Shown: positions 1-40,058 of the stretch, piece after piece | Position numbering within the stretch: position 1 is the stretch's first letter | Layout: each line of letters starts with the position of its first letter | Virus record (IMG/VR): IMGVR_UViG_3300024500_000055 | Span: 1 to 40,058 of that record | Origin: a virus | Direction: 5' to 3' (one strand) | DNA length: 40,058 bases | Translations under genes and position numbers: made by a program | Notes under the pieces: model-generated | Database searches by the model: none | What the model was told of the DNA's origin: nothing | The model's input: the letters and a program-made list of their open reading frames with translations, nothing else

Positions 1-1
1 T

Positions 2-1042
2 GTCACAGCAGACAACGGACGCATGGGCAATGTAAGCATGGAACTATACGTAACAGATCGTTGGACAACAGCATCTGGTAATAACGAAGACGGTTCTGGT
101 ACATTTGGTCGCAAGGCACAACGTAAAGTTGTTGTTCAAGCACTTAAGAGTGTAATTGATACAAGTTCAGAAATCCGCGATGAAGAGCGCAGAAACTTTA
201 ACTTAATTGCTGCACCTGGATATTCAGAAGTGTACAGCAACCTAGTTAACCTAAACATTGATCGTGGCATGACAGCATTTGTTCTTGCAGATACTCCATT
301 CCGCTTAAAGAGCAACGCAACAGAACTTATTAATTGGGGTACAAACGCAAACGCAGTAACCGACAACGGTGATGCAGGTGTTGTAACTTATGATGAATAT
401 TCTGCAATGTGGTATCCAAATGGATTTACAACAGACTTAAGTGGTGTTAATGCAGTTGTTCCTGCAACACACATGATGCTTAAGACAATTGCACTAAGCG
501 ATCAAGTTTCTTATCCATGGTTTGCACCAGCAGGTACAAGACGTGGCGGTATTACTAATGCAACATCAGTTGGTTACATTGATTCTGTATCAGGAGAATT
601 CCAAACCGTATTCCTAAACGAAGGTATGAGAGATGTTCTTTATGACCTAAAGATTAATCCAATTCCATTCTTTGTTGGCGTAGGACACGTAGCATTTGGT
701 CAAAAAACAAGAGCAAAGAATGCTTCTGCACTAGATAGAATTAACGTAGCACGTTTAGTTGTATACCTGAGAAGCCAATTAAACAAACTAGCTCGTCCAT
801 ACATTTTTGAACCTAATGATAAAATCACTAGAGACGAAATTAAAGGCGCAGTAGAAAGTTTATTGCTTGAATTAGTAGGCTTAAGAGCACTATACGACTT
901 TGCGGTGGTTTGTGATGAAAGTAATAACACACCATCAAGAATCGATCGTAACGAACTTTATGTTGATATCGCAATTGAACCAGTGAAAGCAGTTGAGTTC
1001 ATTTACATTCCATTGCGTGTTAAGAACACAGGAGAGATTTAA
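2..1042 (+). CDS. 18: Tail sheath protein, T4 gp18-like (5' end missing)
   Basis: C-terminal part of the contractile tail sheath, which surrounds the tail tube and contracts to drive DNA injection. The frame is open from the first bases of the window, so the gene starts upstream; about 346 residues are visible against roughly 660 in T4 gp18. The visible part has the typical sheath C-terminal domain: a segment on feature placement in time (RNFNLIAAPGY), then YPWFAPAGTRRG, then NPIPFFVGVGHVAFGQKT, and a final beta-strand tail ending VEFIYIPLRV that hooks neighbouring subunits in this family. The tail tube gene follows after 2 bases, the usual gp18-gp19 order. The family call is from recognised motifs; the missing N-terminus cannot be judged. 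Confidence 0.93.
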   Translation, partial: VTADNGRMGNVSMELYVTDRWTTASGNNEDGSGTFGRKAQRKVVVQALKSVIDTSSEIRDEERRNFNLIAAPGYSEVYSNLVNLNIDRGMTAFVLADTPFRLKSNATELINWGTNANAVTDNGDAGVVTYDEYSAMWYPNGFTTDLSGVNAVVPATHMMLKTIALSDQVSYPWFAPAGTRRGGITNATSVGYIDSVSGEFQTVFLNEGMRDVLYDLKINPIPFFVGVGHVAFGQKTRAKNASALDRINVARLVVYLRSQLNKLARPYIFEPNDKITRDEIKGAVESLLLELVGLRALYDFAVVCDESNNTPSRIDRNELYVDIAIEPVKAVEFIYIPLRVKNTGEI

Positions 1043-1044
1043 AA

Positions 1045-1686
1045 ATGGCACTATCATCACTGAATAGATTTTCTATTCCACCATCAGGTGCAAACAGCAA
1101 CACAGCGTTGCTAATGCCAAAACTAAAGTATCGCTTTAGAGTAACATTACTTGGTTTCGGTGTTGAATCTAGCGTAGAATTAACTAAGCAGGTTCAAGAC
1201 GTTACAAGACCTAAAGTATCTTTTGAAGAAATGACACTAGATGTTTACAACTCAAAAGTATACCTAGCAGGTAAGTACTCATTCGAAACCGTTACATTAA
1301 CACTACGTGATGATGCATCTGGTTTTGTACAAAAACTTGTTGGTCAACAAATTCAGAAACAATTTGACTTTATGGAACAGGCATCTGCACGTTCTGGTAT
1401 CGACTACAAGTTCCAAACTAACGTTGAAGTACTTGACGGCGGTAACGGTGCTAGCGAAGCAAACGTTCTTGAAAAATTTGAAATGTATGGTTGCTTTGTT
1501 CAAAATGCAGACTACGGCGAGTTAGCCTACGGTACTAACGAACATGCTACCGTGGCATTAACAATTCGTTTCGATAACGCAATTCAGTTTGCAGGAGCAA
1601 ACGGCTCCGGAACAGATCGTGGTATTGGCGCAGTTGTTGGTCGTACAATTGGCGAAGCTGTTACTGGACGTTCAGGCGCACAATAA
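1045..1686 (+). CDS. 19: Tail tube protein, T4 gp19-like
   Basis: Subunit of the inner tail tube through which DNA passes; it stacks as hexameric rings inside the sheath. The protein is 213 residues, slightly longer than T4 gp19 (163). The core from about residue 27 to 185 (KYRFRVTLLGF, DVTRPKVSFEEMTLDVYNSK, FEMYGCFVQNADYG) matches the tube fold, and a Gly/Ala-rich tail follows (GANGSGTDRGIGAVVG). A purine-rich ribosome site (GGAGAG) lies 9 bases before the ATG. It directly follows the sheath gene, and a strong terminator follows its stop, as expected for an abundantly made virion protein. Confidence 0.93.
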   Translation: MALSSLNRFSIPPSGANSNTALLMPKLKYRFRVTLLGFGVESSVELTKQVQDVTRPKVSFEEMTLDVYNSKVYLAGKYSFETVTLTLRDDASGFVQKLVGQQIQKQFDFMEQASARSGIDYKFQTNVEVLDGGNGASEANVLEKFEMYGCFVQNADYGELAYGTNEHATVALTIRFDNAIQFAGANGSGTDRGIGAVVGRTIGEAVTGRSGAQ

Positions 1687-1708
1687 TAACTCATTTGAGT
1701 CAAAAGAG

Positions 1709-1732
1709 CCCGGAAATATTCCGGGTTTTTTT
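1709..1732 (+). terminator. Rho-independent terminator after the tail tube gene
   Basis: A 7-bp perfect stem CCCGGAA/TTCCGGG with an ATA loop is followed directly by seven T residues. It lies 23 bases after the tail tube stop codon and ends 4 bases before a late-promoter-like octamer for the next gene, so it separates two transcription units. Confidence 0.93.
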
Positions 1733-1736
1733 GTGG

Positions 1737-1744
1737 CATAAATA
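1737..1744 (+). promoter_or_regulatory. T4-late-type promoter (CATAAATA)
   Basis: The octamer CATAAATA differs by one base from the T4 late consensus TATAAATA. It ends 5 bases before the ATG at 1750. In T4 the octamer sits at -13 to -6, so the predicted start point coincides with the A of the ATG. No Shine-Dalgarno sequence is present. It follows a terminator, which supports a separate promoter. Confidence 0.75.
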
Positions 1745-1749
1745 TTTGT

Positions 1750-2841
1750 ATGGCAAATAAATTTACTCGTTTCCTTACAGGTGTCGGTCAAGGTCTAACA
1801 AATCCAAAAGGTGTTTGGGGGAATTGGCAACACGCAACTCGTCTGTATATAGACGATACAATGAGGTTGGCTCCGAGAACCAAGTTCTTATTTTATGTTC
1901 GATTTGAATTAGATAAGACTGCAATTAAAGCACCTCAATTTACAAATAGACATGCCGACGAAATTGGATTCTTAGTAAAATCTACCGACTTGCCTAAGTA
2001 CACAATCGAATCTGTTACTAAAAATCAATATAATCGTAAAAAAATAATTTACAAAAACTATACTTACGATCCTGTTAATCTAACATTCTACGATGACAGC
2101 GCAGGAATTATCAATGCACTATGGGCATTGTATATGGGATATTATATTGCTGATCGAAATCTTCCTGATCAGGCATTTTCTAAAACAAACTATAGACAGA
2201 CTGAGACAGGATTAGACAACTTCCAATACGGATTTGACAATAACAGAGGCCCAGATTTTATTAAAAGTATTTCTGTGTATACTATGAGTCGTAGAAGATT
2301 TAACGGATACACATATATTAATCCAAAAATAACATCCTGGAGTCACGGTAATGTTGATTACTCGGCAAGCAGTGAGGCATTAGAAAACACAATGAGTTTT
2401 CAATATGAATCTGTTAGATATAGTTCAGGACAAGTAGCCATTGGAAGTCCTAAGGGATTCGCTACATTACACTACGATACCACACCAAGTCCATTAAGTG
2501 TTGCCGGTGGAGGTGTTGCAACATTAACAGGACCTGGAGGTGTTCTAGACGGTCTTGAATCAGTGTTTGGTGCTGTAGGTGATGGTACTGCATTTGGTAG
2601 TATCGGCGGCTTCTTAGGAACTGCCATTGCTGCTGCAAATACCGTTAAAAATATCAAAGGTTTAAGTAAAGACGGACTTAAACAAGAAGCAATTAATATT
2701 TTAAGTAGTCCTGCAACAATTCGTGGAGCAATCAATACCGTTGGCGGTATTGTTGGAGCAACATTTCCAAAGAATTCAAACAATACAGATACCACAATAG
2801 CAAGCCCTAAAATAATGGCCGGCGGGGATAACATAGTATAA
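1750..2841 (+). CDS. Tail-tube-related baseplate/virion protein (gp48/gp54 candidate)
   Basis: A 363-residue structural protein that I place with the tail-tube-like proteins of T4-type phages. Residues about 40-240 contain segments typical of tube and tube-initiator folds: FLVKSTDLPKYTIES, RKKIIYKNYTYDPVNLTFYDD and ITSWSHGNVDYSASSEALEN. The last 110 residues are Gly/Ala-rich and of low complexity. The length matches T4 gp48 (364 residues), the cap on which the tube starts, and exceeds gp19 twofold. T4 gp48 and gp54 are known to share the gp19 fold. Assignment to gp48 or gp54 specifically is inference. It starts at ATG 1750 behind a late-type promoter and ends in a TAATG overlap with the next gene. 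Confidence 0.7.
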   Translation: MANKFTRFLTGVGQGLTNPKGVWGNWQHATRLYIDDTMRLAPRTKFLFYVRFELDKTAIKAPQFTNRHADEIGFLVKSTDLPKYTIESVTKNQYNRKKIIYKNYTYDPVNLTFYDDSAGIINALWALYMGYYIADRNLPDQAFSKTNYRQTETGLDNFQYGFDNNRGPDFIKSISVYTMSRRRFNGYTYINPKITSWSHGNVDYSASSEALENTMSFQYESVRYSSGQVAIGSPKGFATLHYDTTPSPLSVAGGGVATLTGPGGVLDGLESVFGAVGDGTAFGSIGGFLGTAIAAANTVKNIKGLSKDGLKQEAINILSSPATIRGAINTVGGIVGATFPKNSNNTDTTIASPKIMAGGDNIV

Positions 2842-3209
2842 TGTCAACTAATCTACCAGCACCTATAATCGAAGATAGCGCAGAAGCTACTAAATTATTT
2901 TTTGATCAGTATGGAATCAGTCCTTTAGAATTTTCTGCAAACGAAGTATCAGCAGCAATTGGTTTTTTTGAGTCAAAAGGATTTTCTGGCCAAGCGGGCA
3001 CCGCCACAGCATACACATTATTAAACCAAGCTAAAATAGATGGAGTTTCTGTTTTTAAATTATTAGATACATTAAAAACTTTTGATGGTGTTGAGCTAAG
3101 TGCTGTCGTAAGCGAAATATTGAATAATAATAGACGATCAACATCTACACTAGGCTATAGATCATTATCTATTAGTAAAGCCGAAATTCTTAGAAATATA
3201 TCACCGTAA
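2841..3209 (+). CDS. Conserved small protein in the tail/head gene cluster, function unknown
   Basis: A 122-residue protein that I do not assign to a named family. It is mostly helical by eye, with the segment DQYGISPLEFSANEVSAAIG near residue 22 and a Ser/Arg-rich stretch (NNNRRSTSTLGYRS) near the C-terminus. It has no signal peptide or membrane segment. It shares one base with the gene before (TAATG) and with the gp4-like gene after it, so it is translationally coupled to virion genes and is most likely a minor structural or assembly protein. Confidence 0.6.
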   Translation: MSTNLPAPIIEDSAEATKLFFDQYGISPLEFSANEVSAAIGFFESKGFSGQAGTATAYTLLNQAKIDGVSVFKLLDTLKTFDGVELSAVVSEILNNNRRSTSTLGYRSLSISKAEILRNISP

Positions 3210-3649
3210 TGCCTAAATTTGCATCAGGAAGGTTTGAGATGAAAAATCCCGACAAATACGTTGGGAAAAAAACACCGTTAGCTCGTAGTAGCTGGGAATT
3301 TATTTTTATGAGAATGCTTGATGAACATCAGGGCGTTCAAAATTGGGCTAGCGAAAGTATACAAATACCTTATCGAGATCCTTTAACAGGAAAATATACC
3401 GTGTATGTCCCAGATTTTTTTATTGTCTATGTTGATAAGAACGGAAATAAACATGCAGAAGTTGTAGAAGTAAAACCGGAAAGTCAAACTAAATTAGAAA
3501 GTGTTGGAAAAAGTCTTTATAACCAGGAACAATATGTAAAAAATATGGCCAAATGGGAAGCTGCTAGTAAGTGGTGTAAACAGCAAGGTGTAAGATTTCG
3601 TATTGTAAACGAAGGCGATATTTTTCATCAAGGTAAAAAACGTAGATAA
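3209..3649 (+). CDS. 4: Head completion endonuclease, T4 gp4 (gp50)-like
   Basis: Homologue of T4 gp4, which finishes the DNA-filled head before tail joining. The length (146 residues) matches T4 gp4 (150). Conserved blocks in the same order are RSSWEFIFMRMLDE (about 27-40), WASESIQIPY, VYVPDFFIVY, VVEVKPESQ and KWEAASKWCKQQGVRFRIV. The E...D...ExK arrangement (Glu in SWE, Asp in VPDFF, EVKP) is that of a PD-(D/E)xK nuclease as in TnsA-like domains, so nuclease activity is plausible. It overlaps the preceding gene by one base and is followed by the small terminase gene. Confidence 0.85.
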   Translation: MPKFASGRFEMKNPDKYVGKKTPLARSSWEFIFMRMLDEHQGVQNWASESIQIPYRDPLTGKYTVYVPDFFIVYVDKNGNKHAEVVEVKPESQTKLESVGKSLYNQEQYVKNMAKWEAASKWCKQQGVRFRIVNEGDIFHQGKKRR

Positions 3650-3652
3650 GTA
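3645..3652 (+). promoter_or_regulatory. Late-type promoter candidate (GATAAGTA)
   Basis: GATAAGTA ends 4 bases before the ATG at 3657 and overlaps the end of the gp4-like gene. It differs from TATAAATA at two positions, but its placement matches the other late-type octamers here, and the same octamer lies 5 bases before the SGNH-like gene on the other strand. Weaker than the others. Confidence 0.4.
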
Positions 3653-3656
3653 ATAT

Positions 3657-4139
3657 ATGACCAAAAAACTTGAAGAACTTTTTAATTTAGACTCTGCCGA
3701 ACCAGAGAAAAAAACAGAAGAATCTGCTCCTGTTGTTTCGCACGAACAAGTTAATTCTCTTGAAGATAGCTATAAAGCAGTAGCAGAAATAACCAAAGGG
3801 TTACCTGTTATCAAAGAGTTAGAAGAATTAGACGATAAAGAACTTGACAATCTAGCAAAGAAAGCAGAAGATGCCTACGACGATTTAATGGATTTGGGCA
3901 TGAATGTAGAAGTACGATACAGCGGCCGTATTTTTGAAGTAGCAGCAAGCATGATGGGCAATGCTATTAACGCTAAAACTGCTAAAATTGATAAAAAATT
4001 AAAAGCAATTGATCTTCAACTTAAGAAGTATAAGATTGATAAAGATAATAACGAAGATCCAAACGATGTGTTACAAGGCCAGGGCTACATCATTACAGAC
4101 CGCAACGATCTTCTTAAGAAATTGGGTCAAAAGGAATAA
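3657..4139 (+). CDS. 16: Terminase small subunit, T4 gp16-like
   Basis: The small terminase recognises concatemeric phage DNA and stimulates the large subunit during packaging. The protein is 160 residues (T4 gp16: 164) and almost entirely helical and charged. The central part (YSGRIFEVAASMMGNAINAK, about residues 87-106, followed by KIDKKLKAIDLQLKKYKID) is the characteristic coiled-coil region of the family. The N-terminus is acidic and probably flexible. It lies between gp4 and three structural genes, and the large subunit gene is 1.75 kb downstream, so the two terminase genes are split. Confidence 0.85.
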   Translation: MTKKLEELFNLDSAEPEKKTEESAPVVSHEQVNSLEDSYKAVAEITKGLPVIKELEELDDKELDNLAKKAEDAYDDLMDLGMNVEVRYSGRIFEVAASMMGNAINAKTAKIDKKLKAIDLQLKKYKIDKDNNEDPNDVLQGQGYIITDRNDLLKKLGQKE

Positions 4140-4142
4140 ATA
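4135..4142 (+). promoter_or_regulatory. T4-late-type promoter (AATAAATA)
   Basis: AATAAATA (one mismatch to TATAAATA) ends exactly 5 bases before the ATG at 4148, the spacing that would place the transcript start on the start codon. It overlaps the terminase small subunit stop codon. Confidence 0.65.
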
Positions 4143-4147
4143 TAGTT

Positions 4148-4732
4148 ATGAAGACTTTTAGAGAATACCTTGCTGAAAGCAAAAAATCGTACCCTTTTAA
4201 AGTAAGGGTAGCTGGCGAACTGCCTGAAAATTTTGAGAAAAATTTCAAAGAATGCTTGGGAGCAACAAATCCTACTATTGTAGAAAAATCAAAAACTCCT
4301 ATACAAGCATCACCCATTGATTTTCCAGAATTAAGTAATGTGGAAGTTCATACATTTGAAGTTGTTTGTGAATATCCTATTACTGCACCAGAAATTGCAG
4401 AACATGTCAAGTACTTTGTACCGGAGAGCCATTTCCGTATTAGAAACGGCGGTGATTCTCACGAAGCAGACATAGTATTTGTTGACTCTGAGCCAAGTGG
4501 TAAAGCTGTTTTAGAAGAACCAGTATTGTCAAACGACAAGATTAAGGTTAAAGATTATTTCGGTGATGATTTTAATAAAGGATTTTTAAAAGATCTAGAA
4601 AAAACATCAAAGACTAGAAAGAAAGAAAACGGCACACAGGTCGAATACAAATTACCTAAATTTAAACAAGACAAGGCGGGTGCAAGCTCACCTATGAGTA
4701 AAGTTGATAACCCTAACCCAGTCAAAGGATAA
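4148..4732 (+). CDS. Probable internal head protein with capsid-targeting N-terminus
   Basis: A 194-residue protein of unknown activity. Its first residues, MKTFREYLAESK, closely resemble the T4 capsid-targeting sequence (MKTYQEFIAEA) that directs internal proteins into the prohead and is cut after ...AE by the gp21 protease. A cleavage site after residue 9 is therefore plausible. The body (VRVAGELPENFEKNFKECLG; VEVHTFEVVCEYPITAPEI) looks like a small alpha/beta domain; the C-terminal 60 residues are Lys- and Pro-rich. Neighbours are terminase and virion genes, which fits a packaged protein. The targeting assignment is by motif resemblance only. Confidence 0.7.
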   Translation: MKTFREYLAESKKSYPFKVRVAGELPENFEKNFKECLGATNPTIVEKSKTPIQASPIDFPELSNVEVHTFEVVCEYPITAPEIAEHVKYFVPESHFRIRNGGDSHEADIVFVDSEPSGKAVLEEPVLSNDKIKVKDYFGDDFNKGFLKDLEKTSKTRKKENGTQVEYKLPKFKQDKAGASSPMSKVDNPNPVKG

Positions 4733-4735
4733 AAA

Positions 4736-5476
4736 ATGAATTTTCATGAATTGCTAACAAAAATGCAAGAATTAGACAGGCCAGTTGAAGAGTGCGGTGA
4801 GCCAATGAACATGCCTGCTCCAGCAATGCAAACTCCTCCAACGACACCTCCAAGCATGAGTGTTAACCTAAATGCTCAAGGCATGGATAATATTGAGGAC
4901 TTATTAAAGTTAATTACTAAAGTCAATCCTGATACAATTAAATCAGATCCAACTTTACCATCTTTAACACCTCCAGGTCCTTCTATCGCTAGCATTAAAC
5001 CAGAATTACCCCCACTAAAAATGTTACCTGACTTTGATAAACCAGGTGATGACAAAATGAATCCTCCGGGATTACCTGGCCTTGGCGGCGGTGGTGACGA
5101 ACCAAAAGTTATCGATATCGATATTGACGGTGATAAAGAAAAAGAAGGTCCCGGCCCAGACGGTAGTCCTGAACATGAAGGTCCAGAAGGCGAAAAACCT
5201 GAACCAGAAGAAATGGACGACAAAGAAGAAAAAGACGACGACGAAGATAAAGAAGATGAGGCATTTGGTAATTCAGTTGGAAGTTCAGAGCCAGAAACTA
5301 AAGATGCATCATTTTCAACACACGACGGCAACGATTTAAACAAATCAAAAGGAACATATCCTAAAGTTGCTGGTGGCGATAACCCAATGCAAAAACAAAA
5401 ATTTGAGGGCGATTTAAGATCTCAAATTCGTGCAGAACTAATGCAACGATTAGCAGAAGCTAAAGGAGCGAAATAA
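4736..5476 (+). CDS. Pro/Asp/Glu-rich virion-associated protein, disordered
   Basis: A 246-residue low-complexity protein. The N-terminus MNFHELLTKMQELDRPVEEC recalls proteins I have seen near terminase genes in marine T4-type phages. The middle is proline-rich (residues about 22-110), then very acidic (Glu/Asp/Lys runs, about 115-180). The C-terminal 25 residues (LRSQIRAELMQRLAEAKGA) are helical. No enzyme motif is visible. It is in the cluster with small terminase, 3 bases after the previous gene and overlapping the next by one base. A scaffold-like, internal or decoration role is possible; none is shown. Confidence 0.65.
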   Translation: MNFHELLTKMQELDRPVEECGEPMNMPAPAMQTPPTTPPSMSVNLNAQGMDNIEDLLKLITKVNPDTIKSDPTLPSLTPPGPSIASIKPELPPLKMLPDFDKPGDDKMNPPGLPGLGGGGDEPKVIDIDIDGDKEKEGPGPDGSPEHEGPEGEKPEPEEMDDKEEKDDDEDKEDEAFGNSVGSSEPETKDASFSTHDGNDLNKSKGTYPKVAGGDNPMQKQKFEGDLRSQIRAELMQRLAEAKGAK

Positions 5477-5832
5477 TGGCAAGCGTAACAAGAACTAATG
5501 GCTTACAGGCAACCGTAGGTACATTGTATTCTCCTAATTGCAACTTGTTTAAGATTCAAGTTCAAAATAACAGCAACTCTAACATTGATCTTCGCGCAGA
5601 AGATGACGCAGTTGACGAAGTAGTAGAAGTTATTGTTAAAGAATTAAATCCTATGGCTTACTTTACCGTAGATGCTGCTACAGGGTTAATTTATGTTGTA
5701 ATGGATAAAAACATCAACGATGCTAGCGAACTACAAACTAGAATTCGTAATTTGGGTTCTTCAGTAGGTGCAAACGGCGTCGATGTTCGTGGAACTGACG
5801 TTACATTAGGTACAAGTTTTACCGTTGCTTAA
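5476..5832 (+). CDS. Small predicted virion protein, beta-rich
   Basis: A 118-residue protein with a beta-strand-rich pattern and no signal peptide. The first half (RTNGLQATVGTLYSP, FKIQVQNNSNSNIDLRAED) and the end (GVDVRGTDVTLGTSFTVA) look like strands of a small structural or decoration protein; a short Asp/Glu-rich region links them. A ribosome site (AAAGGAG) precedes the ATG, which overlaps the upstream stop as TAATG. A strong terminator with a GCAA tetraloop follows, a pattern shared with the abundant tail tube gene. High expression and a virion role are inferred; the family is not recognised. Confidence 0.6.
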   Translation: MASVTRTNGLQATVGTLYSPNCNLFKIQVQNNSNSNIDLRAEDDAVDEVVEVIVKELNPMAYFTVDAATGLIYVVMDKNINDASELQTRIRNLGSSVGANGVDVRGTDVTLGTSFTVA

Positions 5833-5848
5833 TCTACAAATATAGTCA

Positions 5849-5875
5849 AATAGGGCCGCAAGGCCCTATTTTTTT
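5849..5875 (+). terminator. Strong rho-independent terminator with GNRA tetraloop
   Basis: A 9-bp perfect stem AATAGGGCC/GGCCCTATT is closed by a GCAA tetraloop (GNRA type) and followed by a run of T residues. It separates the structural cluster from the large terminase gene. Confidence 0.95.
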
Positions 5876-5876
5876 C

Positions 5877-5884
5877 AGTAAATA
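5877..5884 (+). promoter_or_regulatory. Late-type promoter for large terminase (AGTAAATA)
   Basis: AGTAAATA ends 5 bases before the ATG at 5890, directly after the terminator. It shares the TAAATA core with the other late-type octamers. No Shine-Dalgarno sequence lies before the ATG. Confidence 0.55.
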
Positions 5885-5889
5885 ATAGT

Positions 5890-7476
5890 ATGGCAAAATC
5901 ATTAGATGGCGTATTAATTAAGAAGGCGCATAAACAGCAACGATACACACTTGAAGAAGTTAAACATCTCGAAGCGTGTATGGATCCTGTTACAGGTCCT
6001 CTTTATTTCGCTAAAAATTTTATTAAAATTCAACATCCTGTTCGAGGTAGTATTCCCTTTGAACCGTACGAATACCAAGAACGGTTAATTGAAGCCTATC
6101 ACGGCAACAAACAATGTATTGCTATGTTGCCTCGTCAGATGGGTAAGACCACATGTGCCGTTGCTTACTTACTCTGGTACACAATGTTTGTACCTGATTG
6201 TCAAGTTCTTATTGCCGCACACAAATACGAAGGTGCAAAAGATATTATGGATCGTTACCGTTATGGTTACGAAAACCTTCCAGATTTTATACGTGCAGGT
6301 GTTTATTCATACAATAGAAATACAATCGAATACGATAACGGTGCTCGTATACAAGCAACCACAACTACAGAAAATACTGGTCGTGGTAAATCTCTATCAT
6401 TGATTTATTGTGATGAGTTTGCGTTTGTGCAACCTCCCGAGAAAGCTAAAGAATTCTGGACTGCCCTATCGCCTACACTAGCAACAGGCGGTAAGTGTAT
6501 CATTACATCAACACCTAACTCAGACGAAGATCAGTTTGCGTTAATTTGGACCGAAGCAAACAAAAGATTTGACGAATTTGGCAATGAACAAAAATTAGGA
6601 GTTAACGGATTTCATAGTTATTTTGCCCACTGGAGCGAACATCCAGACCGAGATGACGAATGGGCAAGATTAGAACGTGCAAAAATTGGAGAAGAACGTT
6701 TCCGTCGTGAATTTGAATGTGAATTCTTGATCTTTGACGAAACGTTAATTAACTCAGTTAAACTTGCTGAATTAAAAGGTACTGAGCCTATGTTATCTAT
6801 GGGACAAACACGATGGTACAAAGAGATTAATCCGCAAGCAACATATCTTGTAGCATTAGATCCTAGTTTAGGAACAGGCGGTGACAATGGTGCTATTCAA
6901 GTATTTGAAATGCCCCATATGGATCAAGTAGCAGAATGGTATCATAATTTAACTCCAGTACAAAGTCAAGTAAAAATATTAAGAGAAATTTGTTCTTATA
7001 TCCAGGATCAGGGAGAATTAAAAGGCGGTCATCCTCAAATTTATTATAGTGTTGAAAATAACACTTTAGGTGAAGCTGCTTTAATTTGTATTCAAAATAT
7101 TGGCGAGGAAAATTTCCCCGGATTATTCTTGAGTGAGCCTATACGTAAAGGACATGTGCGTAAATTCCGCAAAGGGTTTAATACTACACATAAGACAAAA
7201 ATTTCTGCATGTAGCCAACTTAAACACATGATTGAAACTCATAAAATGAAGTTATGTTCAAAACCTTTAATTTCAGAGTTAAAAACATTCGTTGCTACTG
7301 GAATTGGATTTAAAGCTAAATCTGGGGAACACGACGACTTAGTGGCTGCATTATTGTTAATAATTCGCATGTCTAGCATACTAGCGGACTGGGACCCTAA
7401 AGTATACGAAAAAATGACTGATAAATTATCAGAAGACCAAATGCCTATGCCGATCTTTGTATCGGGCTTTATGTGA
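5890..7476 (+). CDS. 17: Terminase large subunit, T4 gp17-like
   Basis: The packaging motor ATPase and headful nuclease. The protein is 528 residues (T4 gp17: 610). The ATPase domain has Walker A PRQMGKTT (residues 81-88) and Walker B LIYCDEFAF with catalytic Asp-Glu at 175-176; the coupling motif CIITSTPNS follows. The C-terminal nuclease domain begins near residue 318 with LVALDPSLGTGGDN and carries further acidic residues (YYSVENNTLGE; GEHDDLVAALLL) typical of the RNase H-like terminase nuclease. It is alone between a terminator and another late-type promoter. The small subunit gene is separated from it by three structural genes. Confidence 0.95.
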   Translation: MAKSLDGVLIKKAHKQQRYTLEEVKHLEACMDPVTGPLYFAKNFIKIQHPVRGSIPFEPYEYQERLIEAYHGNKQCIAMLPRQMGKTTCAVAYLLWYTMFVPDCQVLIAAHKYEGAKDIMDRYRYGYENLPDFIRAGVYSYNRNTIEYDNGARIQATTTTENTGRGKSLSLIYCDEFAFVQPPEKAKEFWTALSPTLATGGKCIITSTPNSDEDQFALIWTEANKRFDEFGNEQKLGVNGFHSYFAHWSEHPDRDDEWARLERAKIGEERFRREFECEFLIFDETLINSVKLAELKGTEPMLSMGQTRWYKEINPQATYLVALDPSLGTGGDNGAIQVFEMPHMDQVAEWYHNLTPVQSQVKILREICSYIQDQGELKGGHPQIYYSVENNTLGEAALICIQNIGEENFPGLFLSEPIRKGHVRKFRKGFNTTHKTKISACSQLKHMIETHKMKLCSKPLISELKTFVATGIGFKAKSGEHDDLVAALLLIIRMSSILADWDPKVYEKMTDKLSEDQMPMPIFVSGFM

Positions 7477-7482
7477 TAAATA
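7475..7482 (+). promoter_or_regulatory. T4-late-type promoter (GATAAATA)
   Basis: GATAAATA (one mismatch to TATAAATA) overlaps the gp17 stop codon and ends 4 bases before the ATG at 7487. No ribosome site is visible, so the transcript is predicted to be leaderless or to start one base inside the start codon. Confidence 0.65.
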
Positions 7483-7486
7483 CAGA

Positions 7487-9202
7487 ATGGACGCTACAAA
7501 CAATATTGCTACAGATTTATTTTATAAAATTAGAAGCCGCTTTAAAGGGTTAAAGCTAGGTTCAGAAACCAGCGAAATTACAATAAACCCAGAAGAAGCA
7601 AGATTTTTTGATTTTGATTACATGGAAGGTGAAACACCTGTAGGCCATGTTAGCATCAGCCTAGCTGAACCAAACTCTATGAAGGTATATTTCAGTACAG
7701 GAATTACTGAATCAATGAACGATCTTCAAAAGAAGAATTGGTTTGGATTTTTAAGAGAATTAAGATTATTTGCTAAACGTAGGTTAATGGCGTTTGATAC
7801 TCGTGACATTACTAAAGACAATTTAGATAAACGAGATTATGCATTTTTAAGCCGCCATAATTCACCAGAACCTGCGGTTACAACACAACCAACACCAGTC
7901 GGAGAAAGCACAATGAATGTTACTGAAAGCACAATGTACGGATCTAAGACCGTAAGCTATCAAAAACTAATGGATACACGTTTGATTATTAAACATAGTC
8001 AAGCATTAACAGACGATCAAGCACCAGGTGCTAGAACACGTAATATTTCAGCATTATTTGTTGAAAACCAAGACGGTGAAAGATTTAAATATCCTTTCAT
8101 TCATTTAGCAGGAGCTCGTGCTATGCAACGTCACGTGGCTAATGGCGGTGTACCATACGACGATATTGGTAAATCAATTGTACAAATGAGCGAAGAAATT
8201 GCTCAACTAAAAAGTTTTAGCAACTATGTTGTTCGTAATGATTTAATGAATTCAGATACAAACAATATTGTTGAAAGAAGCGGAGAGGCTCTAAATAGAC
8301 TACGTGAACAAATTAAGGCACTATCTAAACAAAGTCATTACGAAGCATATAGAGAAAATTTCCAGGCATACGATAGTGAAGAAATACCACAAGACGTTGT
8401 AGAAGATTTTAAAGAAAAATTTACCGTTAGAAATTTTAAAGAAGACATTGCTAATGTATTTCCGGTCTTATATAGACTAATGAAAGAAGGAAACACGATA
8501 GGCTACGACGACATAGTCGCAATGACCAACAATGCCGCTGTCGAAGAAGAAACATTTGAAATGGAAAATTATGATCCATTTGAAAAATTTGAAAACTGGG
8601 TTTATCAATTAGGTGAAGCAAGCCCTATTCAAGATCCCGATCAAAAAGACGCAGCGATTAAAGAATTACAAGAATTAGTTGGACAACATTTTCCAGCAGG
8701 TGTAGATGGTAGCAATGCCATTGAAAGTTTAAAAGGCATCATTGAAGATCCTAAACTTGACCAAGCCATTAAAGATAAGGCAAAAGAAGATCCAGAGGCA
8801 TGTTGCAGAGGGTTGGTTAAAGATTGGTTAGAACAAAACGCACCAGATGTAGTCGGCCAATTAGATTTTGGTGACTACTCAGAAGAAGAACCCGAAGCAG
8901 GAGGCGAAGAAGCACCCGAAGACGAACCTCAAATGGCCAGTGACGACAATGAGCAAGGAAAAGAGCGTACAGCAATTAATGTTCAAGAACTTGCAGAGTT
9001 TATCACAAGTTTCTATGATAAGGAATCTAATACATTCCCTAAAGGCCCAGAGGGTGTTTGCACAATGGTAGGCAAGAAGTTTGGTGAGCAGGCAGAACAA
9101 GTTGCTCGTAAATTTGTAGAAAGAATGGCACCACAACAATCAACAGAACAAAATCCTGAATTAGCAGAATTGGCAAGAGTTAGAGAATTAGCAGGCCTAT
9201 AA
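7487..9202 (+). CDS. Large conserved virion-associated protein of marine T4-type phages, function unknown
   Basis: A 571-residue protein starting MDATNNIATDLFYKIRSRF. An upstream in-frame ATG at 7457 lies inside gp17, and the 7487 start fits the late-type octamer. I recognise the N-terminal 120 residues (EARFFDFDYMEGE, VSISLAEPNSMKVYFS, NWFGFLRELRLFAKRRL) and the segment ISALFVENQDGERFKYPF as a block conserved near terminase genes in marine T4-type phages, without a proven role. A helical, Glu-rich part follows (about 290-400), then an acidic linker (EEEPEAGGEEAPEDEP, about 463-480) and a C-terminal helical domain. No signal peptide, membrane segment or enzyme motif is seen. A structural role is inferred from context. 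Confidence 0.75.
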   Translation: MDATNNIATDLFYKIRSRFKGLKLGSETSEITINPEEARFFDFDYMEGETPVGHVSISLAEPNSMKVYFSTGITESMNDLQKKNWFGFLRELRLFAKRRLMAFDTRDITKDNLDKRDYAFLSRHNSPEPAVTTQPTPVGESTMNVTESTMYGSKTVSYQKLMDTRLIIKHSQALTDDQAPGARTRNISALFVENQDGERFKYPFIHLAGARAMQRHVANGGVPYDDIGKSIVQMSEEIAQLKSFSNYVVRNDLMNSDTNNIVERSGEALNRLREQIKALSKQSHYEAYRENFQAYDSEEIPQDVVEDFKEKFTVRNFKEDIANVFPVLYRLMKEGNTIGYDDIVAMTNNAAVEEETFEMENYDPFEKFENWVYQLGEASPIQDPDQKDAAIKELQELVGQHFPAGVDGSNAIESLKGIIEDPKLDQAIKDKAKEDPEACCRGLVKDWLEQNAPDVVGQLDFGDYSEEEPEAGGEEAPEDEPQMASDDNEQGKERTAINVQELAEFITSFYDKESNTFPKGPEGVCTMVGKKFGEQAEQVARKFVERMAPQQSTEQNPELAELARVRELAGL

Positions 9203-9224
9203 TAAAAAGAAAATACAATAGTTA

Positions 9225-9248
9225 GGGCACTTAGGTGCCCTTTCTTTT
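9225..9248 (+). terminator. Rho-independent terminator after the 571-aa gene
   Basis: A 6-bp stem GGGCAC/GTGCCC with a TTAG loop is followed by TTTCTTTT. It begins 23 bases after the stop codon of the preceding gene and closes the virion cluster. Confidence 0.85.
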
Positions 9249-9298
9249 GGGCAAAATAATTTAAACTTTTTAGTCAACGTTCGGTCCTATTAATGCGT

Positions 9299-9304
9299 TA
9301 TAAT
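9299..9304 (+). promoter_or_regulatory. Possible sigma70-type -10 element
   Basis: TATAAT lies between a terminator and the first small secreted-protein gene, about 45 bases before its ATG. I see no good -35 element at the right distance, so activity may need an activator or be weak. Confidence 0.4.
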
Positions 9305-9349
9305 ATTACACAGGCACTGATTGTCTGTGCTTTTAAAAAGGAAATTACT

Positions 9350-9523
9350 ATGAAACTAGTAGCAACTTTAGTAGCATCATTATTTGCAGTATCCGCTTTC
9401 GCTGCAGATGCACCTAAGAAAGAAGAAAAGAAAGCAGAAGCCAAACCAGCTGCATCTGCGCCAGCACCTGCTGCTAAGGAAGCTCCAAAAGCTCCTGCTA
9501 AGAAAGAAGAAGCTAAGAAGTAA
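9350..9523 (+). CDS. Small exported Ala/Lys/Pro-rich protein
   Basis: A 57-residue protein. The start at 9350 is chosen because AAGGAAA lies 6-7 bases upstream and the N-terminus is a clean signal peptide, MKLVATLVASLFAVSAFA, cut probably before ADAP. The mature part is about 38 residues made almost only of Ala, Lys, Pro and Glu (KKEEKKAEAKP, APAPAAKEAP). Such short Ala/Lys-rich exported proteins are common in betaproteobacterial genomes, so acquisition from a host is possible. It is the first of three consecutive genes with signal peptides. A role in the periplasm or envelope during infection is inferred; function unknown. Confidence 0.8.
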   Translation: MKLVATLVASLFAVSAFAADAPKKEEKKAEAKPAASAPAPAAKEAPKAPAKKEEAKK

Positions 9524-9531
9524 TTTTAGTT

Positions 9532-9562
9532 GCCCCTTGTCAACGAAAGTTGGCATTGGGGC
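9532..9562 (+). other. Structured intergenic hairpin with GAAA tetraloop
   Basis: Outer stem GCCCC/GGGGC (9532-9536 with 9558-9562), a small internal loop (TT against ATT), inner stem GTCAAC/GTTGGC with one G-U pair (9539-9544 with 9549-9554), and a GAAA loop. There is no T tract after it, so it is not a typical terminator. It could be a processing or stability element between two secreted-protein genes. Confidence 0.6.
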
Positions 9563-9567
9563 GTTAC

Positions 9568-9573
9568 TATAAT
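9568..9573 (+). promoter_or_regulatory. Possible -10 element before the second secreted-protein gene
   Basis: TATAAT lies just after the hairpin and 15 bases before the ATG at 9589. No convincing -35 is found 16-18 bases upstream, so this is weak evidence. Confidence 0.35.
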
Positions 9574-9588
9574 ATCAAGGAGGGTTTT

Positions 9589-9885
9589 ATGAAAAAACTC
9601 TTAATTGCAGGTTTAATTGGTTTATCTGCTTTTGGTGCGCAAGCAGGTCCACATCATGGCTATCATGGCGGACACCATATGCATCATGGGAGAGGTTGGA
9701 ATTGGGTAGTTCCAGCTGTAGTTGGAGGTGCTGTGGTATATGCCGCAACTCGTCCTGTAGTTGTTCAACAACCGCCAGCGGTTATTCAACAACCGCCCGT
9801 TTATACGCAACAACAAGTATGTAGTCCTTGGACTGAAGTGCGCAATCCAGACGGTAGTGTAACACTTACAAGGACTTGTCAATAA
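9589..9885 (+). CDS. Small exported His/Gly- and Gln/Pro-rich protein
   Basis: A 98-residue protein. The start at 9589 is fixed by a strong ribosome site (AAGGAGGG) 4 bases upstream and a signal peptide MKKLLIAGLIGLSAFGAQA cut before GPHH. The mature protein has a His/Gly-rich stretch (HHGYHGGHHMHHGRG, possible metal binding), a hydrophobic segment (WVVPAVVGGAVVYAA) that may insert into a membrane or be a second hydrophobic core, a repeated QQPP unit, and a C-terminal WTEVRNPDGSVTLTRTC motif. This layout is common in small envelope proteins of beta- and gammaproteobacteria. Function unknown; the phage may have taken it from a host. Confidence 0.85.
   Translation: MKKLLIAGLIGLSAFGAQAGPHHGYHGGHHMHHGRGWNWVVPAVVGGAVVYAATRPVVVQQPPAVIQQPPVYTQQQVCSPWTEVRNPDGSVTLTRTCQ
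9764..9797 (+). repeat. 13-bp direct repeat, period 21
   Basis: TTCAACAACCGCC occurs at 9764-9776 and again at 9785-9797, in frame, encoding the repeated QQPP unit of the secreted His/Gly-rich protein. It could permit copy-number change by slippage. Confidence 0.85.
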
Positions 9886-9903
9886 TGTTAATGAGGACTA
9901 GAA

Positions 9904-10308
9904 ATGAAAAGGTTAGCAGTAATCTTAGCTGCGATGAGTTTAATTGGGACAAGCCAGGCAAATACGAGTCTCAATGGGAAAGAACTCTTTGGGAGACCTA
10001 CAACTATAGAGTCACCAGCTCAGATTGCGATCAAAAAAGGACCGGTCCTTGCAAGATCTATCAAAATACAAAAACCTAAAATTTTTACAGGCAATCCTCA
10101 CAAAATTGTTTTATTTGCAGATGACAGCGAAGATAACATTATTGAAGTTGACGATATCATTACATCTTATCGAAGAAAAGATCTACAAAGAATTCAAACA
10201 GACCCAACACCGGATGATCCTGAAGGTTTAATTACTGAAGAAATCCGGTGGAAATTATTTTTAGCAAGAACAGCGGCTATGATTCGTTATCACCAAATCC
10301 ACTCATAG
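9904..10308 (+). CDS. Exported small protein, function unknown
   Basis: A 134-residue protein with a signal peptide MKRLAVILAAMSLIGTSQA, cut probably before NTSL. GAGGA lies 8 bases before the ATG. The mature part has no recognised domain: a Lys-rich segment (IAIKKGPVLARSIKIQKPK), an acidic patch (ADDSEDNIIEVDD) and a helical end (EEIRWKLFLARTAAMIRYHQ). It is the last of three exported-protein genes in a row. Its stop codon lies inside the loop region of the following terminator, an economical arrangement. Confidence 0.75.
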   Translation: MKRLAVILAAMSLIGTSQANTSLNGKELFGRPTTIESPAQIAIKKGPVLARSIKIQKPKIFTGNPHKIVLFADDSEDNIIEVDDIITSYRRKDLQRIQTDPTPDDPEGLITEEIRWKLFLARTAAMIRYHQIHS

Positions 10309-10322
10309 AGTGGATTTTTTTT
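10295..10322 (+). terminator. Rho-independent terminator overlapping a stop codon
   Basis: A 10-bp perfect stem AAATCCACTC/GAGTGGATTT with an ATA loop is followed by T residues to 10322. The stop codon TAG of the preceding gene (10306-10308) lies at the loop. It isolates the exported-protein genes from gp32. Confidence 0.93.
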
Positions 10323-10347
10323 GGTGAAATAAATTTTTAGAAAGGAC

Positions 10348-10376
10348 TTGATCTTGCTAAATAAAAAGCGCATAAT
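10348..10376 (+). promoter_or_regulatory. sigma70-type promoter for gp32
   Basis: TTGATC (10348-10353) and CATAAT (10371-10376) are 17 bases apart, a good fit to the host consensus. A late-type core GCTAAATA (10356-10363) sits inside the spacer, so both early/middle and late use are possible, as for T4 gene 32. The leader to the ATG is about 50 bases and ends in the strong ribosome site AAGGAGG. Confidence 0.65.
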
Positions 10377-10433
10377 AGTTGTTATGCGATAGGCATAAAG
10401 TCATTTACATTAAAGGCATAAGGAGGCTATAAA

Positions 10434-11414
10434 ATGGCAACATTAGCAGAAATTCGTGCTAAACTTCAAGAAGCACAATCAAAGTCCACAGGACAAACAT
10501 CAAGCGGCGGCGACAACGCAATTTACCCACATTGGAACATGCAAGAAGGCAAGGAAGCCGTAGTTCGTTTCCTACCAGATGGCAATTCTAACAACACATT
10601 TTTCTGGGTTGAACGTGCAATGATCAAATTGGAATTCGCAGGAATTAAAGGCGAAACCGATTCACGTAAAGTTCAAGTACAGGTTCCCTGTGTTGAAATG
10701 TATAACGATGGTTCCGTATGTCCAATCCTTTCAGAAGTGCGTGGTTGGTTTAAAGACAAATCATTAGAGGATATGGGTCGTAAATATTGGAAAAAGCGTT
10801 CATATATCTTCCAAGGCTTTGTTGTTGAAGATGCTCTCAAAGAAGAAAAAACACCAGAGAATCCAATTCGCAGATTCATCATCGGTCCTCAAATCTATCA
10901 AATCATTCGTTCAGCACTAATGGACCCAGAGTTGGAAGAACTACCAACTGATTACCTCCGCGGTGTAGATTTCCGTATCGCAAAAACAAGCAAAGGTGGT
11001 TTTGCTGATTATTCTACAAGTAAGTGGAGCCGTCGTGAACGTGCTCTAACCGATGCAGAAAAATCCGCAGTTGATACCCATGGTTTGTTTAACTTGTCAG
11101 ACTTCTTGCCTAAGAAGCCAACCGATGTTGAGCTTAAGGTTATGAAAGAAATGTTTGAAGCATCAGTTAATGGCGAAGCATATGACATGGACCGTTGGGG
11201 TCAATACTTCAAACCAGCAGGCATGGGTGCTGCAACAGGCGATCCTAACAAAGCTCGCTCAAGTGCTCCTGCTGAAGAAGTTGACGAAGAACCTACTCCT
11301 GTAGCAAGTGCTCCGGCAGCTCAGTCTACTCCTGTAGCAAGTGCTCCGGCAGCAGAAGGTGCTAGTCGTGCGCAAGACATTCTTGCCAAGATTCGCGCTC
11401 GTCAAAGTCAATAA
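10434..11414 (+). CDS. 32: Single-stranded DNA-binding protein, T4 gp32-like
   Basis: Coats single-stranded DNA at forks and recombination intermediates and organises the replisome. The protein is 326 residues (T4: 301). The OB-fold core begins near residue 30 (YPHWNMQEGKEAVVRFLPDG; FFWVERAMIKLEF) and continues past VDFRIAKTSKGGFADYSTSKW, typical of gp32. In T4 a zinc is held by one His and three Cys; here only C86 and C96 are obvious in this region, so the zinc site may be reduced or absent. The C-terminus is acidic and Ala/Pro-rich with an 11-residue repeat, followed by AQDILAKIRARQ. It has its own promoter and an SD sequence; UvsX follows. Confidence 0.93.
   Translation: MATLAEIRAKLQEAQSKSTGQTSSGGDNAIYPHWNMQEGKEAVVRFLPDGNSNNTFFWVERAMIKLEFAGIKGETDSRKVQVQVPCVEMYNDGSVCPILSEVRGWFKDKSLEDMGRKYWKKRSYIFQGFVVEDALKEEKTPENPIRRFIIGPQIYQIIRSALMDPELEELPTDYLRGVDFRIAKTSKGGFADYSTSKWSRRERALTDAEKSAVDTHGLFNLSDFLPKKPTDVELKVMKEMFEASVNGEAYDMDRWGQYFKPAGMGAATGDPNKARSSAPAEEVDEEPTPVASAPAAQSTPVASAPAAEGASRAQDILAKIRARQSQ
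11293..11353 (+). repeat. 28-bp in-frame tandem repeat, period 33, in gp32
   Basis: A 28-base sequence beginning CTACTCCTGTAGCAAGTGCT is present at 11293-11320 and identically at 11326-11353. It encodes two copies of TPVASAPAA in the gp32 C-terminal linker, a recent duplication. Confidence 0.93.
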
Positions 11415-11425
11415 TAATAAAGTAA

Positions 11426-11450
11426 AGAGTGTGGGCAATACCCGCACTCT
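11426..11450 (+). terminator. Intercistronic hairpin between gp32 and uvsX, weak terminator
   Basis: A 10-bp stem (11426-11435 with 11441-11450, one G-U pair) has loop CAATA. Only a short, mixed sequence (CTTACC) follows, not a T tract. It may attenuate read-through or mark an mRNA processing site, letting gp32 be made in excess over UvsX. Confidence 0.55.
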
Positions 11451-11473
11451 CTTACCACTACAGGGAACATAAT

Positions 11474-12553
11474 ATGGCAAAAGCATTTGATATTTCTAAA
11501 TTTAGAAAGTCAATTACAAAGTCTATTGAAGGCTTGTCAATTGGCTTTAATGATCCTACTGATTGGATCTCAACAGGTAACTACGCTCTCAATTATTTGA
11601 TTAGCGGTGATTTTAATAAAGGTGTACCGCTAGGTAAAGTTACGGTATTCGCCGGTGAATCTGGCGCAGGTAAATCATATATCTGTTCAGGTAACCTTAT
11701 TAAGGCAGCACAGGCACAAGGAATTTATCCAATCCTAATCGATACAGAAAATGCTCTCGATGAAGATTGGTTAAAAGCACTTGGTGTTGATACTAGCGAA
11801 GATAAGTTGCTTAAACTTAATATGGCAATGATTGACGATGTAGCAAAAACTATTACAGAATTTGTTGCTGAATATAAAGCAATGCCTGAAGATAGCCGTC
11901 CTAAGGTTCTGTTTGTACTTGATTCACTAGGTATGTTGTTAACTCCTACAGATGTTAATCAGTTCGAAGCAGGCGATTTAAAAGGCGACATGGGCCGTAA
12001 ACCTAAAGCACTTACAGCACTTGTTCGTAATTGTGTTAATATGTTTGGTAGTTTAAACATTGGTTTAGTTGCTACTAACCACACATACGCAAGTCAAGAT
12101 ATGTTTGATCCAGATGACAAAATCAGTGGAGGACAAGGTTTTATCTACGCAAGCTCTATTGTTGTTGCTATGCGTAAGTTAAAGTTGAAAGAAGACGAAG
12201 ACGGCAACAAGATTTCAGAAGTTAAAGGTATTCGTGCAGCTTGTAAGATTATGAAAACACGTTATGCAAAACCTTTTGAAAGTGTACAGGTAAAGATTCC
12301 TTATGAAACAGGTATGAATCCGTATAGCGGAATGGTAGATCTGGCAGAAGAAAAAGGTCTTCTAAAGAAAGAAGGAAATAGCCTTGTATACACAACAGCC
12401 GATGGCGAAATTATCAAACAATTCCGCAAGGCTTGGGAAAGAAACGAAAACGGTGGGCTAGATGCAATTATGTCCGACATCATCAAAAACGGTGAAAAAT
12501 CCGTTTCTGAGATAACTACAAATATTGAATCCCAACCGGAGAGCGTAGAATGA
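11474..12553 (+). CDS. uvsX: RecA-like recombinase UvsX
   Basis: Strand-exchange protein that starts recombination-dependent replication and repair. The protein is 359 residues (T4: 391). The start at 11474 is preferred because AGGGA lies 7 bases upstream; an in-frame ATG at 11429 lies in the hairpin before it. Walker A GESGAGKS is at residues 61-68, Walker B is VLFVLDSLGML, and the DNA-binding loop region KISGGQGFIYASSIV follows. It works with gp32 encoded just upstream and with UvsW encoded 13 kb downstream. Its stop overlaps the next start (ATGA). Confidence 0.95.
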   Translation: MAKAFDISKFRKSITKSIEGLSIGFNDPTDWISTGNYALNYLISGDFNKGVPLGKVTVFAGESGAGKSYICSGNLIKAAQAQGIYPILIDTENALDEDWLKALGVDTSEDKLLKLNMAMIDDVAKTITEFVAEYKAMPEDSRPKVLFVLDSLGMLLTPTDVNQFEAGDLKGDMGRKPKALTALVRNCVNMFGSLNIGLVATNHTYASQDMFDPDDKISGGQGFIYASSIVVAMRKLKLKEDEDGNKISEVKGIRAACKIMKTRYAKPFESVQVKIPYETGMNPYSGMVDLAEEKGLLKKEGNSLVYTTADGEIIKQFRKAWERNENGGLDAIMSDIIKNGEKSVSEITTNIESQPESVE

Positions 12554-12783
12554 AAGAAGATTTAATTGCAGATTTATGGTCAATTGTTGTAGAGCATATT
12601 CCTGAAAAACAACGCAAAGACGTTGCCGCTGACTTTGTTAACACATTGTTAGATTATGGTATTAAAGAAAGTGTTTTAGATAGTCTACTAGGCGTAGATC
12701 CATATTTAGACACAGCTATTGAATATGCTATTGATGGCGAAGAGATCGAAGAAGAAGATGAATATTACGAAGATGAGGATTAA
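12550..12783 (+). CDS. Small acidic protein downstream of uvsX, unknown
   Basis: A 77-residue protein. Helical N-terminal part (EDLIADLWSIVVEHIPEKQR; FVNTLLDYGIKESVLDSLLG) and a very acidic C-terminal tail (EEIEEEDEYYEDED). It overlaps uvsX by four bases and lies next to another conserved small gene, so coupling to recombination or replication is likely. The acidic tail could mimic DNA or bind gp32-type partners; this is inference. Not recognised beyond frequent occurrence of a similar gene after uvsX in marine T4-type phages. Confidence 0.65.
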   Translation: MKEDLIADLWSIVVEHIPEKQRKDVAADFVNTLLDYGIKESVLDSLLGVDPYLDTAIEYAIDGEEIEEEDEYYEDED

Positions 12784-13239
12784 ATGAATTGGTATGATCG
12801 AGTTTCAAAGGACATCTCAAATATCCCTGATGCAGTGGCATACTATGAGGCTGAATTATTGGCAGCAAAGAATGATGCTCGCATAGCGGGAAATATTGAA
12901 AAGGCCGCTGCCAGTATGCCCGGCATTGTTGAAAATCGATTCAATCAGCTTCAAGAAATTGAAGCAATTCTCGAATATCTTAATATTGAACTTCGTAGAC
13001 TTCGAAGTCAACATTTTCGTAAGTACCTTGAAAACTATCAACGTGCTTTGTCCTCTAGAGATTGTGAAAAATTTGTAGAGGGCGAAGCCGACGTTGTAGA
13101 CTTTGAAAAAATTATCAATGACTTTGCTTTGCTACGTAACAAATGGTTAGGTATCATTAAAGGTCTTGACATCAAGCAATGGCAATTATCTAACATTGTT
13201 AAATTAAGAACAGCTGGCCTGGAAGATGCTACTCTATGA
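12784..13239 (+). CDS. Helical protein next to uvsX; recombination-mediator candidate
   Basis: A 151-residue, mostly helical protein starting MNWYDRVSKDISNIPDAVAYYE. Blocks such as EKAAASMPGIVENRFNQLQEIEA, YLNIELRRLRSQHFRKYLENY and FALLRNKWLGIIKGLDIKQW suggest a long coiled helical fold. The helical content, size (T4 UvsY is 137 residues) and position right after uvsX would fit a UvsY-like mediator that loads UvsX onto gp32-coated DNA, but I see no diagnostic motif, so this is a hypothesis. It starts 0 bases after the previous stop (TAAATG) and overlaps the next gene by ATGA. Confidence 0.6.
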   Translation: MNWYDRVSKDISNIPDAVAYYEAELLAAKNDARIAGNIEKAAASMPGIVENRFNQLQEIEAILEYLNIELRRLRSQHFRKYLENYQRALSSRDCEKFVEGEADVVDFEKIINDFALLRNKWLGIIKGLDIKQWQLSNIVKLRTAGLEDATL

Positions 13240-14045
13240 AAATAGGAATTATTGGTCTAGGTTTTGTTGGAGAAGCAATTTATTGGGCACATCGTAATGA
13301 TGAAAGAGTAGTTCGAGATCCAAAATTTGAAGATAGTGCCGACTATGAAAAATTCTTAGATTGCGACGGAATCTTTATTTGTGTTCCAACTCCAGCTTTA
13401 GACAATGGTAGTTGTGATGCCTCTATTCTTGAACAGGTTTTAAAAGAATTATATAATGCAGGCATTAGCGAAAAAATACCGTTAATATGCAAATCGACAG
13501 CAACTCCTAGCATATACAATCAACTTTTAAAAGAATATCCTTCAATAATTCATTGCCCAGAATTTTTAACTGCGGCTAATGCTAGCGCCGATTATCAAAA
13601 TAGTAGATATTTTATTCTAGGCGGTAACGGAGAATTATGTGTTACTGCTAGAGATGTTATTCGATCAGGTGTTCCTCTAGTCCACAGGCAATTTTTAGTT
13701 ACTGATATTAAGTCTGCTGCCTTATACAAGTATATGATGAATGCGTACCTTGCCACTAAGGTAACATTTATGAATGAATTTTATAAGTTAGCAAAGGCAG
13801 AGAATGTAAGTTTTGAATCGTTAAAAGATCTAACCATTTATGATGATCGAATTGGTTATACACATTTAAATGTTCCCGGACCAGATGGAAAATTTGGTTG
13901 GGGTGGCATATGCTTTCCAAAAGATATTAGTGCTATTCAAACAGAAGCGTCTAGTCTAGGAATTGATTTAGAATTATTAAAACAAGTTAACAACATCAAT
14001 AATAAAGATAGAAATATTGAGTTGTTTTTTAGCTCAACGCCTTGA
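13236..14045 (+). CDS. Nucleotide-sugar dehydrogenase (UDP-glucose/GDP-mannose type), shortened
   Basis: NAD-dependent dehydrogenase that would oxidise a nucleotide sugar to a uronic acid. The Rossmann motif GIIGLGFVG is at residues 4-12; the central CPEFLTAANA, the helix ALYKYMMNAYLATKVTFMNE and the catalytic block FGWGGICFPKDI with Cys226 follow in family order. The length is 269 residues; typical members have 390-450 and a third, C-terminal domain that completes the nucleotide-sugar site, which is missing here. It overlaps the - strand glycosyltransferase gene by 17 bases at its 3' end. It is coupled (ATGA) to the uvsX-side genes, and so may be expressed with them. Activity on its own is uncertain. 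Confidence 0.85.
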   Translation: MKIGIIGLGFVGEAIYWAHRNDERVVRDPKFEDSADYEKFLDCDGIFICVPTPALDNGSCDASILEQVLKELYNAGISEKIPLICKSTATPSIYNQLLKEYPSIIHCPEFLTAANASADYQNSRYFILGGNGELCVTARDVIRSGVPLVHRQFLVTDIKSAALYKYMMNAYLATKVTFMNEFYKLAKAENVSFESLKDLTIYDDRIGYTHLNVPGPDGKFGWGGICFPKDISAIQTEASSLGIDLELLKQVNNINNKDRNIELFFSSTP

Positions 14046-14676
14046 TACAAAATTCGTCAAGATGTTGTAATTTCCATTGATCCCAAATTTCGTGGTCAGG
14101 ATGTTTTAAAGTTTTTAACTCTTTGTATGTGTTGTCCAATTCAGCTTTGTCAAATCGATAATGCGCATGTTCAACAACTACATCTGAAAGATATTTTAAA
14201 ATTTCTGGATTTCTTTTAGTAAGCTCTTTCCAAGGAAGTTCAACACAATAATGGGTGCATACAGGTAAAGCAAACCATCCAATTTTTCTTATCAAATCTC
14301 CCCCTATACAAGGATGACAGCAGTTTTGTGGCTTTCTTGTTAAATCATTACATTGAGATATAAAATTATTAGAAGCAGCAATTACAAGTTTTTGATCCCA
14401 ATTTTGAGTTTGTGGGATTAAATCGTCTGCTAGTAATCCATACCACGGTTCGTTTGGATACCTTTCAACCATCTCGTTCATTGCCCGTCCTAACCTGGCT
14501 CGAGATTCTATTACAACATGAAATTCTTTTGGATAATTTAATTTTTTATAATTTTCAATTTCTGGATCGCATTCATCTAATCTAATATAAACTGGAGTTG
14601 ATCCTTTAGTTTCTTTCCAGCATTTAATAAACCGTTTTAGGTTCTTTGGTCTTCCGCGACTTGCTAATACCCACAT
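14029..14676 (-). CDS. GT-A type glycosyltransferase-like protein
   Basis: A 215-residue protein. The opening MWVLASRGRPKNLKRF is typical of GT2-like phage transferases, and GLLADDLIPQTQNWD (about 80-94) contains an acidic Asp-Asp in the position of the DxD metal/nucleotide-sugar motif. Several Cys and His residues (CCHPCIGGD; CTHYC) are unusual. The C-terminus (VVEHAHYRFDKAELD) is a common end in this group. AAGGAT lies 7 bases before the ATG on the - strand, and a late-type AATAAATA lies 23 bases upstream. It is transcribed toward the nucleotide-sugar dehydrogenase. Confidence 0.7.
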   Translation of the reverse strand: MWVLASRGRPKNLKRFIKCWKETKGSTPVYIRLDECDPEIENYKKLNYPKEFHVVIESRARLGRAMNEMVERYPNEPWYGLLADDLIPQTQNWDQKLVIAASNNFISQCNDLTRKPQNCCHPCIGGDLIRKIGWFALPVCTHYCVELPWKELTKRNPEILKYLSDVVVEHAHYRFDKAELDNTYKELKTLKHPDHEIWDQWKLQHLDEFCIKALS

Positions 14677-14699
14677 ATTCTAATCCTTAAAATGCCAAA

Positions 14700-14716
14700 T
14701 ATTTATTTTATAAATA
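14700..14716. promoter_or_regulatory. Back-to-back late-type promoters at a divergent gene pair
   Basis: On the + strand an exact TATAAATA (14709-14716) ends 4 bases before the ATG at 14721. On the - strand AATAAATA (14707-14700) lies 23 bases upstream of the ATG at 14676. The two octamers are adjacent and point outward, so the site probably drives both the - strand transferase and the + strand seven-gene operon. Confidence 0.75.
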
Positions 14717-14720
14717 GTTC

Positions 14721-15449
14721 ATGAAAAACATTTTGATATACACTATTTTTAGAAATTCTAGTCAAAAAATAGAACAATATTATTCTCAAATAAAATCAAT
14801 AGTTGAGCATTTTCCTAATTATAATTTTTATATTTCTTTGTATGAAAACGATTCAACTGATGATACCAAAATTAAATTGAATAATTTAGATTGGTCCTTC
14901 GCTAAAGATTTTTCTATTATCTGCGAAAATATAGGAACAGAATTTTTTCATTCTGTTAAAGATGAACAGCGTGTAAAAAATTTAGCAGCAGCAAGAAATA
15001 AAGCAATCGAAGCAAAAAATTTTCTTAACAATGTAGATCATATATTAGATATTGAATCCGATATGAGATTTGATCTACAAGATGTTGAAAAAATTTTAAA
15101 TTTTCAAGAAACATATAATTTAACAAAAGTTGATATTGTATCAATGGTTTCAAAAGGAACAAACGGAAAATTATATGATGTTTGGGCTACACGAAGACAC
15201 GCCGACGAAGACAGAGGAAAATTACATAAAGATTGGGATATTACTCCTTTTGGAAAATATTATTCAACATGTAACGGAGTATGCTTATTTGATGCAAAAC
15301 CATTTCAGGACGGTGCACGGTACGGCTGGTTTAATGAAAGATTTAAAAAATTTGATTGCGATACTTCAATTATTTGCGAAGAATTTCATCTTCGCGGCTA
15401 CTCGGAAATTTATATAAACCATACGGCAATTTGTTACCATGATCAATAA
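14721..15449 (+). CDS. Glycosyltransferase, CMT1 (alpha-1,3-mannosyltransferase)-like
   Basis: A 242-residue protein. ISLYENDSTDDTKIKL (about 41-56), the block NLAAARNKAIEA (about 91-102) and ILDIESDMRFD (about 111-121) match the cryptococcal mannosyltransferase 1 (GT69) pattern, where a DxD-like acidic motif follows an AxARN helix. The end CDTSIICEEFHLRGY is also typical of this group. It would transfer a sugar, perhaps mannose, from a nucleotide donor. It is the first gene of a seven-gene operon and starts immediately after an exact late-type octamer, without a ribosome site. It overlaps the next gene by 11 bases. Confidence 0.75.
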   Translation: MKNILIYTIFRNSSQKIEQYYSQIKSIVEHFPNYNFYISLYENDSTDDTKIKLNNLDWSFAKDFSIICENIGTEFFHSVKDEQRVKNLAAARNKAIEAKNFLNNVDHILDIESDMRFDLQDVEKILNFQETYNLTKVDIVSMVSKGTNGKLYDVWATRRHADEDRGKLHKDWDITPFGKYYSTCNGVCLFDAKPFQDGARYGWFNERFKKFDCDTSIICEEFHLRGYSEIYINHTAICYHDQ

Positions 15450-16623
15450 ACCACCAATACTAAAATGGCCTTTAATGAAAGATACAATTACTTGGCCAGA
15501 CAAATTTAAAATGATCAAGTTCATTTTAACTTCAAAAAAATTCACTAACGGAGAAAAAGTAAAATTATTTGAGGCTCAGTGGAATGAATGGTTAGGTTCT
15601 AAATATTCTTTATTTGTTTCGTCTGGCAGCACAGCAAATTTATTATTATTATCTGCTATTAAAGAGTTATATAATTTTAAAGACGGGGATAAAGTTTTAG
15701 TTCCTGCGTGTACATGGGTCACAAACGTTGCCCCAGTAATTCAAACTGGATTTAAACCAATCTTTGCAGATATTGATTTATCAACTTTTAGTTACGATGT
15801 TGAAAAGTTAAAAAAATTAAAAAATAAACATAAAGACATTAAAATAATATTTGTCACACATCTGTTGGGCTTAGATGCTGAAATAGAAAAATACAAAGAA
15901 ATATTTCCAGATGCGCTCATACTAGAAGACATTTGCGAATCACACGGTGTTTGCGATCCTAATAACAAAAAAAGAGGTTCAGATTCTTTAGGGGCAACTT
16001 TTAGCTTTTATTTCGGCCATCACATGACTACCGTTGAGGGAGGAATGATTTCCACAAACAATCAAGAATTATATGAATTGATGAGATTAAAAAGAAGTCA
16101 CGGTCTAGCTAGAGAAGGATCTCCCGAATATTTTAAAAAATATCAAGATGAATATCCAAACTTGCCTCCTAGTTTTCTGTTTATGACAGACGGATATAAT
16201 TTTAGAAATCATGAGTTACCTGCAATTTTAGGTATGTCACAACTAAAAAGATTGGATAGCATGATTCATATCCGTAAAGAAAATTTTAAAAAATATTTAA
16301 AAATTATTAAACAATATCCTGATAAATTCTTTTTTCCTAAAGAAGATGAAACTAATAGTAGTTTCTGTTTTCCTTTTATTTGTAAAAGTAAAGAAACATA
16401 TATAACACTATTAGACGAATTTAAAAAACACGGCATCGAATATCGGCCTGTAGTAAGTGGAAATTTATTAAAACATCCATTTTTAAAAAAATATAATATT
16501 GAAACAGACAGCCCTCATAATGCCGACATATTACACGATGTTGGTGTTTATATTGGAAACAATCATTTTGTTAATGACAACGATTTACTATTACTAGAAA
16601 CTATTTTGAAAGGACTAAAATGA
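15439..16623 (+). CDS. DegT/DnrJ-family PLP enzyme with His in place of the PLP lysine (ColD/RfbH-like dehydratase)
   Basis: A 394-residue fold-type I PLP enzyme of the sugar aminotransferase family. SSGSTANLLLLSA (61-73), VPACTWVTNVAPVIQTG (88-104), FADIDLSTFSYD (109-120) and LEDICESHG (162-170) are the standard blocks. In aminotransferases the sequence SFHxxKxxTTxEGG has the PLP-binding Lys. Here it reads SFYFGHHMTTVEGG, with His194 at the lysine position. A His there is the hallmark of ColD (GDP-4-keto-6-deoxymannose 3-dehydratase) and of the RfbH/E1 dehydrases. With Gmd in the same island, a ColD-like role is likely. An amine donor would still be needed. Alternative: a PLP-binding protein with a different reaction. 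Confidence 0.85.
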   Translation: MINKPPILKWPLMKDTITWPDKFKMIKFILTSKKFTNGEKVKLFEAQWNEWLGSKYSLFVSSGSTANLLLLSAIKELYNFKDGDKVLVPACTWVTNVAPVIQTGFKPIFADIDLSTFSYDVEKLKKLKNKHKDIKIIFVTHLLGLDAEIEKYKEIFPDALILEDICESHGVCDPNNKKRGSDSLGATFSFYFGHHMTTVEGGMISTNNQELYELMRLKRSHGLAREGSPEYFKKYQDEYPNLPPSFLFMTDGYNFRNHELPAILGMSQLKRLDSMIHIRKENFKKYLKIIKQYPDKFFFPKEDETNSSFCFPFICKSKETYITLLDEFKKHGIEYRPVVSGNLLKHPFLKKYNIETDSPHNADILHDVGVYIGNNHFVNDNDLLLLETILKGLK

Positions 16624-17381
16624 AAAATATAGTGTTAGTTACTGGAGGATTTGATCCTATTCATTCTGGCCATATTGCTTATATTAATGAAGCTAAAAAA
16701 TTAGGTGATGTTCTAGTTGTTGGTGCAAATTCCGATGCATGGTTAAGAAGAAAAAAAGGTCAAGAATTTATGCCTTGGGAAGAACGTTCAAGCATATTAG
16801 GCGCTTTAACAAATGTATCTCGAGTTATTAATTTTAACGACGACGACGGTTCAGCTAAAGATGCTATTAGAAAAGTTCGTGAAATTTATCCCAACGATAA
16901 AATTATATTTGCTAACGGCGGTGATAGAACAAATGCTAATATTCCCGAAATGGATATTAAAGACGATAATTTAGAATTTGTATTTGGAGTTGGCGGCGAA
17001 CATAAGATGAATTCTAGCTCATGGATTTTACAAGAATGGAAAGCACCAAAGACCGAACGTCCGTGGGGATATTATCGTGTCTTGCACGAAGTACCAGGAA
17101 TGAAAGTAAAAGAACTAACCGTTGATCCTGGAAAAAAATTAAGTATGCAACGACATAAATTAAGAGCAGAATACTGGATAGTCAGCGACGGTGAAGCAGA
17201 AGTAAACAGACTAATGAACAGCGGTTACGCTATGCCTAGCGTTCATTTAAGAAAGCACGTTGAGTACAAAGTACCAGTTAACGAGTGGCATCAACTTACT
17301 AATCCGTTTGATGTTCCTGTGAAAGTTGTTGAAATTCAATACGGTGAACAATGCATTGAAGATGATATAGAAAGACAATGA
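16620..17381 (+). CDS. Fusion: cytidylyltransferase-fold nucleotidyltransferase + ManC-type cupin
   Basis: A 253-residue two-domain protein. Residues 1-140 are a cytidylyltransferase-fold domain (RfaE C-terminal/TagD type): GGFDPIHSGHIAYINEAK contains HxGH (H15-H18), and NSSSWILQ (131-138) is at the place of the second nucleotide-binding motif. Residues about 146-250 are the cupin of type II mannose-6-phosphate isomerases: RPWGYYRVL, PGKKLSMQRHKLRAEYWIV and VPVNEWHQLTNPFDVP. The GDP-mannose pyrophosphorylase domain normally joined to this cupin in ManC is absent. The fusion may activate and isomerise a sugar phosphate for the island; the substrate is unknown. It overlaps both neighbours by ATGA. 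Confidence 0.85.
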   Translation: MKNIVLVTGGFDPIHSGHIAYINEAKKLGDVLVVGANSDAWLRRKKGQEFMPWEERSSILGALTNVSRVINFNDDDGSAKDAIRKVREIYPNDKIIFANGGDRTNANIPEMDIKDDNLEFVFGVGGEHKMNSSSWILQEWKAPKTERPWGYYRVLHEVPGMKVKELTVDPGKKLSMQRHKLRAEYWIVSDGEAEVNRLMNSGYAMPSVHLRKHVEYKVPVNEWHQLTNPFDVPVKVVEIQYGEQCIEDDIERQ

Positions 17382-18193
17382 AACAGATGACCAATTGGAT
17401 CTTTCTTAGTAAAGACGGACAAGATGAATATATCAACATGTTTGCACTTGGCGCTAATGGTCGAGTGATAAACACAGATGATTTTATATATGAGCACAGC
17501 AGAGACCCCATTGTCCTTAGAGGTATTCTTAAGAAAAAAATCATGCAACGTTGTTGGTTTGATAATAGAGATTTTTATTTTATGGATACCGGATATATGG
17601 GTAATCAAAAAAGTGCATTAAATCCCATGGGTTGGAAATATTGGCATAGGATTGTTAAAAACGATATACAACACGGAAATACTATAATTCAAAGGCCAGA
17701 CGATAGATTTAGAAAATTAGGAATTCCTATTCACAATTGGAAAAAAGGCGGCAAAAAAATTCTTATTGCAGCCCCTGATGAAAAACCTTGTAAGTTTTAT
17801 AATATTGATTTAGAAGAATGGATCAACGATACTATCTATACTCTTAAACAATATACAGATAGAGAAATTGTTGTACGCCAACGAGTTAAAAGCAGAACAG
17901 ATCGTGTACTTACAAATACGTTAAAAGAAGCACTTGATGACGATGTTCATGCGTTAGTTACATATAATTCAAATTCAGCAACCGAAGCAATTTTATACGG
18001 ATATCCTGCATTTACGCTAGCACCTACACATGCAGCTTCTCCTGTTGCATCACAAGATTTGAGTCAAATCGAAACTCCGTACTATCCCGACAAAGATAAA
18101 GTATATGCATGGGCTTGCCATTTAGCCTACGGACAATATCACATTGATGAATTAAAAAATGGCGCAGCCTGGAGAATGTTAAATGAATTTTGA
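17378..18193 (+). CDS. GT-B/capsule-polysaccharide-like transferase, paralogue 1
   Basis: A 271-residue protein. Together with the genes at 19607 and 23509 it forms a paralogous set with the same C-terminal layout: a YTDREIVVR strand, a VTYNSNSATEAILYGYPAF motif and a tail with PYYPDKDKVYAWACHLAYGQ. The middle and end of each resemble the second Rossmann half of capsule polysaccharide/Kdo transferases; the N-terminal halves differ. It is transcribed in the operon after the nucleotidyltransferase-cupin fusion, overlapping it by ATGA, and overlaps the next gene by 11 bases. A glycosyl-transfer role is inferred from similarity and context. Confidence 0.65.
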   Translation: MKQMTNWIFLSKDGQDEYINMFALGANGRVINTDDFIYEHSRDPIVLRGILKKKIMQRCWFDNRDFYFMDTGYMGNQKSALNPMGWKYWHRIVKNDIQHGNTIIQRPDDRFRKLGIPIHNWKKGGKKILIAAPDEKPCKFYNIDLEEWINDTIYTLKQYTDREIVVRQRVKSRTDRVLTNTLKEALDDDVHALVTYNSNSATEAILYGYPAFTLAPTHAASPVASQDLSQIETPYYPDKDKVYAWACHLAYGQYHIDELKNGAAWRMLNEF

Positions 18194-19610
18194 TTTTTTA
18201 CCTGTTTATATCGGTTACGATTCTAGAGAAGATATTGCATATAAGGTATGCGAATTTTCAATCTATAAAAATACACCTGATGCTATTGTTAAGCCTTTAA
18301 AACAGGACCAATTAAGACGAGACGGTCTATATACAAGAGATGTCGATTCTTTAGGAAGCACCGAATTTACATTTACTAGATTTTTAGTGCCATCTTTACA
18401 AAAATACAAAGGTTGGGCTTTATTCTGCGATTGTGATTTTGTTTGGGACGGTAACATATCAGAATTATTTGCTCAAGCAGATCCAAAATATGCTGTAATG
18501 GTTGTTCAACATAATCATCAACCAACAAATACCGTAAAGATGGACAACAAACAACAGGCCCAGTATCCAAGAAAGAACTGGAGTTCGATGATTTTATGGA
18601 ATTGTGAGCATCCATCAAACAGAGCATTAACACCAGAGGTGGTAAATTCTCAAACAGGACAATTTTTACATAGGTTCCAATGGTTACAGGATCACGAGAT
18701 TGGTTCTGTTTCAACAAAATATAATTTTCTTGTCGGATGGAATGATGAAACAAAAGACGGAAAGCCTGTTGCATACCACTGGACTGAGGGCGGACCTTGG
18801 TTCCCCCATTACATGGATTGTTTATATAAAAATGTATGGTATCAATACTTAATTGATTATGCTAATGAGTTGGGATTAGAATTTGGTTCTAAGCCTCGTC
18901 CTCCATTGACGTTTGTTACTAGTCTTTCTAGAGATTATTTTAACGAAGTAGGTAGTATTACACTTGCATCTTGGAGAAATACATTACCGGGCGATGTTGT
19001 TTTTGTTTGGGATGACAAACCTGTAGATCTAGGATTTGGTAAAAATTTTATGTTCTGGAAAGATGTTGCTAATACACAGGACCCTTGGGTTCAAGAAGCA
19101 ATGGGAGGAACTAAAGCAGATAGATTCTGGAAAAAGAGTCGTGTACAGGTATGGGCAGCAAGAAAATTTGGTGGTCTTGTAGTTTGGTTAGACGCTGATA
19201 TTTCTGTTAAACGTCCCTTATCTTTCTCAAAAGCAAAAGAATTACTGAGCCCCGGCGCTCGAGTATGTGCAACATTAATTCCTGGTACGGGGTTAGATTT
19301 AGAAACTGGAATTGTTGCGTTTAATACAAAACACGAAGCATTTCCGGCATTTATTAGAGAATATTCTACTGGTTGGTATAATGGACAAATTTATCAACAA
19401 AGGCAAATATACGATAATCATATGCTAGGGTCTTTAATAGGAAAATATGGAATTGGTTCTTATTGCGATACAGCAGATAAGTGGCAACTCAATGGCGCCG
19501 ATGAACGAAAAAATGAATTTTCCATTAAGTACAGCCCGTTGAATGAATATTTTCATCATCACATTGGTATTCTAAATAAAGAACTTTTAATTAAAAATAC
19601 TAATAAATGA
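18183..19610 (+). CDS. Two-domain glycosyltransferase (fused GT8-like and DAD-type domains)
   Basis: A 475-residue protein with two GT-A domains in a row. Domain 1 (about 1-230): VYIGYDSREDIAY, then GWALFCDCDFVWDG with DxD at 83-85 and a His/Trp-rich stretch (YHWTEGGPWFPHY). Domain 2 (about 241-475): FVTSLSRDYFNEVG, then GGLVVWLDADISVKRPL with DxD at 337-339, ending near FHHHIGI. Domain 2 is related to the separate proteins encoded at 20542 and 21251 (both with WLDAD/WMDAD and a GFSAVNTKH- or GIVAFNTKH-type block). Two transfers by one protein, or one active and one substrate-binding domain, are possible. Part of the seven-gene operon. Confidence 0.8.
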   Translation: MNFDFLPVYIGYDSREDIAYKVCEFSIYKNTPDAIVKPLKQDQLRRDGLYTRDVDSLGSTEFTFTRFLVPSLQKYKGWALFCDCDFVWDGNISELFAQADPKYAVMVVQHNHQPTNTVKMDNKQQAQYPRKNWSSMILWNCEHPSNRALTPEVVNSQTGQFLHRFQWLQDHEIGSVSTKYNFLVGWNDETKDGKPVAYHWTEGGPWFPHYMDCLYKNVWYQYLIDYANELGLEFGSKPRPPLTFVTSLSRDYFNEVGSITLASWRNTLPGDVVFVWDDKPVDLGFGKNFMFWKDVANTQDPWVQEAMGGTKADRFWKKSRVQVWAARKFGGLVVWLDADISVKRPLSFSKAKELLSPGARVCATLIPGTGLDLETGIVAFNTKHEAFPAFIREYSTGWYNGQIYQQRQIYDNHMLGSLIGKYGIGSYCDTADKWQLNGADERKNEFSIKYSPLNEYFHHHIGILNKELLIKNTNK

Positions 19611-20545
19611 AATTTGCAGCATACCTAGCTTGTATTCCTCCTAACAACAAAAATGTTGAAAAAGGAGAAATTTTAAAATTATATGCCACTGGGGTTCAAA
19701 AATACGGTGACGAAGTTGAACTTGTGACCGACATGCGAGTTGTTCCTGCTGACGTAGGTATGAGCATAGGATGGGTTCATGCAGGATCTAAAGGAACTGC
19801 ACATTTAGAATTTAGAAGAAAAATCATTGATTATCAACTTAATGCAAATAAAAAAGTTTTATTGGCAGATAGTAATTTATTTTTATATAAAGATAATACA
19901 AATCCTAAACATTATTTAAGATATAGTTTTAACGGAATATTTCCTAATACAGGAGAGTATTGCGATAAAGAAATTGATCCTCAACGTTGGATAACTCTTT
20001 CTAAAAATTTAAATTTATCTTTAAAAGACTATCGCACTACAGGAAATCACATTTTATTTTGTTTACAACGAAATGGCGGATGGTCGATGGGTGGATATGA
20101 TGTGGTAGAATGGACCGCAGCAACCTTAAAAGAGATTAGAAAATACACTGATAGAGAAATTGTATTAAGAGCACATCCAGGTGACAAAGGCTCAAAAGAT
20201 TATTTAAGTCCTCAAAACTTGATAAAAAAACTTGGTCACAAAAATAACAATATTAGGTTATCACAACCAGGCACAACACTAGAACATGATTTAAAAAATT
20301 GCTGGGCTGTGGTAAATTATAATTCAAGTCCAACCGTAGGAGCCGCAATTGAAGGATATCCTATTTTTGTCACCGATCCTGAAAAAAGTCAGTGTGCAGA
20401 AATTTCAAATATGAATTTATCTGACATTGAAAATCCTAATTTACCAGACAGACAAAAATGGGTAGAACGGTTGGCTATGTTCCATTGGAACTTTGAAGAA
20501 ATTACCAACGGGGAATGTTGGTCTCATATGAGAAAGTATGTATGA
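19607..20545 (+). CDS. GT-B/capsule-polysaccharide-like transferase, paralogue 2
   Basis: A 312-residue protein, the longest of three paralogues (also 17378 and 23509). The shared C-terminal blocks are IRKYTDREIVLRAHPG, CWAVVNYNSSPTVGAAIEGYP and SDIENPNLPDRQKWVERLAMFHWNFEEI. The N-terminal half has a short Rossmann-like strand and a GWVHAGSKGT segment. RAHPG followed by NYNSS and a GYP block is the pattern of capsule polysaccharide export/Kdo-type transferases. The gene is joined to both neighbours by ATGA overlaps. Donor and acceptor are unknown. Confidence 0.7.
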   Translation: MKFAAYLACIPPNNKNVEKGEILKLYATGVQKYGDEVELVTDMRVVPADVGMSIGWVHAGSKGTAHLEFRRKIIDYQLNANKKVLLADSNLFLYKDNTNPKHYLRYSFNGIFPNTGEYCDKEIDPQRWITLSKNLNLSLKDYRTTGNHILFCLQRNGGWSMGGYDVVEWTAATLKEIRKYTDREIVLRAHPGDKGSKDYLSPQNLIKKLGHKNNNIRLSQPGTTLEHDLKNCWAVVNYNSSPTVGAAIEGYPIFVTDPEKSQCAEISNMNLSDIENPNLPDRQKWVERLAMFHWNFEEITNGECWSHMRKYV

Positions 20546-21261
20546 AAATAGAAGTTATAACAAGTTTCAACGAATATTATTATAATCTCATCGGAAGAGA
20601 CTCTGTAGAGTCTTGGTTAACATATTGGCCAGAAGAATTAACACTGACTTGCTATGTCGAAGAGTTTCAATTACCAAACATAAACCGAATTAAACAAATA
20701 GACTTTAAAGAATTAGACCCTGCATATGAAATTTTTCAAAATACTAAAGGTATAGGCGGTCAAGAAAGAAAATTTGCTAAAAAATCTTTTAGTTTTATAC
20801 ACGCAATGTTTAACAGCGATGCTGATCGAATTATTTGGTTAGACGCCGATGTTATTACAAAGAAAAAACTTCCTTTAGACTTGTTAAAATCAGTTTTACC
20901 TGACAATGTTCTTAGCACTCACATGGGAGTTACATATTTGTCAGCTAAAGACGGAACTCCTGGTAGATGGTTTGTTCCTGAGACTGGTTTTTCTGCTGTA
21001 AACACAAAACATCCAAACTTTTTTAATTTTAGAAATGAGTATCGTAGACACTTTGTTGAACAAGATTCAAAAAATTTAAGAAGATTTTACGATAACGATG
21101 TATATGGTTATGTTTTTGAAAAAATCGGAGCAAAAGGCAATGATTTATGCAAAGATTTTAAAAAGCCTTACAAAACTCCAATGAAGCATACCGTGCTTGG
21201 GGAATATTTAGATCATTACAAAGCCAAGCATTCAAAACACGAATATCAAATTACTGAGTAA
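20542..21261 (+). CDS. GT-A glycosyltransferase with WLDAD motif
   Basis: A 239-residue protein. The start at 20542 gives an ATGA overlap with the gene before; a longer reading from 20515 is less likely. Key features are MKIEVITSFNEYYYN at the N-terminus, IIWLDADVITKKKLPLD with DxD at 101-103, and PETGFSAVNTKHPNFFNF (about 147-164), which corresponds to the substrate-binding block in its relatives. It is homologous to domain 2 of the 18183 protein and to the - strand gene it meets head-on at 21251, with an 11-base convergent overlap. Last gene of the late operon. Confidence 0.8.
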   Translation: MKIEVITSFNEYYYNLIGRDSVESWLTYWPEELTLTCYVEEFQLPNINRIKQIDFKELDPAYEIFQNTKGIGGQERKFAKKSFSFIHAMFNSDADRIIWLDADVITKKKLPLDLLKSVLPDNVLSTHMGVTYLSAKDGTPGRWFVPETGFSAVNTKHPNFFNFRNEYRRHFVEQDSKNLRRFYDNDVYGYVFEKIGAKGNDLCKDFKKPYKTPMKHTVLGEYLDHYKAKHSKHEYQITE

Positions 21262-22075
21262 TCCAATATTTTTCAGTACGCTGACGAATAAAATCTGTTT
21301 TTAGGCTTTTTCCGGTATTTTTTCGGTTACCTTTAAGGTGATCGAGATAAGCACCCCAAGGACTATTAACCAGCGGATGGCCTTCTCCTTTGATTAATCC
21401 CTTACTCCAGTTGTACCAATACCAGTCAGGATGAAGTTTTTTAATTTCTTCTCGAACAACGTCAAAAACCCAACAATCATTCCACTCTTTCATGGTGAAA
21501 ATTCTGCCAGTGTCGTAGGCCTTTTGAAATTCTTTTAAAAATTCTTGAGTAGCAGGATTTCTTAAATTCATCGAATATAATCCACATTCGGTAAATTTAT
21601 TTTCTCTACCTAAAAATCCCAAACCCACATGAGTACCTGCCATTTTTTCTAAAAAATGCACCGGAAGTGTGGTATGGCAAACCATGTCAGCATCCATCCA
21701 AAGCAGTATATCGGCATCGGTATTTTCTGCCGCATGACATACCGAATAAATTTTATGACTAAATCTAATAGCATCCCAACGAAAACCAATTCCGGGAATC
21801 TTTCCCTTAGGTCCAGGAGGTCCCATGGCTACTTCCCCTCTGGCTTTTGGGTCATTTTTCCACTTTTCTTTAAATGCAACTAGTTCGGGACTTGACGAGT
21901 GTAAATCTCTCACAACGAGGTTTGGAGCAGTTTCAATTACTGCACAATTCTCAGGATACACATATAAGGTTACATCTTTAGGCCATGATTCTAAAAAGGT
22001 TTGAATCATCCTTCGACCGTATTTTTCGTACCCAGCCTGATGAAAAGTAGTGACTACTGCAAATTTTGTTGTCAT
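21251..22075 (-). CDS. GT-A glycosyltransferase with WMDAD motif
   Basis: A 274-residue protein with TTFHQAGYEKYGRRMIQTFL near the N-terminus, ILLWMDADMVCHTTLPV with DxD at 128-130, and the block ECGLYSMNLRNPATQEFL. The end (WGAYLDHLKGNRKNTGKS) parallels GEYLDHYKAKHSK in the + strand relative that converges on it. It is the last gene of a - strand operon (23465 to 21251), overlapping gmd by ATGA, so it may use a sugar made by Gmd. The acceptor is unknown. Confidence 0.8.
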   Translation of the reverse strand: MTTKFAVVTTFHQAGYEKYGRRMIQTFLESWPKDVTLYVYPENCAVIETAPNLVVRDLHSSSPELVAFKEKWKNDPKARGEVAMGPPGPKGKIPGIGFRWDAIRFSHKIYSVCHAAENTDADILLWMDADMVCHTTLPVHFLEKMAGTHVGLGFLGRENKFTECGLYSMNLRNPATQEFLKEFQKAYDTGRIFTMKEWNDCWVFDVVREEIKKLHPDWYWYNWSKGLIKGEGHPLVNSPWGAYLDHLKGNRKNTGKSLKTDFIRQRTEKYWITQ

Positions 22076-23052
22076 TTAGTATAACGTTTGATATCTGCTT
22101 CAACCATCATTTTAACTAGATCGTCAAAACTAGTTTTACGTTTCCACCCAAGGACATTTTCTGCTTTAGCGGGGTTTCCACAAAGGCTATAAAGCTCTGC
22201 CGGTCTCTTAAATCTTGGATCTGATTCAATATATTTTTCCCAGTCTTCGATGCCTGCATATCTAAATGCACGTTCTAATAAATCACCAATAGTGTATTGA
22301 ACTCCTGTGGCAATAACATAATCGCCCGGTTCGTCTTGTTGTAACATTAACCACATAGCTTCAACAAAATCACCGGCAAAACCCCAGTCTCTTCTAGAAT
22401 CTAAATTACCTAAAGTAATTTTGTCAGCAAGGCCACATTTAATTTTTGCTACGCCATCTGTAATTTTTCTTGTAACAAATTCTTTACCTCGAATAGGACT
22501 TTCGTGATTAAACAATATTCCATTTGAAGCATGAATTCCGTAACTTTCTCTAAAATTTACGGTGATCCAGTAAGCATATAATTTTGCAACTCCGTATGGA
22601 CTACGGGGCCAGAACGGTGTTGTTTCGTCTTGGTGTCCTCCGGAAATTTCAATGCTATTACCGTACATTTCGGAAGTGCTTGCTTGATAATATTTTGTTT
22701 CTGGACTATGCTGCTTAATAGCATTAAGATTATTTAAAGGGCCAACAGCATTAACTTCAGTGGTTAATTTATTAAGGTCCCAGCTTGCTCCTACAAAACT
22801 TTGAGCGGCAAGATTATAAAATTCATTTGGTTTAAGACTTTTAACTAAATGGTTGATACATCCGTCGTCTGTAATATCGCCGGTGATCAACTCAATGTCG
22901 TTTTCAATACCTAAATATTTGATATTATCTAAATTTGGATTAGAATATCTTTTTACAAGACCATATACTTTATAATCTTTTTCTAGAAGAAGTTTAGCAA
23001 GATATGGACCGTCTTGTCCTGTCATTCCTGTTACAAATGCTGTCTTTTTCAT
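22072..23052 (-). CDS. gmd: GDP-mannose 4,6-dehydratase
   Basis: Converts GDP-D-mannose to GDP-4-keto-6-deoxy-D-mannose with bound NADP. The protein is 326 residues from the ATG at 23052; that start overlaps the upstream stop (ATGA) and puts the Rossmann motif FVTGMTGQDG at residues 6-15. The catalytic triad is visible: Thr126 in ASTSEMYG with Glu128, and Tyr153/Lys157 in SPYGVAK. The substrate-binding FNHESPIRGKEFVTRKI and the end GWKRKTSFDDLVKMMV are typical. The product is the precursor of fucose, rhamnose, perosamine and colitose; a ColD-like enzyme is encoded at 15439. Middle gene of the - strand operon. Confidence 0.96.
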   Translation of the reverse strand: MKKTAFVTGMTGQDGPYLAKLLLEKDYKVYGLVKRYSNPNLDNIKYLGIENDIELITGDITDDGCINHLVKSLKPNEFYNLAAQSFVGASWDLNKLTTEVNAVGPLNNLNAIKQHSPETKYYQASTSEMYGNSIEISGGHQDETTPFWPRSPYGVAKLYAYWITVNFRESYGIHASNGILFNHESPIRGKEFVTRKITDGVAKIKCGLADKITLGNLDSRRDWGFAGDFVEAMWLMLQQDEPGDYVIATGVQYTIGDLLERAFRYAGIEDWEKYIESDPRFKRPAELYSLCGNPAKAENVLGWKRKTSFDDLVKMMVEADIKRYTK

Positions 23053-23465
23053 AATTGTCCTAATAATCGTTTCTTTTTCCATAGTTGACGATGAGTGTCG
23101 AGTTCAACTAGTTCATAATGCATTTCTTCAATTAGCCACTTTGAAAAACGTTTATGTATATATTCCCCTGAAAGTATCATAACCAGCGGTTTTGAATTTT
23201 TTAATATTGGTGTAATATTTGGCATTTCTTTAATATTTTCAGGATTAATAAGTATAAAATTTACTTCCGGTAATTTGGCCATATCGTTAAAGTTTTCAAA
23301 ATAGATTACGTTTCTATTTTTAAACGACTGATCTATAGAAGAAAATACAAATACAGATTGAAAAACGTTTGATGCTGTTTCAATCTCGCTAGGCCCTAAT
23401 CCCAATAGAATAGTATTTTGGGGCTTTCCTACTTTCTTTCTTAACGTTTTTTCAAATTTACTCAT
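23049..23465 (-). CDS. Small alpha/beta protein before gmd, unknown
   Basis: A 138-residue protein. It begins MSKFEKTLRKKVGKPQNTILLGLGPSE, where ILLGLGPSE looks like the first strand and Gly-rich loop of a Rossmann-like fold, but no further motif identifies it. Later strands (VNFILINPENI, PLVMILSGEYI) are consistent with a small alpha/beta sheet. It is the first gene of the - strand operon, behind an exact TATAAATA octamer 23 bases upstream, and overlaps gmd by ATGA. A role in sugar metabolism or transfer is inferred from position only. Confidence 0.55.
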   Translation of the reverse strand: MSKFEKTLRKKVGKPQNTILLGLGPSEIETASNVFQSVFVFSSIDQSFKNRNVIYFENFNDMAKLPEVNFILINPENIKEMPNITPILKNSKPLVMILSGEYIHKRFSKWLIEEMHYELVELDTHRQLWKKKRLLGQL

Positions 23466-23488
23466 TGAATTAGAATTAAATACTCTGT

Positions 23489-23496
23489 TATTTATA
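23489..23496 (-). promoter_or_regulatory. T4-late-type promoter (exact TATAAATA) for the gmd operon
   Basis: On the - strand the exact octamer TATAAATA lies 23 bases before the ATG at 23465. The + strand gene at 23509 starts just beyond it, so the 43-base gap is a divergent control region. Confidence 0.75.
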
Positions 23497-23508
23497 ATTC
23501 AAAAAACT

Positions 23509-24348
23509 ATGAAATTTAAATTGTATAGAAAGTATGGAGCCATGAATAGTGGGCCTGTATTTGATGCCTTTGAACTTGGACTAAAAAAATTAGGACATAC
23601 TATTGTCGATAAGGAAGAAGATGTAGCTGTTATCTGGAGCGTACTTTGGCATGGAAGAATGTTTAGTAATAAATCTGTTTACGAACAATGCCAAGCAGCT
23701 AATATTCCTGTGATGATTATTGAAGTTGGAAATTTGGTTAGAGGATTAACGTGGAGGGTTAGTTTAAATAATATTAACGGCCTAGGTGAATTTGGAAATC
23801 AAGATGAGATTGACGAAGCACGACCACAAAAATTAAATATTCAATTAAAACCAGAAAATACACTACGACGAAAAGAAATACTAATTGCTAGTCAGCATGA
23901 AAAAAGCCTCCAGTGGGTTGGTCAACCGTCTATGTCTGTTTGGGTAAAAAATACCGTAGCAGAAATAAGAAAATATACTGATAGGTTAATTGTTGTAAGG
24001 CCACATCCACGGTCGCCTGTAGTTGTAAATTCTCCAAATGTGTTGGTACAATATCCAAGATTAGTGGCAAATACCTACGATGATTTTGATATAGATTATA
24101 ATTATCATTGTGTAGTAAATTTTAATAGTGGTCCAGCAGTTAAAGCATCAATTAACGGTGTACCTGTAATTTGCGATCAAACAAGTCTTGCAGGCGAACT
24201 TTCTAATAACTTTGAAAATATAGAAAACCCAATTATTCCTGAACGGAGCGACTGGTTCAAAAAACTTTGTCATACCGAGTGGTTATTATCAGAAATGGTT
24301 GACGGAATTCCTCAAAAAAGGTTAGTAAATATTTTACAAAAGTCTTGA
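23509..24348 (+). CDS. GT-B/capsule-polysaccharide-like transferase, paralogue 3
   Basis: A 279-residue protein, third of the paralogous set with 17378 and 19607. The same C-terminal blocks appear: IRKYTDRLIVVRPHPRSP, CVVNFNSGPAVKASINGVPVIC and FENIENPIIPERSDWFKKLCHTEW. The N-terminus (MKFKLYRKYGAMNSGPVFDAFELGLKKLGHTI) looks like the first Rossmann half, with an AVIWSVLWHGR block. It stands apart from the + strand operon, alone between the - strand gmd operon and the replication gene at 24379. A transferase role is inferred. Confidence 0.65.
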   Translation: MKFKLYRKYGAMNSGPVFDAFELGLKKLGHTIVDKEEDVAVIWSVLWHGRMFSNKSVYEQCQAANIPVMIIEVGNLVRGLTWRVSLNNINGLGEFGNQDEIDEARPQKLNIQLKPENTLRRKEILIASQHEKSLQWVGQPSMSVWVKNTVAEIRKYTDRLIVVRPHPRSPVVVNSPNVLVQYPRLVANTYDDFDIDYNYHCVVNFNSGPAVKASINGVPVICDQTSLAGELSNNFENIENPIIPERSDWFKKLCHTEWLLSEMVDGIPQKRLVNILQKS

Positions 24349-24365
24349 TTTTTAAATTATTTCTG

Positions 24366-24373
24366 CTATAATA
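24366..24373 (+). promoter_or_regulatory. Late-type octamer CTATAATA, with an alternative sigma70 reading
   Basis: CTATAATA ends exactly 5 bases before the ATG at 24379. The same site can be read as a sigma70 promoter: TTGATT (24345-24350), 16-base spacer, TATAAT (24367-24372). In either case the transcript would start at or next to the start codon. No ribosome site is present. Confidence 0.6.
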
Positions 24374-24378
24374 TTATT

Positions 24379-25560
24379 ATGGCGGCGAATGAATATTTCG
24401 AAGACATCTTTACCGAATTTTATACTTCGGTTATATCTACAAATTTCTTGAATAATCAGGACATTGTCGTATTGACAAATTTTTTCAATTTAATTGCAGA
24501 TAACAAAAATCTTACCCAAGCGCAGGCAAACTATGTTATCAAGTTAATGGAAAAATATAAAAATCATTTTAGTACACGACAATTAAATTTAAATTTTAGA
24601 TTACAAAACGCAACATGGAAAAATCCTTTTAGAAATTTAGATATGACTAAAAGCATTTTTGTTGAAAAAGACAAAAATGATAAACTTTGGTTATGCTTAA
24701 AACATCCTTATTCTCTTAAAGAAGTTTTTGAAAAAGAAGTTCTTAAAAATAACAGAGAAGATCGATCTCTTTGGAATCCAGACGATAAAGTTAGAAAATA
24801 TAACATCTACGATTTAAATTTAATTTTAGTAAATGAATTTGCAATTAGACACGGATTTAATATTGACGAATCATTTAATCATGCACTAGCAGATGTTGAA
24901 CAGATTTGGAACGACGCAGAGTATTATGCTCCAGCCTGCAAAATTGTAAACGATGAAGTAGTATTACAAAACGCAACTTCGTCTGCACAAGAGTATTTTG
25001 ATTCTAGAAAATTAAAAGAATTAGATCACGACCTAATGCTGGCAAAGCGTATGGGTTATGTATTGTACGGGTCTACATCAAAAAATCTTATTCATAGAGT
25101 AGCCTCATATAATACAAATTATTTTTGGACCGACGATTTTAGTAAATTTTTTAATTTGTATAAAACCGTAAAGAAAAAAGTTATTTTAATAGTCAGTGAA
25201 GATAATCATTTAAAAAGTTGGTTAGAGTCGTTTGTTATCTCCGCCATTAACAATGGAGTTAGCAAAGAGGAAATAAAAATTTGTTTTCGAAGTAGGAACG
25301 ACGAAGATCCAAAGTTCAACGAATGGGTTAGAGCTTCGGGTCTCGGTGGAGATTTGTCTGAAGGTAGATTACTAATCTTTAAAAAGCCTGCAAAGTGGTT
25401 GATTAAAGAAGAAGACGATGTTAGTATTATAGTAGTGAACAAATCTTTTCCTCCTATGAGCAATATGTCTCAAACGTGGATTGATAACCACTATTGTGTT
25501 TTATATCTAAGCGATGTAAAACCAGCTGTTCAAAAGGATAGGAATATTGTCGACTTGTAA
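24379..25560 (+). CDS. Replication-region protein upstream of uvsW, unknown
   Basis: A 393-residue protein that I do not recognise. The N-terminal 90 residues are helical (FNLIADNKNLTQAQANYVIKLMEKY). The middle holds a mixed region with LWLCLKHPYSLKEVFEKE and the C-terminal 130 residues look alpha/beta (VKKKVILIVSEDNHLKSWLES; VSIIVVNKSFPPMSNMSQTW; VLYLSDVKPAVQ), a pattern reminiscent of one half of a helicase-like fold but without Walker or DEAD motifs. It overlaps uvsW by 14 bases, so a role near UvsW (fork or recombination processing) is likely. It is the first gene after the sugar island. Confidence 0.6.
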   Translation: MAANEYFEDIFTEFYTSVISTNFLNNQDIVVLTNFFNLIADNKNLTQAQANYVIKLMEKYKNHFSTRQLNLNFRLQNATWKNPFRNLDMTKSIFVEKDKNDKLWLCLKHPYSLKEVFEKEVLKNNREDRSLWNPDDKVRKYNIYDLNLILVNEFAIRHGFNIDESFNHALADVEQIWNDAEYYAPACKIVNDEVVLQNATSSAQEYFDSRKLKELDHDLMLAKRMGYVLYGSTSKNLIHRVASYNTNYFWTDDFSKFFNLYKTVKKKVILIVSEDNHLKSWLESFVISAINNGVSKEEIKICFRSRNDEDPKFNEWVRASGLGGDLSEGRLLIFKKPAKWLIKEEDDVSIIVVNKSFPPMSNMSQTWIDNHYCVLYLSDVKPAVQKDRNIVDL

Positions 25561-27001
25561 ATTAATAATTAAGGATGAGGTTAATATTAAACTTGACGGT
25601 TTGCCTGTTGAAGTTCGAAGAAAGCTAGCAAACAAACTCAAGTATGACCTTCCCTATGCACGTCATATGCCCGCTTACAAACTAGGTAGATGGGACGGTA
25701 CTAAAACATATTTTGGTATTGGCGGCAATGGATATCTAGCACACTTAGATGTTATATTACCTATTATTGAAGAATCAGGATTTGATATTGATGTAGAGGA
25801 TCTAAGACAACCTCATGCGTTTGACTTTAAGCAAATAAATGAAAACTATTGGGCTGACAAAGGCAAGACATGGCCAAAAGGTCATCCAGAAGCAGGTAAA
25901 CCTATCATATTGAGAGATTATCAATACGATGTTGTTAATAAATTTTTAGAAAATCAACAAGCCTTACAGGAGGTAGCAACAGGTGCAGGTAAAACGATTA
26001 CTACAGCGACGTTGTCGCATCTTTGTGAACCGTATGGTCGTACGATGGTTATTGTTCCGAACAAATCGCTTGTTGTCCAGACTGAAGAAGACTACAAAAA
26101 CCTAGGTTTAGATGTTGGTGTGTATTTCGGTGATCGAAAAGAATTAAATCGAACACACACTATCTGTACATGGCAAAGTCTTAATGTATTAGACAAAAAA
26201 AGCTATGATGAAGAAAGTCTTAGCCTTGCAGAATTTTGCGAAGGGGTTGTGGCTATTATTGTTGACGAAGTTCATCAGGCCAAAGCAGATGTTTTAACAA
26301 AATTATTGACTCAAAATTTTAAAAACTGCGCTATACGTTGGGGATTAACAGGCACCATACCTAAAGAAGCTTGGGAGTTTCAAGGCATACTTGCAAGTAT
26401 AGGTCCAGTTATTAATCGTGTATCTGCTTATGATTTACAACAAAAAGATGTTCTTGCTCAACTCAATATTAATATTTTACAAACTAACAACATAGAAGTA
26501 TTCAGAAGTTACGCCGAAGAATATTCATGGTTAGTTACCGATCCTACTAGAATTAGTTGGATTGCAAATAAGGTTAAAGATATTTCCACTTCAGGAAATA
26601 CACTTGTCTTAGTCAACAGGATTGACACAGGAGACAAGTTAATTAACCTACTACCCGGTGCGGTCTTTATCAACGGCTCTGTTAAATTAGATGACAGGAA
26701 AGAAGAATACGATGATGTTAAAACAAGTGATGACAAGATTATTGTGGCGACTTACGGTGTGGCCGCTGTGGGTATTAATATTCCAAGGATTTTTAATCTG
26801 GTTCTTATTGAGCCCGGAAAGAGCTTTGTCCGCGTTATCCAATCTATTGGACGAGGCATTAGAAAAGCAGAAGACAAAGACCATGTAGAGATTTGGGATA
26901 TTACCTCTACATGCAAATATGCCAAACGGCATTTAACTGAAAGGAAAAAATATTATAAAGAAGCAAAATATCCTTTCACAATTACAAAGGTAACAACATG
27001 A
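25547..27001 (+). CDS. uvsW: UvsW-type DNA/RNA helicase
   Basis: Superfamily 2 helicase that unwinds R-loops and branched recombination intermediates and switches T4 from origin- to recombination-dependent replication. The protein is 484 residues (T4: about 503). It starts at a TTG codon (25547) with AAGGA 9 bases upstream; the conserved N-terminal domain (GLPVEVRRKLANKLKY, KLGRWDGTKTYF) begins at once, which supports this start. Helicase motifs: Q-like LRDYQYDVV, Walker A ATGAGKT (144-150), DEVH (240-243), WGLTGTI, and QSIGRGIRK near the end. It overlaps the preceding gene by 14 bases and the next by ATGA. Confidence 0.95.
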   Translation: MSTCKLIIKDEVNIKLDGLPVEVRRKLANKLKYDLPYARHMPAYKLGRWDGTKTYFGIGGNGYLAHLDVILPIIEESGFDIDVEDLRQPHAFDFKQINENYWADKGKTWPKGHPEAGKPIILRDYQYDVVNKFLENQQALQEVATGAGKTITTATLSHLCEPYGRTMVIVPNKSLVVQTEEDYKNLGLDVGVYFGDRKELNRTHTICTWQSLNVLDKKSYDEESLSLAEFCEGVVAIIVDEVHQAKADVLTKLLTQNFKNCAIRWGLTGTIPKEAWEFQGILASIGPVINRVSAYDLQQKDVLAQLNINILQTNNIEVFRSYAEEYSWLVTDPTRISWIANKVKDISTSGNTLVLVNRIDTGDKLINLLPGAVFINGSVKLDDRKEEYDDVKTSDDKIIVATYGVAAVGINIPRIFNLVLIEPGKSFVRVIQSIGRGIRKAEDKDHVEIWDITSTCKYAKRHLTERKKYYKEAKYPFTITKVTT

Positions 27002-27504
27002 GAATTTTAACATTAAACAATAAATCATTTGATTTAAATGATTTACCAGAAGAGGTAGATGAAGATACGAGATTTAGTGTATTAGATAATTCTAACCCTA
27101 GCGAACCAGATTTTTATTTTATGCCTCTAATATTTTTAGAGTCATTTAATAGCCCAGCCATTTTATTAAACATTGGCGGGTATGAAGTACAAATGCCTTT
27201 GGATTGGTGTATGGTAGTAGGGGATAAAGACTGCGGATTAGATCCAGAAGTATTGCCGTTAACTAGCATCAATGAACGGGGATTTGATGCTCTTATTTTT
27301 AATCCTATTAAAGGATTTAAGGCAGAATATTTTCCTATTGAAATTATTAATATCTATCAAGATGTTCGTTGGTATTTTCCTAAAATGAAAAACGGACATA
27401 TGCTCACGGTTCCATTGCACGACGGAGATAATCCTCCGTGTGCATTTTTTGTTAAAGAAGTAAGTAGACAATGCGAGATACTTCAACTCGATAAGGTCAT
27501 TTAA
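26998..27504 (+). CDS. Conserved replication-cluster protein, unknown
   Basis: A 168-residue acidic alpha/beta protein. It starts MRILTLNNKSFDLNDLPEEVD; the centre has NIGGYEVQMPLDWCMVVGDK and the end MLTVPLHDGDNPPCAFFVKEV. No signal peptide, no known catalytic motif. It is coupled to uvsW by an ATGA overlap and is followed by a cupin gene. It resembles proteins I have seen between uvsW and the cupin in other marine T4-type phages, without known function. Confidence 0.6.
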   Translation: MRILTLNNKSFDLNDLPEEVDEDTRFSVLDNSNPSEPDFYFMPLIFLESFNSPAILLNIGGYEVQMPLDWCMVVGDKDCGLDPEVLPLTSINERGFDALIFNPIKGFKAEYFPIEIINIYQDVRWYFPKMKNGHMLTVPLHDGDNPPCAFFVKEVSRQCEILQLDKVI

Positions 27505-27514
27505 AAGGATTATG

Positions 27515-27868
27515 ATGAAAGCAGGTAAAGTGTGGGGTCAAACAGAACTCCTTGAAGCCAATGGTGTATTAGAGTTTCACCGTATTGAAGCCCGGAAAGG
27601 CGGCGTCTGTTCAAAGCATAAACACAAATATAAGTGGAATGGATTTTTTGTTGAATCAGGTAAACTTATTATTCGTGTTTGGAAAAACAACTACGATCTT
27701 GTCGATGAGACTATCTTAGAAGCAGGCGATTTTACTAAAGTGATGCCTGGCGAATATCATCAATTTGAAGCCCTTGAAGATACGGTAGCATTTGAATTGT
27801 ATTGGGCAGAATTTGATCATGACGACATTGAAAGAGAAACGGTGGGATATAATCATGGGCAGTCTTAA
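27515..27868 (+). CDS. Small cupin-domain protein
   Basis: A 117-residue single-domain cupin. The first conserved block is CSKHKHKYKWNGFFVESGKL and the second PGEYHQFEALEDTVAF; the His residues (HKH, YHQF) and Glu in the first block are in the usual metal-binding places. The start at 27515 is favoured because AAGGA lies 5 bases upstream; an in-frame ATG at 27512 would be too close. Cupins of this size bind or isomerise sugars or act as dioxygenases; the substrate is unknown. It overlaps the next gene by 14 bases. Confidence 0.8.
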   Translation: MKAGKVWGQTELLEANGVLEFHRIEARKGGVCSKHKHKYKWNGFFVESGKLIIRVWKNNYDLVDETILEAGDFTKVMPGEYHQFEALEDTVAFELYWAEFDHDDIERETVGYNHGQS

Positions 27869-28139
27869 ACCAGGTGCCGAGTATATCTATGAACGCCAAG
27901 AAGGTGTTGTATATGCTCGAGAAAAAGGTGCACCGGTTGAAGAAAGAATGCCAATAGGGTGGGACTGGATACCCGAAGATAATCCGTCAAGAGTTCGCGG
28001 TGCTTCAAGAGAAAGCATTTTAGAAAATCAACTTTGGTACAATATTCGGCAGGCCGCGAAGACTAATCCTGCTTTACACGAGGCGCTTAATCGTGTTAAA
28101 ATGTTGTATTACCTGAGTAAAAATAATGGGCAAGAATAA
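27855..28139 (+). CDS. Small conserved protein, unknown
   Basis: A 94-residue protein starting MGSLKPGAEYIYERQEGVVY, with PIGWDWIPEDNPSRVRGAS in the middle and a helical end (LWYNIRQAAKTNPALHEALN). The start at 27855 is chosen because it lies inside the cupin end, as do neighbouring starts. I recognise a family of this layout in marine T4-type phages, sometimes annotated as structural, but I have no functional evidence. It overlaps the next gene by 14 bases. Confidence 0.65.
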   Translation: MGSLKPGAEYIYERQEGVVYAREKGAPVEERMPIGWDWIPEDNPSRVRGASRESILENQLWYNIRQAAKTNPALHEALNRVKMLYYLSKNNGQE

Positions 28140-28605
28140 ACACGTAGACCTTTTTAAAGATATGATCCCAGCAGTGGACATGGGATTAAAAGAACTTTGG
28201 GATGCTGCTACAGAAGATGGTCGTAAAGAAATCAAAGGCGACTTGTGGAATCTTACACGTTATATTAGTAATGTAAAATCGAGTAATCGAGAATTACAAG
28301 AACATTTTGTATTAACCGTAAATGAATTTTATAACAAGAATTGGGCAGGAATACAAAAACATCCTAAACTTTTATGGCAGTCTTTGTGTTTATGCTCTCA
28401 CGAAACTAAGAAAACATATTTTCACGAATGGCTTCCTTTAAAACGTGAGAAAAACAAAAAAGAAGAGTTTTTAGCAAATTTATTTCCAAACATGAAATGG
28501 TCGGATGTCGAGACTCTTGCCATGATATCTACCGATAAAGAAATTAAGGAATATTGTGCGTCACTTGGTTGGGATAAAAAAGAAATCAATGCAATCAAAT
28601 TTTAA
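28126..28605 (+). CDS. Conserved helical protein, unknown (clamp-loader small subunit considered)
   Basis: A 159-residue helical protein. Characteristic blocks are LKELWDAATEDGRKEIKGDLW, RYISNVKSSNRELQEHFVLT, NKNWAGIQKHPKLLWQSLC and LANLFPNMKWSDVETLAMIS. It lies among replication genes and resembles proteins in marine T4-type phages that I could not place with certainty. The DNA polymerase clamp-loader small subunit (gp62) was considered from size and context, but I see no diagnostic motif. It overlaps both neighbours. Confidence 0.6.
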   Translation: MGKNKHVDLFKDMIPAVDMGLKELWDAATEDGRKEIKGDLWNLTRYISNVKSSNRELQEHFVLTVNEFYNKNWAGIQKHPKLLWQSLCLCSHETKKTYFHEWLPLKREKNKKEEFLANLFPNMKWSDVETLAMISTDKEIKEYCASLGWDKKEINAIKF

Positions 28606-29272
28606 ATGCGAGCATTGCGGTAAGGAATTTGTCAAAGAAAAAACTTTGACCGTGCATATTTGTGAACAAAAACGTCGATACCTAGCCAAAAATGAAAAAC
28701 ATGTTCAGGCAGGACTTTTAACATTTCAGAAATTTTATGAATTGTCTAGCAAAGGAAAAGTTCAAAAAACCTTTGACGAATTTGCATCAAGTCCTTATTA
28801 CACAGCATTTGTAAAATTTGGAAGTTTTTTAGTTAACACCGCCCCCATTTATCCGGAAATGTTTATAGACTACGTTTTACGAAGTGGGGTGAAATTAGAC
28901 CACTGGTGTAGAGATGAATTGTACGAAACTTATATCACCGAGATGATTAAGAAAGAACCTGCAGACGGAGCAATTCAAAGAACTATATCAACTATGATGG
29001 ATTGGGGTGAAAAAAACAATGCTCCGTGGGAACATTATTTTGCATTTGTTAATTTAAATAGAGCTGCTCACGATATTCGAGAAGGATTAATTAGTCCATG
29101 GATATTGTTAAATAGCAAGTCTGGTAAAGACATGCTTACACGCATGAACGACGAGCAGTTAGAAATAGTTGGTCCAGTTATTGATCCTCAGTTCTGGCTT
29201 AGACGTTTTAAATCACTGCCCGCCGATATTGAATTAGTTAAAGATGTCATCAAGGAGGCGAAGATACAATAA
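28589..29272 (+). CDS. C2H2 zinc-finger protein with helical domain
   Basis: A 227-residue protein. The start at 28589 is preferred because the zinc finger follows directly: FKCEHCGKEFVKEKTLTVHI with Cys6, Cys9 and His22, then Cys24 (EQKRRYL) completing a CxxC...HxC-like site. The rest is a conserved helical domain (SPYYTAFVKFGSFLVNT, VKLDHWCRDELYETYI, PWILLNSKSGKDML). The family is conserved in marine T4-type phages, with no known function; the finger suggests nucleic-acid or protein binding. It overlaps the previous gene by 17 bases and the next by TAATG. Confidence 0.75.
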   Translation: MQSNFKCEHCGKEFVKEKTLTVHICEQKRRYLAKNEKHVQAGLLTFQKFYELSSKGKVQKTFDEFASSPYYTAFVKFGSFLVNTAPIYPEMFIDYVLRSGVKLDHWCRDELYETYITEMIKKEPADGAIQRTISTMMDWGEKNNAPWEHYFAFVNLNRAAHDIREGLISPWILLNSKSGKDMLTRMNDEQLEIVGPVIDPQFWLRRFKSLPADIELVKDVIKEAKIQ

Positions 29273-29496
29273 TGCCAAAACGACAAAAAGAAGAGATAGT
29301 AGAAGAAGAACTTAAAGAAAACGAGGAATTTATTTCAAGGGATGACATTGATATTGAGGTAGTGGTTGGTTCTGATTCGCCCGATGTTTATGTTAAATTT
29401 AGCGGGTTTGACGACGAAGAAGATGCCGAAGAATATGCACAATTCTTAGCAGACACACTACCTTTATTATTATTTGAAAGCACTAGGTTGCAGTAA
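29272..29496 (+). CDS. Small acidic protein, unknown
   Basis: A 74-residue acidic protein with Glu/Asp runs (EEIVEEELKENEEF, SGFDDEEDAEEYAQF) and a short beta strand core (DIEVVVGSDSPDVYVKF). It is linked by TAATG to both the zinc-finger gene and the DnaE-like gene, so the three are translationally coupled. It might be a partner of the DnaE-like protein. No family recognised. Confidence 0.65.
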   Translation: MPKRQKEEIVEEELKENEEFISRDDIDIEVVVGSDSPDVYVKFSGFDDEEDAEEYAQFLADTLPLLLFESTRLQ

Positions 29497-30074
29497 TGCC
29501 AGATATCGATATAGACTTTGTTAACAGAGACGAGGCTCTTAAATTTTTTAAGACTACATCTGCAAGTAGACTTGAAGATACTAAATTAGTCAAACATAAT
29601 ACAGGAATATACCTACACGATGTTCCTGTTGATGCCGTTTCTGGACTTTGTTCTATTCCTTACGATCAGGCAGAGGATTTAGGTTATTTTAAGATAGATT
29701 TTTTAAATGTTCACATATACAAAGGTGTACGTAATGAAGAACATCTTATCCAACTAATGAATACGGAGCCACTATGGGATCTTTTAGAGCAAGACGATTT
29801 CGTCAACTTACTCTTTCACGTAAACGGGCATGGTTCTATATTAAGACAAATGAAGCCAAAGAGTGTGGAACAACTGGCGGCCATTCTAGCAATGATACGC
29901 CCAGCGAAACGTTATCTGATTGGCAAAGATTGGACTACGGTGATGACGGAAGTATGGACGAAACCGGAGAATGACGAATACTATTTTAAGAAAAGCCATG
30001 CTACAGCATATGCCATGGCTATTGTTGTTCAGATGAATCTAATCTGCGAAGGTGTTAGTTACGGATTTAGTTAA
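29496..30074 (+). CDS. Miniature DnaE-like protein (C-family polymerase core motifs in 192 aa)
   Basis: A 192-residue protein that keeps the order of bacterial Pol III alpha (DnaE) motifs in compressed form. The N-terminus MPDIDIDFVNRD (Asp3, Asp5, Asp7) corresponds to the DxD catalytic motif (PDFDVDF in E. coli). GIYLHDVPVDAVSG aligns with the GIHAGGVVIAP segment; GYFKIDFLNV (Asp68) with the third catalytic Asp block VKFDFLGL. EPLWDLLEQDDFVNLLFHVN and LAAILAMIRPAKR parallel the DLL...VFQLES and ALVALFRPGPL blocks, and FKKSHATAYAM matches FNKSHAAAYAL. All the inserts between them, the PHP domain and the beta-binding/OB parts (DnaE has about 1160 residues) are absent. Whether it polymerises is unknown. 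Confidence 0.8.
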   Translation: MPDIDIDFVNRDEALKFFKTTSASRLEDTKLVKHNTGIYLHDVPVDAVSGLCSIPYDQAEDLGYFKIDFLNVHIYKGVRNEEHLIQLMNTEPLWDLLEQDDFVNLLFHVNGHGSILRQMKPKSVEQLAAILAMIRPAKRYLIGKDWTTVMTEVWTKPENDEYYFKKSHATAYAMAIVVQMNLICEGVSYGFS

Positions 30075-30442
30075 GTACTTCGCCTAACTAGTGTAATTGA
30101 TTTACGCTTAATTCTTTTTGTGATAATATCATTTAAACTAGTACACGGTCCAAACATTACCCTTACATCTTTAGTTGCAAAATTTTTAATAGCGTATCTA
30201 AATACCTGTATTTCTTTAGCTAGGAATATGTTGATAGGAATTTGTCTATTTGATTCCCACCACCATGCTTCTCCAAGCTCTAAAAACTTAGATTTTTCTT
30301 CTTCGCTCCGTAATGCTACGTAATCGTAAAAGCTGGTTACCTGCGCATCCTGATTAATGATAATACCCACGTATTCTTGATTTACGTGGTTTATAACACT
30401 TATAAAAGGAAAGTTTTGTTGTAAATTTTCTGTTATTCTCAT
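30071..30442 (-). CDS. Small - strand protein, unknown
   Basis: A protein of about 123 residues starting MRITENLQQNFPFISVINHVN. I chose the ATG at 30442; a longer reading from 30544 would overlap the neighbouring + strand gene by 73 bases. Features: YVGIIINQDAQVTSFYDYVA, LGEAWWWESNRQIP and an Arg/Lys-rich end (ITKRIKRKSITLVRRS). It overlaps the DnaE-like gene end by 4 bases (convergent). No family recognised; isolated orientation in the middle of + strand genes. It may be a regulatory or accessory protein. Confidence 0.55.
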   Translation of the reverse strand: MRITENLQQNFPFISVINHVNQEYVGIIINQDAQVTSFYDYVALRSEEEKSKFLELGEAWWWESNRQIPINIFLAKEIQVFRYAIKNFATKDVRVMFGPCTSLNDIITKRIKRKSITLVRRST

Positions 30443-30450
30443 ACTAAATA
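30443..30450 (+). promoter_or_regulatory. Late-type octamer ACTAAATA before the fibre-like gene
   Basis: ACTAAATA lies 21 bases before the ATG at 30472 and an AAAGGG ribosome site follows. It shares the TAAATA core of the other late-type octamers, but this placement gives a conventional leader rather than a leaderless transcript. Confidence 0.4.
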
Positions 30451-30471
30451 TGCTAAAGGGCTCACTAGTGT

Positions 30472-31302
30472 ATGCAACTAAATCCAGTTTATTTATATCC
30501 AAATAGAATCGATGTCTATACAAATGTTCCCGGATCTTGGACAACAGAGAGGTATCGTAGAGTGTATAATAGAAATATAAAAATTTATCGCGGTATTGAT
30601 AATCCTATAGATATACAGGTTAGAAATTCAGACGAAAAAGCAATTGATTTAACAAACAAAAACTATTCATTTGTTTTTAATCTTGTTAATCGTGAAAATC
30701 GAGAACTTGTATTATCCAAAGATTGTACCGTAGTTACGCTGTCGTCTGGTAAACTCAATGTCGAGTTAACCGCCAGCGAACTTTATGATTTACGACCTGG
30801 TTTTTATCAATATAGCATCTATAAAGAAGAACGTACTTTAGATAGTGCAGATACAACCAAATACGTTGCCAAAAAAACTCCGGTATACATTGATAGCCAA
30901 TACGGCACCGAAGCTGTTATTGAGATTAAAGGAGATGCCCAAGGCGATCCGTTAGATAGTATTGAAATAACAAAGTTTTTATTATTACAGCCTAGCGTAA
31001 CAGGTGACACCGGAAATCCAATTTATTATAGCAGTTTAATTGACGCTAGTTATGAATTATCAACATCAAAAAGCACACATACCTTTGCTTTTTATATGAC
31101 CAATTATTCCGGCGAAGTTACTATAGAAGGTAGTATGTTTGAAGGTGGAACTCCAACATCCTGGACCACATTGGACACACTGACCTTTACCACTAATAAT
31201 CTTTCCTATTCAAATATTGAAGGAAAATGGAAATGGTTAAGAGTCAAACACAAACCGGCAATTCCTAATACAGGAACATTTGACAAGATACTATACAGAT
31301 AG
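30472..31302 (+). CDS. Baseplate/fibre-like structural protein with BppU-type N-terminus
   Basis: A 276-residue protein. The N-terminal 120 residues (YRRVYNRNIKIYRGIDNPID, IQVRNSDEKAIDLTNKNYSF, LSKDCTVVTLSSGKLNVELT) are the beta-sandwich pattern of BppU-type baseplate/receptor-binding proteins. A second beta-rich half (TKYVAKKTPVYIDSQYGTE, YYSSLIDASYELSTSKSTHT) ends in YSNIEGKWKWLRVKHKP. No enzyme motif is seen. It lies between the - strand orphan and the primase gene, apart from the main virion cluster. A role in the baseplate or fibre is inferred. Confidence 0.7.
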   Translation: MQLNPVYLYPNRIDVYTNVPGSWTTERYRRVYNRNIKIYRGIDNPIDIQVRNSDEKAIDLTNKNYSFVFNLVNRENRELVLSKDCTVVTLSSGKLNVELTASELYDLRPGFYQYSIYKEERTLDSADTTKYVAKKTPVYIDSQYGTEAVIEIKGDAQGDPLDSIEITKFLLLQPSVTGDTGNPIYYSSLIDASYELSTSKSTHTFAFYMTNYSGEVTIEGSMFEGGTPTSWTTLDTLTFTTNNLSYSNIEGKWKWLRVKHKPAIPNTGTFDKILYR

Positions 31303-31309
31303 TATAATA
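31302..31309 (+). promoter_or_regulatory. Late-type octamer GTATAATA for the primase gene
   Basis: GTATAATA ends exactly 5 bases before the ATG at 31315. The core TATAATA is shared with the sites before 24379 and 33389. No ribosome site precedes the start. TATAAT also fits a sigma70 -10. Confidence 0.6.
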
Positions 31310-31314
31310 AGTTT

Positions 31315-32343
31315 ATGACTATGGTCGTAGACTTATTTCGTAGATTGCTTCCTGTTAAAACTAAACCGAGCCCTTCTGGTTGGCTCAGTTTCAACGCACC
31401 TTGTTGCCAGCATCGCGGACATAGTCCGGATACTCGTAAACGGGCAGGCGTTCGCTTCGACGGTAACGGAATAGTCTATAACTGCTTTAACTGCAAATTT
31501 ACCACCGGATGGCAACCAGGAAGTCCAATTGGCGAAAAAATGAAAACGTTGGTTCGATGGATGGGCGCCAGCGATGATATAGTTAAAGAAATGATCTTTG
31601 AAGCTCTTAAAACAGAAAGCGAAGAGTACAAGCCTGAACAATACCAACCTAAAGTAGACTTTACAGAAAAAGAGCTTCCAGAAGGCGCAATGCCAATAGC
31701 CAAATGGCTTGACATGTATGACGACATGACTGCTCTTTGGTTAGATCCTGTTATAGAATACATATCTTTGAGAGGATTTGATCCATTAGATAATCATTTT
31801 TATTGGAGTCCTGCTGCCGGTTACGAAACTCGAGTCATTATTCCGTTTTTCTATCAAGGAAAAATCGTTGGCAATACTGCCAGAAAAGTCACCGACGGAA
31901 AACCAAAATATCTATCAGATCAACATCCGTTTTTTGTCTTTAATGTTGACGAACAATCTGAAGATCACAAATATGTATTTGTATGCGAAGGACCATTTGA
32001 TGCATTAGCTGTAGGCGGTGTTGCACTTCTCACTAATGAAGTTTCTGAACAACAAAGTAGGATAATTAATAGTCTAGGCAAGGAAGTTATTGTGATTCCT
32101 GACCAAGACAAAGCAGGTTTAATTTTGATAGAACAGGCCAAAGAATTAGGATGGAAGGTAGCTTTTCCAACGTGGGACAATGATGTAAAAGATACTGCCG
32201 ATGCAGTACAAAAATATGGAAAATTATTTGTCATTGTCGATGCTATTAAAACAGCACAAGAAGGTCCTATTAAAATTGAAATTGCTAAACGTAACCTTCA
32301 AACTAAATTAGAGATATTAAAAAATGCTGAAAACAATAATTGA
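31315..32343 (+). CDS. 61: DNA primase, T4 gp61-like
   Basis: Makes RNA primers for lagging-strand synthesis together with helicase gp41. The protein is 342 residues, identical in length to T4 gp61. A zinc-binding N-terminal domain is visible: CCQHRGHS (Cys30, Cys31, His33, His36) and CFNC (Cys57, Cys60). The Toprim part follows: VFVCEGPFDALAV with the catalytic Glu, then VIPDQDKAG with the DxD motif. Helicase gp41 is encoded 1.65 kb downstream, with a carbamoyltransferase-like and an oxygenase gene between them. Its end overlaps a 38-residue gene by 20 bases. Confidence 0.93.
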   Translation: MTMVVDLFRRLLPVKTKPSPSGWLSFNAPCCQHRGHSPDTRKRAGVRFDGNGIVYNCFNCKFTTGWQPGSPIGEKMKTLVRWMGASDDIVKEMIFEALKTESEEYKPEQYQPKVDFTEKELPEGAMPIAKWLDMYDDMTALWLDPVIEYISLRGFDPLDNHFYWSPAAGYETRVIIPFFYQGKIVGNTARKVTDGKPKYLSDQHPFFVFNVDEQSEDHKYVFVCEGPFDALAVGGVALLTNEVSEQQSRIINSLGKEVIVIPDQDKAGLILIEQAKELGWKVAFPTWDNDVKDTADAVQKYGKLFVIVDAIKTAQEGPIKIEIAKRNLQTKLEILKNAENNN

Positions 32344-32440
32344 TTTTATTACATTTCCCTGGAGGAAATATCAAGAACACAAGGCATGGAAAAAACGTCT
32401 TGCTGAACTGAGAAAACGTGATCCGTTTATCTACAAATGA
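32324..32440 (+). CDS. 38-residue conserved small protein (overlapping primase end)
   Basis: A short gene: ATG at 32324, TGA at 32438-32440, protein MLKTIIDFITFPWRKYQEHK followed by AWKKRLAELRKRDPFIYK. A hydrophobic start followed by a basic helix and the end RKRDPFIYK, which I recognise as a recurrent small protein of marine T4-type phages. It overlaps the primase gene by 20 bases and the following gene by ATGA, so it is translationally coupled. It could be a peripheral membrane or replisome-associated protein; unknown. Confidence 0.75.
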   Translation: MLKTIIDFITFPWRKYQEHKAWKKRLAELRKRDPFIYK

Positions 32441-33381
32441 TTAATTGGGGAATTAACGCACTCAATCACGGCTCGAGTCTAGCCGTGTTTAAAAATAACG
32501 AATTTGTTTCGAACACATTCGATAAATCTGATACACTAGAAAGTAGCACTATCAGGAAGGCTCTTGATGTAGGGACTCCGGATAATATTTTTTGGTATGA
32601 ACGCCCCTGGGTTAAGAAAACACGCCAGGCCTATGCAGGTCAATGGAATAGAGTGTTTGATTTTTCTGCATTACCATCAAATTATATTAGACAAATTAGA
32701 GCCGACTATGCAAAGATTCATTATACCCCACATCATGCTAGCCATGCTGCTGCCGGATATTATACCAGTCCCTTTAATCATTGTGCAATTGTAGTCCTTG
32801 ATGCTATAGGTGAGTGGGAATGTGCTAGTATCTGGGAAGGTAAGCACGGAGAAATTAAAAAAGTTTGGCATAAAGATTATCCTAATAGCCTAGGATTATT
32901 TTATTCTGCATTCACAGAACTTATTGGTTACAAACCGGTTCAAGATGAATTTTTATTACAACAAGATTCCGATAAGGGAGATCCTAACAAATATTATTTT
33001 GCTGTAAAAGAATATATGGGAACTTTAGTAACTGCATATAAAAACATGCATAAAGGTATTTGGGATTGGCCGTTTGAAGTTACAGAAGAAAACAAATATC
33101 ACATAGCTGCCGCTGTTCAAGAAGTGTTTACTGAACAAGTTGATATGGTTATGAAAAAAGCCAAAGATCTAACAGGTACTGATTGTCTAGTATACATGGG
33201 CGGTTGCGCGATGAATAGTAAAACAAATAAATCAGTAGTAGAGCCAAAGTTTAACTATATTTGGAGCCTGCCACAACCTGGTGATCCTAGTAGTAGTATC
33301 GGTGCTGTATTATATCATACCAAGCAACGAGTCTGGAATGCTAACCTTGGGGTTGTAAAACACATAGAGGTTCGTGTATAA
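32437..33381 (+). CDS. Carbamoyltransferase-like protein (NodU/CmcH family N-terminal part)
   Basis: A 314-residue protein related to the Kae1-like N-terminal domain of NodU/CmcH carbamoyltransferases. The HHASHAAAGYY motif (His99, His100, His103) and VVLDAIGEWECASIW are the metal and ATP-binding blocks; MGGCAMNSKTNKSV near 265-280 is the third. Complete enzymes have over 500 residues; the C-terminal YrdC-like domain that generates the carbamoyl-adenylate is missing. It may use an intermediate from another protein, or have changed function. Situated between primase and an oxygenase gene. Confidence 0.75.
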   Translation: MINWGINALNHGSSLAVFKNNEFVSNTFDKSDTLESSTIRKALDVGTPDNIFWYERPWVKKTRQAYAGQWNRVFDFSALPSNYIRQIRADYAKIHYTPHHASHAAAGYYTSPFNHCAIVVLDAIGEWECASIWEGKHGEIKKVWHKDYPNSLGLFYSAFTELIGYKPVQDEFLLQQDSDKGDPNKYYFAVKEYMGTLVTAYKNMHKGIWDWPFEVTEENKYHIAAAVQEVFTEQVDMVMKKAKDLTGTDCLVYMGGCAMNSKTNKSVVEPKFNYIWSLPQPGDPSSSIGAVLYHTKQRVWNANLGVVKHIEVRV

Positions 33382-33383
33382 TA
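33376..33383 (+). promoter_or_regulatory. Late-type octamer GTATAATA before the 2OG oxygenase gene
   Basis: GTATAATA ends exactly 5 bases before the ATG at 33389, in the same arrangement as at 31302. It overlaps the end of the carbamoyltransferase-like gene. No ribosome site is seen. Confidence 0.6.
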
Positions 33384-33388
33384 AAGTT

Positions 33389-33994
33389 ATGAAATATGTT
33401 AGTGGAACACAATGGCTTGTTGATTCATTTTATCCCAATTACAAAGAACTATTTGTATTAACAACAGATTTAGATGAAACAAAAGAATATAGCAAAGAAA
33501 CCGTAGCAGTCAATGCCAGGCAGTATCCACTTTGGTGCGATAATAAATTATCAGAAACATTTTATCATAGGCAATTTTCAGGCAATTTTAAACCACATAA
33601 TAATTGGCAAAACATTCAGGAAAAACTTTTTGAATGGACTAAAAAGACATTATTTGATCACGAGTTGAATTTAAATATTCAGCCAACTATTGCGTGGTAT
33701 ATGGACTATCAAGAAAACGGATGGCAAAGTATGCATAATCATGATAGCGATTGTGTTACGCAGGTCATTTATCTTGATAATTTATATCATTATAAACCGC
33801 AAGATCCGCCAAAAGAATCAGCGTGGGGTTCTATTTTTGCTGTAATAGCAGGTGGTGAGGAAACGATTTATAAAACATTAATGCCTAAAGAAGGGCGTTG
33901 TATTTTAATGACAGGAAGTGTCTTACATGGTGTATATCCGGTAAAGTCAACACCGAGACGATGCATTGTTGTAGATTATAAAATTATAAGATGA
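33389..33994 (+). CDS. 2-oxoglutarate/Fe(II)-dependent oxygenase-like protein (1)
   Basis: A 201-residue protein. The start at 33389 is chosen over 33374 because it fits the promoter octamer. The double-stranded beta-helix core carries the iron-binding pattern: MHNHDSDCVTQVIYL (His116/His118 with Asp119), then GSVLHGVYPV with distal His180 and the 2-oxoglutarate-binding Arg in TPRRCIVVDYK. Many such phage proteins are annotated as prolyl-hydroxylase-like; the substrate here is unknown. It overlaps the helicase gene by ATGA. Confidence 0.75.
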   Translation: MKYVSGTQWLVDSFYPNYKELFVLTTDLDETKEYSKETVAVNARQYPLWCDNKLSETFYHRQFSGNFKPHNNWQNIQEKLFEWTKKTLFDHELNLNIQPTIAWYMDYQENGWQSMHNHDSDCVTQVIYLDNLYHYKPQDPPKESAWGSIFAVIAGGEETIYKTLMPKEGRCILMTGSVLHGVYPVKSTPRRCIVVDYKIIR

Positions 33995-35436
33995 TAAAAA
34001 CATACGATTACGAAGTACAAAAATTATATCTCGAGTTGATGCTTGCAGATGCAGAAGTATTTGTTCGTTGTCAAGGTATCTTTGATCACACATTGTTTGA
34101 TCGAAAGTTACAAGATGCAGCAGAATTTATCAATGTGTATGCAAAAGAATATGCTGTATTGCCTGACTATGAAATGGTTAATGCAAGTTGCAGGATAGAT
34201 CTTAAAAAACCTGAAGATATAAAAGAAGGTCACAACGAATGGCTAATGGATGAATTCGAGTCTTTTACTAGGCACAAGGCGCTTGAACGTGCAATCATTG
34301 ACTCAGCAGATTTATTAGAAAAGAAAGACTACGGTCAGGTTGAAACGAAGATTAAAGAAGCAGTTCAAATATCTTTAACTAAAGATATGGGCACTGATTA
34401 TTTTGCAGACCCGAGAGCTCGTTTATTAAAAATTAAAGATAAGAACGGACAAATTAGCACAGGTTGGCCAAGTCTTGATCGTAAATTGTTTGGTGGAATG
34501 AACCGCGGAGAGTTGAATATTTTTGCCGGTGGTTCGGGTGCAGGTAAATCTTTGTTCTTGGCAAACTTAGGTGTTAATTGGTGTTTGCAAGGACTTAACG
34601 TCGTGTACCTAACATTAGAACTTTCGGAAGATTTAGTTGCTATGCGTATTGATGCAATGACAACTGGAATTCCAACAAAAGAAATTTTTAAAGATCTTGA
34701 CGATGTTGAAATGAAAGTTAAGATCATTGGAAAGAAATCTGGAGCATTGCAAATCAAATATATGCCTTCTGGTAAAACTGCAAACGATCTGAGAGCATAT
34801 CTAAAAGAATTTGAAATTAAAACAGGCAGAAAAGTTGATGTATTGTTAGTTGACTATCTAGACTTATTAATGCCTATGAGTAAGAAAATTAGTCCAGCAG
34901 ATTTGTTTATTAAAGACAAATATGTATCGGAAGAATTGCGTAATCTAGCAGTAGAAAAGAATTGTATACTTGTAACTGCGAGTCAGTTGAATCGTGGCGC
35001 TGTTGAAGAAGTAGAATTTGATCATTCACATATTTCAGGTGGTTTAAGTAAAATTCAAACCGCAGATAATGTGTTTGGTATTTTTACATCACGTGCTATG
35101 CGTGAACGTGGACGCTATCAAATTCAACTTATGAAAACACGTAGTTCTAGCGGTGTTGGTATGAAGGTAGATTTAGAATTTAATCTAGAAAGTTTAAAGA
35201 TTTCTGATCTACCAGAAGACGAACAAGAACACGCAGGGGCAAGTAGAGGAAGTTCTAGTATTATCGAATCTATCAAATCAAGAACAACCGTACAAGCACC
35301 AAAGAACGTAGATAGTGATGGAGTTATTACAGATCCTACACAAGGTGCAAGTTTGGGTAAAGTAAGAGCTAATGTCGAATCTACAAAATTGCGTGAGATT
35401 TTAAATTCGATGAGCTCTGAAGATGAAACATACTAA
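33991..35436 (+). CDS. 41: Replicative DNA helicase, T4 gp41-like (DnaB family)
   Basis: Hexameric 5'-3' helicase that opens the fork and works with primase gp61. The protein is 481 residues (T4: 475). The N-terminal helical domain is followed by the RecA-like core: Walker A GGSGAGKS (about 180-187), VVYLTLELSEDLVAMRID, Walker B VDVLLVDYLDLL, the TASQLNRGAVEE segment and the arginine-finger block RERGRYQIQLMKTRSSSGVG. The last 60 residues are Ser/Thr-rich. It overlaps the oxygenase gene by ATGA and the next small gene by 14 bases. Confidence 0.95.
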   Translation: MIKTYDYEVQKLYLELMLADAEVFVRCQGIFDHTLFDRKLQDAAEFINVYAKEYAVLPDYEMVNASCRIDLKKPEDIKEGHNEWLMDEFESFTRHKALERAIIDSADLLEKKDYGQVETKIKEAVQISLTKDMGTDYFADPRARLLKIKDKNGQISTGWPSLDRKLFGGMNRGELNIFAGGSGAGKSLFLANLGVNWCLQGLNVVYLTLELSEDLVAMRIDAMTTGIPTKEIFKDLDDVEMKVKIIGKKSGALQIKYMPSGKTANDLRAYLKEFEIKTGRKVDVLLVDYLDLLMPMSKKISPADLFIKDKYVSEELRNLAVEKNCILVTASQLNRGAVEEVEFDHSHISGGLSKIQTADNVFGIFTSRAMRERGRYQIQLMKTRSSSGVGMKVDLEFNLESLKISDLPEDEQEHAGASRGSSSIIESIKSRTTVQAPKNVDSDGVITDPTQGASLGKVRANVESTKLREILNSMSSEDETY

Positions 35437-35668
35437 AGTTACTCTAGCAGAGTGGTCGTCCCCAGATATTGAAGTTGTTGGCAACATTGATATAGATTGG
35501 CCTAAAATACAAAAGCTGATTGGTGTAGATCATTTAGAATGGATTTTAGCTCAGCCCAAAACAAAGTGTCAATTAGTTGTTGAAAAAATAGCTGAAAATC
35601 TTGCACTTGTAGTAGAATTTTACGATTCTAAAATAGAAGTAGAGTATCACCTAAGATGGGCTAAATAG
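35423..35668 (+). CDS. Small protein after gp41, unknown
   Basis: An 81-residue protein of mixed alpha/beta character. It begins MKHTKVTLAEWSSPDIEVVG and holds WPKIQKLIGVDHLEWILAQP and ALVVEFYDSKIEVEYHLRW. No motif identified. It overlaps the helicase gene by 14 bases, so it is coupled to it. It may be a helicase accessory; not shown. Confidence 0.55.
   Translation: MKHTKVTLAEWSSPDIEVVGNIDIDWPKIQKLIGVDHLEWILAQPKTKCQLVVEKIAENLALVVEFYDSKIEVEYHLRWAK
35660..35667 (+). promoter_or_regulatory. Late-type octamer GCTAAATA before the internal-protein cluster
   Basis: GCTAAATA lies 22 bases upstream of the ATG at 35690, at the end of the preceding gene. Core TAAATA as in the other late-type sites; no obvious ribosome site in the short leader. 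Confidence 0.45.
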
Positions 35669-35689
35669 TGTATTAATCGGATTTACACT

Positions 35690-36316
35690 ATGCGAGCACA
35701 AGAATTTATTACAGAAGCTATAAAACAACGTTTAGACGCTAAATGTTGGAAAGGCAAGCACAAAGAGGGCACCAAAATTAAAGGTGGTGTTCGTGTTAAT
35801 AATTGCGTTCCTAACGAAAGTGTCGATGAAGCAGGTAGCCCGGCACAACAGGCAGCTATTGCTGTCAATATGAAAAAGCAAGGCAAAAAACCTAAAAATG
35901 AAAGTCTAGAACAAGAATTTGATTTAATCGAATCTATCATTTCTAGAATTGCAGAACATAATCAAGTTGATGTTGATCTAGTATGGGAAGATTTAGAATC
36001 TCTAACTGATGACGAATTATATGTGTTTGCAGTTACACAACCTGTATTAGAAGATTGGCAAAAAGTCAACAAGAAAGACAAAACCGATGGCATGAGCAAA
36101 AAAGCTGTTAATGCTTATCGTAGAGAACATCCAGGCAGCAAATTAAAAACTGCTGTAACTACCAAACCAAGTAAACTTAAAAAAGGTTCTAAGGCCAGCA
36201 AACGTCGTAAGAGCTATTGCTCAAGATCAGCCGGTCAAAAGAAAATGCATCACATTGATTGTTCGAAAACTCCAGATAAGGCAATCTGTAAAGCACGTAG
36301 ACGTTGGAACTGCTAA
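35690..36316 (+). CDS. DUF5872-type basic protein with capsid-targeting-like N-terminus
   Basis: A 208-residue protein. The first residues MRAQEFITEAIK resemble the T4 capsid-targeting sequence, with a possible processing site after FITE. A CWKGKHKEGTKIKGGVRVNN block and an acidic helical middle (about 70-120) follow. The C-terminal part, with MSKKAVNAYRREHPGSKLKT, VTTKPSKLKKGSKASKRRK and a Cys-rich end (ICKARRRWNC), is the DUF5872-like region recognised in many phages. The strong positive charge would suit DNA condensation in the head. Linked by TAATG to the next gene. Confidence 0.75.
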   Translation: MRAQEFITEAIKQRLDAKCWKGKHKEGTKIKGGVRVNNCVPNESVDEAGSPAQQAAIAVNMKKQGKKPKNESLEQEFDLIESIISRIAEHNQVDVDLVWEDLESLTDDELYVFAVTQPVLEDWQKVNKKDKTDGMSKKAVNAYRREHPGSKLKTAVTTKPSKLKKGSKASKRRKSYCSRSAGQKKMHHIDCSKTPDKAICKARRRWNC

Positions 36317-36714
36317 TGAGAGCTAAAGAATTTATTCAAGAGTCTAGAGAGAATGGCATGGAAGACGATGTCGCGGAAGCGATTCCAAGCGCATTTGTTA
36401 TTCCTGCTCTACCTAATCAAGACCCATATAAGCAATACCGATTTGGTGTTGCTTTAGCAAATGCTCGAGCAAATAAAGCCAAAGACGACGTTATTAAAAG
36501 AGATACGTTTCAAGCAAAAAGTCCTTGGGGTGAAAACGCTATTGTTATTAGTTATACTAACACAACCAAAGATATTATTGATGATGCATTAAATCAAATT
36601 GGTTTAAGTTCTAGTGCTAAAAAACAAATTACATCAACAGGTAGTCATGAAACCAAAGACGTCAATAAGAGCAGTCCTGTTGCAACAAAAAAACGTAATC
36701 GATTTGGAGTTTAA
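36316..36714 (+). CDS. Conserved small protein with capsid-targeting-like N-terminus
   Basis: A 132-residue protein. The start at 36316 (TAATG overlap) gives MRAKEFIQESREN at the N-terminus, again like the capsid-targeting sequence, with possible processing after FIQE. The body has PSAFVIPALPNQDPYKQYRF (about 29-48) and KSPWGENAIVISYTN, followed by a Ser/Thr/Lys-rich tail ending KKRNRFGV. I recognise the family from marine T4-type phages; its role is unknown. A packaged internal or structural protein is inferred. Confidence 0.7.
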   Translation: MRAKEFIQESRENGMEDDVAEAIPSAFVIPALPNQDPYKQYRFGVALANARANKAKDDVIKRDTFQAKSPWGENAIVISYTNTTKDIIDDALNQIGLSSSAKKQITSTGSHETKDVNKSSPVATKKRNRFGV

Positions 36715-37425
36715 ATGAAGTTACGTGAGTTTACAGCATCTTCTGTTGTTACGGTCAATAAAAGATTAAATCCTAGAATATGGGACGGTGATTCATTAGA
36801 TCTAGAAGTTGAAGCCAAACTAATGGACATTGCCAAAGCCTTTGTAGATTTTGTTGGAGTGGATCTAGATATTGTTGATTATACCATAACAGGATCTAAT
36901 GCAAATTATACCTGGACTAAACATTCTGACCTAGATCTTCATGTCATTGTCAAAGGTTCTCCAACGGACGACGAACGAGAATTATACAGCGCCAAAAAGG
37001 CACTTTGGGCAGAACAACACACTATCACTATCAAAGGTCTTCCAGTTGAATGTTATGTTCAAGGAGAAGATGAGCCGCACCACAGCACAGGAGTGTATAG
37101 CATAGCTAAAGGTCAATGGCTGGTAGAACCAAAGAAGGTCAAGCCGGAAGTAGACGATGCTGCCGTGGAAGCAAAGAAAGATGGTATAATGAAAGCCATT
37201 GAAGAAGCGATGGTTTCTAAGGATCTAGAAAAACTTAGAGCAGTAAAAGAAAAAATTACTACTATGAGAAAGGCCGGACTTGAGCGTGCCGGAGAATGGT
37301 CTGTGGAAAATCTAGTTTTTAAGATTCTACGTAACCTAGGTCTTATTGACGAGATTACTGAAAAGATTCGTGAATTAGAAGATCAAGAACTTAGTCTAGA
37401 ACAGACTAACAATATTCTGTATTAA
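36715..37425 (+). CDS. Nucleotidyltransferase-fold protein with degenerate capsid-targeting-like N-terminus
   Basis: A 236-residue protein of the DNA polymerase beta-like nucleotidyltransferase fold. The signature TGSNANYTWTKHSDLDLHVIV (about 59-79) has GS (60-61) and DLD (72-74), the metal-binding acidic pair. GLPVECYVQGEDEPHHSTGV follows, with further acidic residues. The C-terminal half is helical (KDLEKLRAVKEKITTMRKAG). The N-terminus MKLREFTASS is a weakened version of the targeting motif in the two genes before it. It could modify a host molecule if injected, or act in the phage; unknown. Overlaps the next gene, which is convergent, by 20 bases. Confidence 0.75.
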   Translation: MKLREFTASSVVTVNKRLNPRIWDGDSLDLEVEAKLMDIAKAFVDFVGVDLDIVDYTITGSNANYTWTKHSDLDLHVIVKGSPTDDERELYSAKKALWAEQHTITIKGLPVECYVQGEDEPHHSTGVYSIAKGQWLVEPKKVKPEVDDAAVEAKKDGIMKAIEEAMVSKDLEKLRAVKEKITTMRKAGLERAGEWSVENLVFKILRNLGLIDEITEKIRELEDQELSLEQTNNILY

Positions 37426-37969
37426 AACTAACCGTAATTCTACTATCGGTTTGATTATTATCGGTTCCGTGTTCTATCCAGCTAGGAAATAAAATTAGCT
37501 GACCTGTACAACATTCCATTTCAATAAAATTAGCATTAACAGCATTGTGATTTACAATCTGTTCGTACATACGAAGTTGTGCCAAAGGACTGAATAATTT
37601 TAGTCCCACACTACCGGGATCTGCATGAACATAGAATGCTCCTGACACAACACTTAATTCATGTCTATGAGTTTCTACACGTTGATGTTGACCTAGTTTA
37701 TTAAACCAACTATTGGTTATTTTAACTGGTGCTATACCAAGTTCAATGATATATGCATCAACAGCGGCCTGTAGTTTTTGTCGTATGCCTTTGAGAATAA
37801 AATTATCAAAAAGACTACGGCCTACACCGTAACTGCTTTCTGCCCAGCCTACTAGTCTATGTGGTTCTGTTTTTTGTTTAGAAACAAAATCAGCAAGGAC
37901 ATGAAAATCTGGGTCCTTGCTGAAATCGTATTCCCTAACTATTGTAGGGAATAAAACATATTCGTTCAA
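37406..37969 (-). CDS. 2-oxoglutarate/Fe(II)-dependent oxygenase-like protein (2)
   Basis: A 187-residue protein of the putative 2OG-Fe(II) oxygenase type (PF13759-like). It starts at a TTG codon that overlaps the preceding stop (TTGA); the typical opening YVLFPTIVREYDF is right at the start, supporting it. Iron-binding His101/His103 (ETHRHELSVVSGAFYV), the KLFSPLAQ block, FPSWIEHGTDNN with the distal His167, and Arg177 in DSRITVSFNTEY all fit. Many phages carry such proteins; the target is unknown. Downstream of the BI-1-like gene in the same transcription unit. Confidence 0.85.
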   Translation of the reverse strand: MNEYVLFPTIVREYDFSKDPDFHVLADFVSKQKTEPHRLVGWAESSYGVGRSLFDNFILKGIRQKLQAAVDAYIIELGIAPVKITNSWFNKLGQHQRVETHRHELSVVSGAFYVHADPGSVGLKLFSPLAQLRMYEQIVNHNAVNANFIEMECCTGQLILFPSWIEHGTDNNQTDSRITVSFNTEYC

Positions 37970-38646
37970 TCTTTTCTACCGCCAAATAGTTGTAGAAGAT
38001 TTAGGAAAAGATTAATAAAATCAAGATACAGAGTTAGTGCGCCAACAATTTCAGCATTGCCTTCCGCTGTATCATAGCTGACCATTTCTCGAATCTTTTG
38101 TGTGTCGTAGGCAGTAAGGCCTAGAAAGATAATAACAGCAATAGCCGAAATAACCATTTGCATTAAGGTGCTGCCAATAAAGATATTGATTAGACTAGCA
38201 ATGATAATGGCAATTAGGCCTATGAACATAAACTGGCCTAGGCTATCTAAACTCTTCTTGGTAAAATAACCATAAAAGCTCATAACGCCAAACAATACTG
38301 CGGCACTCATAAAAGCTGAAAAAATACTGCCCATAGTGTAGACAGCAAAGATAGTAGCAAAGCTCAAGCCCATTAGCGCGGCAAAGCCATGTAGAGCTAG
38401 TTGTGCTGTGCCCTTGCTCATAGAATCCATATTCATACTAAGAGCAATAATAGCTACCAGCGGTGCAAATATAACAATCCATTTTATAAAGCCTGTAAAG
38501 AAAAAGGCCAATAGTGCAGGATTGGTTCCTACAAACAATGAAACGATCATACTGGTCAATACTGCTAGACCCATGTGTTTATAAACACTGGCCATGGCAC
38601 TATTGATAGCTTCAGCTGAACGATAAGTTGTAATTGAATCAAACAT
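37966..38646 (-). CDS. BI-1/YccA-family inner-membrane protein
   Basis: A 226-residue membrane protein with seven hydrophobic segments. The family hallmarks are a short soluble N-terminus (FDSITTYRSAEAINSAMASV), FTKKSLDSLGQFMFIGLIA in the middle and the ending LTAYDTQKIREMVSY then GALTLYLDFINLFLNLLQLF. The bacterial relative YccA inhibits the membrane protease FtsH; other members move calcium. A phage could use it to protect its proteins from FtsH, an inference. It has a perfect-consensus sigma70 promoter and the ribosome site AAGGAGA, so it is probably made early and strongly. It overlaps the oxygenase gene by 4 bases. Confidence 0.93.
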   Translation of the reverse strand: MFDSITTYRSAEAINSAMASVYKHMGLAVLTSMIVSLFVGTNPALLAFFFTGFIKWIVIFAPLVAIIALSMNMDSMSKGTAQLALHGFAALMGLSFATIFAVYTMGSIFSAFMSAAVLFGVMSFYGYFTKKSLDSLGQFMFIGLIAIIIASLINIFIGSTLMQMVISAIAVIIFLGLTAYDTQKIREMVSYDTAEGNAEIVGALTLYLDFINLFLNLLQLFGGRKD

Positions 38647-38666
38647 TGTGGTCTCCTTGTCTATGT

Positions 38667-38695
38667 ATTATACTAAGATTAACAGCAGGTGTCAA
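38667..38695 (-). promoter_or_regulatory. Perfect-consensus sigma70 promoter for the BI-1-like gene
   Basis: On the - strand TTGACA (38695-38690) and TATAAT (38672-38667) are separated by exactly 17 bases. The -35 overlaps the stop codon of the SGNH-like gene upstream. The leader of about 20 bases contains AAGGAGA just before the ATG at 38646. An early, host-driven promoter. Confidence 0.93.
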
Positions 38696-39561
38696 GCATC
38701 ATCCTGTCCGGTTTGGATATTAACTCTGGTTTTCCACGGCAGTATTGGACCACGGCTCTTTTTGAGCTTTTCACGATTTTTTAGAAACGTAGGATAATCC
38801 AATTCTCGTTGAACAAAGTCTAGGTCATCAAGAGTATTGTTTTTAAGCAGACCTTGAATAAACCCTGTGGTAAGATCTAACTCTGCGCCTTTGGTTAGGG
38901 TGTCAAAGACCTTTTGAGCTAGGATGGTGTGATTGGATCTACACAGATGATTGTACCTGCTGTCTAGTCCTTTCCAAAAATCCGAACGAATATCTATGTC
39001 TATGTCCTCAAACTCATAACGTTGTATGTTCATTAGATCACCCTGAGCAATCTTAAGATCTGGCCACGTATTGGCCTGTCCAAATTCCTGTGTAAAACAT
39101 TTCATAATCACAGGCGGCCTTAGACCCTTAAGTCTAGTCATATAGGCCAAATAGGCCAAACGATTTTGAACTGCTATTAGATCTAAACTAGGACGTTGCA
39201 TGTATTTGATAAACAGCTCTACGGTCTTGGCCTGCTCTCGAGTGACCCAACGATCTAGATCAATTAGATTAGCATTGGCAATTTCAGGGCTGTTTTCAAA
39301 GAACCACTGACGGCTAGGATGAGTTAGAGCTATGACCACATAGTCATGTTCTGTGATTGTATGTTCGTACCAATTTTGAAGACTCAGCCAATTCCAATCT
39401 TGAGCACAGCCCATAAGGCTGTTATTGACCACCTGTAGGGTCTGTCCTAATTCCTGACCCAACAGGTCAGCTAAGAGCAGTCCCCAATTTTTCACTGGAT
39501 CAGGATCTTTGGGAAATATGGCAAAGCTATCGCCGGTAATGAATAATCTCGGTTCTGTCAT
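38692..39561 (-). CDS. SGNH-hydrolase-like protein
   Basis: A 289-residue protein. The opening RLFITGDSFAIFP holds a GDS motif (residues 10-12, candidate nucleophile Ser12) and the end of the core has DSRYNHLCRSNH, where an Asp and a His could complete an SGNH esterase triad. The conserved Gly and Asn blocks are only partly recognisable (NNSLMGCAQDW; ALTHPSRQW). Such proteins remove or handle acyl groups on sugars. The start at 39561 is favoured: GATAAGTA lies 5 bases upstream; ATGs at 39567 and 39585 also exist. In front of the BI-1-like gene on the same strand. Confidence 0.7.
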   Translation of the reverse strand: MTEPRLFITGDSFAIFPKDPDPVKNWGLLLADLLGQELGQTLQVVNNSLMGCAQDWNWLSLQNWYEHTITEHDYVVIALTHPSRQWFFENSPEIANANLIDLDRWVTREQAKTVELFIKYMQRPSLDLIAVQNRLAYLAYMTRLKGLRPPVIMKCFTQEFGQANTWPDLKIAQGDLMNIQRYEFEDIDIDIRSDFWKGLDSRYNHLCRSNHTILAQKVFDTLTKGAELDLTTGFIQGLLKNNTLDDLDFVQRELDYPTFLKNREKLKKSRGPILPWKTRVNIQTGQDDA

Positions 39562-39566
39562 AAGCA

Positions 39567-39574
39567 TACTTATC
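39567..39574 (-). promoter_or_regulatory. Late-type octamer candidate GATAAGTA (- strand)
   Basis: On the - strand GATAAGTA lies exactly 5 bases upstream of the ATG at 39561. The same octamer precedes the small terminase gene at 3657. Two mismatches to TATAAATA, so weak. Confidence 0.4.
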
Positions 39575-39600
39575 TGGTAAAACATTATCTGCTAGTTTTA

Positions 39601-39630
39601 TTGACAAGATGATAAGTAATGTTATATAAT
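39601..39630 (+). promoter_or_regulatory. Perfect-hexamer sigma70 promoter
   Basis: TTGACA (39601-39606) and TATAAT (39625-39630) with an 18-base spacer lie before the ATG at 39641. The start of transcription would be about 4 bases before the ATG, giving an almost leaderless message with no ribosome site. Divergent from the SGNH-like gene. Confidence 0.85.
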
Positions 39631-39640
39631 CATTAACATC

Positions 39641-40058
39641 ATGCTAGAAAAAATCACCACCATCAACGAAGAACTATTGAGCCTACTCAAAGACGATCCT
39701 GTGCGTCCAGAAATTCCTGCGGACTTTCGAGTTGACGAACACGGCAAGGTCTATGTACTCAAAGATGAAGAAAACCGTCCTTTGGCTGTGACCTGTGTTA
39801 AGTTTCTAGCAGACATTCCTAAGAATGTTGATGATCTAGCCAATCTAGCAGTAAACTCTACCACTGCTGTGTTCTATACCATTTGGAGCTATGCCGCAGG
39901 TGCAGGTCGTGAGTTGATCACACAAGCACAGGCAGACATCAAAGAAAACAGCCCCGAAGTCAAGACCTTTGTTACTCTAAGTCCAAAGACAGAAATGGCC
40001 CGACGTTTTCATCATAAAAACGGGGCCGAGACATTTAGGGAAAATGAAGATTCAGTGA
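39641..40058 (+). CDS. GNAT-fold-like protein, resembling the malonyl-CoA decarboxylase catalytic domain (3' end missing)
   Basis: An open frame of 139 residues runs off the end of the window. It starts MLEKITTINEELLSLLKDDP and reads through VDEHGKVYVLKDEENRPLAV. The segments TAVFYTIWSYAAGAGRELI and VKTFVTLSPKTEMARRFHHK resemble the C-terminal GNAT-like part of malonyl-CoA decarboxylase (FYSISN, then FVTLSPxPGF), but the usual PGF is replaced by KTEMARRF. The protein may be a GNAT-type acyltransferase or an unrelated look-alike. It has a perfect-hexamer sigma70 promoter and is probably early. The C-terminus is not in the window. Confidence 0.7.
   Translation, partial: MLEKITTINEELLSLLKDDPVRPEIPADFRVDEHGKVYVLKDEENRPLAVTCVKFLADIPKNVDDLANLAVNSTTAVFYTIWSYAAGAGRELITQAQADIKENSPEVKTFVTLSPKTEMARRFHHKNGAETFRENEDSV

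Follow-up and report, generated by a model that had tools for sequence, protein, structure and literature searches.

The window, i.e., the whole stretch of DNA analyzed (G000; a viral record of 40,058 bases), carries three small genes on the + strand, each with an ATG start codon, a Shine–Dalgarno-like site, a signal peptide, and relatives elsewhere: SP1 (9350–9523; 57 aa, rich in Lys, Ala, and Pro), SP2 (9589–9885; 98 aa), and SP3 (9904–10308; 134 aa, with a conserved helical C-terminal tail). They were the sole ORFs in the 40 kb to pass a crude signal-peptide rule (ATG, Shine–Dalgarno-like site, hydrophobic core, AxA-like site, and at least 40 aa), in agreement with a preliminary description of this DNA. 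In SP2, the signal peptide is followed by a His/Gly-rich part, a hydrophobic Gly-rich core, a PVVVQQPP linker, and an end with two Cys, and in SP3 by a linker and the conserved tail. The count of three proved incomplete, since a fourth gene, ORF4 (9885–10079, + strand; 64 aa), overlaps the third in another frame and came to light in the alignment of relatives, where another reading frame is conserved beneath the SP3 signal peptide. Two promoter-like elements on the + strand had also been missed: AGTCAAC-N16-GCGTTA at 9272–9300, 78 nt 5' of the SP1 start, and TGTCAAC-N16-GCGTTA at 9538–9566, 51 nt 5' of the SP2 start. At the level of sequence, comparison of relatives showed that there are four conserved genes at the locus, the fourth concealed by the overlap, and that the fixed-spacing element, which their families share across many phages, is nearly confined to them in the viral contigs scanned.

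A hairpin scan detected terminator-like hairpins on the + strand 3' of the gene for a 581-aa virion structural protein (9224–9241) and at the end of SP3 (10295–10317). Both stems were retained in the relatives L009 and L017, the first with changed bases. The three terminator-like hairpins found in the region are not above chance (mean of 3.0 in shuffles). What is presumed to be the SP1 leader contains a small hairpin (9309–9329, + strand; −10.4 kcal/mol, z −1.68); it is weak because 11 of 200 shuffles were equally good. An Rfam search gave zero matches. There is also a hairpin-like repeat between the SP1 and SP2 genes, but its bases are those of the promoter-like element, and a separate role for it was therefore discarded. 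An inverted repeat, GCGCATAATAGTTGTTATGCG, identical in L009 and L017, was observed 5' of ssb at 10369–10388.

The virion protein gene (7457–9202; match to phrog_13484) and that of the large terminase (5890–7476; phrog_36964) lie on one side of the SP genes, and ssb (10434–11414; phrog_1192) on the other. The window also carries a UvsY-like gene (phrog_231) and uvsX, annotated as RecA/UvsX-like in relatives; among the 25 matches listed of 2660, those nearest to the window UvsX belong to jumbo phages of 337–490 kb (60–71% identity). A long series of genes at 13236–24348, which we take from their translations to be sugar-nucleotide/glycosyltransferase-like, was also observed. Records of up to 219 kb are identical to the window across the SP region, and close relatives maintain the order virion protein, SP1, SP2, SP3, ssb, and uvsX, with an additional gene 5' of SP1 in one group. 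In L019/L228 and several other loci, SP1 and SP2 are absent from the position between the virion protein gene and ssb. The annotated jumbo phage GAP32 carries the terminase, virion protein, ssb, and UvsX-like genes in the window's order, with zero annotated genes at the virion protein–ssb junction, and because of this junction the SP module appears to be an accessory insert relative to GAP32. This, together with the module's own promoter-like elements, agrees with the proposal that it stands apart from the virion and replication genes. Phage morons are accessory genes that bring a promoter and a terminator of their own. The module resembles them as an additional unit between genes adjacent in GAP32 that carries its own promoter-like elements and terminator-like hairpins, but it differs in that several families share a single element across many phages.

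Relatives in viral contigs were found at 54 loci for SP1, at 73 for SP2 (alignment gave 99, 80 of them retained), and at 24 in a first and 29 in a later search for SP3. SP1, SP2, and SP3 had zero matches in Pfam, PHROG, and NCBIfam at E 0.05 or better, the few hits being weak and above this value. Neither the ORF4 and SP3 relatives nor the SP2 relatives matched a PHROG, and one of 19 SP2 members matched Pfam DUF6732 (E 0.001). Searching INPHARED by tblastn gave zero matches for SP1–3, ORF4, and a second SP2 member, with a low-complexity filter that may hide SP1. AlphaFold returned no usable fold for SP3 (pLDDT 60, pTM 0.28; confident only for the C-terminal helix) or for ORF4 (pLDDT 54, pTM 0.15). 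In the literature listings searched, nothing was recognizable as the SP/ORF4 module or as phage genes controlled by an ECF promoter of the host. Within the SP2 family, one N-terminal part is combined with at least three kinds of C-terminal module (a two-Cys TRTRTC type, a DVVYIDGVAYRKQ type, and a GYHWEN..VLVxN type), pointing to module exchange. In record G018 (L335, 1501–2000), an SP3-type tail (FIIDDEVTFGRNRK..ELSDYVLARLRQARMLALEKYQEVWG) comes after an SP1 gene, in the +1 frame of SP1, which may reflect fusion, decay, or a frameshift.

Promoter-like element and its use

Allowing no more than one mismatch, we selected 79 distinct sites, which yielded the logo [TA]GT[CA]AAC-N16-[AG]CGTT[AG]. 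Upstream of the ORF4 loci uncoupled from SP2 (n = 19), TGTNAAC was present in 18 and GCGTTR in all 19, and the box offset was exactly 23 in each of the 18 loci with both boxes, a spacing that had not been imposed. Of 26 distinct SP1-family genes, 19 have the element in front of them (no more than one mismatch; 14 exact), and of 52 distinct SP2-like genes, 42 do (up to two mismatches); it is absent from the other 7 and 10, respectively. Some SP2 promoters also contain TTGAC, possibly usable by another sigma factor.

Two forms of the element were then scanned over 2.9 million viral contigs. The strict form, TGTMAAC-N16-GCGTTR-N-TATANTATA, gave 30 sites, all of them before relatives of SP1 (12), ORF4/SP3 (16), or SP2 (2), where the cut loci L320, L324, and L327 were assigned from their first codons; L324, one of the two SP2 sites, also has an ORF4-like frame. 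The second form, GTMAAC-N16-RCGTTAWATANGTATA, cannot match strict-form sites and gave 104 sites, of which 80 were read and counted by eye (56 proteins distinct over the first 40 aa; L409, L439, and others cut). These preceded SP1 (23), SP2 (46, in two cases with an overlapping ORF4-like gene), ORF4-like genes alone (4), glycine-zipper proteins (3), 41-aa ORFs (3), or none of these (1), so that SP1, SP2, or ORF4 relatives followed 73 of the 80 read sites. Across both scans, 103 of 110 readable sites lay before relatives of these three families and 3 before glycine-zipper envelope proteins, and the element is a marker for locating small exported phage genes in unannotated contigs. The 41-aa ORFs (L384, L413, and L442) resemble helix-turn-helix peptides; the one searched had zero Pfam matches over the cut-off.

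In 19 phage records (3.48 Mb), we counted 30 element sites, compared with only two occurrences of the reversed pattern; 29 of the 30 precede the SP1, SP2, or ORF4 families, the exception being G002:189084. Because several records are near-duplicates and most were chosen for carrying the families, the point of this count is the rarity of other sites. Sixteen records have only one or two sites, one (G006) has four, and two have none; G007 and G011 carry an SP2 gene and zero exact sites. In G006 (524,565 bases), two sites lie before SP1-like genes and two before SP2 genes.

An AAC motif at −35 and CGT at −10 are a hallmark of ECF promoters (PMC8103513), and TGTCACA-n16-CGTC, with a spacer of 16 ± 1, is described for ECF41 (PMC3426412). 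The phage element shares with the ECF41 and the canonical EcfG (AAC/CGTT) promoters the AAC upstream, the CGT downstream, and the fixed 16-nt gap, but it occurs in phages and lies almost only before three small-protein families. An ECF sigma factor of the host probably transcribes the module. Reading of the element by a phage-encoded sigma factor or activator, which would make these genes an ordinary temporal class of these phages, seems to us unlikely. Such factors exist in phages, since SU10/phiEco32 carry one annotated as ECF (PMC4281155). ECF-type sigma domains over the Pfam cut-off were found in none of the phage records searched (PF08281, 0 of 19; PF04542, 0 of 17), which had weak PF04542 matches of 12.7–15 bits (cut-off 24). 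As a control, the sigma genes of T4 (14.5 bits) and SU10 (19.3 bits) also scored below this cut-off and that of GAP32 above it (31.4 bits), so a divergent phage sigma factor could be missed in the records searched, whose best match lies at 14–15 bits. However, one or two sites in 16 of 19 records are few for a dedicated factor, and one element serves records of 40 to 525 kb; such low numbers in records of very different size favor a factor supplied by the host. The ECF factors AlgU and SigX are activated upon infection by a Pf4 variant (PMC7693463). In the same source, an ECF response in one host was not elicited by the lytic phage LUZ19, which counts against the host-ECF explanation.

ORF4 and its overlapping partners

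The start of ORF4 overlaps the SP2 stop, and ORF4 overlaps the first 58 codons of SP3, i.e., its signal-peptide half, with SP3 in the +1 frame of ORF4. ORF4 searched alone was found at 50 viral loci, of which 32 were read, corresponding to 23 distinct ORF4 sequences. In 22 of the 23, an SP3-like ORF (110–134 aa) starts in the +1 frame exactly 19 nt after the ORF4 start, with ATG in 20 cases, GTG in L260, and TTG in L267; the exception, L269, has a different start. A divergent 24th pair (L362), found via the promoter-like element, again has its SP3-like start at +19, with zero Shine–Dalgarno-like sites 5' of it. Since a separate start at +19 is available to SP3, a frameshift fusion of ORF4 and SP3 was considered but discarded.

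Eleven columns of ORF4, including C48, D49, K51, and R52, are invariant in 22 sequences, whereas SP3 has zero invariant columns over the shared DNA, M1 and K57 being nearly invariant. We then kept one protein, randomized its codons with the codon use of the window, and checked the other frame. With SP3 kept, the ORF4 frame was expected to be open in 0.38 of 22 sequences and the CD.KR motif to occur in 0.18, compared with 22 seen in each case, the motif count being biased because the ORF4 loci had been found with patterns including this motif. With ORF4 kept, the SP3 frame was expected to be open in 10.8 of 22, compared with 22 seen. Among 13 close pairs, substitutions at ORF4 codon positions 1/2/3 numbered 166/111/217, and in the single-frame SP3 tail 161/70/339. 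As the sequences are related, the recoding and substitution figures are not probabilities, but they indicate that both frames are constrained at the protein level. ORF4/SP3 is a widespread overlapping gene pair, overlooked by one-frame annotation. Four ORF4-like genes (L422, L425, L433, and L446) occur without an overlapping SP3, and hence ORF4 may be the older partner of the pair.

The putatively exported partner of ORF4 varies between phages, being SP2 in L400 (5889–6400), L415, and the cut locus L350, and SP3 elsewhere. In these three loci, the SP2 gene starts at +4 in the +1 frame of an ORF4-like gene, and CPFCDRRRSGLC and APFVIGGVVGYV are encoded by the same bases; the two conserved motifs, CPxCDxKRxGxC of ORF4 and APxVIGGxxGY of SP2, are readings of a single DNA stretch offset by one base. 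L400 and L415, which are identical across the 520 bases read, carry SP1 directly 3' of the pair. When the L400 SP2 protein was recoded, the full ORF4 motif appeared in 1 of 20,000 tries. Stand-alone SP2 genes had no CD.[KR]R in the ORF4-equivalent frame (0 of 52), and 12 of the 52 had open minus frames, none of them ORF4-like. The derivation of both motifs from the same bases points to gene birth by overprinting.

Possible role at the envelope and origin

The occurrence of relatives in many phages behind the same stress-type promoter suggests a small host-envelope module, and an envelope role for its genes is likely. We give even chances to an explanation in which an accessory module of large phages forms two units behind ECF-type promoters, transcribed through a host ECF factor, and encodes small envelope-guarding proteins together with a cytoplasmic ORF4. 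The units would be SP1 and SP2-ORF4-SP3, each behind its own ECF-sigma-type promoter-like element and likely transcribed by the host's RNA polymerase carrying an ECF sigma factor of the envelope-stress type, also from the host; disturbance of the envelope, whether by the infection or by a second phage, would then turn the genes on. With less certainty, SP1, SP2, and SP3 would leave the cytoplasm and, as small proteins that are mostly disordered, guard the envelope from the periplasm or the membranes, while ORF4, which has no signal sequence, would stay in the cytoplasm, and ORF4 and SP3 would be made from one mRNA via two start codons 19 nt apart. Guarding may mean that the envelope is kept intact up to the time of programmed lysis or that a second phage is shut out. 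If so, the host envelope alarm would be the phage's cue for envelope-guarding or exclusion proteins. The phage would possess a response circuit without a sensor of its own, in which the host alarm activates phage envelope genes, and envelope upkeep or closure during the long infection of large phages would become testable by a reporter. More tentatively, diverse large phages may share an envelope regulon placed on the host ECF alarm, in which ORF4 and an exported partner were overprinted and the partner varies.

Three genes behind the element (L391, L427, and L443; the latter two identical in the printed part) encode glycine-zipper 2TM proteins with PF05433 matches over the cut-off, and tblastn of a glycine-zipper protein against INPHARED and PLSDB gave zero matches. 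SP2 is like this kind of protein in its Gly-rich hydrophobic core after the signal peptide. Unlike it, SP2 has a single hydrophobic stretch with His/Gly-rich and PVVVQQPP parts and matches no such model (0 of 19 members against PF05433/glycine-zipper models at E 0.01). SlyB is a member of the PF05433 kind. It is under sigma-E control and guards the outer membrane (PMC13067283), and a glycine-zipper bacteriocin (PMC5380434) is a possible further parallel. The window's SP1 shares a signal peptide and an Ala/Lys/Pro-rich mature part with the acid-shock protein Asr of E. coli, but neither SP1 nor a second SP1-family member had a Pfam match.

The ECF-type element fits an envelope role, singling out neither superinfection exclusion nor lysis timing, both of which the preliminary description had put forward. 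The first, in which SP2 or SP3 would stop, at the membrane, the entry of DNA from a second phage, is a doubtful but arguable candidate, given the export signals of the SP proteins and the position of the module as an accessory insert. The glycine-zipper proteins behind the element touch TraT (PF05818), a surface-exclusion protein, but this match stays below the cut-off (25.7 bits; cut-off 31) and is confined to the glycine-zipper stretch, and SP1–3 match zero known families.

A function in lysis timing is improbable. The spanin genes Rz and Rz1 of lambda form an overlapping, envelope-related pair, and the ORF4/SP3 pair resembles it in its +1-frame overlap, the N-terminal hydrophobic segment of SP3 also speaking for such a function. 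With regard to the membrane anchor and periplasmic coiled coil of an i-spanin, SP3 shows that segment and a C-terminal helix, in a model that is poor overall. However, the order and sizes of the genes differ, ORF4 has neither a signal sequence nor, by eye, a hydrophobic segment, and no lipobox or lipoprotein signal, as in an o-spanin, was seen by eye in SP1–3 or ORF4 (NCBIfam LP_plasma against SP3: 13.4 bits, cut-off 24). Spanin and holin families gave zero matches.

We assign an equally small probability to ORF4 acting as a cis-acting leader that sets SP3 translation, with no function as a protein. The Shine–Dalgarno-like site of SP3 falls within ORF4 codons 3–5 and the 19-nt spacing is fixed, as such a leader would have it, but the invariant C48, D49, K51, and R52 lie far downstream, and the four ORF4-like genes without an overlapping SP3 do not fit.

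Turning to the origin of the module, we compared its composition with that of nine core genes of the window. The GC3 values of SP1, SP2, and SP3 (0.19, 0.22, and 0.28) are phage-like (0.26 for the core genes), and the overall GC of SP1 (0.44) and SP2 (0.46), above that of the window (0.36), is consistent with their Ala/Pro/His/Gly-rich make-up. Two scans of a collection of 84,980 bacterial genomes, run for SP2 only among the four genes, gave 84 and 392 pattern stretches and zero confirmed relatives, and tblastn of SP2 against PLSDB gave zero matches. The view of the preliminary description that the genes are host-like and recently acquired is therefore not supported. A recent capture from the host, to which the higher overall GC of SP1 and SP2, their envelope-type products, and the absence of the module at the GAP32 junction might point, is very improbable given the phage-like GC3, the 73 viral loci of SP2 against none confirmed in the two scans of bacterial genomes, and the diversity of the families among viruses.

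Finally, in L015/L150, the terminase and the virion protein are 99–100% identical to those of the window, SP3 is 76% identical, and ssb 80%. SP2 (97%) lies at the switch in identity, which would correspond to recombination or to a chimeric assembly.
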